Positions 1-64,000 of a stretch of 64,000 nucleotides of DNA are shown here, in pieces. The stretch lies in NCBI GenBank assembly GCA_963924555.1, contig OZ004581.1, positions 9,029,338-9,093,337 on the forward strand. The letters are read 5' to 3'. The position numbers and the translations under genes were made by a program. This DNA is from Crambe crambe (lineage: Eukaryota; Porifera; Demospongiae; Poecilosclerida; Crambeidae). Each line of letters begins with the position of its first letter. The first letter of the stretch is position 1. Below the pieces are notes generated by a model. The model saw only the letters and a list, made by a program, of their open reading frames with translations. It was not told the origin of the DNA and did not search any database.

Positions 1-372
1 GGCAGGTTAGCACATCCACTGCATTTGCATCCTACACCACAACATTAATGTCTTTTCTTGCATTTACAGTGGGCTGTGTGGCATCCAGTTTTGCAACCAC
101 ATCCCTTACAAATGAGGTCAACCCTTGATCGTATCTGGGAGACATTACTCTCGCTATCCCAGTCAATGGAGAGCGTGTTTTGGTCAGGCTGTTTCCATCC
201 ATAATCGTTTAATGGTGGATATGTGATATGATTCGAAGTTGATTGACTCCATACAGAACGTACCCAGCATGATCGCTTCCAGTGTCTCAGAAGTGCATCG
301 TATGAAGGAATCATTTGATCTTCATACTGTATTCTTGTCCATATTTTTTCCCTTATTGTGTCATGCCATATG
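1..372 (-). pseudogene. C-terminal fragment of a PIN-like/Cys-rich repeat-family ORF
   Basis: The minus strand is open from 372 down to a stop at 45. It encodes the end of the same protein whose body lies at 3226-7770. Recognisable family signatures are RHWKRSCWV, YGWKQ and IDWDSE, followed by a cysteine-rich tail (CKGCGCKTGCHTAHCKCKK) that resembles a CXC/tesmin-type zinc cluster. The fragment is cut off from its body by the LTR element 373-3225, and the 5-bp target duplication ATATG shows that the two parts were once contiguous. I recognise this family from hypothetical proteins of sponges and cnidarians; its function is unknown to me. The region 1-44 continues past the stop. Confidence 0.6.
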
Positions 373-556
373 TGTGATAACTTTGTCACAACTTAGGACC
401 ATAGAGTATAGTAATCGCACTTACTTTTGACAGACTAATAACAATTACAATTTACATGACACACACACAGGTATATATATAAAAAGGAGGCGCAGAGGCG
501 CCCAAAATAAGGACATATGCCACGTGGCAGGAAATGACGATAATAAGTACACTACA
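373..556 (-). repeat. 3' LTR (184 bp)
   Basis: 373-475 matches 1839-1941 and 479-556 matches 3148-3225 almost perfectly; the two halves together make the full LTR. It contains a TATATAAAAAGG stretch and a GCCACGTGGC palindrome. Confidence 0.85.
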
Positions 557-629
557 CTCCTCACCACTAAAATGAGAGTACAAATCAGATAATGAATAAT
601 GACAAAAATTAAATAAGTAAGTCTCACTG

Positions 630-1346
630 TTAATGCCATTGATGTGCATGATACCAGTTTGGAGTCTGGCGTGAACGACTTGGGTATTCTCGTCGTTCCA
701 AAGTGTCAGATGGGGTAGACGCTGGCGGGGCCGCAACTGGATTGGGAGGAGGTAATGCAGGTTCCTCAGTAGGTTCAGGTTGCTCCTCTGGAGGAGGAGG
801 AGAGTCATTCCGAGGCAAGAGAATAGCCATTTCGTCAGGTTCAGGTGAGTCTCTATCGGATATAACTTCTTGAGTGTGGACGGCATGCAGAGCACTCGAT
901 TTGGTAGAACTATCAGTCAGAGAAGGCGGTTTCTCCTCGATTGACTTGAGCTGGTCAGCATGCCTTTTCCATATTTGGTCTCGGCCGACATCAATCAGGT
1001 AAGTGACAGGTCCCAGTATCTCCACTACCACTCAAGGAATCCAATCTGATCCAGGACGTAGGTTCCATACCATAACTCGTTCTCCAACATACCACGACCT
1101 ATCTCGACAATGCTGATCTTTATGCTCCTTCTGAAGACCTTGTTTCTCCATCACATGTCGTTCACAACTGGGTCTCAACAAGTCAAATCTGGTATGCAAG
1201 TTCCTTTTCAAGAACAATGTACATGGAGCAACTCCTGTAGTGGCATGGGGTGTGCTTCTATAAGAGAGTAGATAGTTGGATACTCTATAATTCAAAGAAT
1301 GCCCACTATTACTGGTGGTTTTTAGAGATTGCTTCAAGGATTGCAC
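630..1346 (-). pseudogene. Integrase C-terminal part (gypsy pol remnant)
   Basis: Two abutting minus-strand frames (1346-1032 and 1031-630) encode the end of an integrase. Just upstream, at about 1380-1330, the translated strand reads PASNGLAERFVQSLKQSLK, the end of the gypsy integrase core. YLLSYRSTPHATTG then follows, and then a chromo-like tail (LGPVTYLIDVG, KRHADQLK). An in-frame stop separates the two frames at 1032, and the protein ends in a Pro-rich tail. The catalytic core is lost, so it is not functional. Confidence 0.75.
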
Positions 1347-1365
1347 GAATCTCTCAGCAAGGCCA

Positions 1366-1821
1366 TTACTGGCAGGATGATAAGGAGCAGTCCTTATATG
1401 TTTTATCCCACAAACCGCAAACTAGACGGTCACGTAGAGCTTGTTCTAGAAAGTTTTCGAACTTGCACTCAGCGGCCAGCTTCCTCAGGGTAGCCACGAA
1501 TTCTGCAATAGTTTCTTCTGCTTCCTGATTCCGTCGATAGAAGCGAAACCTCTCAGCGATTACTACGGCTTTCGGCTCAAAATGGCCCTTCAAAACCTGT
1601 TTAAGTTCAGCGTAGGTCTTGTCTTTAGGCAGAGTAGGGGCAACGAGCCCCCTCAGCAGAGTGTAGTTCTCCGCTCCAATGACAGTCAACAAAATTGGCA
1701 CCTTCTTTTCTTCGGCGATGCCGTTGGCTTCAAGGTACAGACTTAGCCGTTCCAGGTAGGCTGAAATAGTTTCCTTTTCTGGGATGAACGGTTGCATTCG
1801 ACCATAAACAGTTGTAGCCAT
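1366..1821 (-). pseudogene. Gag fragment of the LTR element
   Basis: Begins MATTVYGRMQPF at 1821, 17 nt inside the LTR end and directly after a GTGGCGACGAGACGGG primer-site-like segment. Contains the retrotransposon gag core (AYLERLSLYLEANGI, YAELKQVLKGHF, ERFRFYRRNQ). The frame leaves gag at about 1400, where an internal deletion joins it out of frame to integrase sequence. The gag zinc knuckle is absent. Confidence 0.8.
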
Positions 1822-1838
1822 CCCGTCTCGTCGCCACT

Positions 1839-1941
1839 TGTGATAACTTTGTCACAACTTAGGACCATAGAGTATAGTAATCGCACTTACTTTTGACAGA
1901 CTAATAACAATTATAATTTACATGACACACACACAGGTATA
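1839..1941 (-). repeat. 5' LTR, inner half
   Basis: 103 bp nearly identical to 373-475 (one difference seen near 1914). It is separated from the outer half (3148-3225) by a foldback element inserted in the TATATATA stretch. Confidence 0.85.
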
Positions 1942-3147
1942 ATTATACAAGTAAAGAAAAAACATTTATTCGAATAAATGAAGGTGATGTAGGGATGACT
2001 ATAGTTAACTGGTCAAAAAAGAGATGAAACAAGATCTGAATAGATGAGATTATGCAAGGATGAAGTCGAATGTGGGCACGTCACACCTAGTGACTGCACC
2101 CGGATTCGACTTCATCCTTGCATAATCTCATCTATTCAGATCTTGTTTCATCTCTTTTTTGACCAGTTAACTATAGTCATCCCTACATCACCTTCATTTA
2201 TTCGAATAAATGTTTTTTCTTTACTTGTTTCTTTCATTTTTTATTTATTAATTTTTTGCAGGTCATTATATCCATCTCATAGCTAGCTAGCTACTTGTTA
2301 TGCCAGGCCCATTATTTTTGTGATTTCTTTTTCAGGAGGTGATCAGTGCTGTACATTTATAGCTTCTTTTTTCTACACATACCAGTTATAAGTAAAGTCA
2401 GGCCTGGGATGAGGTTAATATGAGTGGTAGTGGGAGAGCTGCAGTTCATAAAGTCTTGTGTTGCAATGCACAATCAAGCCTGGTGAACAATTGCGTGAGA
2501 CTAAAGCCTTCAGTTCTAAATAGATACAGCTGAGCAGCCTGCCAGGTTTCGTTTCTAAATAATGCACACCTCACGGGAACTCGAGCGTTACTTACCATTC
2601 AAAGTTTAAACCTGTCCTTAGTACAGATAGCCTTATCTTAGAACTAGTTTTTTTGTTATGACCTCAGAAGAAATGGCTTTTAAGTTTTGTTTGAGAAGAG
2701 TCATGGCAACTTTGTTGTTTACGCATGCGCGTTATGTTTAATGGCTTCTTCGTATAGTCTATTGTAGTAAGATAGCGGCTTTTTTCTGAGTGAACTAGAG
2801 GCTAAACCGATGGGACGTGGACCTGGTCCGAGTAAAATGGAGCAGATTCATATATAGAACATGGCCCAAGCGTGGCCCATTTTTTCTCCAGATCGTGCCA
2901 TTATGATGATGATTATGAACAAGAAAATAAGAAATCATGCAAAAAGTGCGCTTTTATTATTCTTCCGTGTTGAGTCTTTCAGCTTCCAAAATTCTCCTGC
3001 ATGATAAGAATGTGCATAAAAGACAGAATAAGCAGTCATAGCAGCTACAACTTACTGTTTTCTGAGAAAATCCAACTTCATTTTGTATTAGTCCTATGGA
3101 GGGTCATAGGTCATCCCTACATAGAGAGCGCTACCGCGCTCTCTGAT
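1942..3147. mobile_element. 1.2-kb foldback element inserted in the 5' LTR
   Basis: The left end is a perfect inverted repeat: arms 1947-2071 and 2104-2228 (125 bp each, no mismatch found), loop 32 bp. The right end is a short hairpin (3123-3144, GAGAGCG...CGCTCTC) preceded by ATCCCTAC. No coding capacity was recognised between them. The insertion point is a TA repeat in the LTR, present uninterrupted in the 3' LTR. A similar layout (long hairpin at one end, GAGAGTGC/GCACTCTC hairpin at the other) occurs at 61437-62560. The transposon superfamily is undetermined. Confidence 0.7.
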
Positions 3148-3225
3148 ATAAAAAGGAGGCGCAGAGGCGCCCAAAATGAGGACATATGCCACGTGGCAGG
3201 AAATGACGATAATAAGTACACTACA
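3148..3225 (-). repeat. 5' LTR, outer half
   Basis: 78 bp matching 479-556 with one mismatch; ends ...CTACA directly before the ATATG target duplication at 3226. Confidence 0.85.
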
Positions 3226-6200
3226 ATATGCTGTGATGGGAAGTATGTGGTTGATCGTCTATCACAAGTGAGTTGAAAAGTGTTGTTGGGTTGGTAAAAA
3301 TGCTGCTTTGTGTTTCCTACATCCATACAGTTACTAGTCTAAGGAAAGCCATAAAGCCTGGTGTGTCACTGTTAGTCAATATCCCTGGAGCATGCTCTGT
3401 ATTTCCACAAATGAATCGGGAATATTCAAATAGTGTGGCTATAAGGGTGGCTTTTCCAAATGAAATCACAACCTGTGCATATATATAATGTTTGCATAAC
3501 AGGAGAAAGGGCTTGATCCACCACAGCAAGATCTGGGTCATTTCTGAATGCTTTGATGAGAGCTTGCATGTCAAGCAGACGGTGTTCCAATGAGCTAAAG
3601 GGGCTCAGTCGTACCACCACATCAAGTTCTGTTCTGGATATGATAGGTAAGCCTATGTGATATACATCAGTATCGGGGCTTAATACCAGTTTCTTTGAAC
3701 CTGCCGAGTTTAGTATATGCAGCCAGATCCTCATGTCTGCTTCTTCAGCATTACATGATAGTGTACTATCATGCAATGCTGAAGTAGTGCTAGTGACAAA
3801 CATTGCTTTGTTTTTCATAGGACCATCAAACCCCCCAGCAGTAACAAACTTTTGTTGAGGGCCAAGTTTTAGCTGAATTTTTTCCATAATATACGAAGAC
3901 AAGAAGTTAACGAGTCTTCTCTTGCAGTTCCTGCAGTTCAATATGTTTTTCCTCCATTTAGGTGGAATTAACATGTCTTGAGAAAAATCAGAACAAGAAT
4001 GATCATCGGGAACCTGATTTGCTTGGTCACGATGTAGTCTTTCAAAGTGCTTTGGGCTTACTCCATCACAGATTGGATCATCAAAAAGTAAGTGTACTTC
4101 TTTTGACATACCTTGGAAGTGGGGAAGGATATGCTGCCTGATTAAAAAATCAGCATAGTGTCCCATGTTTTTGTGTGCACTCCATGGTGTGATACTCCAT
4201 GGTGTGATGTTTGTCAAGAATATGCCCTCCATGACCACTGTGTCAGGTATCCATCCAGATTTTAATGATGTTGTGATAATCTTGCGAGTTGCAGCTGCAT
4301 ACCTTTTCTCCAGAACTGTTGTAGTATTGCCCTTGACTGGCTTACCATCGATTGTTGCTATTGCTCTAGGTAGTTCTAGACACTGTTCGTATGAAGTGTT
4401 TACTTGAGCTCCAGTGCTCATAGCAAAAGCAACTCTCTTTTTCCAGCATTCAAGCTGGAGTTTTCTCTCTCTCTCTATCTCAGACCCTTTCTTTTTCCTT
4501 CCTCGCCTTTCAGTAAATGTAAGTAGGCTCTTGCGGTGTTTGGGAGGATTTGCACTTGGGTTTCTAGAATGTGGGATTTTACTTGCAAGTCGTACTCTCT
4601 TTGTCCAATACTCCTAAAGTTCATGAGATCATGTACTTGTTCTGAAGATAGTGTTTTTTGATTGAATAGATGACAGAGTTCTGTGGAGTCGTTTGTTGCT
4701 AGAGAACTTGAGTCTAGCTTCTTTAGTTGGCAAATTGCCTTCAAGTTTCTTGCTTTCAGGATCTGTAGCATGTATTGTTGTAATTGGTTTGAAGCTAGTA
4801 TTTTTCCTCTCTGGAAAGAGCTGATTTTCTATGTTTTTCATTGCACTTGCTCTAATAGGAAGGAAAAGTGCAGTTCGATTGATGTAATCTGCTGATGGTT
4901 TGGTTACAAACTCCTTACATTCCCGATTAATGCACATCTCGTGTGCCTCATCTATTCCAAGAGAATGACAAGGCCTTCCAAGGATACTTACTGAAAAGCC
5001 TCCTTGCTTCAGATTAGAAAGGACCTCTTCAGGAATTGTAAGCATGTCAAGTAGATGTTGAGGGATTAGCTTTTGATAGTTATGCCTATCAAAGGCTGTA
5101 AAAAGTGCTGCCATCTGTTTGATAGCTGCCATTCTTAGGTCCCAGTTGCCACTTCGTATAGCTAAATACAATGCTACATAGGCAAAGCAATCCTCGAAGA
5201 TAAATTGCAACCAAAATTTGTTCTTCCCAGATTCTTTTTCAGTTAGTCCCAAAAAATGATCTTGGAAGCCGCTATATTTTTCTGTCATATCTGTTATCAT
5301 TTCATTCAGATTCTTGGTTTTGTGATGAAGGAAATATCCAGTCAGCACTATACCTTAAAAAATCTGGTGGAGCTTTCTTTGAGAGAAATTGAGAGAGAAA
5401 AAACCGGTAGATGGACTCCCATGCTTCTAAAAGAAAGTGGTGAGTTCTTTTCTTTTAAAGTTAGAATCAACTGAGTTGGGCTGGTATCCACTAGCTTTGG
5501 CCAAGTCTCTAAGACCTGCATCCAAATAAATCTTCAGTAAAACCTCTTGATAATTTTGAGAAAATGTCAGTCTCCTGGAAAAGGAACCATCCAGGATAGG
5601 TCATTTCCACATATAATGCCTTAATGGACTGAACCCTTTCGTATGTGGCTTGGTCACCCTCCAATAAAACAATTTTTTTCTTTCCAACTCTACAAACATA
5701 TCATTGATGACATTAAGGAGTGTTTCCTTATCCTCACACCTCTGATCTAAGACCTTGAAGAAAATGATATTTGACTGCTCTGGTTGTGGTACTTGGTTTG
5801 ATAAGGAAAAGTAAGTGGTGAAGTCGATCAAGGTGTTTTCATGAGTTGTGCTAGCAACTTTTAAAAGCATATAATTGGTGCTCATTTTTTTTGAATTCTG
5901 TGAGAGCTTTGTTCTCATTGCTTTTTAGTTGAAAAGCTGTGATATTCACTTTAGGCTTTTCTAATGCTTCCCTTAGAGTGGAGACTCTGTCAATTGAGGG
6001 TAAACTGTCCATTTCATCACCTGGACCACCTTCCATACCTGTCCTTGAGTGCCTTTTTTTTTAGGGCATGGAGAACAGGTCAGAGTTGTTTTTCTGGGAG
6101 ACAATGTTAAGTGTGGCCTCTTTGAAAGGGTATCAGGTAACATGTTAAAGACCTCATTCTCTGAGTTAGTGACGTCTGTCATTGAGACAGTTACATTCAT

Positions 6201-7770
6201 GTCAGTAGGACTGCTGAGATTATGAGGTTGTGGGTGTATAATTTGAATAGTGGTCCCATGCCAACTTGATTGTTGTTCTCCACAATAAACTCTTGCATAA
6301 CCATGAATAAAGTCTAGGTGACACAAACATGAAAGTGTTATTAGGGAATGCGGCCATGGGTCCTTCACTTTTTCTTTTCTGATTCCTATACTGAAGGTAC
6401 CTAGCATGTGTTTCTGGACTAACACACACACCGAAGCGGTTTAACAATCTCATTAATCTGTTTGATCCTCCACAAGTCTCTACAGCATCTGCTATGAGGG
6501 TGTGGAGTGGGAAGGAACATTGACTATTTATGGTAAAAAGAAGTGTACATATGCAAAAAAAGTCTTTGAACTTTGCGAACATGTGATGAGTCCCTTTTAA
6601 TTGCTTTTGTGGATGATGGTTTTGTTATTATGCACACTGCTTTCCATAAAATGGGGTCAATGCTATCAATAAATTCATCAACTTCAAAATTTTCAATGAG
6701 ATGAGGACTTTCAGCATCCTGAGCTATAAGCTTCTTGATGTGGGCATGGCATTTTAAGGAACAAATTTCGGAAAGTGAATCATTTTCCCTGGGATTTTCA
6801 GTATGACTTTGGCTTCCTAAAGCCACACTAAGTGCATGCACCAGGTCACCCCCAAATCGATATAGAAGTGTACCATATCTCATAATTGAACATTGATAAG
6901 ACATGTGGTGGTCTAGGTGTGTAGAAAGCTGGCTTCTAAGCCAAGCATGACTGGGAAGTTCTTCACTCGGTATTCCCTGTTCACTAGTGACTTTTACCAG
7001 GGTATCTTTAAAGATGGCATAAACTTTCGGAAGTAGCATAGCTGTTTGTTTTAACAGTGCTTCACCCAAGTGTATGGCTGATACACTGGAAGCATAGTAA
7101 AGAGCACTATTAAAAGTATGTAGATCTGTACCATGTGATAGTCCCTTATTGATTTCTTCTAATAATGCATGAAGATCTGTATCTGTACTATTCACCATTT
7201 TTTTTAGATGCTTTATAATGATTAAATATGATTTGTAGCAAGTATAACAGTCTATCTTGAGGGTGGATTTTGCTGGTATAATCTTCATTTTCTTTCAAAA
7301 AGGTCTCAATCAATGCTGGTTCTGGAAAACAACGACTCTTATTTTCAGTGATACTTCTATTGCATGTTTTACATTTCAAGTGTTGCGATGGGTGGAGATG
7401 CCTGTACCATTCCCCATAGTGAGAAGTACAAAGAGGTGTACCCCCCCATGTGATACTCTGATTGCTCAGGTGAATCACCACAGAAAAATATTTGTGGTGT
7501 TTCACTGTCAACAATTTTGGTGATTTTAGTATCAGTACTGTTACATCCAGGCACATAGCATACTGTACTTATATTGGATTTCCTCCACCTAGGGATGAAG
7601 CCATCAATACCGATGCTACTTACATCATTTCGACATGGTCGACAGATGCAGCTTTCAGGTTTGATGTCTAGAGATGGCTTGTATTCCTGAAGACATTTCA
7701 TGCGTGAGTCCTTCCATGATTTAGGGTGGAAATACAGTTCCCCTTTTTGCAGAGGACATATGGACTGCAT
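3226..7770 (-). pseudogene. Decayed PIN/FEN-like repeat-family ORF (body)
   Basis: A single protein can be followed from 7770 to about 3317 through roughly ten frame changes, so it is broken. The N-terminus (7770-7369) has CRPCR, RWRKS and CYVPGCN cysteine motifs. The next part has HYGEWYRHLHP and CKTCNRSI, then CYTCYKSYLI. A long helical middle follows. The C-terminal part (4421-3426) has EEADMRIWLH, SPDTDVYHIGL and YICTGCD, an acidic-residue spacing that resembles PIN/FEN-type nucleases, followed by FGKATL and FMAFLRL. The end of the gene is at 372-45, beyond the LTR element. The family occurs in many copies in marine invertebrates as unnamed proteins; I infer a mobile or domesticated-mobile origin. 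The function is not known to me. Confidence 0.55.
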
Positions 7771-8869
7771 GGCTGTCCATGATGAATGCTGGAAGTGACT
7801 TCTGGGACAGGGGTGTTGCTGGTTCTGGTAGAATTACTCATTATCTATAATGTTTTGTATTAATTTTTATGATAATTATCTATAGGTGGTATTCTAAGTT
7901 GGTGTTACCTAAGCTTTCACTTCTGTTAATTCCACTTCCTAAATTGCCAATCTTATGCAAGTGGTGAATAACTTCATTCAGCTAATTTTTTGGTATACAT
8001 GTAGTACATAATAACTGGTCAACTACAGTTATGTTTGTTTACATACCTCAAACCTCAAGCTAAAGTTGTTGAAACCACTAATAGTGTACCTTCTCCTTCT
8101 GTGGACCATTCAACAGCAGTACAGTGCAGGCAGCTGGATCTTGTGCGACAGAATTAGAATTATACAAGTAACATGTAGATCATGTAACCACAGCTCAGCA
8201 TAGCAGAACTAGAACTAGATGCAATCCTTTTATAAGCTAAGGCTAACTAGGGCCTCACATGCAATGGTAGGCATATACTTAAGCTGACATGCTTAGTTAC
8301 TGTGATGGTTATTTCTCTGTATAAATTTGTGAGGCTAACCAGGGTAATGATTACTTTCACATCTAGTTAGTTCATATTAATTTTCTCAATTTTTAATGGT
8401 ATGAAAATATAATCGTTATAAAAGAACAACTTAATTTTTTGATGAATGGAAACAACAACTATCGTTCTACTGGTACAGTAAGTTTGAGAGTGTAAAAGTC
8501 CTGGAAACTGATGTTTAACGGTAGATACACGGCCACTATGATATGTACATGATGAAGTACTGCCAATGGTTCTGCTGTCAAACTTGCAATGGCATTCTTA
8601 GCTGCTTTCATTTTTATATCATAATCTATAGGAAGTGAAAAACAATTTCATGTAATTTCTTAAACATCTTTGCCAAAATGACGGAGATATGATGGGTATA
8701 AAAAATGACAAAATATTGTCTAAAAAATGAGCGAGCGAATAATTAACAGGAAGCACTTCCGGTCTGCAACTAAATTTGGTCTGCAACTAAATTTGGATGC
8801 TGGCCATTCCATGATCATCGACACAAACAAATCGTTCCTGATGCTAGGCCGAGGAGCTTTTATTCCAAC
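7771..8869. other. Unique AT-rich spacer
   Basis: No open frame, repeat or element was recognised. It separates the repeat-family ORF from the start of segmental copy A. Confidence 0.5.
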
Positions 8870-9026
8870 AGGAGGAGCTTGCAATTAATCAACTGAAAGT
8901 GAAAATTCGATTTTAAAAAAGATCAACCTTTGTGAGTCCAATTAGCATAATAATGTACTACTTCATACTCTGATGACTAGGGACAAGGCCGTTATCAAAG
9001 TAGCTAGTACAAGAGGCCTAGACCAG

Positions 9027-9226
9027 GGAGAAATAGATGGAGATCATGAAGCTGAGATAGAAAGAGTTCCACAACTATTATCTACTATATCATTATAAAG
9101 TTTATTTACAAGTGGAATCGGTGTCTCCTCCTGAGAGCAGTGATAATGAAGAAGCCAAACAAAGAACATTGAGAATTTAGCAAAGGCTAGGCAGGAAAAG
9201 AAAAGAAAGAAGCAAACAAAATGTAA
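9027..9226 (+). pseudogene. Broken copy of the charged plus-strand exon
   Basis: Counterpart of 37227-37396. After CCAG it starts GEIDGDHEAE like copy B, but then meets stops (TAA near 9098, TAG near 9178). Confidence 0.3.
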
Positions 9227-10546
9227 CTATGACTTCATATAATATGTTATATTTCATAATGTCATTGACTAAATTTGCCACAATTTTTTTAGATTTCCAT
9301 GAGAGAGGGAGTTCAATATCAGTTTCAGCTACTGTACTTTGGATAACCAAACCAACTTGAATTAAGGGGGAAATGCTGTGGCCTTTACATGTACCAATTT
9401 CTTGGTGATTATAATTTTTGTCTGAAATGCCTCATCAAAATTCAATATTTTGCTGACTAAATGAGGAAGGTGACGATAACTCAGTATTTAGTTTGCTTGG
9501 CCTAATGAGACATCATGATCCTCTTAATAAAGAAATTGCATGTAGGCTACATCACATGGTTGTATGGCTTCATCAGACTACTCGGGTTGACTATGTTAGC
9601 TAGCTAGGTATTGATCTATTAAATTTAGGAAGATGATTATGGACTCCAGCCACGTGGGGCACTGGTTGCTTAATTAGGAAAGACCACTCAGGTAACATGT
9701 TCTAAATCTTGACTCTGAGATATATAGGAACTAGTTACTGCATTCATGCTATACCAATTTCAGGAAGAGGGAATGTTGTCACCATTACTCTTCCACAGTA
9801 ATGATGAGGAAGACCCTGCATGATGCAACACAATTACCTCCAGAGACTGTGCTCCAAGCAGAACATCATAAGAACTATATTATGTAGCTAACTCCATAAT
9901 GACTGACTTACTATTATCATGGAACTATAGCAATAGATAATTATGTATTTGTAACAATAATCTTTCATTGGATCAAATAAAGTATTGTTAATGATTTCCC
10001 TTTTAAATCTTTCATGGATACAATACAGAAATCAAAAATGAATTGCCCTCATTAAATCAGTTATGAAATATATACAAGAAGACAATTTCCAGAAGATTCG
10101 TCTATTGATGACACCATAATAATGATTACTCTATTGAATATACAATGAAACTGTAAATGATAAAATCAATAGCAAATCATGCAATTATTTCATAGAAAGT
10201 TTACCAGTGTTACCATGAGAGCCTCAAACATTTTCAACCACTTTACAGTGGTCACCATCAATGTGAATGATACAGAAAAACAAGTTAGGCCCTGAAGGAG
10301 ATTACCTTTGGGTCATTCTTGGTGTCAGATCAATGTTTACAGTACAATCCAGATATTCCAACACTCTTCATGGATGACCACGAAACTGAATTCTTGACCA
10401 TAAGCTTGTTGGTTTATAAGAAGCCAACAGACACCCATGAACAGGGACAACATGCATTGCCATGAGTGTGCAATAGTTTTGATATAGTTAGCTATCACAC
10501 ATGAAGCACCCTATTATTAGAGTCCTGTCCTCTTCTCTCACCTTAA

Positions 10547-11137
10547 GGGTGCAGGCACACTCCGCCCACGCATGGTTGCTAGGGAAAATTAACTTAAAAA
10601 CTATTCATGATAGAAATTTCTAACTTGCACCACATTATTAAGTATCAGAATAGTACTACATACACAAAAAATGAAGGAGGACCAATCAAAATGACTGATG
10701 TTATGGCTGATTCCATTCTCAAGGTAAACTGCGTTACATCTCAATGACCACTTGGAATCAATGGCTGATTTTTGATATACAGCTTCTTATACTTACTGCC
10801 ATAAAAATTACATTTAGTTTTTGTCAATTTACATTCTACTTTTCAATTTATCCATATAGGATCTAGTGTCCTGCACATTCTGTACTAGCTATAAACTAAA
10901 GCAAAATGTAACTTTTTAGACCTTATCAAGTAGTTGCCATATGCAAAATATTGGCCCATTCCCATGCATAGTTCCTGAGTTGCAATGACTTGTTCATTAT
11001 TTATGCTAGCATGGATTTTATATGTGCCAAAGCAGCAGCTGCTATTGTGTTTACTATCTGTTATTTTAGCGCGGTAGTGTTTGTGGTTAATTAGTGCTAG
11101 TACTAGCGCATGCCTTGGTTACTATGTGCCTGCACCC
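10547..11137. mobile_element. piggyBac-type MITE with TTAA duplication
   Basis: TTAA at 10543-10546 and 11138-11141 flank inverted ends GGGTGCAGGCACA and TGTGCCTGCACCC. Copy B holds the empty site with one TTAA (38491-38494, caccttaagccc). This proves insertion after the segmental duplication, or loss from B by precise excision. No transposase is encoded (591 bp). Confidence 0.8.
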
Positions 11138-11607
11138 TTAAGCCCATATTTCCTGTTTCTATCATTAGAGCCCTGTCCTCTTCTTTCCTCTTGAGCCCAT
11201 ATTACCTGTTTCTGACCTACTAATGTGCCTTTATTATTTATTTCATAGTTCATAGCCTGTGATAGGAACACAACCAGCTAATCCACCCAAGTCCTAGCTA
11301 CAGAGATGCTCAAAGGTGCTCCACTAGCTAGCTCACGATTGATAGAGGTGATAAACAAGATGCCTGCATGTACTGTGTAATAAAGAAAACCAAGCCACAT
11401 GCATCAATTCTGTGGTCGTTTCCTGTTACGCAATGATTGCCTTATCATCTGTCACTTGAACAGATTTCAGCACTGTCTGCCATTGCTTATTTGCACAGCG
11501 TGACACACATACCATTACAAACTTCAGGATCAACACAATAATGAAAAATGGTGCTCCAAAAAAAATTGTCAGCATTGTTTTGTAAGTTGATAGTTTGCAG
11601 CCCAAGA

Positions 11608-11747
11608 CTATAGATATGTGGCCATGGGGTCCTCCTGTCGTGCCCTCTTCAGCTTGTAGGCTTCCATCGCTACTTTAGTGGGTTCCCAACACTTCCCTCT
11701 CATCAGTCGCTCCATCTTCCTCTCTCGTTCTCTTCAGCCAGTAGTGC
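11608..11747 (-). pseudogene. slu7: SLU7-like C-terminal exon, copy A
   Basis: After an acceptor (CCCCCCAG) the minus strand encodes ALLAEE, then with a 1-nt deletion ERERKMERL, then EPTKVAMEAYKLKRARQ and EDPMATYL, then TAG. The end MEAYxxKRxRxxDPMA is the conserved C-terminus of the pre-mRNA splicing factor SLU7, which positions the 3' splice site in the second step of splicing. The frameshift between the acceptor and the conserved end marks this as a pseudo-exon. The same frameshift is present in copy B (38982-39121). Confidence 0.6.
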
Positions 11748-11759
11748 CTGGGGGGAGGG

Positions 11760-14700
11760 GAATAGATCAGGTGACCTCATTATTCTATCAAAGCTGAGTA
11801 AACTCCCCAATGTGTACTCCCTTAATTAAACCCAAACCTGTCTTGAAACAGCCTGACATAGGACCATAATTATTACTATGAAGTGCCATAATCAGAGCAC
11901 TAAGTGACTGAAACCAGGGGGAAATGATCATGGCACAGTACAACACTTCAATACGTTTCATTTTTGTTATTTGTTGGAGGGAAAGCGTATCACTACATGT
12001 ACAGCTGTTTTCATAACAAAGGAGTCCAGGGAAACCCCCATGTGTTACCCACATTCACATTCCCCACATCAAATATCACTTTTTGAAATCTCATTTGCCT
12101 AACAAATTGGAAACGACCTTTCAATTAGTGTGACCTGATAACCGTAGGACATAGGACAGTTTTTACGATTAAATGCAGTCAGAATGCAATTTCTATGACT
12201 TTCCTTACTTGGCAGGCCACAGCTCAACATGCAACTCATGATCTTCTAACATGGTCTCTCGTGTCTGTCATGTTAGTCATTATATGACATGTCATTGTAC
12301 ACCTGTCTACACTAATACCTTCACCTGACTATCTCCCTCCTTTGCTCAGCATGTGGATCTTCGGTGGGTGCAGACCACACACCACTTAGTACCAGTCCAG
12401 TAACCACCAATTAATTCTTAATAATTATAACTCATAAAAAAATGGCAAATTGTATTCATGTAGACAGTGATAACTAAAGACATTGCTTTCTTCCATCACT
12501 ATTAATTGGTGGAGCACAGCAGGCTAGCATTTCCAAAAGAGAAGTTTAAAAACCACACACTAGCTGTCTTATTAGTTTGCACACACTGACAGGTGCAGCT
12601 AGCATGATGAGGTGATCTTTCTCACACATGTACTGTATCTCTTCTCTCAAACAAGAGCAATCGTAGATTTCATAACCCAGCGCGAATTTTGCATGCTGTA
12701 TAAATTTTGTAGTAGGTATGGAGTGAATTACATACGTTTAATTAGAACTTGTTAGAACTTGTGATTTCTGTTTGGCAATGAAGGTGGTTTGCCAAGTTAG
12801 ACTACTGTTATGGAGCTATTATTTGAGAGGTAAGTCTTCTGCCATTGCAATAGAGGGTAAAAAGTGATGATTTACGTGGTTTTTCAAAAAATTTGGTATA
12901 TATATGACACCACGACCGATTGCTTTACCCCATGCTGCGCATGCGCGTGTGGGTAATAAAAGTTGAGCTTTGAGGTTGACCATCATGAGCTTGCTACATG
13001 CTCTCTTCACAGTACAGAACGAGAGTTGCCATTGCCTATGCTTTGATTGATTGATACAGAGCACGAGTCTGTATTACTAGATGCATCATTAGCTGCATGA
13101 TTATCCAAAACAGGTGCAAGTCACATGATCATATCAGTGGGATAATTACAAACCAGATCACAGACTGGAGCTAGCCACGGTGAGTGGATGGAGAGGAGTG
13201 CCCACTACAGGAGAAGGGGTAGACATTATGTGTTTTCTCTTATCCATGGTGTGACCTCGCTCCCTAAGAACCAGAACCTGGGTAGACTTAGTGCTGCTAG
13301 AGGCCATCAGGGTTTCTTTCAGGGGGGGTCTTGTTGTATAGCTAGTAACTATGTCAATATTACTGAAATCACAAATTCCCTTTGCTGACTACACCTGATG
13401 TTACCAAGGGCAACCAGAAACACATGATGCAGCAAATTCCTCCTGTGGTATGATACATATGAAGTAGCAAATAAATATCACAAGCTTGACCCTTTCAGAT
13501 TGTTCAAGCTCTGTGTACAGTAGCAGGAAAGTAACTTAGCAACTGAGAAAGGTGAAACTTAATAAACAAGTGGATACAAAATTGACTACTGCCACATACA
13601 AGTAGTTAGAAACTTAGAAGGAAGGAAGGAAGTTAGAACTTAGTAAACAACCGAGAAAAGTGGCAATGCCTTAATAGACTATACTATAGTACTGAATGTA
13701 CCCAAGGAAGCATGTGTTGTGGGACCAGTTCATTTGGGATCTTGATGGGGTTATGAAATACAAGTGCTGTCATGTGTACAAGTATTCCCAATGCTGAAGT
13801 GTTGATTGCGTATTATTATGGGGAACGGCTTCTCGTCAAAGTGTGCACTAAAAGACTTCACTAGTAAGTTGGTTGGCAAATTTCAAGTCTTAGCTGGAAT
13901 TCTAACTATGTAAACTCTCTATTTCTCTGAGAGGTGTGGGTTAGGAGAGAGGACCCACATTCCAACTTCACAGGTCAACAATGACTCAGCAATTCTCATT
14001 GTTGTTTACCCAGGAAGGGCCACCAGCCTGCTACAGGTATTGCCTCACACTACAGGATAACTTTAGTGCTTGTCCAACTGGTATTTTAACCCTAGCAGTT
14101 TGCAAGTTGGCAGTGGATTGTGTGTGTGGGTTGCAACTAGTAAACAATTTACCTCCAGAATTTGTATAAATAAATAGTAGAGCACATGGTCTATTTCCTA
14201 TGCCAAAGAAAGATCCTCAGGTACATATCTTAAGATTACACTGTGCAATACAACACTGTTTCCTCCAGTATACTAAATGCAGGGAGGACCACTCTGTTGG
14301 GATATAGAACTTCAAAGAAAGTGGGCTGGGTCTATGGCACTAATTGAATTATATTCTCATGAATATACTTAAGCACTTTGTTTGAAAGTACAGCTAGGGG
14401 AGACTGCACAGGTAACTGTGTGCTAAACTTACATATTTTAGTGGACGCAATAACCAAAGAGAGTCACGTTCTGCTATCTAAGAATCAACCAATGTGGTAG
14501 CTTACAGACAAGGACTATGTTTGTGAGTTACGTGAGGTAGTACATGACAGGAAACAGGAAATAGCCTTTCTGATTTCTGATGCTACCGGACTCCATTAGC
14601 AGGAGTGGTCCCTCACTTTCTAGGAGCTAGCCATGGGTCGGGAGATTAATGGGACTGAAACTTAGTGTTGATCGGATTGGGTTCTCCCCTGACGGCATAA

Positions 14701-16640
14701 AAGCCTCTAGACCAGGTCTTTTTTAAACTAGGGTTTAAAACAGGAGTATTTCACTGTTCTATGTAAAATAGGTTCCATCAGGTAATTGGTCCTAGCTAGT
14801 AGAGTGGCAGACAAATACATTTTCAAAGTTACTTTTTCTCTTAAAAATTTTCTCAAACACATACACACACTCCACTGAGTATGGTAACCCTTGTGCATGT
14901 CCACTGGATCTGTTGTTTTCTTACCACTATTAATAACTTAGGCAATGGCAACTCTCGTTCTGTACTGTGAAGGGAGCTTGTAGCAAGCTCATAATGGTCA
15001 ACCTCAAAGCTCAAGTTTTATTTGAGAGAAAAGGTACTGTACATGTGTGAGAAAGATCACCTTATCATGTGAGCTAGCTAGCTGCACTTGTGTGCTAACA
15101 AATAAGATAGTGTGTGAACAGGTCAACAAGGACTCTGCAATTTCTCACTGTTGTTCATCCACTCTCTCTGCTGGTATTTGGAAATTAGGTTAAAAATGAT
15201 CAAGGTGCCAGGTGAATGTAAGACCACACATAATTATACACACACTGACAGAACTTGCATACCCCATGCATATGCATAACTGGTCAACAATGACTCAGCA
15301 GTTTTCAGTCAGAAATGGTAAGCCATTGTTGCCCATGGACATTGGCTTCCACTTTAATAGTGTACAATTCCAACAGTTATTTTTAAAGAAACTTATGACC
15401 ATAAGGATTAGAGATTTTAGCTTATATGGTCAGGTCTTCTTGCTGCTAATAATGGCAGGGTCATGTCACATGACTTATTCTACAGAGTTCCCATAGAATG
15501 CAATTCAGTAGACTGATAGCCCAGCTGCCATGCCTGAAGCAATAACTGAGGATTAACAGACCATTCAGAGAATTGTTAGATAGGTCATTTGGTATTGGTG
15601 GTCAGATAACAGAGCAAGACACTTCAGAGTGATTTTGAACTTAAAAGAAAAAGTTTACAGCAATTATCCCAATCATATTTTAGCCACATAGCCTGCACAA
15701 CTTGTCTGCCTGTATGAGTGACAGTTTAGTGACCAGTGACAGGCTGTTATAATCCACTCTGAATAATGACAGGGGCAATCACGTGACTCATATGACCTTA
15801 TTCTATAGCGCTCCCATAGTATAAAAAAGTTGTGTTGCCTTGGAGGCTTATAGGTATAATAGCCTGAAGCTGGGACTAATTCTCCTATCTCGTCCTCCTC
15901 GTTGTCGGTCTAGGACATGTTTGAGGAGTCCCCTTCAGTGAGGGAACTGTGTGAGATGTTGAGTGAATCCAATAACATGCAGCAAACTGATTTTTCCAAC
16001 ATGACCTTAACAGGTTTGTGAAGAAGATCTAGTGGGAGTGTACCTGGCTGTACCTGATGTTACCAAGGCTGGCAACACATGAATATACCCCTTCCAGAAA
16101 ATGCTGAATTGCTGATAACATGTGGAGCGCCATGTCTGTTCCAACCACACTGTCTGAGGGCATAGAGAGTTTAATTAGAAGGTGCTTGTGCAAATTTAGC
16201 ACAAACCTGACACAATTGTGACAAACTGGCCAGTTTAAAATTGCCACAGACCCTTCACCTATTGACCACTGTAATAACCTTCAGGCTTCAGCTACATGTC
16301 AGACATGCTGTCAGACATGCCAGGGACAAGATGATTATAATTATGGTTGACAGTAGGTATTTGTGAATCCCTGGTTGGTCATAGAAGGATATATAAATCA
16401 CTGGTAGAATACTGTGTTTCCATCACACATTATGCTCATGTCAACACTTGGAATTTCAGAACACACCATTACTTCCTAGTTCATCTAGACTCACTTTTCT
16501 CAGTCTTGCTTTTGACAACCAAGCTATGAACATGTGATCGTTAAAAGGACCAGAGGACTATTATAAAGTAAGTTCCTTGCATCAGCTAGTATCTATCATT
16601 TGTGTTAGTTGTATTGTGATGGGCACATAATGGTGACCCA
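11760..16640. other. Non-coding part of copy A
   Basis: No supported gene. It aligns in blocks with 39122-41830 of copy B, mostly at high identity, with indels. The part 15540-16800 is missing from copy B. It contains a low-confidence plus-strand exon candidate, listed separately. Confidence 0.5.
15914..16013 (+). CDS. Possible isolated exon, unknown
   Basis: Between TCTAG and CAGGTTTGTG the frame is open and reads DMFEESPSVRELCEML then SESNNMQQTDFSNMTLTG. The amino-acid mix is gene-like, but the donor is weak and no neighbouring exon is seen. It could be a fragment of a lost gene or chance. Confidence 0.2.
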
Positions 16641-16721
16641 CTTTGGTTTATACACACTCATAAAACTCTTCAGTCAAGTGGCACTTGACTGAAGAGTTTT
16701 ATGAATGTGTATAAACCAAAG
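16641..16721. repeat. Near-perfect 40-bp inverted repeat hairpin
   Basis: Arms 16641-16680 and 16682-16721 differ at one base and are separated by a single base. It lies in a segment absent from copy B. Confidence 0.85.
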
Positions 16722-17059
16722 AGTGCCAAGATTAAGAGGTGTTCCATGTGTCTAGAAGCATAGTCTGCATGGAAATAACACCATGGAGGACTGCCTCTAA
16801 TCTGATTAGAGGAGATGGTCCAGATTTAATGGATGTCCATGCAACCTTTATGGACACTATTTGGATCAGCAAACTGATTAAAGTAAAGTGACCTGCTAAT
16901 GGACAATGCACTCAAGCAGTTGCATTGATTGAATAGAAATCTGTGGTACCTAGTATATTAAGGTGTGCATTATTTAAGGTTTGTTCCGCTGTGTTACAAA
17001 CACACACACACACACAGTAGTACCTGGAGATATTCAGCACCTCCATTAACACTCCAGAT

Positions 17060-17265
17060 GCTCTTTTGGTGGGAGGGGAGGGGCAGGAGAAGGAGGAAAA
17101 GGGGAGGGGCAGGAGAAGAAAAAGAGGAAGGAGGAGGGGCAGGAGAAGGAAAAGAGGAAGGGGAAGGAGGGAAAGGGGGAGGGGCAGGAGAAGGAAAAGA
17201 GGGAGGGGAAGGGGGAGGGGTAGGAGAAGGAAAAGAGGGAGGGGCAGGAGAGGGATTGAGAAATG
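17060..17265. repeat. Purine-rich (GGAGR)n low-complexity tract
   Basis: About 200 bp of almost pure G and A on the plus strand. Copy B has a much shorter version at about 42155-42215. Open frames across it (Gly/Glu/Arg or Leu/Pro repeats) are compositional artefacts. Confidence 0.9.
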
Positions 17266-17314
17266 AAACCCCATATATAGTAGTAGGTTATCTCAACTTC
17301 ATTACATTACGTAC

Positions 17315-17501
17315 TTTGAGTCTGAGCAAATCTTTGATTTCACTCATGGAACGGGTCTTGGTGACAGCTGTCCATGTTATATAATACTTGGCCTCTTAGG
17401 TTCCTCACTGTTGTGCAATTTAAGATCTTTGGGTCAAACTTAGTCTCCGCCATGTATTTCTCCTCATCAGCATCACAACCATCACTGTCCTGAGAAGCCT
17501 C
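17315..17501 (-). pseudogene. slu7: SLU7-like middle exon, copy A
   Basis: After GACATGCAG the minus strand reads EASQDSDGCDADEEKYMAET, then KFDPKI and TVRNLR, the acidic linker and TVRNLR motif typical of SLU7. After TVRNLR the frame shifts; the conserved KTRSMSEIK is in another frame. The exon ends AAA|GTACGT. Copy B keeps only the last few codons near 42290. Confidence 0.55.
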
Positions 17502-17826
17502 CTGCATGTCACATGATAGTCACATGATCAGTGCTGAGTCAGCATTACACATAGGAGTGGAGTTTACACTAAGTCCAGGCTTAACAGTTACCTACTCTTG
17601 CTTGTCAGACTGTTAGAAAGGGTGTGGTTGTTAGACCTTTCAGTTGTCTTACTCTTGTACAAGTTGTGATTTCAATTAGCCATGCCAATACTTTGGTTTA
17701 AGGAACAATCAATCAGACCCTTTCCTTCTTTTGGTTGGTAATGGGGTACCATAGCAGATGCCTCTAGTTATCGGATCGAAAGAAGGTCTTTGGTGATGGC
17801 ATACTCCCAGATACATACATACATAC

Positions 17827-18029
17827 CTTGATGGAGGCCTGAGAGTTTTCCTTCCATGAGTTCAGATTAGAGTCTATCTGCTTTGAGTTGCCTCTTGGCC
17901 ATCTCCATCTTGGCATACTCCTCCACCACAGCCTTATGAATGTACCCGTTCCAACGATCCCTCTTCCTGTCGTTAGGGTGCAAGTACTCATCGGGCTTGA
18001 TGTCACCCATGGACCACTTCATGAGGCCT
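17827..18029 (-). pseudogene. slu7: SLU7-like KRDRWNGY exon, copy A
   Basis: Minus strand: GLMKWSMGDIKPDEYLHP, then KRDRWNGYIHKAVVEEYAKM and AKRQLKADRL, then a TAA stop (17867-17869) where copy B has CAA. A 2-nt deletion follows. KRDRWNGY...VEEYAK...AKRxLKAxxLQxEL is a SLU7 hallmark. Donor AAG|GTATGT is intact. Confidence 0.6.
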
Positions 18030-18396
18030 CTACAAACATGCATACAGCATAAATAATTAAGATCATGCTGCCTTGCTTGCCAGTTGGAACAGACACACTA
18101 GAAGTGTCCTAATATAATGCAGTTGTAGCATACTTGAGATAGTTAATCTTCTAATTCAGCGATTAAGTATTTGCTATGCATGATGACTATCATAGGTCCA
18201 TATGGGGTCAAGGTGGGTCCACTTTATACACTATAACAGGTAAAGGGTCATCATTGGGACAAACTCATAATACATGCAGGACTTACATCCACCACATGCA
18301 CAACACTTGATAAGCAGCTACTCCATGAACCTTACAGAGTGTGGTGATGTCTGGATAGAGTTCAATAAAAAGAACTTTACAGTCAAAGCTGGAATC

Positions 18397-18936
18397 AACT
18401 GTACAGTGAAACCTCTGAATCTTGGGACCCATGTCATCCTTTCGTCCAAGAGTCATCCTCTTTTGGAAGTTATTTTGTATAGAGTGTATAATTTTTATAT
18501 GCAGGCTTGTGAGTACACAGTTGCTAGCTAGCACCAACTTATGTAGCTAGCTGCCTTTTCATGTGAATGTACTTACGGTTTAGCTCTGCTAGTAGATAAC
18601 TGCTCTTCTTCTAATATTGATCATAATTATCATGTAGTCTCGCGTGGCCAGACCCTTTACCAACTGCAGCACGGATGTGTATTACATCATCCGCACGCAG
18701 TACGATTGGTTAGACACACTATGATAGCAAAAACAACTCTACTGGTCACTGGCTAGGCACTGTGATTCAGGGCCATGCCGTAAGTTTGAATATCTGATGC
18801 TGGAGAAAGCAGGCTCCTGTCACTCTTAGACACACCACCCTTCTTTCCTCCAAGATGGCAACAAGACTGCACTGTATATGCAATGGGTCTATATCGCAAA
18901 ATGAATTCTGGACAGCATAGCCAATAGGCATAAGTA
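18397..18936. other. Spacer of copy A, end of close A/B similarity
   Basis: 18397-18540 matches 43466-43620; after that the two copies differ until 24226/45884. No gene was recognised. Confidence 0.4.
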
Positions 18937-19260
18937 AGGCCACTATTTATAGAATCCTAGTTTCCTGTCCAAGAAAATATCCACAAGTGCTGCGGGCGGG
19001 CGGTTATTATAATTATTCTATTACTGCTTCGTTGTTTGTCTCAAGGGTCCTGTCTTCATCATTCACTAGTCTCGCGGCCCACGAGACTAGTCATTCACCA
19101 CGGGCTTTCCCAAAAAGAGCTGCATGTGAAGCCAAATGTGCGCGCTCTACTGCGCGCATGAGCAATGGCAGGCGCTATAGGCAGTAATAATTTTTGATGC
19201 GGTGACATTTTCAATACGCGGGCGGTGGACAGGAAACAATCATTCTATTAATAGTGGCCT
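18937..19260. mobile_element. Small inverted-repeat element (MITE-like)
   Basis: The ends 18937-18970 and 19227-19260 are inverted copies (about 29 of 34 bases match; cores AGGCCACTATT and GTTTCCTGTCC). It contains an inner palindrome (about 19065-19091, ACTAGTCTCG/CGAGACTAGT). Confidence 0.55.
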
Positions 19261-19362
19261 AAGAGTAGATTATTCCTGTAAATAATATTATTCACAATAG
19301 CAATAGTTACTTATGACTACATCAAGGAACATTGATTCAGCAAGAAGCTTTTGTGAAATTAA

Positions 19363-19700
19363 TCAATTTCTTTTAATAAATAAACTTGCATACCAATCAC
19401 TGACAGTTTCATTTATTTCTTCTGCAAGTGTTTTCAATCCGATATCATTTAAGACTTTGATAAGACTCTTCCACGAAACTCTCACTCCTTTTCCATCCAA
19501 CCAGTTGTTGAGTATTCTCACGGTGATGTCCACTGGAACCCAATGGAGTTCCTTTTGAATGGCCTTCACATGACCACCTGTTTCATCCTTCAGCAGTAAT
19601 ATCCCAAAACTGGAATAATCTGCTCCAATCTTGTTTGGAATATTGATGTTACGCTTGAGGCCAGGGAAGTTGAGTAAACAGGGCATAGTGGGCTTCAAAC
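19363..19700 (-). CDS. Terminal death-domain-type exon (copy A, distal)
   Basis: Acceptor TCTTCCAG at 19701-19708; open for 112 codons to TGA, entry phase 1. The six-helix-like pattern includes YSSFGILLLKDETGG, ILNNWLDGKG, VSWKSLIKVLNDIGL and LAEEINETV, the W..L...L..IGL..LA..I core seen in death-fold domains. It is a diverged paralogue of 22532-22866 (shared FGxLLLxDxTG, VSWxxLxxVLxDIGL, LAExIxxTV). Upstream in phase lies the transmembrane exon 20067-20159, suggesting a membrane-anchored death-domain tail. Domain class is inference from pattern. Confidence 0.55.
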
Positions 19701-20066
19701 CTGGAAGAGTAAGTGACAACCAAAACTGTTAATGATGAGTGAAGGTGTATTATGCATGAGTTATCACATTCATTAAAGTAATATTGCCCCTGAAGGAACT
19801 GCAATCAGTGCTTCACATATGTAGTACCCTAAGGGGACATGCTTGGACAATGACTAACTAGCTATTCTAGTTCGTGTTTGTATTCGTTGATGACCAGGTC
19901 CACTGGCTATCACAGTCAACCACTTTTTTTTTACTATTCTTACAATTTGAAGTGCTCATCACTCCCTGAGATGACGGGTAGACCTTTAAATCAGCTGCAC
20001 CTAATGATTGAGTGTGTACATACATACAGCATCGCATGGAGAGTACATTGGCACTACATAGCTTAC

Positions 20067-20159
20067 CAGGCATCCACTTTGGCATAAAGATAACTGAAAT
20101 GATGGCTAGGAGGGCAATAACAATTGCGATGATGGTGGTTCTGGTTGCTGTTGTGGTAG
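20067..20159 (-). CDS. Transmembrane exon (copy A)
   Basis: 93 nt between acceptor CCATTACAG and donor CTG|GTAAGC, phase 1-1. It encodes a Thr-rich lead, then IIAIVIALLAIISVIF, a single hydrophobic helix, then MPKWMP with a positive charge. It joins in frame to the 78-nt exon upstream (20461-20538) and the death-domain exon downstream (19363-19700). No counterpart was found in copy B. Confidence 0.55.
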
Positions 20160-20460
20160 CTGTAATGGGTCCGAATAATTATTACTAAAACAATTTCATG
20201 GAATGAGCTAGTGACAAGCACTATAACTTAAATCACATACCAACCACACTAACAATAGTAACACCCCACTTTCAGGCACTCCAGGTATATAACATTTGCA
20301 TCCCATAAAATTTTGTGTAAACAAACATTTTGAGCACAATGGTAGTACCCTCAGTCATCATGTTATAGCTCAAAAGTGGGTTAGGAGGCGATATAAATAA
20401 TTATTATGACTATATAAAATTCATTATTCACCCTAACACACGCTCTGATCCAATAATTAC

Positions 20461-20538
20461 CTGTATGAGCAAATTGTGAGGATTGATGGTGTCTCTTAGA
20501 CTCTGTCAAAGGTTGTTCGTCTATTAAAGATCGTTTGC
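20461..20538 (-). CDS. Linker exon KRSLIDEQPLTES (copy A, 1)
   Basis: 78 nt, phase 1-1, acceptor TCTGATAG, donor ACAG|GTAATT. Encodes a polar linker (GKRSLIDEQPLTES...SSQFAHT). Near-identical exons lie at 22066-22143 and 46483-46560, so this exon is present twice in copy A and once in B. Confidence 0.6.
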
Positions 20539-20580
20539 CTATCAGAGAATACCAATATAAGATTTATGTGAAAATCATAA

Positions 20581-20743
20581 GCCCCGTTTACACGGGGGTT
20601 CTAACCTGGATTCGACCCGGATTCGCTTCGCGTATGAACAGTACCAACCCGGATTCCAACCCGGGTAGCCCAACCCATATCAATTAGGTGGATTGGAATC
20701 CAGATTGAATCCAACCCGGGTTGAGCGCACGTGTAAACAAGGC
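20581..20743. mobile_element. MITE-like insertion absent from copy B
   Basis: Ends GCCCCGTTTACACG and CGTGTAAACAAGGC are inverted copies. Internal CCCGGATT/CCAACCCGGG motifs recur in both orientations. Copy B (about 46600) continues without it, so it inserted after the duplication. Confidence 0.65.
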
Positions 20744-21142
20744 TATTATGTAAAGGAAACTGTTAAGACAAAAATTACAAGCCATATTCGAATATAACTT
20801 TGGGATCAACTAAGTCATAATTATTTGAAAGATGATTAACCAAATTCCAATTTCTGCTCCAAACAGAATTGATATACTGTCTATGCATAAATTAACATGT
20901 ATCAGAAAACTTATAAAGAGGGGAAGAATAGAATTAGTTAATGGACACAAAATTAAATAGTTAGGGAGATGCAAAAACTCATAAAATTAATGTCTCTCTT
21001 GGACTAAAATTTTGCTCCCTCCTTGCCATAATGATAATGGAGGTAAAGAGAATGGTCTCCTCCCATTTGCCACAAAATAATAAAGTACATAACCACTCGA
21101 TCAGAGAGAGAGAGAATAAAAACAAAGGAAAAAAAGATGAAC

Positions 21143-21214
21143 CTTGTGGAGTGCGTGCCTCTTTTGAAATAGGAAGGGCGGATGCTGAGGTGAATTGCTG
21201 CAATACTTCTGAAT
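21143..21214 (-). CDS. Linker exon SEVLQQFTSAS (copy A)
   Basis: 72 nt, phase 1-1, acceptor TAAATACAG. Encodes SEVLQQFTSASALPISKEAR, then TPQ. The donor AAG|GTTCAT is weak but kept in copy B (47182-47253) and in a partial exon remnant near 25085-25110. Confidence 0.5.
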
Positions 21215-21300
21215 CTGTATTTAAAAGGTGATACCATAAACTACACATCTATACATGATTCAAAACACCATTGGAATTAAGTACAAAAATCTAAGTTTAC

Positions 21301-21684
21301 CTTCATACTTTCCATGGATGGAACATTTCTCAGCATTGAGAGCTGCTTTTAGATCTGCCGCCAATTTTTCCTGTCGGCCATCTTTCAACAAGTTGTATAA
21401 GCCTCTCCATTTCTCTGAGTAGCGTTTGCAGTGGGGCATTTGGGGAGCATTGGCCAGCCATTCTCCAATCACATCTCGTAAGCAATCAACATCTGACTCT
21501 TGCTTTGCTACGGACTTGATGCGATAAGGTGGGATGCCAACAAGCTCAGCTATCTTCTTCCAGTAGGGAGCCAAGTCATCCAGGATTCTGATTTCTCTGT
21601 GCTTGGCAGTTTCGCAGTCAAAGTACTTGATCAGTTGTAAGCTTTCAATGGTTGCATCTTCATCCCAAAGAGGACTTGTACCAA
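21301..21684 (-). CDS. Internal death-fold exon (copy A)
   Basis: 384 nt, phase 1-1, acceptor ATTACAACAG, donor GAAG|GTAAAC. Encodes LIKYFDCETAKHREIRILDD, then LAPYWKKIAELVGIPPYRIK, then WLANAPQMPHCKRYSEKW and LAADLKAAL. The pattern (W..IA..LG.....I......CL...I..WL......W..L...L) fits a death domain. It is almost identical to 47340-47723, showing recent duplication or conversion. In copy A no 5' exon with fitting phase was found directly upstream, so its use is uncertain. Confidence 0.6.
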
Positions 21685-22065
21685 CTGTTGTAATGATAAA
21701 AATACATGTTCACATTATACTGTAGTGGATTGTAATCATGACTGCATGGCTATATACCTTGTTTGCTAACTTATACTACTAAATCACATACTAACCACAT
21801 TAACAATACTAACACTGGATGGGGCCCCCACTTTCTGGCACCCCAGGTGTTAATTTTTTGAAAACAAAGGTAGCTACCCTCAGTCATCATGTTATAGCTC
21901 AAAAGTTAATTTTTTGAAAACAAAGGTAGCTACCCTCAGTCATCATGTTATAGCTCAAAAGTAGGTTAGGAGGCGATATAAATATCGTGACTGACTAGAC
22001 CTATAAAATTCATCATTCATTGCCTAATATTATTCACTCTAACACACGCTCTGACCGTGTATTAC

Positions 22066-22143
22066 CTGTATGAGCAAATCGTGAGGACTGATGGTGTCTC
22101 TTAGACTCTGTCAAAGGTTGTTCGTCTATTAAAGATCGTTTGC
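22066..22143 (-). CDS. Linker exon KRSLIDEQPLTES (copy A, 2)
   Basis: Second copy of the 78-nt linker exon, phase 1-1, acceptor TCTGATAG, donor ACAG|GTAATA. It shows that the 20430-22370 block contains internal duplication relative to copy B. Confidence 0.5.
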
Positions 22144-22531
22144 CTATCAGAGAATATCAAGATCATGTGGTAATTAGAATGCTGTATACTGTAGGCACAG
22201 GAAACTGTTAAGATTAAAATTACAAGCTGAAAATAATTTCGGGATCAACTTAAGATATAATTATTTGAAAGATGATTAACCAAATTCCAATTTTTTTCCA
22301 AGCAGAATTGATATACTCTCCATGCATAAATAAACATCGATCAATTTATAAAATAAAGGAAGAATAGCCATCATGCATGTCACTCGGCCCCAGCAGCAGG
22401 CAATGATATAGCTATTATGCGCATGCATTATTTTCCATGTGCTTGCTACGAAAATTAGACCTGCGGAAGTTTTTTATTATAGGAACAGGTCCAGAAATCA
22501 CAAAATTTTAAACCTCCGAAAATTTATACAA

Positions 22532-22866
22532 TTACGGTATCCAATTACCTTTCCAAATCACAGTGTCTCTAATAGATTCAGCAAGTTGGTTCAATCCAAT
22601 ATCTTCCAGCACAGACACCAGAGTCTCCCAGGACACAGGTTGTCTCCCTTCCCCAAGCAGCCATTCATGAAACACTCGATAGTTGATGTCTTGTGCTTTC
22701 TTCATCAGTTCTCTCTCAAGGGCACTGATGCGCGCTCCAGTCTGGTCTTCCAGGAGGAGTGTTCCGAACTCAAGGTACTTAGTTCCAACTTCTTTAGTCA
22801 AGTTCACTTTAGAGTCTTGCAAAGGGCAGCAGATGATGTCCGTCATGGTTGGGGGACTGCAAGAAC
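22532..22866 (-). CDS. Terminal death-domain-type exon (copy A, proximal)
   Basis: Acceptor TTTAATTGCAG; 111 codons to stop, entry phase 1, which fits the exit phase of exon 24226-24280. Contains YLEFGTLLLEDQTGA, VFHEWLLGEGRQP, VSWETLVSVLEDIGL and LAESIRDTV. It occupies the position that the EWEDLG death domain (45499-45782) holds in copy B, but the sequence is different. Copy A has therefore swapped its C-terminal module. Confidence 0.55.
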
Positions 22867-23171
22867 CTGCAATTAAAGCCCCATGAAGTTTCACTCAGAT
22901 AAGGGAGTCTATAGTCCACCAGACCCACTTGCCAGTGTATACATGTACTGTAACTATGACGACTGTAGTGATAGGCATTCCTGCTTATGATTGCATCATG
23001 CATTTGCAGCACATGCACTTGAAGCTGCACTGTGTTGAAAGACATGAATTGTATTGCCAGTCAGAGGCAGTTGCCAGCTCATCTAAGGGCACTGGAAGAA
23101 TGGTTCATATTGAAGTCAGAGAAGTGTCTAATCAGACAACCTTATGATGAGATCACCTAGCTCTCTATTAT

Positions 23172-23598
23172 TAGTGCTGGTCACATGACTTGTGACCAAT
23201 CAGATTCTCTGAAAAGTGTGCTTTAAATCTCATAAAGCACACTTTCATGTGCACTAAATATTTAGTGCACACTTGAGAAACTGTGCTGAAGGTACATAGG
23301 AGCCTAGTGGAAGATCCACTAGGACTATGACCTTCCAGCCTCAGTCCCTAGTGCTTACAGTAAGTATATATCTTAATGTTTTCTTTTATAGACTTTAGCA
23401 TTTCACTTTTTACATTGGGTTTCAAACAGGAAAACCTCAGGAATTTACCTCATTTATTTTTTTGAATATCATTAAATTAGAGCATTCTTACTGAACCAAA
23501 GTGTGTCAGAGCTTGCTAGGTACCAGGGCTAGCTAGGGCTAGGGTTCTGTAAGGACCAACTGGAATTTGATTGGTCACAAGTCATGTGACCAGCACTA
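23172..23598. mobile_element. MITE with perfect 31-bp inverted ends
   Basis: 23172-23202 and 23568-23598 are perfect inverted copies (TAGTGCTGGTCACATGACTT at the outer end). Two nested palindromes lie inside near 23215-23275 (AAGTGTGCTTTA/TAAAGCACACTT and GTGCACTAAAT/ATTTAGTGCAC). No coding. Confidence 0.75.
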
Positions 23599-23606
23599 AA
23601 ATGTTT

Positions 23607-23783
23607 AGATCACTCTTTTCTAGCTCCATGTGTTTTAATGCATGGTGCACTCGAATGATGCTATAATGCTCTCAGTGATGTAATGCACTCGCCTTCGGCT
23701 CGTGCATTACATTCACCTCGAGCATTATGGCATCATTCTCGTGCAGGTGCATTAAAACACTTAGAGCTAGAAAAGAGTGAACT
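23607..23783. repeat. Imperfect foldback element
   Basis: Arms of about 85 bp (23607-23691, 23699-23783) pair at roughly 80 percent (CACTCTTTTCTAGCTC ... GAGCTAGAAAAGAGTG). Adjacent to, but distinct from, the 23172-23598 element. Confidence 0.7.
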
Positions 23784-23828
23784 AAATATTACTTAAAGGC
23801 CACTCCACCATGTTGCATTTATTTCAGC

Positions 23829-24205
23829 TACAGTGAAACCTGTCTAATCAGACCACCCCACAATGAGACCACCTAGCTATAAAGCCACTCCATCATGTTC
23901 CAACAGCACTTATAATTGATCTCCCTAAAGAAACAACCTCCCTATTAAGGTCACTTGTTCCTGGCCCATAGGTGCATTCAGTAAGTAGGTTGCACTGTAC
24001 ATGTAAAAGAGGAGCCTTAAAGTGCATGTTGTGATTCACCAACTGAAATGCCTGGAACTCCACGCAGTACTAGTTCTACTAATACTAGAGGTTGTCCCTT
24101 TACAGAGGAAAATCATATATTGGGACATAACCAAGTGGTCTTTAAAGAGAGGAAGTCTCTGATTCCCTGAAGATTCTCTGAATAGGGAGGTCTTGTTTCA
24201 CTGTA
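23829..24205. mobile_element. TA-flanked MITE (Tc1/mariner-like ends)
   Basis: Starts TACAGTGAAACCTG and ends GTTTCACTGTA; inside are repeated GACCACC/GAGACCACC motifs. Related sequence with cagTGAAACCT and GACCACC repeats occurs at 18397-18430 and 43470-44020. The superfamily call is tentative. Confidence 0.45.
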
Positions 24206-24225
24206 GCTACTAGCAAAGCACTCAC

Positions 24226-24280
24226 TTAAGGTGTCATCTTTAACTTGACTTGCTTCAACTGATTTTCTTGTTGGTTCACT
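24226..24280 (-). CDS. Linker exon SEPTRKSVEASQ (copy A)
   Basis: 55 nt, phase 0 to 1, acceptor GTCTATAG, donor TTAA|GTGAGT. Encodes SEPTRKSVEASQVKDDTL. Homologue of 45884-45938. Confidence 0.6.
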
Positions 24281-24341
24281 CTATAGACATACACAATGGA
24301 GGTTGTCTTTAATCATAGAAGATGATGTTCTTTAAACTTAC

Positions 24342-24460
24342 ATCAGGAGCACTGCTTGTTCCTAGTGGTTGAATTTTGCTGGTCAAAGATGGTGTGGACT
24401 GAGTAGGTGTTGGACTGCAACCAGGTTGAAGTTGAGGTGCACTTTGCAACTGGTTCAATG
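24342..24460 (-). CDS. Ser/Pro/Gln-rich linker exon (copy A)
   Basis: 119 nt, phase 1 to 0, acceptor CATCTCAG, donor GAT|GTAAGT. Encodes ALNQLQSAPQLQPG...GTSSAPD. Homologue of 46000-46118. Confidence 0.6.
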
Positions 24461-24996
24461 CTGAGATGGAAACATTATCATAGCAATATTAATAACTACC
24501 ATCAGTGACACATCACAGGTCAGGGAATTTGTGAGTGCACACCATTAGAGGTATCAGACCAGGTGGGGTCTCTGGATCTTTCACTTTCTGTCCTCTAAGA
24601 TAGTTTACATGTTATCTACAGTATCCAACCCATACCATGTAACACTAGATAGGGCCCCCACTTCCCCAGATATATACCCATAAAATTATGTTGAATTAAT
24701 TTTTGAGGACAAATATTTTTGAGCATAATGGTAGCATGTTAACATAACTCAAAAGTGGATTAGGAGGCGATTTATGTGAACATCAGAATGTAGGTAGGTA
24801 CAGGGACAACTCCTAAAAATGTTAAGATAAAAATCACACGCTATATTCAAAAACATTGGGATCAACTAAGTTATAATTATTTGAAAGATGATTAACCAAA
24901 TACCAATTTCTGCTCCAAGCAGAAATTGGATATGCTCTCTATGAAATAAATAAATAGGTATCAACATTGATCAGAAATTTATAAAAGAGGGGAAGA

Positions 24997-24998
<2 letters not shown>

Positions 24999-25059
<61 letters not shown>

Positions 25060-25077
25060 GAGAGAGAGAGAGAGAAT
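24999..25077. repeat. (GA)n microsatellite
   Basis: About 75 bp of AG dinucleotide repeat; copy B has (GGGA)n(GA)n at the same place (47085-47155). Confidence 0.95.
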
Positions 25078-25200
25078 AATAAATGATGAACCTTGTGGAG
25101 TGTGTGTTTCTTTTTCCTTATAACTTCCGTCTTTGTGGTACATTAGTCTAGATGGGGGGGAGTGTTAAATCATGAAAAATTATTATTTGGCATAACTTAC

Positions 25201-25448
25201 TTCATTTGCATGTCTTTTATTCCTATGCAACTCAAGTGGTTGAGGAGGTAAGGTCTGGCTGGAATATTCATCATCTCCATCTCCTTCTGCCATTTTTCTA
25301 GCAGAATCATAGCATCATTTTCGATGTATGGAAGATGTTCTGACATCTCCAAGGCTTCTGCCAGTTCCTTCACCGTCTCACACTTCAGAACCTCCATGGC
25401 AATAACTTCAAGTTCAGAGGAAGAGATGTTTGCATTAGGTGAATGGTC
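25201..25448 (-). CDS. Helical (death-like) exon after GTPase, copy A
   Basis: 248 nt, phase 0 to 2, acceptor CATGCAG, donor ATGAA|GTAAGT. Encodes ISSSELEVIAMEVLKCETVK, then ELAEALEMSEHLPYIENDA, then LLEKWQKEME and RPYLLNHLSCIGI. The helix pattern and W/L spacing resemble a short death-fold domain; this is inference. Homologue of 48681-48910. Because of the frameshift in the preceding exon, copy A would not read this exon in frame. Confidence 0.55.
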
Positions 25449-25509
25449 CTGCATGAAATAGGTAAAGAGCAACAGTCATTATGAAATGAGACAAAGAGGT
25501 ATGACTCAC

Positions 25510-27501
25510 TTGTCGAATATTGAACCAAAATTTCTGGAAATCATTTAACTTTGTTTGATTCCCTTTCTGACAAATGAGGGATGGGTTGGAAGTGGTGGGA
25601 TATGATGGAAGGATCACAAAATGATCGTTTTGTGGGCAGCCTTCACATTTCAGTGCAAAATCAATATTGGTTCCAGGAAGCCACTTTTTTGATATCAGAA
25701 GATGAGTCTTGAAGTATTTCAAGAATATCACGACATGAACTTATGAAGAAGGGACAGTTGTACTCTCTTGAATTGATACGTTGTACATCAACTCTCACAC
25801 TAAACTTTTCTTCTGTAATGAAAAGTCTGTCCTGTTGCTGTCCAGGAGATCCAAACAAAAATTGGATTTGATTTAGATATATTTTTTCATTGACAGGTAA
25901 ATAACATTTCGGGTGCTTTGACATGACTGCTGCCAGTTGAGTGAAGAAGCCTGGAGGCAAGTAGTTGGTGTTGAAAACAAGATGAAAAGGAATTGCAAAT
26001 TTGATGGCAGTGCTAATTGATTGTGGATCATCAACTTTCAATAAATGAGGTAGCATGGATGGAACGAAATACTTCATACCAGGACCCTTATGCTTTTCGA
26101 TACTGATTGTAGCAATAATCAAGAAATGTTCCAACAGATCCACAATTTGTTGAGGTTGCAACTCTTTTTGAGCACTCAATACTTCCTGGTATAATGATTC
26201 TACTAATACTCCATCCTCACGCAGCAACTTCCAGAGACGGCTGTTTCTATATTCTTCTCGGCCTTCCAGTGCCAACAAACGGGCTATTTGCTTGATGAGC
26301 CATTGAGGGTCAGCAATGACACAAGACTTCAAGCTGGGGATGTCTGAGTAGTGAAAGAACACGGCAAGATCGTGATAGAATGCAAGAATGCTAGTAAGAG
26401 TATCTTCAGGGATTAAACATGCTCTGCACAATTTCTTCACTTCCTCTAAAGGAACTACTGGCTTCTTTTGAGATCTGGCATATCTCTGGAACACTTTCCT
26501 GAATAGCAACCAAGTGATTGGAGTACGAATAGCTAAGTTTTTTGTTGCAAACTTATTCACAATTGTACGAATGAGCTTAAAAGTGTTATCTTCTTCAAGC
26601 TCTCCTTTACCAGCTGTTGTATTATCGACTATTGCTCCATCCAGAACAATGTCAGAAAAAGCTTTATCTGTAAATTCTGTAGAAAGCTTTTCAAGAATCT
26701 CATCCTTCCTTTCCTTGACAGAAAAATCATCACCGTGTGAACCAACTGGTAGAATGTGGGGATATTTGGGGAATGCTTCATCTTTATTATTTTCTTTATC
26801 GAAAAAGAGCCTCTTATTCAAGAGAGTAGCATGAATGGTGGATATCCACTGCACCATCAGGTCCAGTGTGGATATATCTTCTAGATGCTCAGTGGCTCTT
26901 CCTTTCAAATACGTGAGTGACCGACACTGATCTTGGAGATCAAATCGGGCATCAAACATTAAGAGAAACAAGGTCCTCGCTGTTAGGAATGCAGGAAGAA
27001 TTTTAAGAAAGACTGGCTGGCCTCCACAATCCCACACATTCAGATAAACTTCCTCTTCAATAAATGGGTGATCAGTGGTTATAACAGAAAAAATCTCTTT
27101 CAAAATCCCCTCAATTAATGGGTCATCAAACTTGGGGACAATTTTACTAGATTGACTTTTGCCACTGCTCACATCACTTCCACTGCTTGCATCACTTTCT
27201 GTGGCAGAATTAGAATCTTTGTGCTCAAGAATAGTTTGTATCAACTGAGCCATTGCCTTGATTTCATCAGCATCAATTATTTTAGTCCAGAACTTTCCTT
27301 CCTGGCTGCAGGCCCAGTAACTCTCAGTGGGGCGGAGGGAGAACGTGTCAGCCACCTGGGTGCTGTAGGCTTCACAGGGAAGGGGCAGATTCATCAAGCC
27401 ATTGAGTAGACTGCTCTTGCCCACACCTCCAGGACCAACGATCATCACACGAGCATATGCAACCTTCGTTTCACCATGCCCCAGGGCATTCAGGTAATCC
27501 A
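25510..27501 (-). pseudogene. Roc-COR GTPase exon, copy A (frameshifted)
   Basis: Large exon after acceptor GATTTTCAG, entry phase 1. Residue numbers start at DYLNALGHGE. P-loop GPGGVGKS at about 23-30, switch-II-like WDCGGQP at 157-163 and VGSHGD (the Roc equivalent of NKxD) at 253-258 define a Roc-type GTPase. A Ser/Asp-rich insert sits at about 96-120. A COR-like region follows from about 325 (TPITWLLFRKVFQRYA, ADPQWLIKQIARLLALEGRE). Near 25687 one extra base in an A-run (AAAAAAG against AAGAAA in copy B) shifts the frame and gives a stop at 25661. The lost end (LKCEGCPQNDHF, FWFNIRQ) is still readable in another frame down to the donor at 25510. The intact relative is 48975-50980. An assembly error in the homopolymer cannot be excluded. 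Confidence 0.8.
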
Positions 27502-27553
27502 CTGAAAATCAAACGTACAAAATAATTAATATCAATCAAAATAAAAATATTAC

Positions 27554-27575
27554 CTTCAGTCCTTGAGGCTCGAAA
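27554..27575 (-). CDS. 22-nt constant exon before the GTPase exon (copy A)
   Basis: Encodes FRASRTE plus one base; acceptor TTTTTCATTGAG, donor GAAG|GTAATA, phase 0 to 1. The same 22 nt with one change (first codon ATT) is at 51033-51054 in copy B. It links the microexon array (phase 0) with the GTPase exon (phase 1). Confidence 0.65.
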
Positions 27576-27649
27576 CTCAATGAAAAAGGATTCAACATGG
27601 AAACAAAGTTGATTCATAAGTGAATTATGCACAAAAGACATACACTCAC

Positions 27650-30600
27650 CACCTGAAAATATGAACACCACAACAGTGAAAGTATTATGAGATTCAGTGA
27701 GCAAACACAGGGAGAAAGCTGACTCTCAGATCATGACTCAATGTATGTGTTATGATTAACAATGCATTAATTTTGGTAGACAACATGTAAGTAACAATGC
27801 AGAGAGTGAGTCAGTTCAGAATAACTTACTTGCTGAAGGAATGAAATTAAGCATCAAAATACGACAGTGAAGGTATGGCAGGGTAAGAGAATAGAGAGCA
27901 TAATTATAAGTAACAATGCAGAGAGTGAGTAAGTTCAGAATAACTTACTCGCTGAAGGAATGAAATTAAGCATCAAAATACGACAGTGAAGGTATGGCAG
28001 GGTAAGAGAATAGACAGCATGTAAGTAACAATGCAGAGAGTGAGTACGTTCAGAATAACTTACTATCTGAAGGAATGAAATTAAGCATCAAAATACGACA
28101 GTGAAGGTACGACAGGGTAAGAGAATAGACAGCATGTAAGTAACAATGCAGAGAGTGAGTAAGTTCAGAATAACTTACTCGCTGAAGGAATGAAATTAAG
28201 CATCAAAATACGACAGTGAAGGTATGGCAGGGTAAGAGAATAGACAGCATGTAAGTAACAATGCAGAGAGTGAGTACGTTCAGAATAACTTACTATCTGA
28301 AGGAATGAAATTAAGCATCAAAATACGACAGTGAAGGTACGACAGGGTAAGAGAATAGAGAGCATATAAGTAACAATGTAGAGAGTGAGTCAGTTCAGAA
28401 TAACTTACCTTCTGAAGGAATGAAATTAAGCATCAAAATACGACAGTGAAGGTAAGACAGGGTAAGAGAATAGACAGCATGTAAGTAACAATGCAGAGAG
28501 TGAGTACGTTCAGAATAACTTACCTCCTGAAGGAATGAAATTAAGCATCAAAATATAACAGTGAAGGTACGGCAGGGTAAGAGAATAGACAGCATGTAAG
28601 TAACAATGAAGAGAGTGAGTCTGTACAGAATAACTTACTTTCTGAAGGAATGAAATTAAGCATCGAAATACGACAGTGAAGGTACAACAGGGTAAGAGAA
28701 TAAACAGCATGTAAGTAACAATACAGAGAGTGAGTACGTTCAGAATAACTTACCGACTGAAGAAATGAAATTAAGCATCGAAATACGACAGTGAAGGTAC
28801 AACAGGGTAAGAGAATAGACAGCATGTAAGTAACAATGCAGAGAGTGAGTACGTTCAGAATAACTTACATCCTGAAGGAATGAAATTAAGCATCCAAAAA
28901 CGACAGTGAAGGTACGACAGGGTAAGAGAATAGACAGCATGTAAGTAACAATGCAGAGAGTGAGTTAGTTCAGAATAACTTACCAACTGAAGGAATGAAA
29001 TTAAGCATCAAAATACGACAGTGAAGGTAAGAGAATAGACAGCATGTAAGTAATAATGCCGAGAGTGAGTACGTTCAGAATAACTTACATACTGAAGGAA
29101 TGAAATTAAGCATCAAAATACGACAGTGAAGGTAAGACAGGGTAAGAGAATAGACAGCATGTAAGTAACAATGCAGAGAGTGAGTACGTTCAGAATAACT
29201 TACCTCCTGAAGGAATGAAATTAAGCATCAAAATACAACAGTGAAGGTACGGCAGGGTAAGAGAATAGACAGCATGTAAGTAACAATGCAGAGAATGAGT
29301 CTGTACAGAATAACTTACCGGCTGAAGGAATGAAATTAAGCATCAAAATACGACAGTGAAGGTATAATAGGGTAAGAGAATAAACAGCATGTAAGTAACA
29401 ATGCAGAGAGTGAGTCAGTTCTGGATAACTTACCGGCTAAAGGAATGAAATTAAGCATCAAATATAACAGTGAAGGTAAGACAGGGTAAGAGAATAGACA
29501 GCATGTAAGTAATAATGCCGAGAGTGAGTACGTTCAGAATAACTTACTATCTGAAGGAATGAAATTAAGCATCAAAATACGACAGTGAAGGTAAGACAGG
29601 GTAAGAGAATAGAGAGCATATAAGTAACAATGCAGAGAGTGAGTACGTTCAGAATAACTTACCAACTGAAGGAATGAAATTAAGCATCAAAATACGACAG
29701 TGAAGGTAAGACAGGGTAAGAGGATAGACAGCATGTAAGTAACAATACAGAGAGTGAGTCTGTACAGAATAACTTACATTCTGAAGGAATGAAATTAAGC
29801 ATCGAAATACGACAGTGAAGGTACAACAGGGTAAGAGAATAAACAGCATGTAAGTAACAATGCAGAGAGTGAGTCAGTTCAGAATAATTCACCTCCTGAA
29901 GGAATGAAATTAAGCATCAAAATACGACAGTGAAGGTAAGACAGGGTAAGAGAATAGACAGCATGTAAGTAACAATGCAGAGAGTGAGTATGTTCAGAAT
30001 AACTTACCGACTGAAGAAATGAAATTAAGCATCAAAATATAACAGTGATGATACGACAGGGTAAGAGAATAGACAGCATGTAAGTAACAATGCAGAGAGT
30101 GAGTCAGTTCAGGATAACTTACCAGCTAAAGGAATGAAATTAAGCATCAAAATACGACAGTGAAGGTAAGACAGGGTAAGAGAATAGACAGCATGTAAGT
30201 AACAATGCAGAGAGTGAGTCAGTTCAGAATAACTTACTTGCTGAAGGAATGAAATTAAGCATCAAAATACGACAGTGAAGGTATAATAGGGTAAGAGAAT
30301 AAACAGCATGTAAGTAACAATGCAGAGAGTGAGTCAGTTCTGGATAACTTACCGGCTAAAGGAATGAAATTAAGCATCAAATATAACAGTGAAGGTAAGA
30401 CAGGGTAAGAGAATAGACAGCATGTAAGTAATAATGCCGAGAGTGAGTACGTTCAGAATAACTTACTATCTGAAGGAATGAAATTAAGCATCAAAATACG
30501 ACAGTGAAGGTAAGACAGGGTAAGAGAATAGAGAGCATATAAGTAACAATGCAGAGAGTGAGTACGTTCAGAATAACTTACCAACTGAAGGAATGAAATT

Positions 30601-33600
30601 AAGCATCAAAATACGACAGTGAAGGTAAGACAGGGTAAGAGGATAGACAGCATGTAAGTAACAATACAGAGAGTGAGTCTGTACAGAATAACTTACATTC
30701 TGAAGGAATGAAATTAAGCATCGAAATACGACAGTGAAGGTACAACAGGGTAAGAGAATAAACAGCATGTAAGTAACAATGCAGAGAGTGAGTCAGTTCA
30801 GAATAATTCACCTCCTGAAGGAATGAAATTAAGCATCAAAATACGACAGTGAAGGTAAGACAGGGTAAGAGAATAGACAGCATGTAAGTAACAATGCAGA
30901 GAGTGAGTATGTTCAGAATAACTTACCGACTGAAGAAATGAAATTAAGCATCAAAATATAACAGTGATGATACGACAGGGTAAGAGAATAGACAGCATGT
31001 AAGTAACAATGCAGAGAGTGAGTCAGTTCAGGATAACTTACCAGCTAAAGGAATGAAATTAAGCATCAAAATACGACAGTGAAGGTAAGACAGGGTAAGA
31101 GAATAGACAGCATGTAAGTAACAATGCAGAGAGTGAGTCAGTTCAGAATAACTTACTTGCTGAAGGAATGAAATTAAGCATCAAAATACGACAGTGAAGG
31201 TATGGCAGGGTAAGAGAATAGACAGCATGTAAGTAACAATGCAGAGAGTGAGTAAGTTCAGAATAACTTACTCGCTGAAGGAATGAAATTAAGCATCAAA
31301 ATACGACAGTGAAGGTATGGCAGGGTAAGAGAATAGACAGCATGTAAGTAACAATGCAGAGAGTGAGTACGTTCAGAATAACTTACTATCTGAAGGAATG
31401 AAATTAAGCATCAAAATACGACAGTGAAGGTACGACAGGGTAAGAGAATAGACAGCATGTAAGTAACAATGCAGAGAGTGAGTCAGTTCAGAATAACTTA
31501 CCTCCTGAAGGAATGAAATTAAGCATCAAAATACGACAGTGAAGGTAAGACAGGGTAAGAGAATAGACAGCATGTAAGTAACAATGCAGAGAGTGAGTCA
31601 GTTCAGAATAACTTACCTCCTGAAGGAATGAAATTAAGCATCAAAATACGACAGTGAAGGTAAGACAGGGTAAGAGAATAGACAGCATGTAAGTAACAAT
31701 GCAGAGAGTGAGTATGTTCAGAATAACTTACCGACTGAAGAAATGAAATTAAGCATCAAAATATAACAGTGATGATACGACAGGGTAAGAGAATAGACAG
31801 CATGTAAGTAACAATGCAGAGAGTGAGTCAGTTCAGGATAACTTACCAGCTAAAGGAATGAAATTAAGCATCAAAATACGACAGTGAAGGTAAGACAGGG
31901 TAAGAGAATAGACAGCATGTAAGTAACAATGCAGAGAGTGAGTACGTTCAGAATAACTTACCTCCTGAAGGAATGAAATTAAGCATCGAAATACGACAGT
32001 GAAGGTACAACAGGGTAAGAGAATAAACAGCATGTAAGTAACAATACAGAGAGTGAGTACGTTCAGAATAACTTACCGACTGAAGAAATGAAATTAAGCA
32101 TCGAAATACGACAGTGAAGGTACAACAGGGTAAGAGAATAGACGGCATGTAAGTAATAATGCCGAGAGTGAGTACATTCAGAATAACTTACCAACTGAAG
32201 GAATGAAGTTAAGCATCAAAATACGACAGTGAAAATAAGACAGGGTAAGAGAATAGACAGCATGTAAGTAACAATGCAGTGAGTGAGTCAGTTCAGAGTA
32301 ACTTACCCCCTGAAAGAATGAAATTAAGCATTATAAAACGACAGTGAAGGTACGACAGGGAAAGAGAATAGACAGCATGTAAGTAACAATGCAGAGAGTG
32401 AGTACGTTCAGAATAACTTACATCCTGAAGGAATGAAATTAAGCATCCAAAAACGACAGTGAAGGTACGACAGGGTAAGAGAATAGACAGCATGTAAGTA
32501 ACAATGCAGAGAGTGAGTTAGTTCAGAATAACTTACCAACTGAAGGAATGAAATTAAGCATCAAAATACGACAGTGAAGGTAAGAGAATAGACAGCATGT
32601 AAGTAATAATGCCGAGAGTGAGTACGTTCAGAATAACTTACATACTGAAGGAATGAAATTAAGCATCAAAATACGACAGTGAAGGTAAGACAGGGTAAGA
32701 GAATAGAGAGCATATAAGTAACAATGCAGAGAGTGAGTACGTTCAGAATAACTTACCGACTGAAGGAATGAAATTAAGCATCAAAATACGACAGTGAAGG
32801 TAAGACAGGGTAAGAGGATAGACAGCATGTAAGTAACAATACAGAGAGTGAGTCTGTATAGAATAACTTACTTTCTGAAGGAATGAAATTAAGCATCGAA
32901 ATACGACAGTGAAGGTACAACAGGGTAAGAGAATAAACAGCATGTAAGTAACAATGCAGAGAGTATGTTCAGAATAACTTACTATCTGAAGGAATGAAAT
33001 TAAGCATCAAAATATGACAGTGAAGGTAAGACAGGGTAAGAGAATAGACAGCATGTAAGTAACAATGCAGAGAGTGAGTACGTTCAGAATAACTTACCTC
33101 CTGAAGGAATGAAATTAAGCATCAAAATACAACAGTGAAGGTACAACAGGGTAAGAGAATAGACAGCATGTAAGTAACAATACAGAGAGTGAGTCTGTAC
33201 AGAATAACTTACTTTCTGAAGGAATGAAATTAAGCATCAAAATACGACAGTGAAGGTAAGACAGGGTAAGAGAATAGACAGCATGTAAGTAACAATGCAG
33301 AGAGTGAGTACGTTCAAAATAACTTACCTCCTGAAGGAATGAAATTAAGCATCAAAATACAACAGTGAAGGTACAACAGGGTAAGAGAATAGACAGCATG
33401 TAAGTAACAATACAGAGAGTGAGTCTGTACAGAATAACTTACTTTCTGAAGGAATGAAATTAAGCATCAAAATACGACAGTGAAGGTAAGACAGGGTAAG
33501 AGAATAGACAGCATGTAAGTAACAATGCAGAGAGTGAGTACGTTCAAAATAACTTACCTCCTGAAGGAATGAAATTAAGCATCAAAATACAACAGTGAAG

Positions 33601-36331
33601 GTACAACAGGGTAAGAGAATAGACAGCATGTAAGTAACAATACAGAGAGTGAGTATGTTCAGAATAACTTACTATCTGAAGGAATGAAATTAAGCATCAA
33701 AATATGACAGTGAAGGTAAGACAGGGTAAGAGAATAGAGAGCATATAAGTAACAATGCAGAGAGTGAGTCAGTTCAGAATAATTTACCTCCTGAAGGAAT
33801 GAAATTAAGCATCAAAATACGACAGTGAAGGTAAGACAGGGTAAGAGAATAGACAGCATGTAAGTAACAATGCAGAGAGTGAGTATGTTCAGAATAACTT
33901 ACCTCCTGAAGGAATGAAAGTAAGCATCAAAATACAACAGTGAAGGTACGGCAGGGTAAGAGAATAGACAGCATGTAAGTAATAATGCAGAGAGTTAGTA
34001 TGTTCAGAATAACTTACCAACTGAAGGAATGAAATTAAGCATCAAAATATGACAGTGAAGGTAAGACAGGGTAAGAGAATAGAGAGCATATAAGTAACAA
34101 TGCAGAGAGTGAGTCAGTTCAGAATAATTTACCTCCTGAAGGAATGAAATTAAGCATCAAAATACGACAGTGAAGGTAAGACAGGGTAAGAGAATAGACA
34201 GCATGTAAGTAACAATGCAGAGAGTGAGTACGTTCAAAATAACTTACCTCCTGAAGGAATGAAATTAAGCATCAAAATACAACAGTGAAGGTACAACAGG
34301 GTAAGAGAATAGACAGCATGTAAGTAACAATACAGAGAGTGAGTCTGTACAGAATAACTTACTTTCTGAAGGAATGAAATTAAGCATCGAAATACGACAG
34401 TGAAGGTACAACAGGGTAAGAGAATAAACAGCATGTAAGTAACAATGCAGAGAGTGAGTATGTTCAGAATAACTTACTATCTGAAGGAATGAAATTAAGC
34501 ATCAAAATATGACAGTGAAGGTAAGACAGGGTAAGAGAATAGAGAGCATATAAGTAACAATGCAGAGAGTGAGTCAGTTCAGAATAATTTACCTCCTGAA
34601 GGAATGAAATTAAGCATCAAAATACGACAGTGAAGGTAAGACAGGGTAAGAGAATAGACAGCATGTAAGTAACAATGCAGAGAGTGAGTATGTTCAGAAT
34701 AACTTACCTCCTGAAGGAATGAAAGTAAGCATCAAAATACAACAGTGAAGGTACGGCAGGGTAAGAGAATAGACAGCATGTAAGTAACAATACAGAGAGT
34801 GAGTCTGTACAGAATAACTTACCGGCTAAAGGAATGAAATTAAGCATCAAAATACGACAGTGAAGGTATAATAGGGTAAGAGAATAAACAGCATGTAAGT
34901 AACAATGCAGAGAGTGAGTCAGTTCTGGATAACTTACCGGCTAAAGGAATGAAATTAAGCATCAAATATAACAGTGAAGGTAAGACAGGGTAAGAGAATA
35001 GACAGCATGTAAGTAACAATGCAGAGAGTGAGTCAGTTCAGAATAACTTACCAACTGAAGGAATGAAATTAAGCATCAAATACGACAGTAAAGGTATGAC
35101 AGGGTAAGAGTATAGACAGCATGTAAGTAACAATGCAGAGAGTGAGTCAGTTCAGAATAACTTACCAACTGAAGGAATAAAATTAAGCATCGAAATACGA
35201 CAGTGAAGGTACAATAGGGTAAGAGAATAGACAGCATGTAAGTAACCATGCAGAGAGTGAGTATGTTCAGAATAACTTACCGACTGAAGAAATCATCAAA
35301 ATACGTCAGTGAAGGTATGACAGAGTAAGAGAATAGACAGCATGTAATTAACCATGCAGAGAGTGAGTACGTTCAGAATAACTTACTGACTGAAGGAATG
35401 AAATTAAAGCATCGAATACGACAGTGAAGGTACAACAGGGTAAGAGAATAGACAGCATGTAAGTAACCATGCAGAGAGTGAGTACGTTCAGAATAACTTA
35501 CTGACTGAAGAAAATACGTCAGTGAAGGTACGACAGAGTAAGAGAATAGACAACATGTAAGTAACAATGCAGAGAGTGAATCAGTTCTGAATAACTTACT
35601 TGCTGTAGGAATGAAATTAAGCATTGAAATACGACAGTGAAGGTACGACAGGATAAGAGAATAGACAGCATGTAAGTAATAATGCAGAGAGTTAGTATGT
35701 TCAGAATAACTTACCAACTGAAGGAATGAAATTAAGCATCAAAATACGATAGTAATAGTACGGCAGGGTAAGAGAACAGACAGCATGTAAGTAACAAAAT
35801 GCAGAGAGTGAGTTTATTCAGAATAACTTACCCGCTGAAAGAATAAATTAAGCATCAGTGACAGTATGACAGGGTAAGAGAATAGACAGCATGTGAGTAA
35901 CAATGTAGAGTGTGAGTTGGTTCAGAATAACTTACCCGCTGAAGGCATCAAAATACGACAGGGTAAGAGAATAGACAGCATGTAAGTAACAATGCAGAGA
36001 GTGAGTTTATTCAGAATAACTTACCAACTGAAGGAATGAAATTAAGCATCAAAATATGACAGTGAAGGTATGACAGGGTAAGAGAATAGACAGCATGTAA
36101 GTAATAGTGCTGAAAGTTGTCAAGAATAACTCACATCCTGAAGGATCTAAATATGTCAATGAAGGTATGACAGGGTAAGATAATGAGAAGTGATAAAACA
36201 ATATGTTAATGAAGTATAAGTAATGACTTACCAGGAGAAGGGGTAATAAGTTCAAACATCAAATTGAGTGTGTATGGTGTGAAAGAACATGATGCCAAAT
36301 ATAATAATGTCAGTCTTGAATGACTCACCTC
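27650..36331 (-). repeat. Hypervariable 3-nt microexon array, copy A
   Basis: About 75 tandem units of about 115 bp. On the minus strand each unit carries TGCTTAAT (branch-point-like), TTTCATTCCTTCAG (acceptor), three variable bases, GTAAGTTATTCTGAAC (donor), then spacer. The variable triplets in copy A are CAA, CGA, ATA, AAG, GAG, AAA, TCG, GAT, TTG, TAT, CCG, AAT, CTG, GGG, TCA and CGG. A diverged last unit at 27650-27652 has GTG. None is a stop. A few units have CCTTTAG or CCTACAG acceptors, or GTGAATT, GTAAATT or GTGAGTT donors, all still AG/GT. The unit near 36235 lacks an AG. The 5' edge units are most diverged. The array sits between coding exon 1 (36674-36748, phase 0) and the 22-nt exon (phase 0). 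The repeat structure is certain; splicing of the triplets as exons is inferred. Confidence 0.9.
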
Positions 36332-36673
36332 CTGAAAGAAAACATTGATACACATACTAACTAAAGGTCGTGATCATAACATAATTCAGCACTTTCTAAT
36401 CAATAGACATTCCAGACACTATCCTTATTTCCTTCCTTTATTTGGTAAAGGGTTGGCAAGTAAGAATAGGTCCCACCCGTGGGCCACATAGGCACACTGC
36501 AGTACAGCACAATCTGTACTTCAGGTGAGGAAGGAATGAGCTTCCAAGTCATTACCAGTGGTGGGTTGCATTGGTACACCCTCTATAATTGATACTCCAC
36601 AACTAAATGAGCTGGTGTCACACCCTAACCCCTAGCCCCTAGCTAGCCACCTTTTTCATGTGAATGCACTCAC

Positions 36674-36748
36674 AAAATATGGTTCAGCTCTGCTAGAAGT
36701 TGCCTTCTTCTCTGTCTCTTCATTCTCTTTATCTATTTTATCACTCAT
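36674..36748 (-). CDS. First coding exon, copy A Roc-COR gene
   Basis: ATG at 36748; 25 codons, MSDKIDKENEET...SSRAEPYF, ending TTT|GTGAGT in phase 0. It is a short charged leader without a signal peptide. Copy B has a 26-codon homologue (59434-59511). Upstream at about 36767-36774 lies TTATCAG|GTAAGA, both an acceptor and a donor, conserved in copy B. Confidence 0.65.
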
Positions 36749-37226
36749 GATGTTATTTCTTACCTGATAAAAAAATCGCACGAGGAATGATTATAGTGGA
36801 CAGTGAAGAGTGGATTCATTGCGCATGCGCATGATGAACAGAAAACAGGAGTTTGCAATTAATCAACTGAAAGTGAAAATTCGATTTAAAAGATTAACCT
36901 TTGTGAGTCCAATTAGTGATCATTTCATACTGACAAGGCTGTTATCAAAGTAATACAAGAGGCCTGGAAGCTAGACCTGTCCACATAATTATAACTAGCT
37001 AGCTTAATAAATGTACTAACTAAATGAACCAGTTGGCTATGTTCACAGTTAGCGCCATTGATTTTTAGTTCTATGGAAATTTATCTCTATAGCATCTATA
37101 TACTTCACCTGTTCCTTGACAAACCCACACCAGCAGGTAGGCCTTGTTATAAGCTAGCTAGTGATACCTAAACATCAAGTGCTTCTATAACAGTTTGGCA
37201 GCGCAGGCCGGGATGGCTTCACCTAG

Positions 37227-37396
37227 GGGGAAATAGATGGAGATCATGAAGATGAGAGAGATATGATCAGAAAGAGAATTCCACAAGTGTCTACTATGGT
37301 GTCTCCTCCTGAGAGCAGTGATGATGAAGAAGCTAAACAAAGAACATTGAGAAAAAAGACTGCAAAGGCTAAGCACGAAAGAAGCAAAATGCAACT
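37227..37396 (+). CDS. Candidate charged exon, unknown protein
   Basis: Open for 170 nt between CACCTAG and CT|GTGAGT. Encodes GEIDGDHEDERDMIRKRIPQ, then SPPESSDDEEAKQRTLRKKT and AKAKHERSKMQ. Acidic and basic clusters suggest a nuclear protein segment. It is the only plus-strand exon-like frame in this part; copy A (9027-9226) has stops. I do not recognise the protein. Confidence 0.35.
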
Positions 37397-38981
37397 GTGA
37401 GTTCATGCAACATGTTATATTTCATAATGTCATAGACTAAATTTGCTGTTTATCATCACAATTTTTAAGATTTCCATGAGAGAGGGAGGTCAATATTCAA
37501 TATCAGTTTTAGCTATTGTACTTTGGGTAACCAAACCAACTTGAATTAAGGGGGAAATGCTGTGGCCTTTACCAATTTCTTGATGATTATAATTTTTATC
37601 TGAAATGCCTCACCAAAATTCAATATTTTGCTGACTAAATTGGATGAGGGAGGTGACGATAAACAGTTCACTTGGCCTAATGATATTGTAGCCATGATAT
37701 CATCATCCTCCTAAAGAAAGTAGCTACACATACGTAGGCTGCAGTCACACAGTTGTATGGCCAACAACTCTCTTCATCAGACTACTCAGGTTGACTATGT
37801 TAGCTAGCTAGCTTTTAGTTATTGACCTAGGAAGATGATCATGGACTCCAGCCACATGGGACACAGGTTGCTTACACAAGAAAGACCACTCAGGTAACAT
37901 GTTCTAAATCTTGACTCTGAGATATATAGCAATGATGAGAAGACCCTGCGCATGATGCAACACAATCACCTCCAGAGACTGTGCTCCAAACAGAACGTCA
38001 TAAGAACTAGTTCACTCCACAATGACTGACTTACTATTATCATGGAAGCAATAGATAATCATGTATTGGATCATACTGATAATTATTAACCATTTCCAAA
38101 AAATAATCTTCCATTGGATCCAACAGAGTAGCTATTATTAATGAGTTCACTTTTAAAGGATACAATACAGAAATCAAACATGAATTTATACATGATTGCC
38201 CTGATTAAATCAGTTATGACAATTTTCAGATTGATGACACCATAATCTATTGAATCATACAATGAAATTGTAAGTGATAAAATCAATAGCAAATCATGCA
38301 ATTGATAGTTTACCAGTGTGACTATGAGAGCCTCCTAAAATGTTACCACACCATCAATGTGAATGATTCCAAATGATACAGGAAACCAAGAATTCAGTTT
38401 CATGGTCCTCCATGAGGAGTGTTGGAATGTCTGGATTGTACTGTCACGTTATATCACCCTATTATTAAGGTCTTGTCCTCTTCTCTCACCTTAAGCCCAT
38501 ATTTCCTGTTTCTATTATTAAAGTCCTGTCCTCTTCTCTCACCTGTTTCCGACTTACCTTACTATACTATGTACTATAATTGTGTAGTGTGTGCCTTATT
38601 TCATATTTCATAGCCTGTAAAAGAACTTGAGGGCACTAGTAATAGCTAGGGTAAGAACTTAGCTACATACATTCTAGATCTCCACCTGAGTCCTAGCTAC
38701 AGAGATGCTCAAAGGTGCTCCACTAGCTAGCTCAAGATGCCTGCATGTACTGTGTAATAAGGAAAACCAAGCCACATGCATCAATTCTGTGGTCGTTTCA
38801 TGTTACGCAATGATTGCCTTATCATCTGTCACTTGAACAGATTTCAGCACTGTCTGCCACTGCTTATTTGCACGGTGTGACACATATTATTACAAACTTC
38901 AGGATCAACACAATAATGAAAAATGGTGCTCCAAAAATATTGTCAGCATTGTTTTATAAGTTGATAGTTTGCAGCCCAAGG
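37397..38981. other. Non-coding part of copy B
   Basis: Aligns with 9227-11600 of copy A minus the TTAA element (empty site 38491-38494). A short direct duplication of gtcctgtcctcttctctcacc is seen at about 38470-38545. Confidence 0.5.
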
Positions 38982-39121
38982 CTATAGATATGTGGCCATG
39001 GGGTCCTCCTGTTGTGCCCTCTTCAGCTTGTAGGCTTCCATTGCTACTTTAGTGGGTTCCCAACACTTCCCTCTCATCAGTCGCTCCATCTTCCTCTCTC
39101 GTTCTCTTCAGCCAGTACTAC
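38982..39121 (-). pseudogene. slu7: SLU7-like C-terminal exon, copy B
   Basis: Homologue of 11608-11747: ERERKMERL, then AMEAYKLKRAQQEDPMATYL, then TAG, with the same upstream 1-nt frameshift. The frameshift therefore predates the segmental duplication. Confidence 0.55.
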
Positions 39122-42100
39122 CTGGGGGGAGGGGAATAGATCAGGTGACCTCATTATTCTATCAAAGCTGAATCATGGTACAGTAAACTCCCCAATGTGT
39201 ACTCCCTTAATTAAACCCAAACCTGTCTTGAAACAGCCTGACATAGGACCATAATTATTACTATGAACTGCCATAATCAGAGGGAGAACATATGTCACTG
39301 AGTGACTGAAACCAGGGGGAAATGATCATGGCACAGTACAACACTTCAATACGTTTCATTTTTGTTATTAATTTTGTTTGGAGGGAAAGCGTATCACTAC
39401 ATGTACAGCTGTTTTCATAACAAAGGAGTCCAGGGAAACCCATCATGTGTTACCCACATTCACATTCCCCACATCAAATATCACTTTTTGAAATCTCATT
39501 TGCCTAACAAATTAGAAATGACCTTTCAATTTAGTGTGACCTGATAACTGTAGGACATAGGACAGCTTTTACGATTCCTTACTTGGCAGGCCACAGCTCA
39601 GCATGCAACTCATGATCTTCTAACATGGTCTCTCGTGTCTGTCATGTTAGTCATTATATGACATGTCATTGTACACCTGTCTACACTAATACCTTCACCT
39701 GACTATCTCCCTCCTTTGCTCAGCATGTGGATCTTTTGGTTTTCCTCCCTTGGTCCGTGTATGGGTGTTTCCCCCTAGGGGTGCAGACAATACACCACTT
39801 TAGTACCAGTCCAGTAACCACCAATTAATTCTTAACATAACTCATCAAAGAAATGGTCAGAATTGGTGGGAGCAGGCTAGCATTTCCAAAAGAGAAGTTT
39901 AATTGTTTGCACACACTGACAGGTGCAGCTAGTATGATAAGGTACACATGTACTGTATAAATAAAAGTTGAGCTTTGAGGTTGACCATCATGAGCTTGCT
40001 ACATGCTCCCTTCACAGTACAGAATGAGAGTTGCCATTACCTATGCTTTGATTGATACAGAGCATGAGTCTATTCCCACTTGTATTATTAGATGCATCAA
40101 ACAGGTGCAAGTCACATGACCATATCAGTGGGATAATTACAAACCAGATGCAAGTCACATGACCATATCAGTGGGATAATTACAAACCAGATGCAAGTCA
40201 CATGATCATATCAGTGGGATAATTACAAACCAGATCACAGACTGGACCTATAGCCATGGTGAGTGGATGGTAAACAACAATGAGTCATTGTTGACCTGTT
40301 ATTCAAGTTTTGTGAAGTGGGAATGTGGGTCCTCTCTCCTAACACATGCCTCTCAGAGAAATAAGTTTACATTTTATGTGAAAATGAAAACAATTGAGAG
40401 CAATAATCACTACAGGATAACTTTAGTGCTTGTCCAACTGGTATTTTAACCCTAGCAGTTTGCAAGTTGGTTGCATGAGACAGTGGATTGTGTGTGTGTG
40501 GGTTGCAACTAGTAAACAATTCACCTCCAGAATTTGTATAAATAAAATAGTAGAGCACATGGTCTATTTCCTATACCAAAGAAAGATCCTCAGGTACATA
40601 TCTTAAGATTACACTGTGCAATACAACACTGTTTCCTCCAGTATACTAAATGCAGGGAGGGCCACCCTGTTGGGATATAGAACTTCAAAGAAAGTGGGCT
40701 GGGTCTATGGCACTAATTGAATTATATTCTCATGAATATACTTAAGCACCCTGTTTGAAAGTACAGCTAGGGGAGACTGCACAGGTAACTGTACGTGTGC
40801 TAAACTTACATATTTTAGTGGACGCAATAATAATAGGTAACCAAAGAGAGTCACGTTCTACTATCTAAGAATCCACCAATGTGGCAGCTTACAGACAAGG
40901 ACTATGTTTGTGGGTTACGTGAGGTAGTACGTGATAGGAAACAGGAAATAGCCTTTCTGATTTCTGATGCTACCGGACTCCATTAGCAGGAGTGGTCCCT
41001 CACTTTCCAGGAGCTAGCCATGGGTCGGGAGATTAATGGGACTGAAACTTAGTGTTGATCGGATTGGGTTCTCCCCTGATGGCATAAAAGCCTCTAGACC
41101 AGCAAACAGGAGTATTTCACAGTTTTATGTGAAATAGGTTCCATCAGGTAATTGGTCCTAGCCAGTAGAGTGGCGGACAAATGCATTTCCAAAAGTCACT
41201 TTTTTCTCAAACACATACACACACTCCACTGAGTACGGTAACCCTTGTGCATGTCCACTGGATCTGTTGTTTTCTTACCACTATTAACAACTTAGGCAAT
41301 GTTCTGTACTGTGAAGGGAGCTTGTAGCAAGCTCATAATGGTCAACCTCAAAGCTCAAGTTTTATTTGAGAGAAAAGGTACTGTACATGTGTGAGAAAGA
41401 TCACCTTATCATGTGAGCTAGCTAGCTGCACTTGTGTGCTAACAAATAAGATAGTGTGTAAACAGGTCAACAAGGACTCTGCAATTTCTCATTGTTGTTC
41501 ATCCACTCTCTCTGCTGGTATTTGAAATTAGGTTAAAAATTAGTGAATGATGAAGGTGCCAGGTGAATGTAAGACCACACACACTGACAGAACTTGCATA
41601 CTCCATGCATATGCATAACAACTGGTCAACAATGACTCAGTCAGAAATGGTAAGCCATTGTTGCCCATGGACATTGGCTTTCACTTTAATTAATAGTGTA
41701 CAAATTCCAACAGTTATTTTTAAAGAAACTTATGACCATAGGGATTAGAGATTTTAGCTTATATGGTCAGTCTTCTTGCTGCTAATAATGGCAGGGGCAT
41801 GTCACATGACTTATTCTACAGAGTTCCCATAGTATAAAAAAGAATGCACAGAGGGGACGGTCCAGATTTGATGGATGTCCATGCAACCTTTGTGGACACT
41901 ATTTGGATCAGCAAACTGTGACCTGCCAATGGACAATGCACTCAAGCAGTTGCATTGAAGTCTGAGGTACCTAGTACACTAAGGTGTGCATTATTTAAGG
42001 TTTGTTCCACTGTGTTATGAACAAACAGACACACACATACACACAGTAGCACCTGGAGATATTCAGTACCTCCATTAACACTCCACGATGCTCTGTTTGG

Positions 42101-42670
42101 TGGGGTCAGCAAGAGGGTGGATGTCATTGCCATGCTCGTTTGGAAACACTAGTGGGAGAAGGGAGGGGTAAGAGGGAGGGGCAGGAAGGAAAAGGGGAGG
42201 GACAGGAGAGGGATTGAGAGATGAAACCCCATATATAGTAGTAGGTTATCTCGACTTCATTACATTAATAATAGTACATACTTTTGAGTCCATCTTTGAT
42301 TTCACCTGAGGTCCTCACAAAAGTTATCACCAGCAAACTCCAACCTGCACACAATAGATGTCTAAGCACTAAGCAGGCACTATGAGCCAGTGCTGGAAAC
42401 CTCCTAGAGCCCGGGCTAGGAACTCACAGGAGGACTGAGCACCCGAAGTCCCACCTGGACCACAACTGATATTGGAGAGAGAGCCAGTTTGATTTGACAC
42501 CCTGGAAATTCCAGGTACCCATTTTCAGCTGGGTGGACTGGTGGCATGGTGTTAGGTGGATATTCACAGCAAATCAATACTGGTGAAAAGGAGGATGGAT
42601 AAACACCATATGTCACTGGTGGGACTCGAAGAGTGCATGCCAATGACTCCACACATACATACATACATAC
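39122..42670. other. Non-coding part of copy B
   Basis: Block-wise match to 11748-17826 of copy A with a deletion corresponding to A 15540-16800 and a shrunken GA-rich tract. No supported gene. Confidence 0.5.
40106..40236. repeat. 43-bp tandem triplication specific to copy B
   Basis: TGCAAGTCACATGAYCATAT... occurs three times at 43-bp spacing (40106, 40149, 40192); copy A has one copy near 13112-13160. Confidence 0.9.
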
Positions 42671-42878
42671 CTTGATGGAGGTCTCAGAGAGTTTTCCTTC
42701 CATGAGTTCAGATTGGAGTCTATCTGCTTTGAGTTGCCTCTTGGCCATCTCCATCTTGGCATACTCCTCCACCACAGCCTGGTGAATGTACCCGTTCCAA
42801 CGATCCCTCTTCCCGTTGTTAGGGTGCAAGTACTCATCGGGCTTGATGTCCTCAACCATGAACCACTTCATGAGGCCT
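42671..42878 (-). CDS. slu7: SLU7-like KRDRWNGY exon, copy B
   Basis: Open exon between a TTTGTAG acceptor and AAG|GTATGT. Encodes GLMKWFMVEDIKPDEYLHP, KRDRWNGYIHQAVVEEYAKM, AKRQLKADRLQSELMEGKLS and ETSIK. SLU7 proteins carry KRDRWNGYxxxxxxxxVEEYAK...LQEELxxGKL at this place. Unlike copy A there is no stop here, but the preceding and following SLU7 exons are missing or broken nearby, so it is probably a relic. Confidence 0.6.
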
Positions 42879-44107
42879 CTACAAACATGCATACAGCATA
42901 AATAATTAAGATCATGTTGCCTTGCTTGCCAGTTGGAACAGACACACTAGAAGTGTCCTAATGGAGTTGCAATTCATCAGATAGTTAATCTTCTAATTCA
43001 GCGATTAAAAGAATTTGTATTTGCTATGCATGATGACTATCATATCATAGGTCCATATGGGGCTAAGGTGGGTCCACTTATAAATAATGCCTTTTGTTTT
43101 CTGTTGCCATGGTGCTTAGGACTGTATCTCAAAATCCCCAGTGTCCACTGTAACAGGTAAGGGGTCATCATTGGCAGGACTTACATCCACCTTTAGGAAT
43201 AGCCCTGCTTTACCTTACATGGACCGATAATTATGAGTTCCATTGTAACTTGATGATATGTATGCATGTTGCTACAGAGTGTCTCTATCGGTATTTTGAG
43301 AGACCCTCCTTCAGCCATAATTGATCAGTGCAACCCTTACATGAATTTGTTCAAGTTGGAGAGTACCAGCACTCCTGGGCCACAACACTTGCTGCTCCAT
43401 GAACCTTACATAGTGTGGCTAGAGTTCGAAAAAAAGAATTTTACAGTCAAAGCTGGAATCAACAGTACAGTGAACCTCTGAATCTTGGGACCCATCCTTT
43501 CATCCTTAGTATAGAGAGGTTGTCCTCTTTTGGAAGTTATTTTGTATAGAGTGTATAATCATAGAAAGGATGGAGAGGTTTGTCCTCTTTCAGACTGTCC
43601 TTTATTCGGAGGTTCCACTGAAGGCAACCAAATCCTTATACTTCTGTAATGCACTTCACTCAACAAAGTATTACGAATTAATTACTTCTTTAAAGAATAC
43701 TTCAGATTACTCTAAGTATGAAACCTGTATTAAAAGACCACCCAACACCTCTCTTTAAAGACCACTAGGTTATGTCCCAACATTGATTTTGACCTCTATA
43801 AAGAGACCACCTCCATTAAAAGACTTTTAGTGGTTGTTATAGACAGGTTGCACTGTATCAGTATGTCTGATTGCTGGAGCTCTCATTGATTTATACCCTG
43901 TGACTCAGTGTTATATATGTCCCTATAGTGCTTGTACCATTGATTTTGACCTCTGTAAAGAGACCACCTCTATTAAGAGACCACCTTTTAGTGGTTGCTA
44001 TAGACACTGTATCAGTATGTCTGATTGCTGGAGCTATCATTGATTTATACCCTGTGACTCAGTGTTATTAATAATACATCTTGGCGAGAACCTTATCGAT
44101 CACTCAC
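42879..44107. other. Spacer with dispersed-repeat fragments
   Basis: 43466-43620 matches 18397-18540. 43470-44020 holds degenerate repeats with cagtgaacct, GAGACCACC and TGGTTGYTATAGACA motifs, including a direct duplication (about 43770-43910 and 43925-44065). No gene. Confidence 0.45.
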
Positions 44108-44961
44108 CTCGTACTTGGAAAGTGCATCTTTGAATTTGCTGAATTCCTCTTCGGAGGAGGGGTCCATGGCCTCAATCCCCCCCTTGTTCCCCCCAAACAC
44201 CCCAAAGGTCTCCATGGCTATTCTCAGGTCTGACTCATGTTGCAGCTTCTCTTTCTTCTCTTTTTCCTCCTGCTGACTCAGCACTGGAGTGGTTTCCTTG
44301 GCAATCTCTGCCTCCAGCTCAGCTGCTCTTCTCTTGGCCTTCTTCTCTGCTATTCGATCCTCTTTTGTCTTGGTGGGTTTCACTAAGAGAGAGAGAGAGA
44401 GAGGGAGGGAGGGAGGGAGGGAGAGAGAGATTCAACACTATGCATACTATTATCACATCCTAACCTTTTTGTTGGTCTGGGACTGGTTCCTTCACTTCCT
44501 GTGTAAGAGGAAGTAAAAATAACATCAGACATGGAACGTCTCATGCACTGCACTCACAGCTAAGTCCAAGTCTTCATCTTCCCCCTCCCACTGCTCCCCC
44601 TCTCCTACAAAGCCTTTCTCCACATCAAAGTCATCAGCATCTGAAAATGCCACATAAAACGTAACTCAAGCTGACCAATCAGAACCCTCACTGCTGATAT
44701 CACCAACCATTCAGTAAACTGAGGGGGCTTTATTTGCAAGACTATGACTAGGGCCAACCCTCTGGTCCACACTGTAATCCACCCTTTATTTAAAACAGTT
44801 GGGAGATTGAAGATACTTATATATTATGTAGCAAACCCATTCACACATGACATGTTAGCGGCAAACTAGTTGGCTGGAGATTAGCTAGGAGGCAGCTGAT
44901 GTCTAAGGTGAGTACTAAAAATAGATCAGTATTGTCACTTACCCCAGGAGTCTTCTGACAT
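44108..44961 (-). CDS. eif3j: eIF3 subunit J, 5' half only
   Basis: Four exons with a closed frame of 137 codons: 44943-44961 (MSEDSW), 44558-44640 (DADDFDVEKGFVGEGEQWEG, EDEDLDLA), 44465-44498 (EVKEPVPDQQK) and 44108-44382. The last contains RIAEKKAKRRAAELEAE, ESDLRIAMETFGV, GIEAMDPSSEEEFSKF and LSKYE. The acidic W-rich N-terminus, Lys-rich helix and ESDLxxAxETFGV...GIxxMxPSSxEEF are hallmarks of eIF3J, the loosely bound eIF3 subunit that acts in 40S/mRNA-channel binding. The final donor TACGAG|GTGAGT is intact, yet the C-terminal exons (about 90-110 residues in the family) are not found before 42878. The gene is thus truncated or its end lies outside the expected place. No copy in segment A. 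Confidence 0.7.
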
Positions 44962-45089
44962 CTCTGTAGCCAAGCTAGGTTGTGGTTTTATCAATCGGTA
45001 AAGGACGCCGATTCTTATTTGGCGCGCGCGCATATAAACCATAATAATGAATCATTATGTAGCTACAGATTAATAGAACTGTTGATGCC

Positions 45090-45173
45090 ATGGCCAGTCT
45101 GAGACCAAGCAGTGGGGTCCTCTTGCTAGGAGTACGCTATCTTCCTCTCTCGCTCCTCCTCTACCAGTGGTGC
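45090..45173 (-). pseudogene. slu7: Third SLU7-like C-terminal exon fragment
   Basis: After TCCCTCAG the minus strand reads APLVEEERERKIAYS, then a stop, followed by remains of the QEDP motif. Here the EEERERK part is in frame, unlike in 11608-11747 and 38982-39121. It lies about 130 bp upstream of the eIF3J start on the same strand. Confidence 0.45.
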
Positions 45174-45498
45174 CTGAGGGAGAGGAACACATACAATTTG
45201 AACAAGATGGAACCTCTGATTAAAAATGAACTCGCTGAAATGGAACTTCTGGAGGTTGTTAAGAGGCATACCCATTATACGTAAATTATCCACCACACCA
45301 GTCAGACATCATATACCAAATATCAAGTACCATACAGTACTTTTGTTCAATATATACTAGATGCGATATCTTTTGCGGTTGATCAAAGGATCTCTAATTT
45401 CTAATTTCTGGAGGTTGTTGAGAGGCATACCCATTATACATTATTTACCCACCACATCACTCACACATCATATGTCTTCCACCTCCTTCTCCCAAATA

Positions 45499-45782
45499 TC
45501 AGTACCAACCTACCACACTGTACTTTTGTTCGATACTAGATGCAATATCTTTGCGATTGACCAAAGGGTCTCTGAGGGCTGTGCAGAGACTGCTCCAAGA
45601 TGGTGGCTGACTTCCCTTCATCTTCAGCCACTGTTTGATGAGTTCCCTCATGCATCCATTGATGTTATTGGGGTTGTCAACTCCTATCTTCTCAACTTCA
45701 GCATCTGATAGTCCTAGGACGACTCCAAGGTCCTCCCATTCCTTTACTATGTCAATCAATGCTGTCCTCACATTGCGATAGG
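45499..45782 (-). CDS. C-terminal death domain exon (copy B)
   Basis: Acceptor CTGTATGCAG, entry phase 1, 94 codons including stop. Contains VRTALIDIVKEWEDLGVVLG, then LSDAEVEKIGVDNPNN, then MRELIKQWLKM, then PSWSSLCTALRDPLVNRKDI and ASSIEQKY. This is a canonical death domain: W..LG..LGL.......I.......C...L..WL.......W..L..AL......IA..IE. Typical role: homotypic recruitment in innate-immune or apoptotic signalling. A partial duplicate of its 3' end lies at about 45340-45395. Confidence 0.75.
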
Positions 45783-47105
45783 CTGCATACAGGCAAACAC
45801 CCAATGGCATGACTCACAGCTATGTTGCTAGGTAGCTCACTGGGTATAACTATACATGTGCATGAGATATACTAGCCACTCACTCAAGGTGTCATCTTTA
45901 ACTTGACTTGCTTCAACTGATTTTCTCATTGGTTCACTCTATAGACATACACAATGGAGGTTGTCTTTAAATCATAAAAGATGATGTTCTTTAACTTACA
46001 TCAGGAGCACTGCTTGTTCCTAGTGGTTGAGGTTTGTTGGTCAAAGATGGTGTGGACCGAGAAGGTGCTGGACTGCTACCAGGTTGAAGATGAGGTGCAC
46101 TTTGCAACTGATTCAATGCTGAGATGAAAACATTATATTAATAACTACCATCAGTGACAGGTCAGGGAATTTGTGAATACACACCATTAGAGGTATCGGA
46201 TCTCTGGATCTTTCACTTTCTGTCCTCAATGACAATTTGCATGCTATTTACAATATCTAGTCACACAACCCATCCATACCATGTAACACTGGATGGGCCC
46301 CCACTTCAGGAAGCTATAATAACATTAGCATAATTTTTTGAGGACAAACATTTTTGAGCACAATGGTAGCTACCCTCAGTCATCATGTTATAGCTCTGGG
46401 CCACGATATAAATATTGTGACTATGACCATTATTCATTGTGCTAGTAATCTACCCTAACACATGCTCTGATCCAATAATTACCTGCATGAGCAAATTGTG
46501 AGGATTGATGGTGTCTACTAGACTCTGTCAAAGGTTGTTTGTCTATTAAAGATCGTTTGCCTATCAGAGAATACCAATATAAGATTTATGTGAAAATCAT
46601 AATGCTCTGTACTGTAGGTAAAGGAAACTGTTAAGACAAAAATTACAAGCTATATTCAACTTTGGGATCAATAATATTGAACTAAGTTATAATCATTTGA
46701 AAGATGATTAACCAAATTCCATTTCTGCTCCAAGCAGAATTGATATACTGTCTATGCATAAATAGCTAAACAAGTAGCTATCAACATTGTCAGTGACACA
46801 AAATTAAATAGTTAGGGAGATGCAAAAACTCATTTGCCAACATAAAATCAATGTCCCTCTAGGACTAAAATTTTGCTCCCTCCTTGCCATAATGATAATG
46901 GGGGTAAAGAGAATGGTCTCCTCCCATTTGCCACAAAATAAGAAAGTCCATAACCACTCAATCCCTCTGAGGTGGTAAAACATGCAAGTATGAATTTCGG
47001 ACAAACAGCTGCTAGATCAAGACTAGTGATCTCATATAACTCACACCATCCCATAAAAAAGTTACAGGAAGTGTTAGGTACCACCGAGGGAGGGAGGGAG
47101 GGAGG

Positions 47106-47158
<53 letters not shown>

Positions 47159-50100
47159 AAAACAAAGAAAAAATGATGAACCTTGTGGAGTGTGTGCTTC
47201 TTTTGAAATAGGAAGGGTGGATGCTGAGGTGAATTGCTGTAATACTTCTGAATCTGTATTTAAAAGGTGATACCATAAACTACACATCTATACATGATTC
47301 AAAACACCATTGCAATTAAGTACAAAAATCTAAGTTTACCTTCATACTTTCCATGGATGGAACATTTCTCAGCATTGAGAGCTGCTTTGAGATCTGCCGC
47401 CAATTCTTCCTGTCGGCCATCTTTCAACAAGTTGTATAAGCCTCTCCATTTCTCTGAGTAGCGTTTGCAGTGGGGCATTTGGGGAGCATTGGCCAGCCAT
47501 TCTCCAATCACATCTCGTAAGCAATCAACATCTGACCCTTGCTTCGCTATGGACTTGATGCGATAAGGTGGGATGCCAACAAGCTCAGCTATCTTCTTCC
47601 AGTAGGGAGCCAAGTCATCCAGGATTCTGATTTCTCTGTGCTTGGCAGTTTCGCAGTCAAAGTACTTGATCAGTTGTAAGCTTTCAATGGTTGCATCTTC
47701 ATCCCAAAGAGGACTTGTACCAACTGTTGTAATGATAAAAACACATGTTCACATTATACTGTAGTGGATTATAATCATGACTGCATGGCTATAATTATAT
47801 ATGGATGGGGCCCCCACTTTCTGGCACCCCAGGTATATAAATTTAGCATCCCGTTAATTTTTTGAAAACAAACACAATGGTAGCTACCCTCAGTCATCAT
47901 GTTATAGCTCAAAAGTGGAGTGGATACTGTAGGTACAGGAAACTGTTAAGATAAAAATTACAAGCTGTAAGTTATGATTATTTGAAAGATGATTAACCAA
48001 ATTCCAATTTCTGTTCCAAGCAGAATTGATATACTGTCTACATGCATAAATAAACATTGATCAATTTATAAAATAAAGGAATTAGTTAATGGGCATATCA
48101 TGCAAAAATTAGTCCTCACTAATCAGTAATAAAGTTCTTTTGAGATTACTACAATAATTATTGTGATGGAAGAAGACTTCTATATTATAGCTAGTTACTT
48201 GAATGTAATATTTATTATACCTTTCTCAATTTCCTTGCCCTTTTTGCTCAGTTGTAGCTACATCATCATGAATCAGTTATTAATACAGTTACATGCAGTA
48301 AACTGTGCACTTACGGGAGTACTAAGTGATTGCTGATGAGGTGGACCAGTTGAAGATGCTAACTGGGTCAGTCCAAGACCTGAATTCTGAAGTGAAGGTT
48401 GACGCTCTAAAGGTAATGAGGAATGATCTTGATTAAGTATCCATCTAGCTAAGCTACACACTTCACCTTTCTCCAATTCTTTCTTTAACTGATCAATCTC
48501 CTTGTTCTTTTCATGTATTTCTCTGTCCTTTAAACTCAGTTGCTGCTCATAGTGTTCCTTGTGAGTCTGTTCAAACTTGTGATAAAACAATCTGGAAAAA
48601 AAAAAAAAAAAAAAAAAAAAACCAAGCAAAACCCATGCATGGGTATAGTACAAGTTAGTTAATACAGTCATCACAAGTACTTTTTCTGCATGTCTTGAAT
48701 GCCTATAGTGCTCAGATGTTGGAGGAGGTGAGGTCTGGATACCATCTCAATCTCTTCCTGCCACAGGTCTAGCAGAATCTTGGCATTATTGTTGATGTAC
48801 TCCAAGTGTTCTGACATCTCCAAGACTTCTGCCAGTTCTTTCACCTTCTCACACTTCTGAACCTCAATGGCAATAACCTCAAGTTCAGAAGAAGAGACAA
48901 TAGCAATCTCCTGAAAAAACAACAACAAAAAAAAAACATTAAATAACACCCACTTATCGTAGTTAGCTACTCACCTGTCGAATACTCAACCAGAAGTTTT
49001 GGTCAATATTTAATTTTATCCGAACACTTTTTTCACAAACTAGTGTAGGATTAGAAATGGTGGCATCCTCTGGAAGGATGATGAAATGATCTCTCTGTGG
49101 ACAACCTTCACACTTCAATGCAAAATTGATGCCAATCCCTGGTAGCCATTTCTTGATTTCTGTGAATGACTGTTGAATGATTTCAAGTATGGCATGACAT
49201 GAACTTATGAAGGTGGGGCATTTATATTTCCTTGAGTCAATACGTTGTACGTCAATTCTCACACTAAACTTTTCCTCTGTAATGAAAAGTCTGTCCAGTT
49301 GCTGTCCAGGAGATCCAAACAAGAATTGGATTTGGTTTTGATACATTTTCTTATCAACTGGTAGATGACATTTAGGATACTTTGACATGACTGCTGCCAG
49401 TTGAGTGAAGAAGCCTGGAGGTAAGTAGTTGGTGCTGAAAACAAGATGCAATGGAATTGCAGAGTTGATGGCAGTGCTAGTTGAGTGTGGATCATCAACT
49501 TTCGGTAAATGAGGTAACATGGATGGAACAAAATACTTCCTACCAGGACCTTTATGCTTTTCAGTACTGATTTTAGCAATAATCAAAAAATGCTCCAATA
49601 GATTTATAATCTGTTGAGGTTCCAACTTTTTTTGAGCTCTCAATACTTTTTGGTATAATGATTCTACCAGTATTCCATCCTTACGCAGCAATTTCCAGAG
49701 ACGACTGTTTCTATATTCTTCTCGGCCTTCCAGTGCCAACAAACGGGCTATTTGCTTGATGAGCCATTGAGGGTCAGCAATGACACAAGACTTCAAGCTG
49801 GGGATGTCAGAGTAGTGAAAGAATACGGCAAGATCGTGATAGAATGCAAGAATGCTAGTAAGAGTATCTTCAGGGATTAGACATGCTCTACACAATTCCT
49901 TCACTTCCTCTAAAGGAACTACTGGCTTCTTTTGAGATCTGGCATATCTCTGGAACACTTTCCTGAACAGCAACCAAGTGATTGGAGTACGAATAGCTAA
50001 ATCTTCAGTTGCAAAGTCACTCACAATCGTACGAATGAACTTAAAAGTGTCATCTTCAAGCTCTTCCTTACCAGCTGTTGTGTTATCGACTATTGCTCCA

Positions 50101-53100
50101 TCCAGAACAATGTCAGAAAAGGCTTTACCTGTTAATTCTGAAGAAAGCTTTTCAAGAATCTCATGTTTTCTTTCCTTGACAGAAACATTGTCACCATGTG
50201 AACCAACAGGCAGAACGAGAGGATACTTGGGGACTTCTTCATCGTCATCGCTTTCTTTATCAATAATGAGCCTCTTATTCAAGAGAGTAGCATGAATGGT
50301 GGATATCCACTGCACCATCAGGTCCAGTGTGGATATATCTTCTAGATGCGCAGTGGCTCTTCCTTTAAAATAGGTAAGACACTGATACCGATCATGGAGA
50401 TCACACCTGGCATCGAACATTAAGAGAAACAATGTCCTCGCGGTTAGAAATGCAGGAAGAATTTTAAGAAAGACTGGCTGGCCTCCACAATCCCACACAT
50501 GCAGATAAACTTCCTCTTTGATAAATGGGTCACCAGTGGTTATAACAGAAAGAATCTCTTTCAAAATCCCCTCAATTAATGGGTGGTCAAACTTGGGGGC
50601 AGTTTTACTAGGTTGAATCTCACAACTGCTCACATCACTTTCACTGCTTGTATCACTTCCACTGTTCGCATCACTTCCTGTGGCAGAATTGGAATCTTTG
50701 TAGTCAAGAATAGTTTGTATCAACTGAGCAAGTCCTTTGATTTCATCAGCATCAGTTATTTTAGTCCAGAATTTTCCTTCCTGGCTGCAGGCCCAGTAAC
50801 TCTCAGTGGGGCGGAGGGAGAATGTGTCAGCAACCTGGGTGCTGTAGGCTTCACAGGGAAGGGGCAGATTCATCAAGCCATTGAGTAGACTGCTCTTGCC
50901 CACACCTCCAGGACCAACGATCATCACACGAGCATATGCAACCTTCGTTTCACCATGCCCCAGGGCATTCAGGTAATCCACTGAAAATCAAAAGTACAAA
51001 ATAATTAATATCTATCAAAATAAAAATATTACCTTCAGTCCTTGAGGCTCGAATCTAATAAAAAAGAATTCAACATGGAAATTAAACATGGAAACGAAGT
51101 TGATTCACAAGTGAATTATGCACAAAAGACATACACTCACCACCTGAAAATATGAACACCACAACAGTGAAAGTATTGTACAGAGAGAAAGCTGACTCTC
51201 AGGTCATGACTCAATGTATATGTTATTATTAACAACGCATTAATTTTGGTACACAGCATGTAAGTAACAATGCAGAGAGTGAGTCAGTTCAGAATAACTT
51301 ACTCGCTGAAGGAATGAAATTAATACGACGACAGCATGAGAGAATAGACAGCATGTAAGGGTAAGAGAATAGACAGCATGTAAGTAACCATGCAGAAAGA
51401 GAGTGAAGGAATCATCAAAATACGACAGTGAAGGTACGACAGGGTAAGAGAATAGACAGCATGTAAGTAACAATGCAGAGAGTGAGTCAGTTCAGAATAA
51501 CTTACATCCTGAAGGAATGAAATTAAGCATCAAAATACGACGTCAGGGTAAGAGAATAGACAGCATGTAAGTAACAATGCAGAGAGTGAGTCTGTACAGA
51601 ATAACTTACTCGCTGAATGAATGAAATTAAGCATCAAAATACGACAATGAAGGTACGACAGGGTAAGAGAATAGACAGCATGTAAGTAACAATGTAGAGA
51701 GTGAGTACGTTCAGAATAACTTACCCCCTAAAGGAATGAAATTAAGCATCAAAATACGACAGTGAAGGTAAGACAGGGTAAGAGAATAGACAGCATGTAA
51801 GTAACAATGTAGAGAGTGAGTACGTTCAGAATAACTTACCCCCTGTAGGAATGAAATTAAGCATCAAAATACGACAGTGAAGGTAAGACAGGGTAAGAGA
51901 ATAGACAGCATGTAAGTAACAATGCAGAGAGTGAGTACGTTCAGAATAACTTACCTTCTGAAGGAATAAAATTAAGCATCAAAATACGACGACAGGGCAA
52001 GAGAATAGACAGCATGTAAGTAACAATGCAGAGAGTGAGTCTGTTCAGAATAACTTACCTCCTGAAGGAATGAAATTAAGCAACAAAATATGACAGTGAA
52101 GGTACGACAGGGTAAGAGAATAGACAGCATGTAAGTAACCATGCAGAGAGTGAGTCAGTTCATAATAACTTACTCGCTGAAGGAATGAAATTAAGCACGA
52201 AATACGACAGTGAAGGTACAACAGGGTAAGAGAATAGACAGCATGTAAGTAACCATGCAGAGAGTGAGTCTGTTCAGAATAACTTACCAACTGAAGGAAT
52301 GAAATTTAGCATCAAAATACAACAGTGAAGGTACGACAGGGTAAGAGAACAGACAGCATGTAAGTAACAATGCAGAGAGTGAGTACGTTCAGAATAACTT
52401 ACCAACTGAAGGAATGAAATTTAGCATCAAAATACAACAGTGAAGGTACGACAGGGTAAGAGAATAGACAGCATGTAAGTAACAATGTACAGAGTGAGTC
52501 AGTTCAGAATAACTTACCTCCTGAAGGAATGAAATTAAGCATCAAAATACGACAGTGAAGGTACGGCAGGATAAGAGAATAGACAGCATGTAAGTAACAA
52601 TTCAGAGAGCGAGTCAGTTCAGAATAACTTACTCGCTGAAGGAATGAAATTAAGCATCAAAATACGACGACAGGGTAAGAGAATAGACAGCATGTAAGTA
52701 ACAATGCAGAGAGTGAGTACGTTCAGAATAACTTACCAACTGAAGGAATGAAATTTAGCATCAAAATACAACAGTGAAGGTACGACAGGGTAAGAGAATA
52801 GACAGCATGTAAGTAACAATGTACAGAGTGAGTCAGTTCAGAATAACTTACCTCCTGAAGGAATGAAATTAAGCATCAAAATACGACAGTGAAGGTACGG
52901 CAGGGTAAGAGAATAGACAGCATGTAAGTAATAATGCAGAGAGTGAGTCAGTTCAGAATAACTTACTCGCTGAAGGAATGAAATTAAGCATCAAAATACG
53001 ACAGTGAAGGTAAGACAGGGTAAGAGAATAGACAGCATGTAAGTAACAATGCAGAGAGTGAGTACGTTCAGAATAACTTACAAACTGAAGGAATGAAATT

Positions 53101-56100
53101 AAGCATCAAAATACGACAGTGAAGGTACGGCAGGGTAAGAGAATAGACAGCATATAAGTAACAATGCAGAGAGTGAGTACGTTCAGAATAACTTACCTCC
53201 TGAAGGAATGAAATTAAGCATCAAAATACGACAGTGAAGGTACGGCAGGGTAAGAGAATAGACAGCATGTAAGTAACAATGCAGAGAGTGAGTACGTTCA
53301 GAATAACTTACGTCCTGAAGGAATGAAATTAAGCATCAAAATACGACGACAGAGTAAGAGAATAGACAGCATGTAAGCAACAATGCAGAGAGTGAGTACG
53401 TTAAGAATAACTTACCAACTGAAGGAATGAAGTTAAGCATCAAAGTACGAGAGTGAAGGTACGACAGGGTAAGAGAATAGACAGCATGTAAGTAACAATG
53501 CAGAGAGTGAGTCAGTTCAGAATAACTTACTATCTGAAGGAATGAAATTAAGCATCAAAATACAACAGTGAAGGTAAGACAGGGTAAGAGAATAGACAGC
53601 ATGTAAGTAACAATGCAGAGAGTGAGTACGTTCAGAATAACTTACCGACTGAAGGAATGAAATTAAGCATCAAAATACGACAGTGAAGGTAAGACAGGGT
53701 AAGAGAATAGACAGAATGTAAGTAACAATGCAGAGAGTGAGAACGTTCAGAATAACTTACCCGCTGAAGGAATGAAATTAAGCGTCAAAATACAACAGTG
53801 AAGGTAAGACAGGGTAAGAGAATAGACAGCATGTAAGTAACAATGCAGAGAGTGAGTACGTTCAGAATAACTTACATCCTGAAGGAATGAAATTAAGCAT
53901 CAAAATATGACAGTGAAGGTAAGACAGAGTAAGAGAATAGACAGCATGTAAGTAACAATGCAGAGAGTGAGTACGTTCAGAATAACTTACATCCTGAAGG
54001 AATGAAATTAAGCATCAAAATACGACAGTGAAGGTAAGACAGGGTAAGAGAATAGACAGCATGTAAGTAACAATGCAGAGAGTGAGTCAGTTCAGAATAA
54101 CTTACCGACTGAAGGAATGAAATTAAGCATCAAAATACGACAGTGAAGGTACGGCAGGATAAGAGAATAGACAGCATGTAAGTAACAATGAAGAGAGTGA
54201 GTACGTTCAGAATAACTTACATCCTGAAGGAATGAAATTAAGCATCAAAATACGATAGTGAAGGTACGACAGGGTAAGAGAATAGACAGCATGTAAGTAA
54301 CAATGCAGAGAGTGAGTCAGTTCAGAATAACTTACTGGCTGAAGGAATGGAATTAAGCATCAAAAGATGACAGTGAAGATACAACAGGGTAAGAAAATAG
54401 ACAGCATGTAAGTAACCATGCAGAGAGTGAATAACTTACCAACTGAAGGAGTGAAATTAAGCACCAAAATACGACAGTGAAGTTATGACAGGATAAGAGA
54501 ATAGACAGCATGTAAGTAACAATGCAGAGAGTGAGTATGTTTAGGATAACTTACATCCTGAAAGAATGAAATTAAGCATCAAAATATGACAGTGAAGGTA
54601 CGACAGGGTAAGAGAATAGACAGCATGTAAGTAACAATGCAGAGAGTGAGTCAGTTCAGAATAACTTACTGGCTGAAGGAATGAAATTAAGCATCAAAAT
54701 ACGACAATGAAGGTACGACAGGGTAAGAAAATAGACAGCATGTAAGTAACAATGCAGAGAGTGAATAACTTACCAACTGAAGGAGTGAAATTAAGCACCA
54801 AAATACGACAGTGAAGTTATGACAGGATAAGAGAATAGACAGCATGTAAGTAACAATGCAGAGAGTGAGTATGTTTAGGATAACTTACATCCTGAAAGAA
54901 TGAAATTAAGCATCAAAATATGACAGTGAAGGTACGACAGGGTAAGAGAATAGACAGCATGTAAGTAACAATGCAGAGAGTGAGTCAGTTCAGAATAACT
55001 TACTGGCTGAAGGAATAACTTACCTCCTGAAGGAATGAAATTAGGCATCAAAATATGACAATGAAGGTACGACAGGGTAAGAGAATAGACAGCATGTAAG
55101 TAACAATGCAGAGAGTGAGTACATTCAGAATAACTTACAAACTGAAGGAATCGCCAAAATACGATAGTGAAGGTACGACAGGGTAAGAGAATAGACAGCA
55201 TGTAAGTAACAATGCAGAGAGTGAGTCAGTTCAGAATAACTTACTGGCTGAAGGAATGAAATTAAGCATCAAAATACGACAATGAAGGTACGACAGGGTA
55301 AGAAAATAGACAGCATGTAAGTAACAATGCAGAGAGTGAATAACTTACCAACTGAAGGAGTGAAATTAAGCACCAAAATACGACAGTGAAGTTATGACAG
55401 GATAAGAGAATAGACAGCATGTAAGTAACAATGCAGAGAGTGAGTATGTTTAGGATAACTTACATCCTGAAAGAATGAAATTAAGCATCAAAATATGACA
55501 GTGAAGGTACGACAGGGTAAGAGAATAGATAGCATGTAAGTAACAATGCAGAGAGTGAGTCAGTTCAGAATAACTTACTGGCTGAAGGAATAACTTACCT
55601 CCTGAAGGAATGAAATTAGGCATCAAAATATGACAATGAAGGTACGACAGGGTAAGAGAATAGACAGCATGTAAGTAACAATGCAGAGAGTGAGTACATT
55701 CAGAATAACTTACCGACTGAAGGAATGAAATTAAGTATCAAAAGACGACAGTGAAGGTATGGCAAGGTAAGAGAATAGACAGCATGTAAGTAACAATGCA
55801 AAGAGTGAGTCAGTTCAGAATAACTTACTGGCTGAAGGAATAACTTACCTCCTGAAGGAATGAAATTAGGCATCAAAATATGACAACGAAGGTACGACAG
55901 GGTAAGAGAATAGACAGCATGTAAGTAACATTGCAGAGAGTGGATCAGTTCAGAATAACTTACAGGCTGAAAGAATGAAATCAAGCATCAAAATATGACA
56001 GTGAAGGTAAAAGAAGGTAAGCGAATAGACAGCATGTAAGTAACAATGCAGAGAGTGAGTACGTTCAGAATAACTTACATCCTGAAGGAATGAAATTAAG

Positions 56101-59100
56101 TATCAAAATACGACAGTGAAGGTACAACAGGGTAAGAGAATAGACAGCATGTAAGTAACAATGTAAAGAGTGAGTCAGTTCAGAATAACTTACAGGCTGA
56201 AGGAATGAAATTAAGCATCAAAAGACGACAGTGAAGGTATGGCATGATAAGAGAATAGACAGCATGTAAGTAACCATGCAGAGAAAGAGTACGTTCAGAA
56301 TAACTTACCAACTGAAGGAATGAAATTAAGCATCAAAATACGACAGTGATGGTACAACAGGGTAAGAGAATAGACAGCATGTAACAAAGTCAGTTCAGAA
56401 TAACTTACCTCCTGAAGGAATGAAATTAGGCATCAAAACATGACAATGAAGGTACGACAGGGTAAGAGAATAGACAGCATGTAAGTAACATTGCAGAGAG
56501 TGGATCAGTTCAGAAGGTAAAAGAAGGTAAGCGAATAGACAGCATGTAAGTAACAATGCAGAGAATGATTCAATTCGAAATAACTTACCTCCTGAAGGAA
56601 TGAAATTAGGCATCAAAATATGACAATGAAGGTACGACAGGGTAAGAGAATAGACAGCATGTAAGTAACATTGCAGAGAGTGGATCAGTTCAGAATAACT
56701 TACAGGCTGAAAGAATGAAATCAAGCATCAAAATAATATGACAGTGAAGGTAAAAGAAGGTAAGCGAATAGACAGCATGTAAGTAACAATGCAGAGAATG
56801 ATTCAATTCGAAATAACTTACCCACTGAAGGAATGAAATTAAGCATCAAAATACGACAGTGAAGGTACAACAGGGTAAGAGAATAGACAGCATGTAAGTA
56901 ACCATGCAGAGAGTGAGTACGTTCAGAATAACTTACAAACTGAAGAAATCATCAAAATACGTCAGTGAAGGTACAACAGAGTAAGAGAATAGACAGCATG
57001 TAAGTAACAATGTAAAGAGTGAGTCAGTTCAGAATAACTTACTCGCTGAAAGAATGAAATTAAAGCATCGAATACAACAGTGAAGGTACGACAGGATAAG
57101 AGAATAAACAGCATGTAAGTAACAATGCAGAGAGTGAGTACGTTCAGAATAACTTACCGACTGAAGGAATGAAATTAAAGCATCGAATACGACAGTGAAG
57201 GTACAACAGGATAAGAGAATAGACAGCATGTAAGTAACAATGCAGAGAATGATTCAATTCGAAATAACTTACCCACTGAAGGAATGAAATTAAGCATCAA
57301 AATACGACAGTGAAGGTACGACAGGGTAAGAGAATAGACAGCATGTAAGTAACAATGCAGAGAGTGAGTTAGTAAAGAATGACTTACCGGCTGAAGGAGT
57401 GAAATTAAGCACCAAAATACGACAGTGAAGTTATGACAGGGTAAGATGTAAGTAACAATGCAGAGAGTGAGTATGTTTAGGATAACTTACATCCTGAAAG
57501 AATGAAATTAAGCATCAAAATATGACAGTGAAGGTACGACAGGGTAAGAGAATAGACAGCATGTAAGTAACAATGCAGAGAGTGAGTACATTCAGAATAA
57601 CTTACCTCCTGAAGGAATGAAATTAAGCATCAAAATACGACAGTGAAGGTACGACAGGGTAAGAGAATAGACAGCATGTAAGTAACAATGCAGAGAGCGA
57701 GTACATTCAGAATAACTTACCCGCTGAAGGAATTAAATTAAGTATCAAAAGACGACAGTGAAGGTATGGCAGGGTAAGAGAATAGACAGCATGTAAGTAA
57801 CGATGCAGAGAGTGAATCAGTTCTGAATGACTTACTTGCTGTAGGAATGAAATTAAGCATCAAAAAATACGACAGTGAAGGTACAACAGGGTAAGAGAAT
57901 AGACAGCATGTAAGTAACCATGCAGAGAGTGAGTACGTTCAGAATAACTTACAAACTGAAGAAATCATCACAATACGTCAGTGAAGGTACAACAGAGTAA
58001 GAGAATAGACAGCATGTAAGTAACAATGCAGAGAATGATTCAATTCGAAATAACTTACCCACTGAAGGAATGAAATTAAGCATCAAAATACGACAGTGAA
58101 GGTACAACAGGGTAAGAGAATAGACAGCATGTAAGTAACAATGTAAAGAGTGAGTCAGTTCAGAATAACTTACTGGCTGAAGGAATGGAATTAAGCATCA
58201 AAAGATAACAATGAAGATACAACAGGGTAAGAAAATAGACAGCATGTAAGTAACCATGCAGAGAGTGAGTACATTCAGAATAACTTACCCGCTGAAGGAA
58301 TGAAATTAAGCATCAAAATACGACAGTGAAGGTACAACAGAGTAAGAGAAAAGATAACATGTAAGTAACAATGTAAAGAGTGAGTCAGTTCAGAATAACT
58401 TAAGGAATGAAATTAAGCATCAAAATACGACAGTGAAGGTACGACAGGGTAAGAGAATAGACAGCATGTAAGTAATAATGCAGAGAGTGAGTCAGTTCAG
58501 AATAACTCACCTCCTGAAGAAGCATCGAAATACGACGACAGGGTAAGAGAATAGACAGCATGTAAGTAACAATGCAGAGAATGAGTACGTTCAGAATAAC
58601 TTACCTTCTGAAGGAATGAAATTAAGCATCAAAATACGACAGTGAAGGTACGACAGGGTAAGAGAATAGACAGCATGTAAGTAACAATGCAGAGAGCGAG
58701 TACATTCAGAATAACTTACCCGCTGAAGGAATTAAATTAAGTATCAAAAGACGACAGTGAAGGTATGGCAGGGTAAGAGAATAGACAGCATGTAAGTAAC
58801 AATGCAGAGAGTGAATCAGTTCTGAATGACTTACTTGCTGTAGGAATGAAATTAAGCATCAAAATACGACAGTGAAGGTACAACAGGGTAAGAGAATAGA
58901 CAGCATGTAAGTAATAGTGCTGAAAGTTGTCAAGAATAACTCACATCCTGAAGGATCTAAATATGTCAATGAAGGTATGACAGGGTAAGATAATGAGAAG
59001 GGATAAAACAATATGTTTATAAGTAATGACTTACCAGGAGAAGGGGTAATAAGTTCCAACATCAAATTGAGTGTGTATGGTGTGAAAGAACATGATGCCA

Positions 59101-59511
59101 AATATAATAATGTCAGTCTTAAATGACTCACCTCCTGAAAGAAAACATTGATACACATACCAACTAAAGGTCATGATCATAATTATAATTCATCACTTTT
59201 TAATCAATGGTAAAGGGTTGATAATTGAGAATTGGCCCCACCCATACCCATGGGCCACATAGGCACATTGCAGTACAGTGCAAGCTGCACTTCAAATGAG
59301 GAAGGAATGAGTTTCCAAGTCATTAACAGTGATGGGTTGCATTGGTACACCCTCTATAATTAATACTCCACAACTAAATGAGCTGGTGTCACACCCTAGC
59401 CCCTAGCTACCTTTTTCATGTGAATGCACTCACAAAATATGGTTCAGCTCTGCTAGAAGTAGCCTTCTTCTCTGTCTCTTCATTCTCTTCACCTTTTTTT
59501 TTATCACTCAT
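45499..59511 (-). CDS. Roc-COR GTPase with coiled coil and death domains, copy B (whole gene)
   Basis: Predicted constant exons, in order of transcription: 59434-59511, 51033-51054, 48975-50980, 48681-48910, 48315-48591, 48221-48257, 47340-47723, 47182-47253, 46483-46560, 46000-46118, 45884-45938, 45499-45782. They sum to 3642 nt (1213 codons plus stop) with consistent phases at every junction. Architecture: charged leader, [variable residue position], Roc GTPase, COR-like region, Cys motif, death-like helices, coiled coil, death-fold exon, Ser/Gln-rich linkers, C-terminal death domain. This suggests a cytosolic signalling GTPase that recruits death-domain partners. The 8.0-kb intron 1 is the microexon array. 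Weak points: donors at 48681 (AA|GTACTT) and 47182 (AAG|GTTCAT), and the 37-nt exon 48221-48257. Confidence 0.65.
45884..45938 (-). CDS. Linker exon SEPMRKSVEASQ (copy B)
   Basis: 55 nt, phase 0 to 1, acceptor GTCTATAG, donor TTGA|GTGAGT. SEPMRKSVEASQVKDDTL; polar linker directly before the death domain. Confidence 0.6.
46000..46118 (-). CDS. Ser/Pro/Gln-rich linker exon (copy B)
   Basis: 119 nt, phase 1 to 0, donor GAT|GTAAGT. ALNQLQSAPHLQPGSSPAPS, then STPSLTNKPQPLGTSSAPD. Low complexity, presumably disordered. Confidence 0.6.
46483..46560 (-). CDS. Linker exon KRSLIDKQPLTES (copy B)
   Basis: 78 nt, phase 1-1, acceptor TCTGATAG, donor GCAG|GTAATT. Two homologues in copy A (20461-20538, 22066-22143). 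Confidence 0.6.
47085..47155. repeat. (GGGA)n(GA)n microsatellite
   Basis: About 70 bp of GGGA then GA repeats, in the intron next to exon 47182-47253. Confidence 0.95.
47182..47253 (-). CDS. Linker exon SEVLQQFTSAS (copy B)
   Basis: 72 nt, phase 1-1, acceptor TAAATACAG. SEVLQQFTSASTLPISKEAH, then TPQ. Weak donor AAG|GTTCAT, shared with copy A. Confidence 0.5.
47340..47723 (-). CDS. Internal death-fold exon (copy B)
   Basis: 384 nt, phase 1-1; nearly identical to 21301-21684 (a handful of differences). YWKKIAELVGIPPYRIK, CLRDVIGEWLANAPQMPHC and RYSEKWRGLYNLLKDGRQE fit a death domain. With 45499-45782 the protein would carry two death-fold units. Confidence 0.65.
48221..48257 (-). CDS. Tentative 37-nt exon LQLSKKGKEIEK
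   Basis: Between GATGATGTAG and AAAG|GTATAA; phase 0 to 1, exactly what is needed to join the coiled-coil exon (exit phase 0) to the death-fold exon (entry phase 1). The acceptor lacks a clear pyrimidine tract. Confidence 0.35.
48315..48591 (-). CDS. Coiled-coil exon (copy B only)
   Basis: 277 nt, phase 2 to 0; acceptor is a 26-nt poly-T tract (48596-48621 as A on the plus strand) then CCAG; donor CCC|GTAAGT. Heptad-like YEQQLSLKDREIHEKNKEID, QLKKELEKGE, then a Ser/Gln/Pro-rich tail. Likely mediates self-association. Absent from copy A. Confidence 0.6.
48596..48621. repeat. 26-bp poly-A (poly-T on the gene strand)
   Basis: Uninterrupted A-run on the plus strand serving as the pyrimidine tract of the coiled-coil exon acceptor. 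Confidence 0.95.
48681..48910 (-). CDS. Helical (death-like) exon after GTPase, copy B
   Basis: 230 nt, phase 0 to 2, acceptor TTTTTTCAG. SSSELEVIAIEVQKCEKVKE, LAEVLEMSEHLEYINNNAKI, LLDLWQEEIEM, RPHLLQHLSTIGI. The donor is AA|GTACTT; copy A has the stronger AA|GTAAGT. If this donor is skipped the frame runs into a TGA 11 nt later (KKYL then stop), giving a short isoform without coiled coil and death domains. Confidence 0.55.
48975..50980 (-). CDS. Roc-COR GTPase exon, copy B (intact)
   Basis: 2006 nt, entry phase 1, exit phase 0, acceptor GATTTTCAG, donor CAG|GTGAGT. G1 GPGGVGKS (residues 23-30 counted from DYLN), G3 WDCGGQP, G4-like VGSHGD; Ser/Asp-rich insert longer than in copy A by five codons. 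The COR-like part (TPITWLLFRKVFQRYA, IPSLKSCVIADPQWL, KYFVPSMLPHL) is followed by FSVRIDVQRI and a Cys pair in LKCEGCPQRDHF. This is the arrangement of ROCO proteins, in which COR dimerises and regulates Roc; no kinase or LRR domain is seen here. Confidence 0.85.
51033..51054 (-). CDS. 22-nt constant exon before the GTPase exon (copy B)
   Basis: IRASRTE plus one base; acceptor TTTTTTATTAG, donor GAAG|GTAATA, phase 0 to 1. Conserved with 27554-27575. Confidence 0.65.
51141..59134 (-). repeat. Hypervariable 3-nt microexon array, copy B
   Basis: About 70 units with the same layout as copy A: CCTTCAG, variable triplet, GTAAGTT. Triplets seen: CGA, GAT, GGG, AAG, GAG, TTG, TTT, GAC, ATA, TCG, CGG, CCA, CCT, TGG, CCG, CAA, and GTG in the diverged terminal unit (51141-51143). 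There are no stops. TTT, GAC, CCA, CCT and TGG are found only here; AAA, TAT, AAT, CTG and TCA only in copy A. Several units are degenerate (near 51390, 56515 and 58400 the acceptor/triplet/donor block is lost). Three places hold two triplets only 17 nt apart (for example 55004-55006 and 55024-55026). Confidence 0.9.
59434..59511 (-). CDS. First coding exon, copy B Roc-COR gene
   Basis: ATG at 59511; 26 codons MSDKKKGEENEET...SSRAEPYF, ending TTT|GTGAGT in phase 0. Differs from copy A mainly in a Lys run. Upstream near 59530-59540 TTGTCAG|GTAAGA repeats the acceptor/donor motif of copy A. Confidence 0.65.
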
Positions 59512-59600
59512 GATGTGATCCAGTAAATATTTCTTACCTGACAAAAAAATCGCATGAGTCGTCGATCCAAAGGTCTGTGGATTCAAAGGTTATAATGATT

Positions 59601-61050
59601 CACTATGCATGTGCAAGATGCAAATTGTGTACTGTACAGGAGAGAAGTAATGATGGATCAGTGTGTCTATCCACAACACAATAACATAACCTCCTCATAG
59701 ATTGAAGAAGGCATACACTCACACACAAAAAGGAAAAAAAGAAATCTAAACTCTCACAGTATTGGAATCTGCAACTGTGAAAAGGTCATGTAACCAAGGG
59801 TCCAAAGTGATTTATTATGGCATGGAGACAAAGAACGGAGAAATATTGGCCTATTAATAATGAAGCTGAAGATTTTCAGAATTTCTTTTTGAGCTATAAA
59901 AATTAATTACATTTGGGAATGCAATGGAAAAAAATGGAGGAAGGCACTTGCGTGCTAGCTAAGCATTAGCTAGCATGCAGGTTCTGTGCGCATGCGAGAG
60001 CCTGCATGGGGATGAGGCTAAGCATTAGCTGGATTGTAGCTACTGATCAATTTAATGTAGCTGTATCACATTTTAGTAGTTTATTTCAAGAATATCAGCA
60101 ATAGCAATAGCTAGAAGATTCACTGGCAGGTAGGTTAACTCTATGTACTTCTGGTAGCAGCACATCTACTAAGGCCACTGGAAACATTCCTATGGTATGA
60201 AATGTCTATCACCAAGGTATTGTGTTATCAACTTTAGCTAGCTATGTACTTCATGGCAGCACACATGTTTAGCTTTAGCTAATTAGAGCATGAAATCACC
60301 CTTGTCCAAGTTATGCAGGATTTTAATGGTGACTTAAGGTAAGGGGTCTAATACTTGGACAGTACCAAATATTGGCAATGGCAACTTCATTGTGTTAATA
60401 ATCATTAAAAGCACTGAGCCAGCCCACATGTTTTAAGTTCTAATTAGAGCTCATCCCATAGTCTTCTTGCAGTGTTCAGTTCAAGAGTGAGATTAAGCTT
60501 TTGTTTACATAGCTAAGAGAGTGTTGTTCTAAGAATTGATACATGACTAACCACAAATACAAAACATGTCATTTTGTGCTCATTTTGATTTAATGACTCG
60601 TATACTTTTTCATTAGCTTACTCCAGAGTAGCTCTGTACCAAATAATGGACAGGTCAAAATTTTTACAGGATATTTGATGGTAGACGGGATTGGACACCT
60701 GAAATCTTCAGGCTGCACTTACAGCTATACTAAATGATAAACTCTCCCTTAGAACTACTTTTGGTGTGCCTAAAAGAAATTGGAAGCTGAGTGGAAAAAG
60801 ATGGAATGACAACATGAACAAGGACAGAGCTGGTAAAGGATATGGTCAGGGATGACGAGGAAAAGCTATGAATCGTGTTGCTTTATACAGAATCCATGTC
60901 TTCAAGTGACTCCAGCGATGCCGAGAGTAATGAAAGAGATGAGGGGTGTGGTCTTTTGTCAGCTGACGAGAGCAGTGATGCTGCAGTTGAAAGTTGATTA
61001 TCAATGCATCATTTGTGGGAATTCAGGATTGTGTTGCCTGTGATGAGTAT
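59601..61050. other. Unique flank, little recognised
   Basis: No supported gene. A 33-codon plus-strand frame at 60896-60997 (MSSSDSSDAESNERDEG...) is acidic and Ser-rich, but isolated; it may be a fragment of a repeat-family ORF. Confidence 0.3.
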
Positions 61051-61199
61051 AGGTTATTGCACGAAGTCGAGGAGTTTCGCTATTTTAGAACCTGAGAGCT
61101 GTTGCTATTATGGTGACCGAGGGCGAAGCCCGAGGTCATCATAGGCAACAGCTCGAAGGTCCTAAAATAGTGGAACTCTGAGGCTGAGGGCATTAACCT
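61051..61199. repeat. Foldback element (about 150 bp)
   Basis: Ends AGGTTATTGC and GCATTAACCT; the inner arms pair almost throughout (GCTATTTTAG/CTAAAATAG, GAGCTGTTGC/GCAACAGCTC) around GGGCGAAGCCC. Confidence 0.75.
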
Positions 61200-61436
61200 A
61201 CTTAGACTATGGCAGCAAGTGGGTTACAACACAATGCAGCTTCAATGAGTCCCTTTTATACTGCCAAATGTTCAGCAGTCTTGTTGTACAGGATGTAATT
61301 AGTGATCATGAATATGATTAATTTTTATTTTTTCTGTGCACTTTTCTACACTTTTCAACCAATTCAAGTATGTAGTTTTTGATACCACTATTTATTAGTA
61401 AAATTTAAAGCAATGCAAAATATAATCATATTCATT

Positions 61437-62560
61437 ATACAAACAAGTGAGCACAAAAATTTCTTCTAAATAAAAAGTTAAGTAGGGATAGCCTAAAATC
61501 GAACTGGGCTGTATAATGTACTGCAGCCTCGTATGAAAACAATCCCTACATTTCACTGGGCCGTTGTAAATAAATGTAGGGATTGTTTTCATATGAGGCT
61601 GCAGTACATTATACAGCCCAGTTCGATTTTAGGCTATCCCTACTTAACTTTTTATTTAGAAGAAATTTTTGGTGCTCACTTGTTTCTATCCTTTTTTTGA
61701 AAGTAAGTTTGTATAAGTAAAGAATTGAGGGTGGCAGTATTGATCGTCATTTGAACTGAGAGTATGCAGTGATTATTAATGGTACTATAGTCTATACAAA
61801 GTCAGCTCTACATAAACCTATCTTTTTTTCTTTTGTAGGCACATACACAGTCTCTGGAAGAATTTATTTAGCTATTTAAGTTTTATCTATTATTTAATAT
61901 AAGACTTTATAGCAACAGCAATGTAAATGACATGTGCATGGCATGGTAAAGTGAGCTGACTACACTACAGCCAAGTACTGGCTCTATAGGATGAGCATCT
62001 GTACTGCAATGCAGCAAGGAGTGTCAGGAAGATCATCAGATAAGAATAAATAGCTAGCTAAACGATTAAACTGAAGACCTGGCTTAGCTACTAAACTGAT
62101 TAGGCTGCACCGTAGCCCTTATATGTGGCCTCACCCATATGCTCCACCCCCTACTGACGTGCGCTTCAAAATGGCGTAGAAAGATTAGCCGAGTGCTGAT
62201 TTGTGAAGTAGCGCTTTAGTCAAAACTAATAGCAAAAAGATCAGCCTCTAGGTGCCGCTCTAACAGATGGCCAAAGCAGAATTTTGATGACTAAAGCCAG
62301 TAAGTCGGTACATCGATCTGATTATTATTATAAAGAAAAAGAACAAAAGTCAATTTTAGAACTTGTTTTTTTTCTTATGTTAGCGAATGAATTTTTGGTT
62401 TTGAACATTCTCCTTTCTTCTTTGTAGATGTAATAATTCACTGTAGCCTTCTGAGAACCAGTAGAGTAAGGGTAGAAGAGAAGGAAGAGTTTTAGTTTAT
62501 ACAGTCTTATGACCTTTGACCCGCCATCCCTACTTAGAGAGTGCTAGCGCACTCTCGATA
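61437..62560. mobile_element. Second foldback element related to 1942-3147
   Basis: Long inverted repeat with arms about 61437-61552 and 61573-61688 (a few mismatches), containing TAGGGAT and ending next to ACTTGTTTCTAT, as the hairpin at 1947-2228 ends next to ACTTGTTTCTTT. The right end is the hairpin 62537-62556 (GAGAGTGC TA GCGCACTCTC) preceded by ATCCCTACT, like 3116-3144. Membership of one family is inferred from layout, as the middles are poorly similar by eye. Confidence 0.5.
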
Positions 62561-62857
62561 ATTGCATTCTTTTAAAAACACAATGAAACCTATTGAAAGG
62601 TCTGAGAGTTTGACACTATAAAAACAGCCCTGGTCATTTATTAGTTTAGAGATGGTAGTTTCACTGTTTTAAAAACCTCATTGTGGTCAAAACTTCAATA
62701 CCCGAGGGGTGGGAATATTTCACAAGGCCATAGGCCAGACTGAAATAATTATGCCCAACCAAGGGATCTGATATTCAACAAAGGAGTGTGCAATAAATAT
62801 TTTATTATATATAAGTGGATTCTACAGTTTCCAGCCAGGCAGCTACATATGCGTGTA

Positions 62858-63286
62858 TAGTCTGGCGTAGTGGCGACCCTTACCAACCCAAGGGAAGGAA
62901 AAGGGTCTGGGGACATTAGCATCAACGACTTGTCACTTTGGAATTCCAGGAACGTTAATTTACAACCAGATTATCACATGCACGGTATAATCATAATTTT
63001 GCGCGCATCAAGAGCCTTGCTCAAATTCTGGTGGATGACCTGTAGTGAAGTTGCTAAATATAACTAGATAGCTTATATTAAAACTTTGACTAGATACGAC
63101 ATAGCTATTAAAGCATTTTCTACATAAATCTATCATCTTCTTGGCCCTTGTCTCTTCCAAATTTTCCATCAAGCGATCTGATTGGTGGCGTCAAAATCTT
63201 GACGTGAGACACAAGTCGTTGATGCTAATGTCCCCAGACCCTTTTCCTTCCCTTGGGTTGGTAAGGGTCGCCGCTACGCCAGACTA
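62858..63286. mobile_element. MITE with 76-bp inverted ends and 9-bp target duplication
   Basis: Outer ends TAGTCTGGCGTAG...; the two 76-bp arms differ at one base. Flanks 62849-62857 and 63287-63295 are both ATGCGTGTA. A 9-bp duplication with long inverted ends fits Mutator-like elements (inference). No transposase. Confidence 0.85.
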
Positions 63287-63295
63287 ATGCGTGTA

Positions 63296-64000
63296 GGAAG
63301 TTGTAATGTGAACCTGTAATACATTCGATAAGCCTATCAGCCCACCAGACCTACAAACAACTAAGATAAGCCAATGCACTTTGACAAACCGCTGTAGAAT
63401 TAAGCTTGCCTATCATCTTCAGAAATGTCTGCCAAAAATGTTGCTAGGCTAGTCTGCGCATCCATAGACAAGGCATTGAATAATGCCATTGCATGAATAC
63501 CGTGGGTAACGGACCAATCAGATTGCTTGAATCCACATATATTAGGATATTGACTGGTACTGTGTGGATACCAAGGACTAGATATCCTTTCTGAGTATTG
63601 ACATCACATTGACTATATCAATAGTCAATACAGGGTTCTATCTAGGATTTTTTAATAGGGGGAAGAATATCTGTGTGGGAAAATTTTTGCCTTGGCCATG
63701 CCCATTTTTGCCCTTCTCGGATATCAAATCATGCCCACTTGTAAAAATAATACAAACAATGACTTTTAGCTAGCAGCTGCAATTGTTGACATGAGATTAA
63801 AGGGTAACTGACATGAAAAAATTATTTCTCAGTTTATTACATTTTTGGGTTGTTTTGTATGCCTACATTACTGGGAAGAAATAATGACAAGCATTGGTTG
63901 AAGTTTCACTGAGAAAATAGCAGTAGAAGTTGGCCATTTCATTTACATCCTGTTTGGGGCGGGGCTTACTTGTGACGTCATAGAGGGAACTCATTGTACA
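63296..64000. other. Unique flank, nothing recognised
   Basis: No open frame, repeat or splice pattern that I could support. Confidence 0.5.

Follow-up and report, generated by a model that had tools for sequence, protein, structure and literature searches.

Two paralogous Roc-COR genes of the sponge Crambe crambe carry tandem arrays of a 115-bp unit in which, on the minus strand, three diverse bases lie between an intact splice acceptor and an intact donor. In each gene the array separates the first coding exon from a 22-nt exon. Judged from the genomic sequence, the chances appear evenly balanced that these triplets are real exons of one codon each, added by serial splicing that permits skipping to the stretch that precedes the Roc domain. 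The window analysed comprises 64,000 nt of contig OZ004581.1 (assembly GCA_963924555.1, positions 9,029,338–9,093,337); all positions given here are relative to it.

Host genes and anatomy of the arrays

Table 1. Coding exons and candidate one-codon exons of the two gene copies
Feature	Positions	Strand	Remarks
Copy A, first coding exon MSDKIDKENEETEKKATSSRAEPYF	36674–36748	-	read from sequence; ends in phase 0; conserved in copy B
Copy A, first candidate, GAG, outside tandem array	36329–36331	-	tttctttcag/GAG/gtgagt; triplet and context same in copy B
Array A, 74 candidate one-codon exons, 115-bp units	27777–36137	-	first GAT 36135–36137, last CAA 27830–27832
Copy A, last candidate, GTG, outside tandem array	27650–27652	-	attttcag/GTG/gtgagt; same in copy B
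Copy A, 22-nt exon TTTCGAGCCTCAAGGACTGAAG	27554–27575	-	begins in phase 0, ends in phase 1; phase from Roc exon frame
Copy A, Roc-COR exon, open frame to 25661	25661–27501	-	Pfam Roc and COR-A above cut-off
Copy B, first coding exon MSDKKKGEENEETEKKATSSRAEPYF	59434–59511	-	
Copy B, first candidate, GAG	59132–59134	-	
Array B, 69 candidate one-codon exons	51303–58947	-	first GAT 58945–58947, last CGA 51303–51305
Copy B, last candidate, GTG	51141–51143	-	
Copy B, 22-nt exon ATTCGAGCCTCAAGGACTGAAG	51033–51054	-	
Copy B, Roc-COR exon, open frame to 48963	48963–50980	-	Pfam Roc and COR-A above cut-off

In both copies Roc is followed by COR, as in Roco proteins (PF08477 and PF16095, each above cut-off). 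A P-loop, GPGGVGKS, lies close to the start of the copy A Roc-COR exon, and residues 252–415 of its product show a weak but significant match to LRRK2 chains in the PDB. Over 611 codons the Roc-COR exons of A and B differ with a dN of 0.072 and a dS of 0.234 (dN/dS ∼0.31), and both look to be under purifying selection. Frames further downstream contain death-domain matches, above cut-off at 45502–45813 and below it at 19366–19728 and 22535–22894. The copy A first exon, charged and devoid of a hydrophobic signal when inspected by eye, ends in ...GAACCATATTTT and is followed by a donor, GTGAGTG, from 36673. The 22-nt exon, whose sequence for the detection of joins is CGAGCCTCAAGGACTGAAG, is identical in 21 of 22 bases between the copies (such segment identities are approximate, some segments including a few neighbouring bases). 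The intron after it in copy A measures 52 nt, so short introns are normal in this gene. An earlier note on this DNA had placed the first array between two coding exons of a Roc-COR gene, and the domain matches bear this out. With phase 0 at the end of exon 1 and at the start of the 22-nt exon, each triplet corresponds to one whole codon.

Nearly every unit of array A reads TGATGCTTAATTTCATTCCTTCAG-NNN-GTAAGTTATTCTGAAC on the minus strand, and almost all triplets are bordered by a branch-point-like TGCTTAAT, a pyrimidine tract and AG on one side and by GTAAGT on the other. A profile search of the window, independent of this motif, gave 143 matches, of which 141 span the site and two are truncated. 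The arrangement YAG-NNN-GTRART, with three bases between the sites, is intact in 140 of the 141 spanning units; the sole exception, at 58380–58484, is a clean deletion. Exact matches to YTNCAGNNNGTRAGT number 133 in the window, against 0.14 expected from shuffles. By eye, the donor GUAAGU could pair with an ACUUAC ∼30 nt downstream; donor variants, also by eye, are not accompanied by a matching change.

Array A, bounded at 27777–36118 by Tandem Repeats Finder, yields 76 candidates once the one outside each end is added, in agreement with the earlier note's estimate of about 75 potential 3-nt exons with consensus acceptor and donor; a GAA at 36433–36435 is a false motif match and was left out of this count. 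Array B, with two candidates outside its ends, yields 71 over 51141–59134, including three doublets whose two triplets stand only 17 nt from each other. Example triplet runs are GATTTGCGG in copy A and GATCAACGG in copy B. Introns of array A are 112 nt long in 59 of the 73 measured. Across both arrays 37 of 141 introns have another length, among them three with 17 nt and a further three with 177–219 nt, and these cover all three classes modulo 3; triplet length is 3 in 140. Decayed units also exist, as GTAAGT without an AG three bases upstream occurs at 36231 and 59034, in the second intron of each copy.

Diversity of the triplets and its history

Per-site diversity reaches 0.736, 0.716 and 0.592 at the triplet (mean 0.68), whereas the 104 non-CpG intron columns average 0.070, and the most diverse window of three bases coincides exactly with the bases between acceptor and donor. 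Among 101 units of equal length, 20 distinct 3-mers occur at the triplet and at most eight in any window that does not overlap it. The earlier note had set an entropy profile across units as a test of its reading, which the greater variability of the triplet than of the spacer leaves standing. Its claim that conservation collapses exactly at the triplet holds as regards this peak and needs qualifying at an intronic dinucleotide, donor +17/+18, whose diversity (0.673 and 0.554) is close to that of the triplet and at +17 exceeds that of the third triplet base. Two more variable spacer pairs, columns −45/−44 and −31/−30, are marked as CpG; at −44 the commonest minor base is T (38 units), which is not a CpG transition.

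Stop triplets are absent from all 143, against 15.2 expected if positions and units are taken as independent; this avoidance is weak when distinct types alone are counted (P = 0.19). The base before the donor is C in one of 143, compared with 40 and 29 at the other two triplet positions. In a plus-strand control motif, ACAG-NNN-GTAAGT, the enclosed bases are CAT in 123 of 124 cases.

A different picture emerges from recent copies. Where both flanking introns (∼224 nt) carry at most three differences, the triplet is shared in 32 of 34 pairs, which are not independent, and an eight-unit block duplication shows 0 differences in 895 intron bases. Recent block copies thus retain their triplets, so that the codon described in the earlier note as hypervariable is diverse rather than fast-changing; a triplet that hypermutates at present is rejected on the same 34 pairs. 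Per base, triplet difference rises from ∼0.02 at three or fewer flank differences to ∼0.5 at four or more. Some intron control windows rise over the same range, a CpG window from 0.24 to 0.43, and the jump is therefore not unique to the triplet. Nine disjoint duplicated runs give an apparent 25-fold excess of triplet change (20 of 93 triplet bases against 30 of 3450 intron bases), in runs that were chosen for intron similarity; many of the triplet changes fall at the margins of the runs and could stem from crossovers that left no visible trace. Among 36 disjoint pairs with at most eight differences, 22 of 108 triplet bases and 107 of 8020 intron bases differ.

Where flanks are otherwise identical, five of 108 intron windows differ in at least as many pairs as the triplet does (12 to 26 pairs against 12). 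Groups that are mixed at the triplet number five of 18, the most of all, with at most three elsewhere. Differences at all three bases occur in five pairs at the triplet and in none of the 108 intron windows; these five, lying inside an identical 112-nt flank, may be crossovers too.

Proposed serial splicing and its rivals

If the triplets are exons, short introns, for the most part of 112 nt, would follow one another through the array, in a gene spliced by intron definition. They would be taken out stepwise by the spliceosome and every joining would leave one more codon, because a donor directly follows each added triplet. Many or most triplets would be included in genomic order, and skipping would leave the frame intact. 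The product would carry up to 76 residues (copy A) or about 70 (copy B) between an N-terminus of 25–26 residues and the Roc GTPase domain, the position that sensor repeats occupy in related Roco proteins. The array would have expanded through tandem and block duplication, and selection for different residues would have maintained codon diversity as the introns remained alike. In favour of one-codon exons count the intact sites around nearly all triplets, the constant triplet length among introns of varied length, phase 0 on either side, the absence of stops, the scarce C before the donor, the diversity peak between the sites, the plus-strand control, the 52-nt intron and the design shared by two paralogous genes whose Roc-COR exons look to be under purifying selection. 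Against serial inclusion stand several observations, the decayed units and the weakness of stop avoidance across distinct types among them. No helical periodicity stronger than in shuffles is seen in the order of the residues (A, P = 0.13; B, P = 0.21), and protein-like order was consequently dropped as proof of serial inclusion. The array part of the copy A joined peptide finds nothing in the PDB better than E = 0.23, and the array parts of both joined peptides match Pfam only below cut-off. Triplet runs common to A and B extend to three at the longest, the same as in shuffles, and the variable +17/+18 dinucleotide is left unexplained. Inclusion of 76 would moreover be mechanically demanding, as the two splice-site complexes do not fit on a 3-nt exon simultaneously.

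The earlier note had proposed a diversity cassette. In such a cassette one or a few one-codon exons would be chosen per transcript, and the resulting proteins would vary ahead of Roc in just one or a few residues. This draws on the very same array anatomy, and the joined peptides without an order signal agree with it, as do triplet frequencies whose evenness somewhat exceeds that of a neutral sample (array A, P = 0.10; array B, P = 0.03; joint P = 0.04). Two published 3-bp exons, of Drosophila homothorax (PMC7392893) and human RPS24 (PMC11162997), are alternative. However, the arrays look redundant for a single-residue choice: array A has 16 triplet types among 74 units, GAG makes up 27 of the 143 triplets of both arrays, and one residue can take at most 20 values. 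Nor do four single units and one five-unit stretch, folded with pairing spans of up to 575 nt, show stable RNA structure of the mutually exclusive exon type beyond shuffles (z of 0.5 to 1.6), and in these pieces an RNA structure steering exon choice is unsupported. The proposal as a whole is partly supported and, as stated, seems unlikely; ordered inclusion of many or all triplets would fit the sequence equally well or better.

The array might alternatively be a minisatellite, grown from an ancestral 3-nt exon and its intron and removed as one long intron with the triplets unused. Tandem-array behaviour is clear, with block duplications such as the eight-unit one, decayed edge units and deletions; omission of all triplets keeps the frame, and in the most recent copies triplets change no faster than introns. 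Yet the tenfold higher diversity at three bases between intact splice sites would go unexplained, as would the absent stops, the scarce C before the donor and the invariant plus-strand look-alike, and we assign this account a low probability. A further possibility is that introner-like elements entered a continuous coding stretch, the triplets being old codons and the introns young copies. Introns that are alike around unrelated triplets, and the jump in triplet difference between three and four flank differences, would then be accounted for. But insertion would be needed at every codon and always in phase 0, the block duplications are plainly visible, the CpG control window rises as well, and none of the 143 profile matches lies beyond the two arrays in the 64-kb window; this origin is very improbable. 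Further afield, the exact unit pattern has four single matches in assembled genome contigs, all in bacterial MAGs and about the number estimated by chance for 18 fixed bases, and one single match in viral contigs, in which a Roc protein search found no relative.

Known tiny exons and significance

The nearest known kind is represented by the micro-exon genes (MEGs) of schistosomes and tapeworms, in which very short exons follow one another in runs, their lengths being multiples of three, so that skipping alters the protein and leaves the frame unbroken (PMC7653826; PMC10526429). Runs of tiny exons in multiples of three are shared with the arrays. In contrast, the exons here are all exactly 3 nt and are candidates known from genomic sequence alone, and the introns are near-identical tandem copies of ∼112 nt around 71–76 candidates per gene. 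The operational MEG rule asks for exons below 70 nt, divisible by three, in runs of at least four, that make up no less than half of the exons in a gene with seven or more (PMC7653826); if the triplets are exons, the arrays present 76 and 71 in a row, in genes whose downstream exons are partly mapped. MEG transcripts are differentially spliced. S. mansoni MEGs are described as encoding secreted proteins, whereas the host gene here encodes a Roc-COR protein in which no signal peptide is evident, exon 1 being charged.

One-codon exons spliced into coding sequence are also found as micro-Ex8 of homothorax (PMC7392893) and in RPS24, where a 3-bp exon precedes a 22-bp exon that recalls the position of the 22-nt exon here (PMC11162997); as described there, each is one 3-nt exon per gene and not an array. 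Arabidopsis APC11 contains an exon of a single nucleotide, well below the size at which exon definition can work, that is efficiently spliced nonetheless; it is one constitutive exon in a plant. In Dscam1-type clusters, tandemly duplicated and diversified exons are mutually exclusive and their choice is directed by paired RNA elements, with conserved docking/selector base pairing; those exons are far longer, and the pieces folded here lack such structure. Zero-nucleotide recursive splice sites, in which the acceptor adjoins the donor inside a long intron, are cited in PMC4674806. Here AG is never joined directly to GT in the 140 intact units of 141, three diverse bases separating the two. No report of arrays of single-codon exons was found in the literature searched, which left subscription papers and most preprints outside its scope.

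To our knowledge, one-codon exons have been described only singly. Series of about 75, present in each of two paralogous genes, would surpass any other exon fragmentation known to us, and would put the spliceosome to the test many times over, with only three bases between acceptor and donor. Through them a gene could also encode a peptide that is long or varies combinatorially, of a kind that tends to escape gene finders and read aligners. Tentatively, and with more doubt than confidence, the array may be pictured as a splicing-based peptide generator, with ∼75 one-codon exons joined in stochastic or regulated ordered subsets and selection keeping the codons diverse. One germline gene would then give rise to an enormous set of peptides, each placed ahead of a signalling core with a GTPase and probably a death domain, perhaps serving self or non-self sensing. 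As the host is a Roco-class signalling protein, such a device could bear on receptor or sensor variation in an animal without adaptive immunity.

Triplet arrays within two Roc-COR genes

Arrays A and B are minus-strand tandem repeats in which three bases, the triplet, lie between a YAG acceptor and a GTRART donor and form a candidate one-codon exon. Pfam Roc and COR-A score above cut-off in exons downstream of both, which places each array within a Roc-COR gene (copies A and B). In the PDB, residues 252–415 of the copy A Roc-COR exon match LRRK2 chains with E values of roughly 1e-5 to 1e-4, and death-domain matches were obtained in three of ten downstream frames searched (one above cut-off, two below). 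Both genes look functional, since their Roc-COR exons differ by a dN of 0.072 against a dS of 0.234 (611 codons); the intron pieces beside the arrays are 92–98% identical between copies at ungapped positions. A Slu7-like frame and a 149-aa frame recur in both halves of the window, and the two genes therefore seem to be part of a larger segmental duplication. Other neighbouring features are listed in the table.

Positions of the arrays, exons and neighbouring features within the window
Feature	Position	Strand	Remarks
Array A	~27777-36118	minus	Tandem array, 115-bp unit
Array B	~51290-58994	minus	Tandem array, 115-bp unit
Copy A first coding exon	36674-36748	minus	25 codons; complete final codon, then donor GTGAGTG
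Copy A 22-nt exon	27554-27575	minus	After triplets; 52-nt intron next
Copy A Roc exon	from 27501	minus	Starts at codon position 2
Array B doublets	55829-55851, 55579-55601, 55004-55026		Triplets 17 nt apart
T-rich acceptor abutting GTAAGAA	36763-36764; 59537-59538		atcag/gtaagaa (copy A); gtcag/gtaagaa (copy B)
Slu7-like frame	42419-42946; 17870-18097		Above Pfam cut-off; by eye
149-aa frame	21263-21709; 47302-47748		No Pfam family
eIF3-subunit frame	44096-44431
Long inverted repeat (foldback element)	61440-61700		Similar arms; upstream of copy B; by eye
Retrotransposon gag frame; weak DUF6589 match	1366-1851; 4629-5354	minus	Above cut-off; below cut-off

Given the codon position at which the Roc exon starts, the 22-nt exon (seven codons plus one base) starts in phase 0, and the frame is kept with any number of inserted triplets, zero included, each of them one complete codon. 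Copy B shares this layout, and in both copies the triplet series opens with GAG and GAT and closes with GTG. The acceptor that directly abuts GTAAGAA just upstream of the start codon in both copies is like a zero-length exon, or simply marks where the first coding exon begins.

Copy A has 76 candidate triplets (GAG, 74 in the array and GTG, leaving out one false GAA match at 36433-36435) and copy B has 71. A motif-independent count rests on 143 profile hits, 141 spanning the site and two being truncated fragments: YAG-NNN-GTRART is kept in 140 of the spanning units, the other having lost acceptor, triplet and donor through one clean deletion, and no point loss of a single splice site was found among the profile-hit units. 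Intron 2 of each copy has, outside these hits, a GTAAGT that lacks an AG three bases upstream (36231, 59034). Of 141 introns, 37 are not 112 nt long, and their lengths cover all classes modulo 3. The three doublets of array B (CAG-GAG-GTAAGTTATTCCTTCAG-CCA-GTAAGT) leave no room for an intron between their triplets, so that separate introns cannot use both.

Diversity and coding character of the triplet

Across 143 motif-chosen triplets (74 from A, 69 from B), per-site diversity is 0.736, 0.716 and 0.592, against a mean of 0.070 and a median of 0.058 in 104 non-CpG intron columns; the values are 0.757/0.688/0.540 versus 0.053 for array A by itself and 0.700/0.739/0.637 versus 0.087 for array B. 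The earlier note held that variation is concentrated at the triplet, with a few variable positions in the spacer, and the profile agrees: the triplet is the top-ranked three-column window (0.681), the best non-overlapping one, at intronic +17/+18, reaching 0.477, and 101 equal-length units show 20 distinct 3-mers there and at most eight in any non-overlapping window. The +17/+18 dinucleotide itself, present in units of both arrays (GAAC-NN-ACTCAC, for example in 31386-31500; main states GT, TG, AT and AG), nearly matches the triplet, at 0.673/0.554, and only one of its two columns is marked as a CpG site. Remaining peaks sit at CpG-marked columns, one of which also has a common non-transition base. 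The animal-like DNA of the window is poor in CpG (observed/expected 0.33) and enriched in TpG and CpA, a balance like that of a methylated genome.

Unit pairs identical everywhere else provide a less one-sided comparison than the diversity profile: the triplet differs in 12 such pairs, 5 of the 108 intron windows equal or exceed that number (12 to 26 pairs), differences at all three bases occur at the triplet only (five pairs), and mixed groups are most numerous there (5 of 18, at most 3 elsewhere). The plus strand of the units carries an acceptor-3-donor look-alike without pyrimidine tract, ACAG-CAT-GTAAGT: CAT stands in 123 of 124 ACAG-NNN-GTAAGT matches, and the motif arrangement by itself therefore does not create triplet diversity.

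No stop codon is present among the 143 triplets; independence of positions and units would predict 15.2, yet the units are related, and the chance of zero stops is 0.19 when distinct triplet types alone are counted. CGA occurs nine times and CAA six times, but TGA, likewise reachable from CGA by CpG decay, is absent from the array triplets. The base preceding the donor is G in 80 cases, A in 38, T in 24 and C in one (P 0.019 for at most one C, from 21 distinct types), a ranking familiar from 5' splice sites. The array triplets cover 14 amino acids, most commonly E, L, P, R, D and S. Eleven of the 16 triplet types in each array are common to both, and the longest common run between A and B is three triplets, as in shuffles.

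Origin of the variation

Where the flanking introns differ at 0–3 positions in all, 32 of 34 pairs share the triplet and the remaining two have a single-base difference; from four flank differences on, triplet difference is ∼0.5 per base, with a plateau near 0.65. A present-day mutation hotspot at the triplet is thus ruled out, and the 'hypervariable codon' of the earlier note survives as the most diverse site of the unit but not as one that is changing fast now. Nine intron control windows lie lower than the triplet, several also climbing over the same range (a CpG-rich one from 0.24 to 0.43). The variation is older diversity among similar introns. Block duplication is evident, one eight-unit block being repeated with 0 differences in 895 intron positions.

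Intron sites no more than 10 nt apart show an association of 0.25, and those separated by more than 20 nt one of 0.05–0.13, a decay that suggests much exchange between units and to which recurrent CpG change may contribute; the triplet, taken as one unit, keeps an association of up to 0.67 with some intron sites and is therefore not independent of its background. Triplet types are slightly more even in frequency than under neutral sampling (P 0.10 for A, 0.03 for B, 0.04 jointly). Diverse triplets among similar introns would also result if near-identical introns had been inserted into an old coding stretch, but this requires one insertion per codon. On balance, neutral turnover does not readily account for so much diversity at three neighbouring sites, and selection favouring different codons fits it.

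Proposed splicing of the triplets and known relatives

The triplets are probably exons, and we infer stepwise splicing by intron definition: a 3-nt exon is too small for definition across itself, but the short introns of the Roc-COR gene would permit definition across the intron. Joining of a donor to the next acceptor would gain one codon and place a fresh donor directly behind it. Skipping, always in frame, would be likely because the two splice sites of a unit cannot be engaged at the same time. Even a one-base exon can be spliced, according to the APC11 case (PMC4674806). Serial inclusion, with many or most triplets spliced in order, is an evenly balanced proposition, and choice of one or a few triplets per transcript appears rather unlikely. 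Residue order carries no helical signal above shuffles, the array pieces folded yielded no stable RNA structure, and the array part of the joined peptides had no significant match in the PDB (copy A) or in Pfam (both copies); these null results do not tell serial inclusion from choice.

Single 3-bp exons are described in Drosophila homothorax (PMC7392893) and human RPS24 (PMC11162997); searches of the open-licence literature aimed at exon arrays or single-codon exons turned up no report of an array of the latter. The array arrangement is real and unusual, and its closest known kind is the micro-exon genes, whose multiple exons divisible by three (3–81 bp in S. mansoni; PMC10526429) are described as varying proteins by single residues through skipping (PMC7653826).
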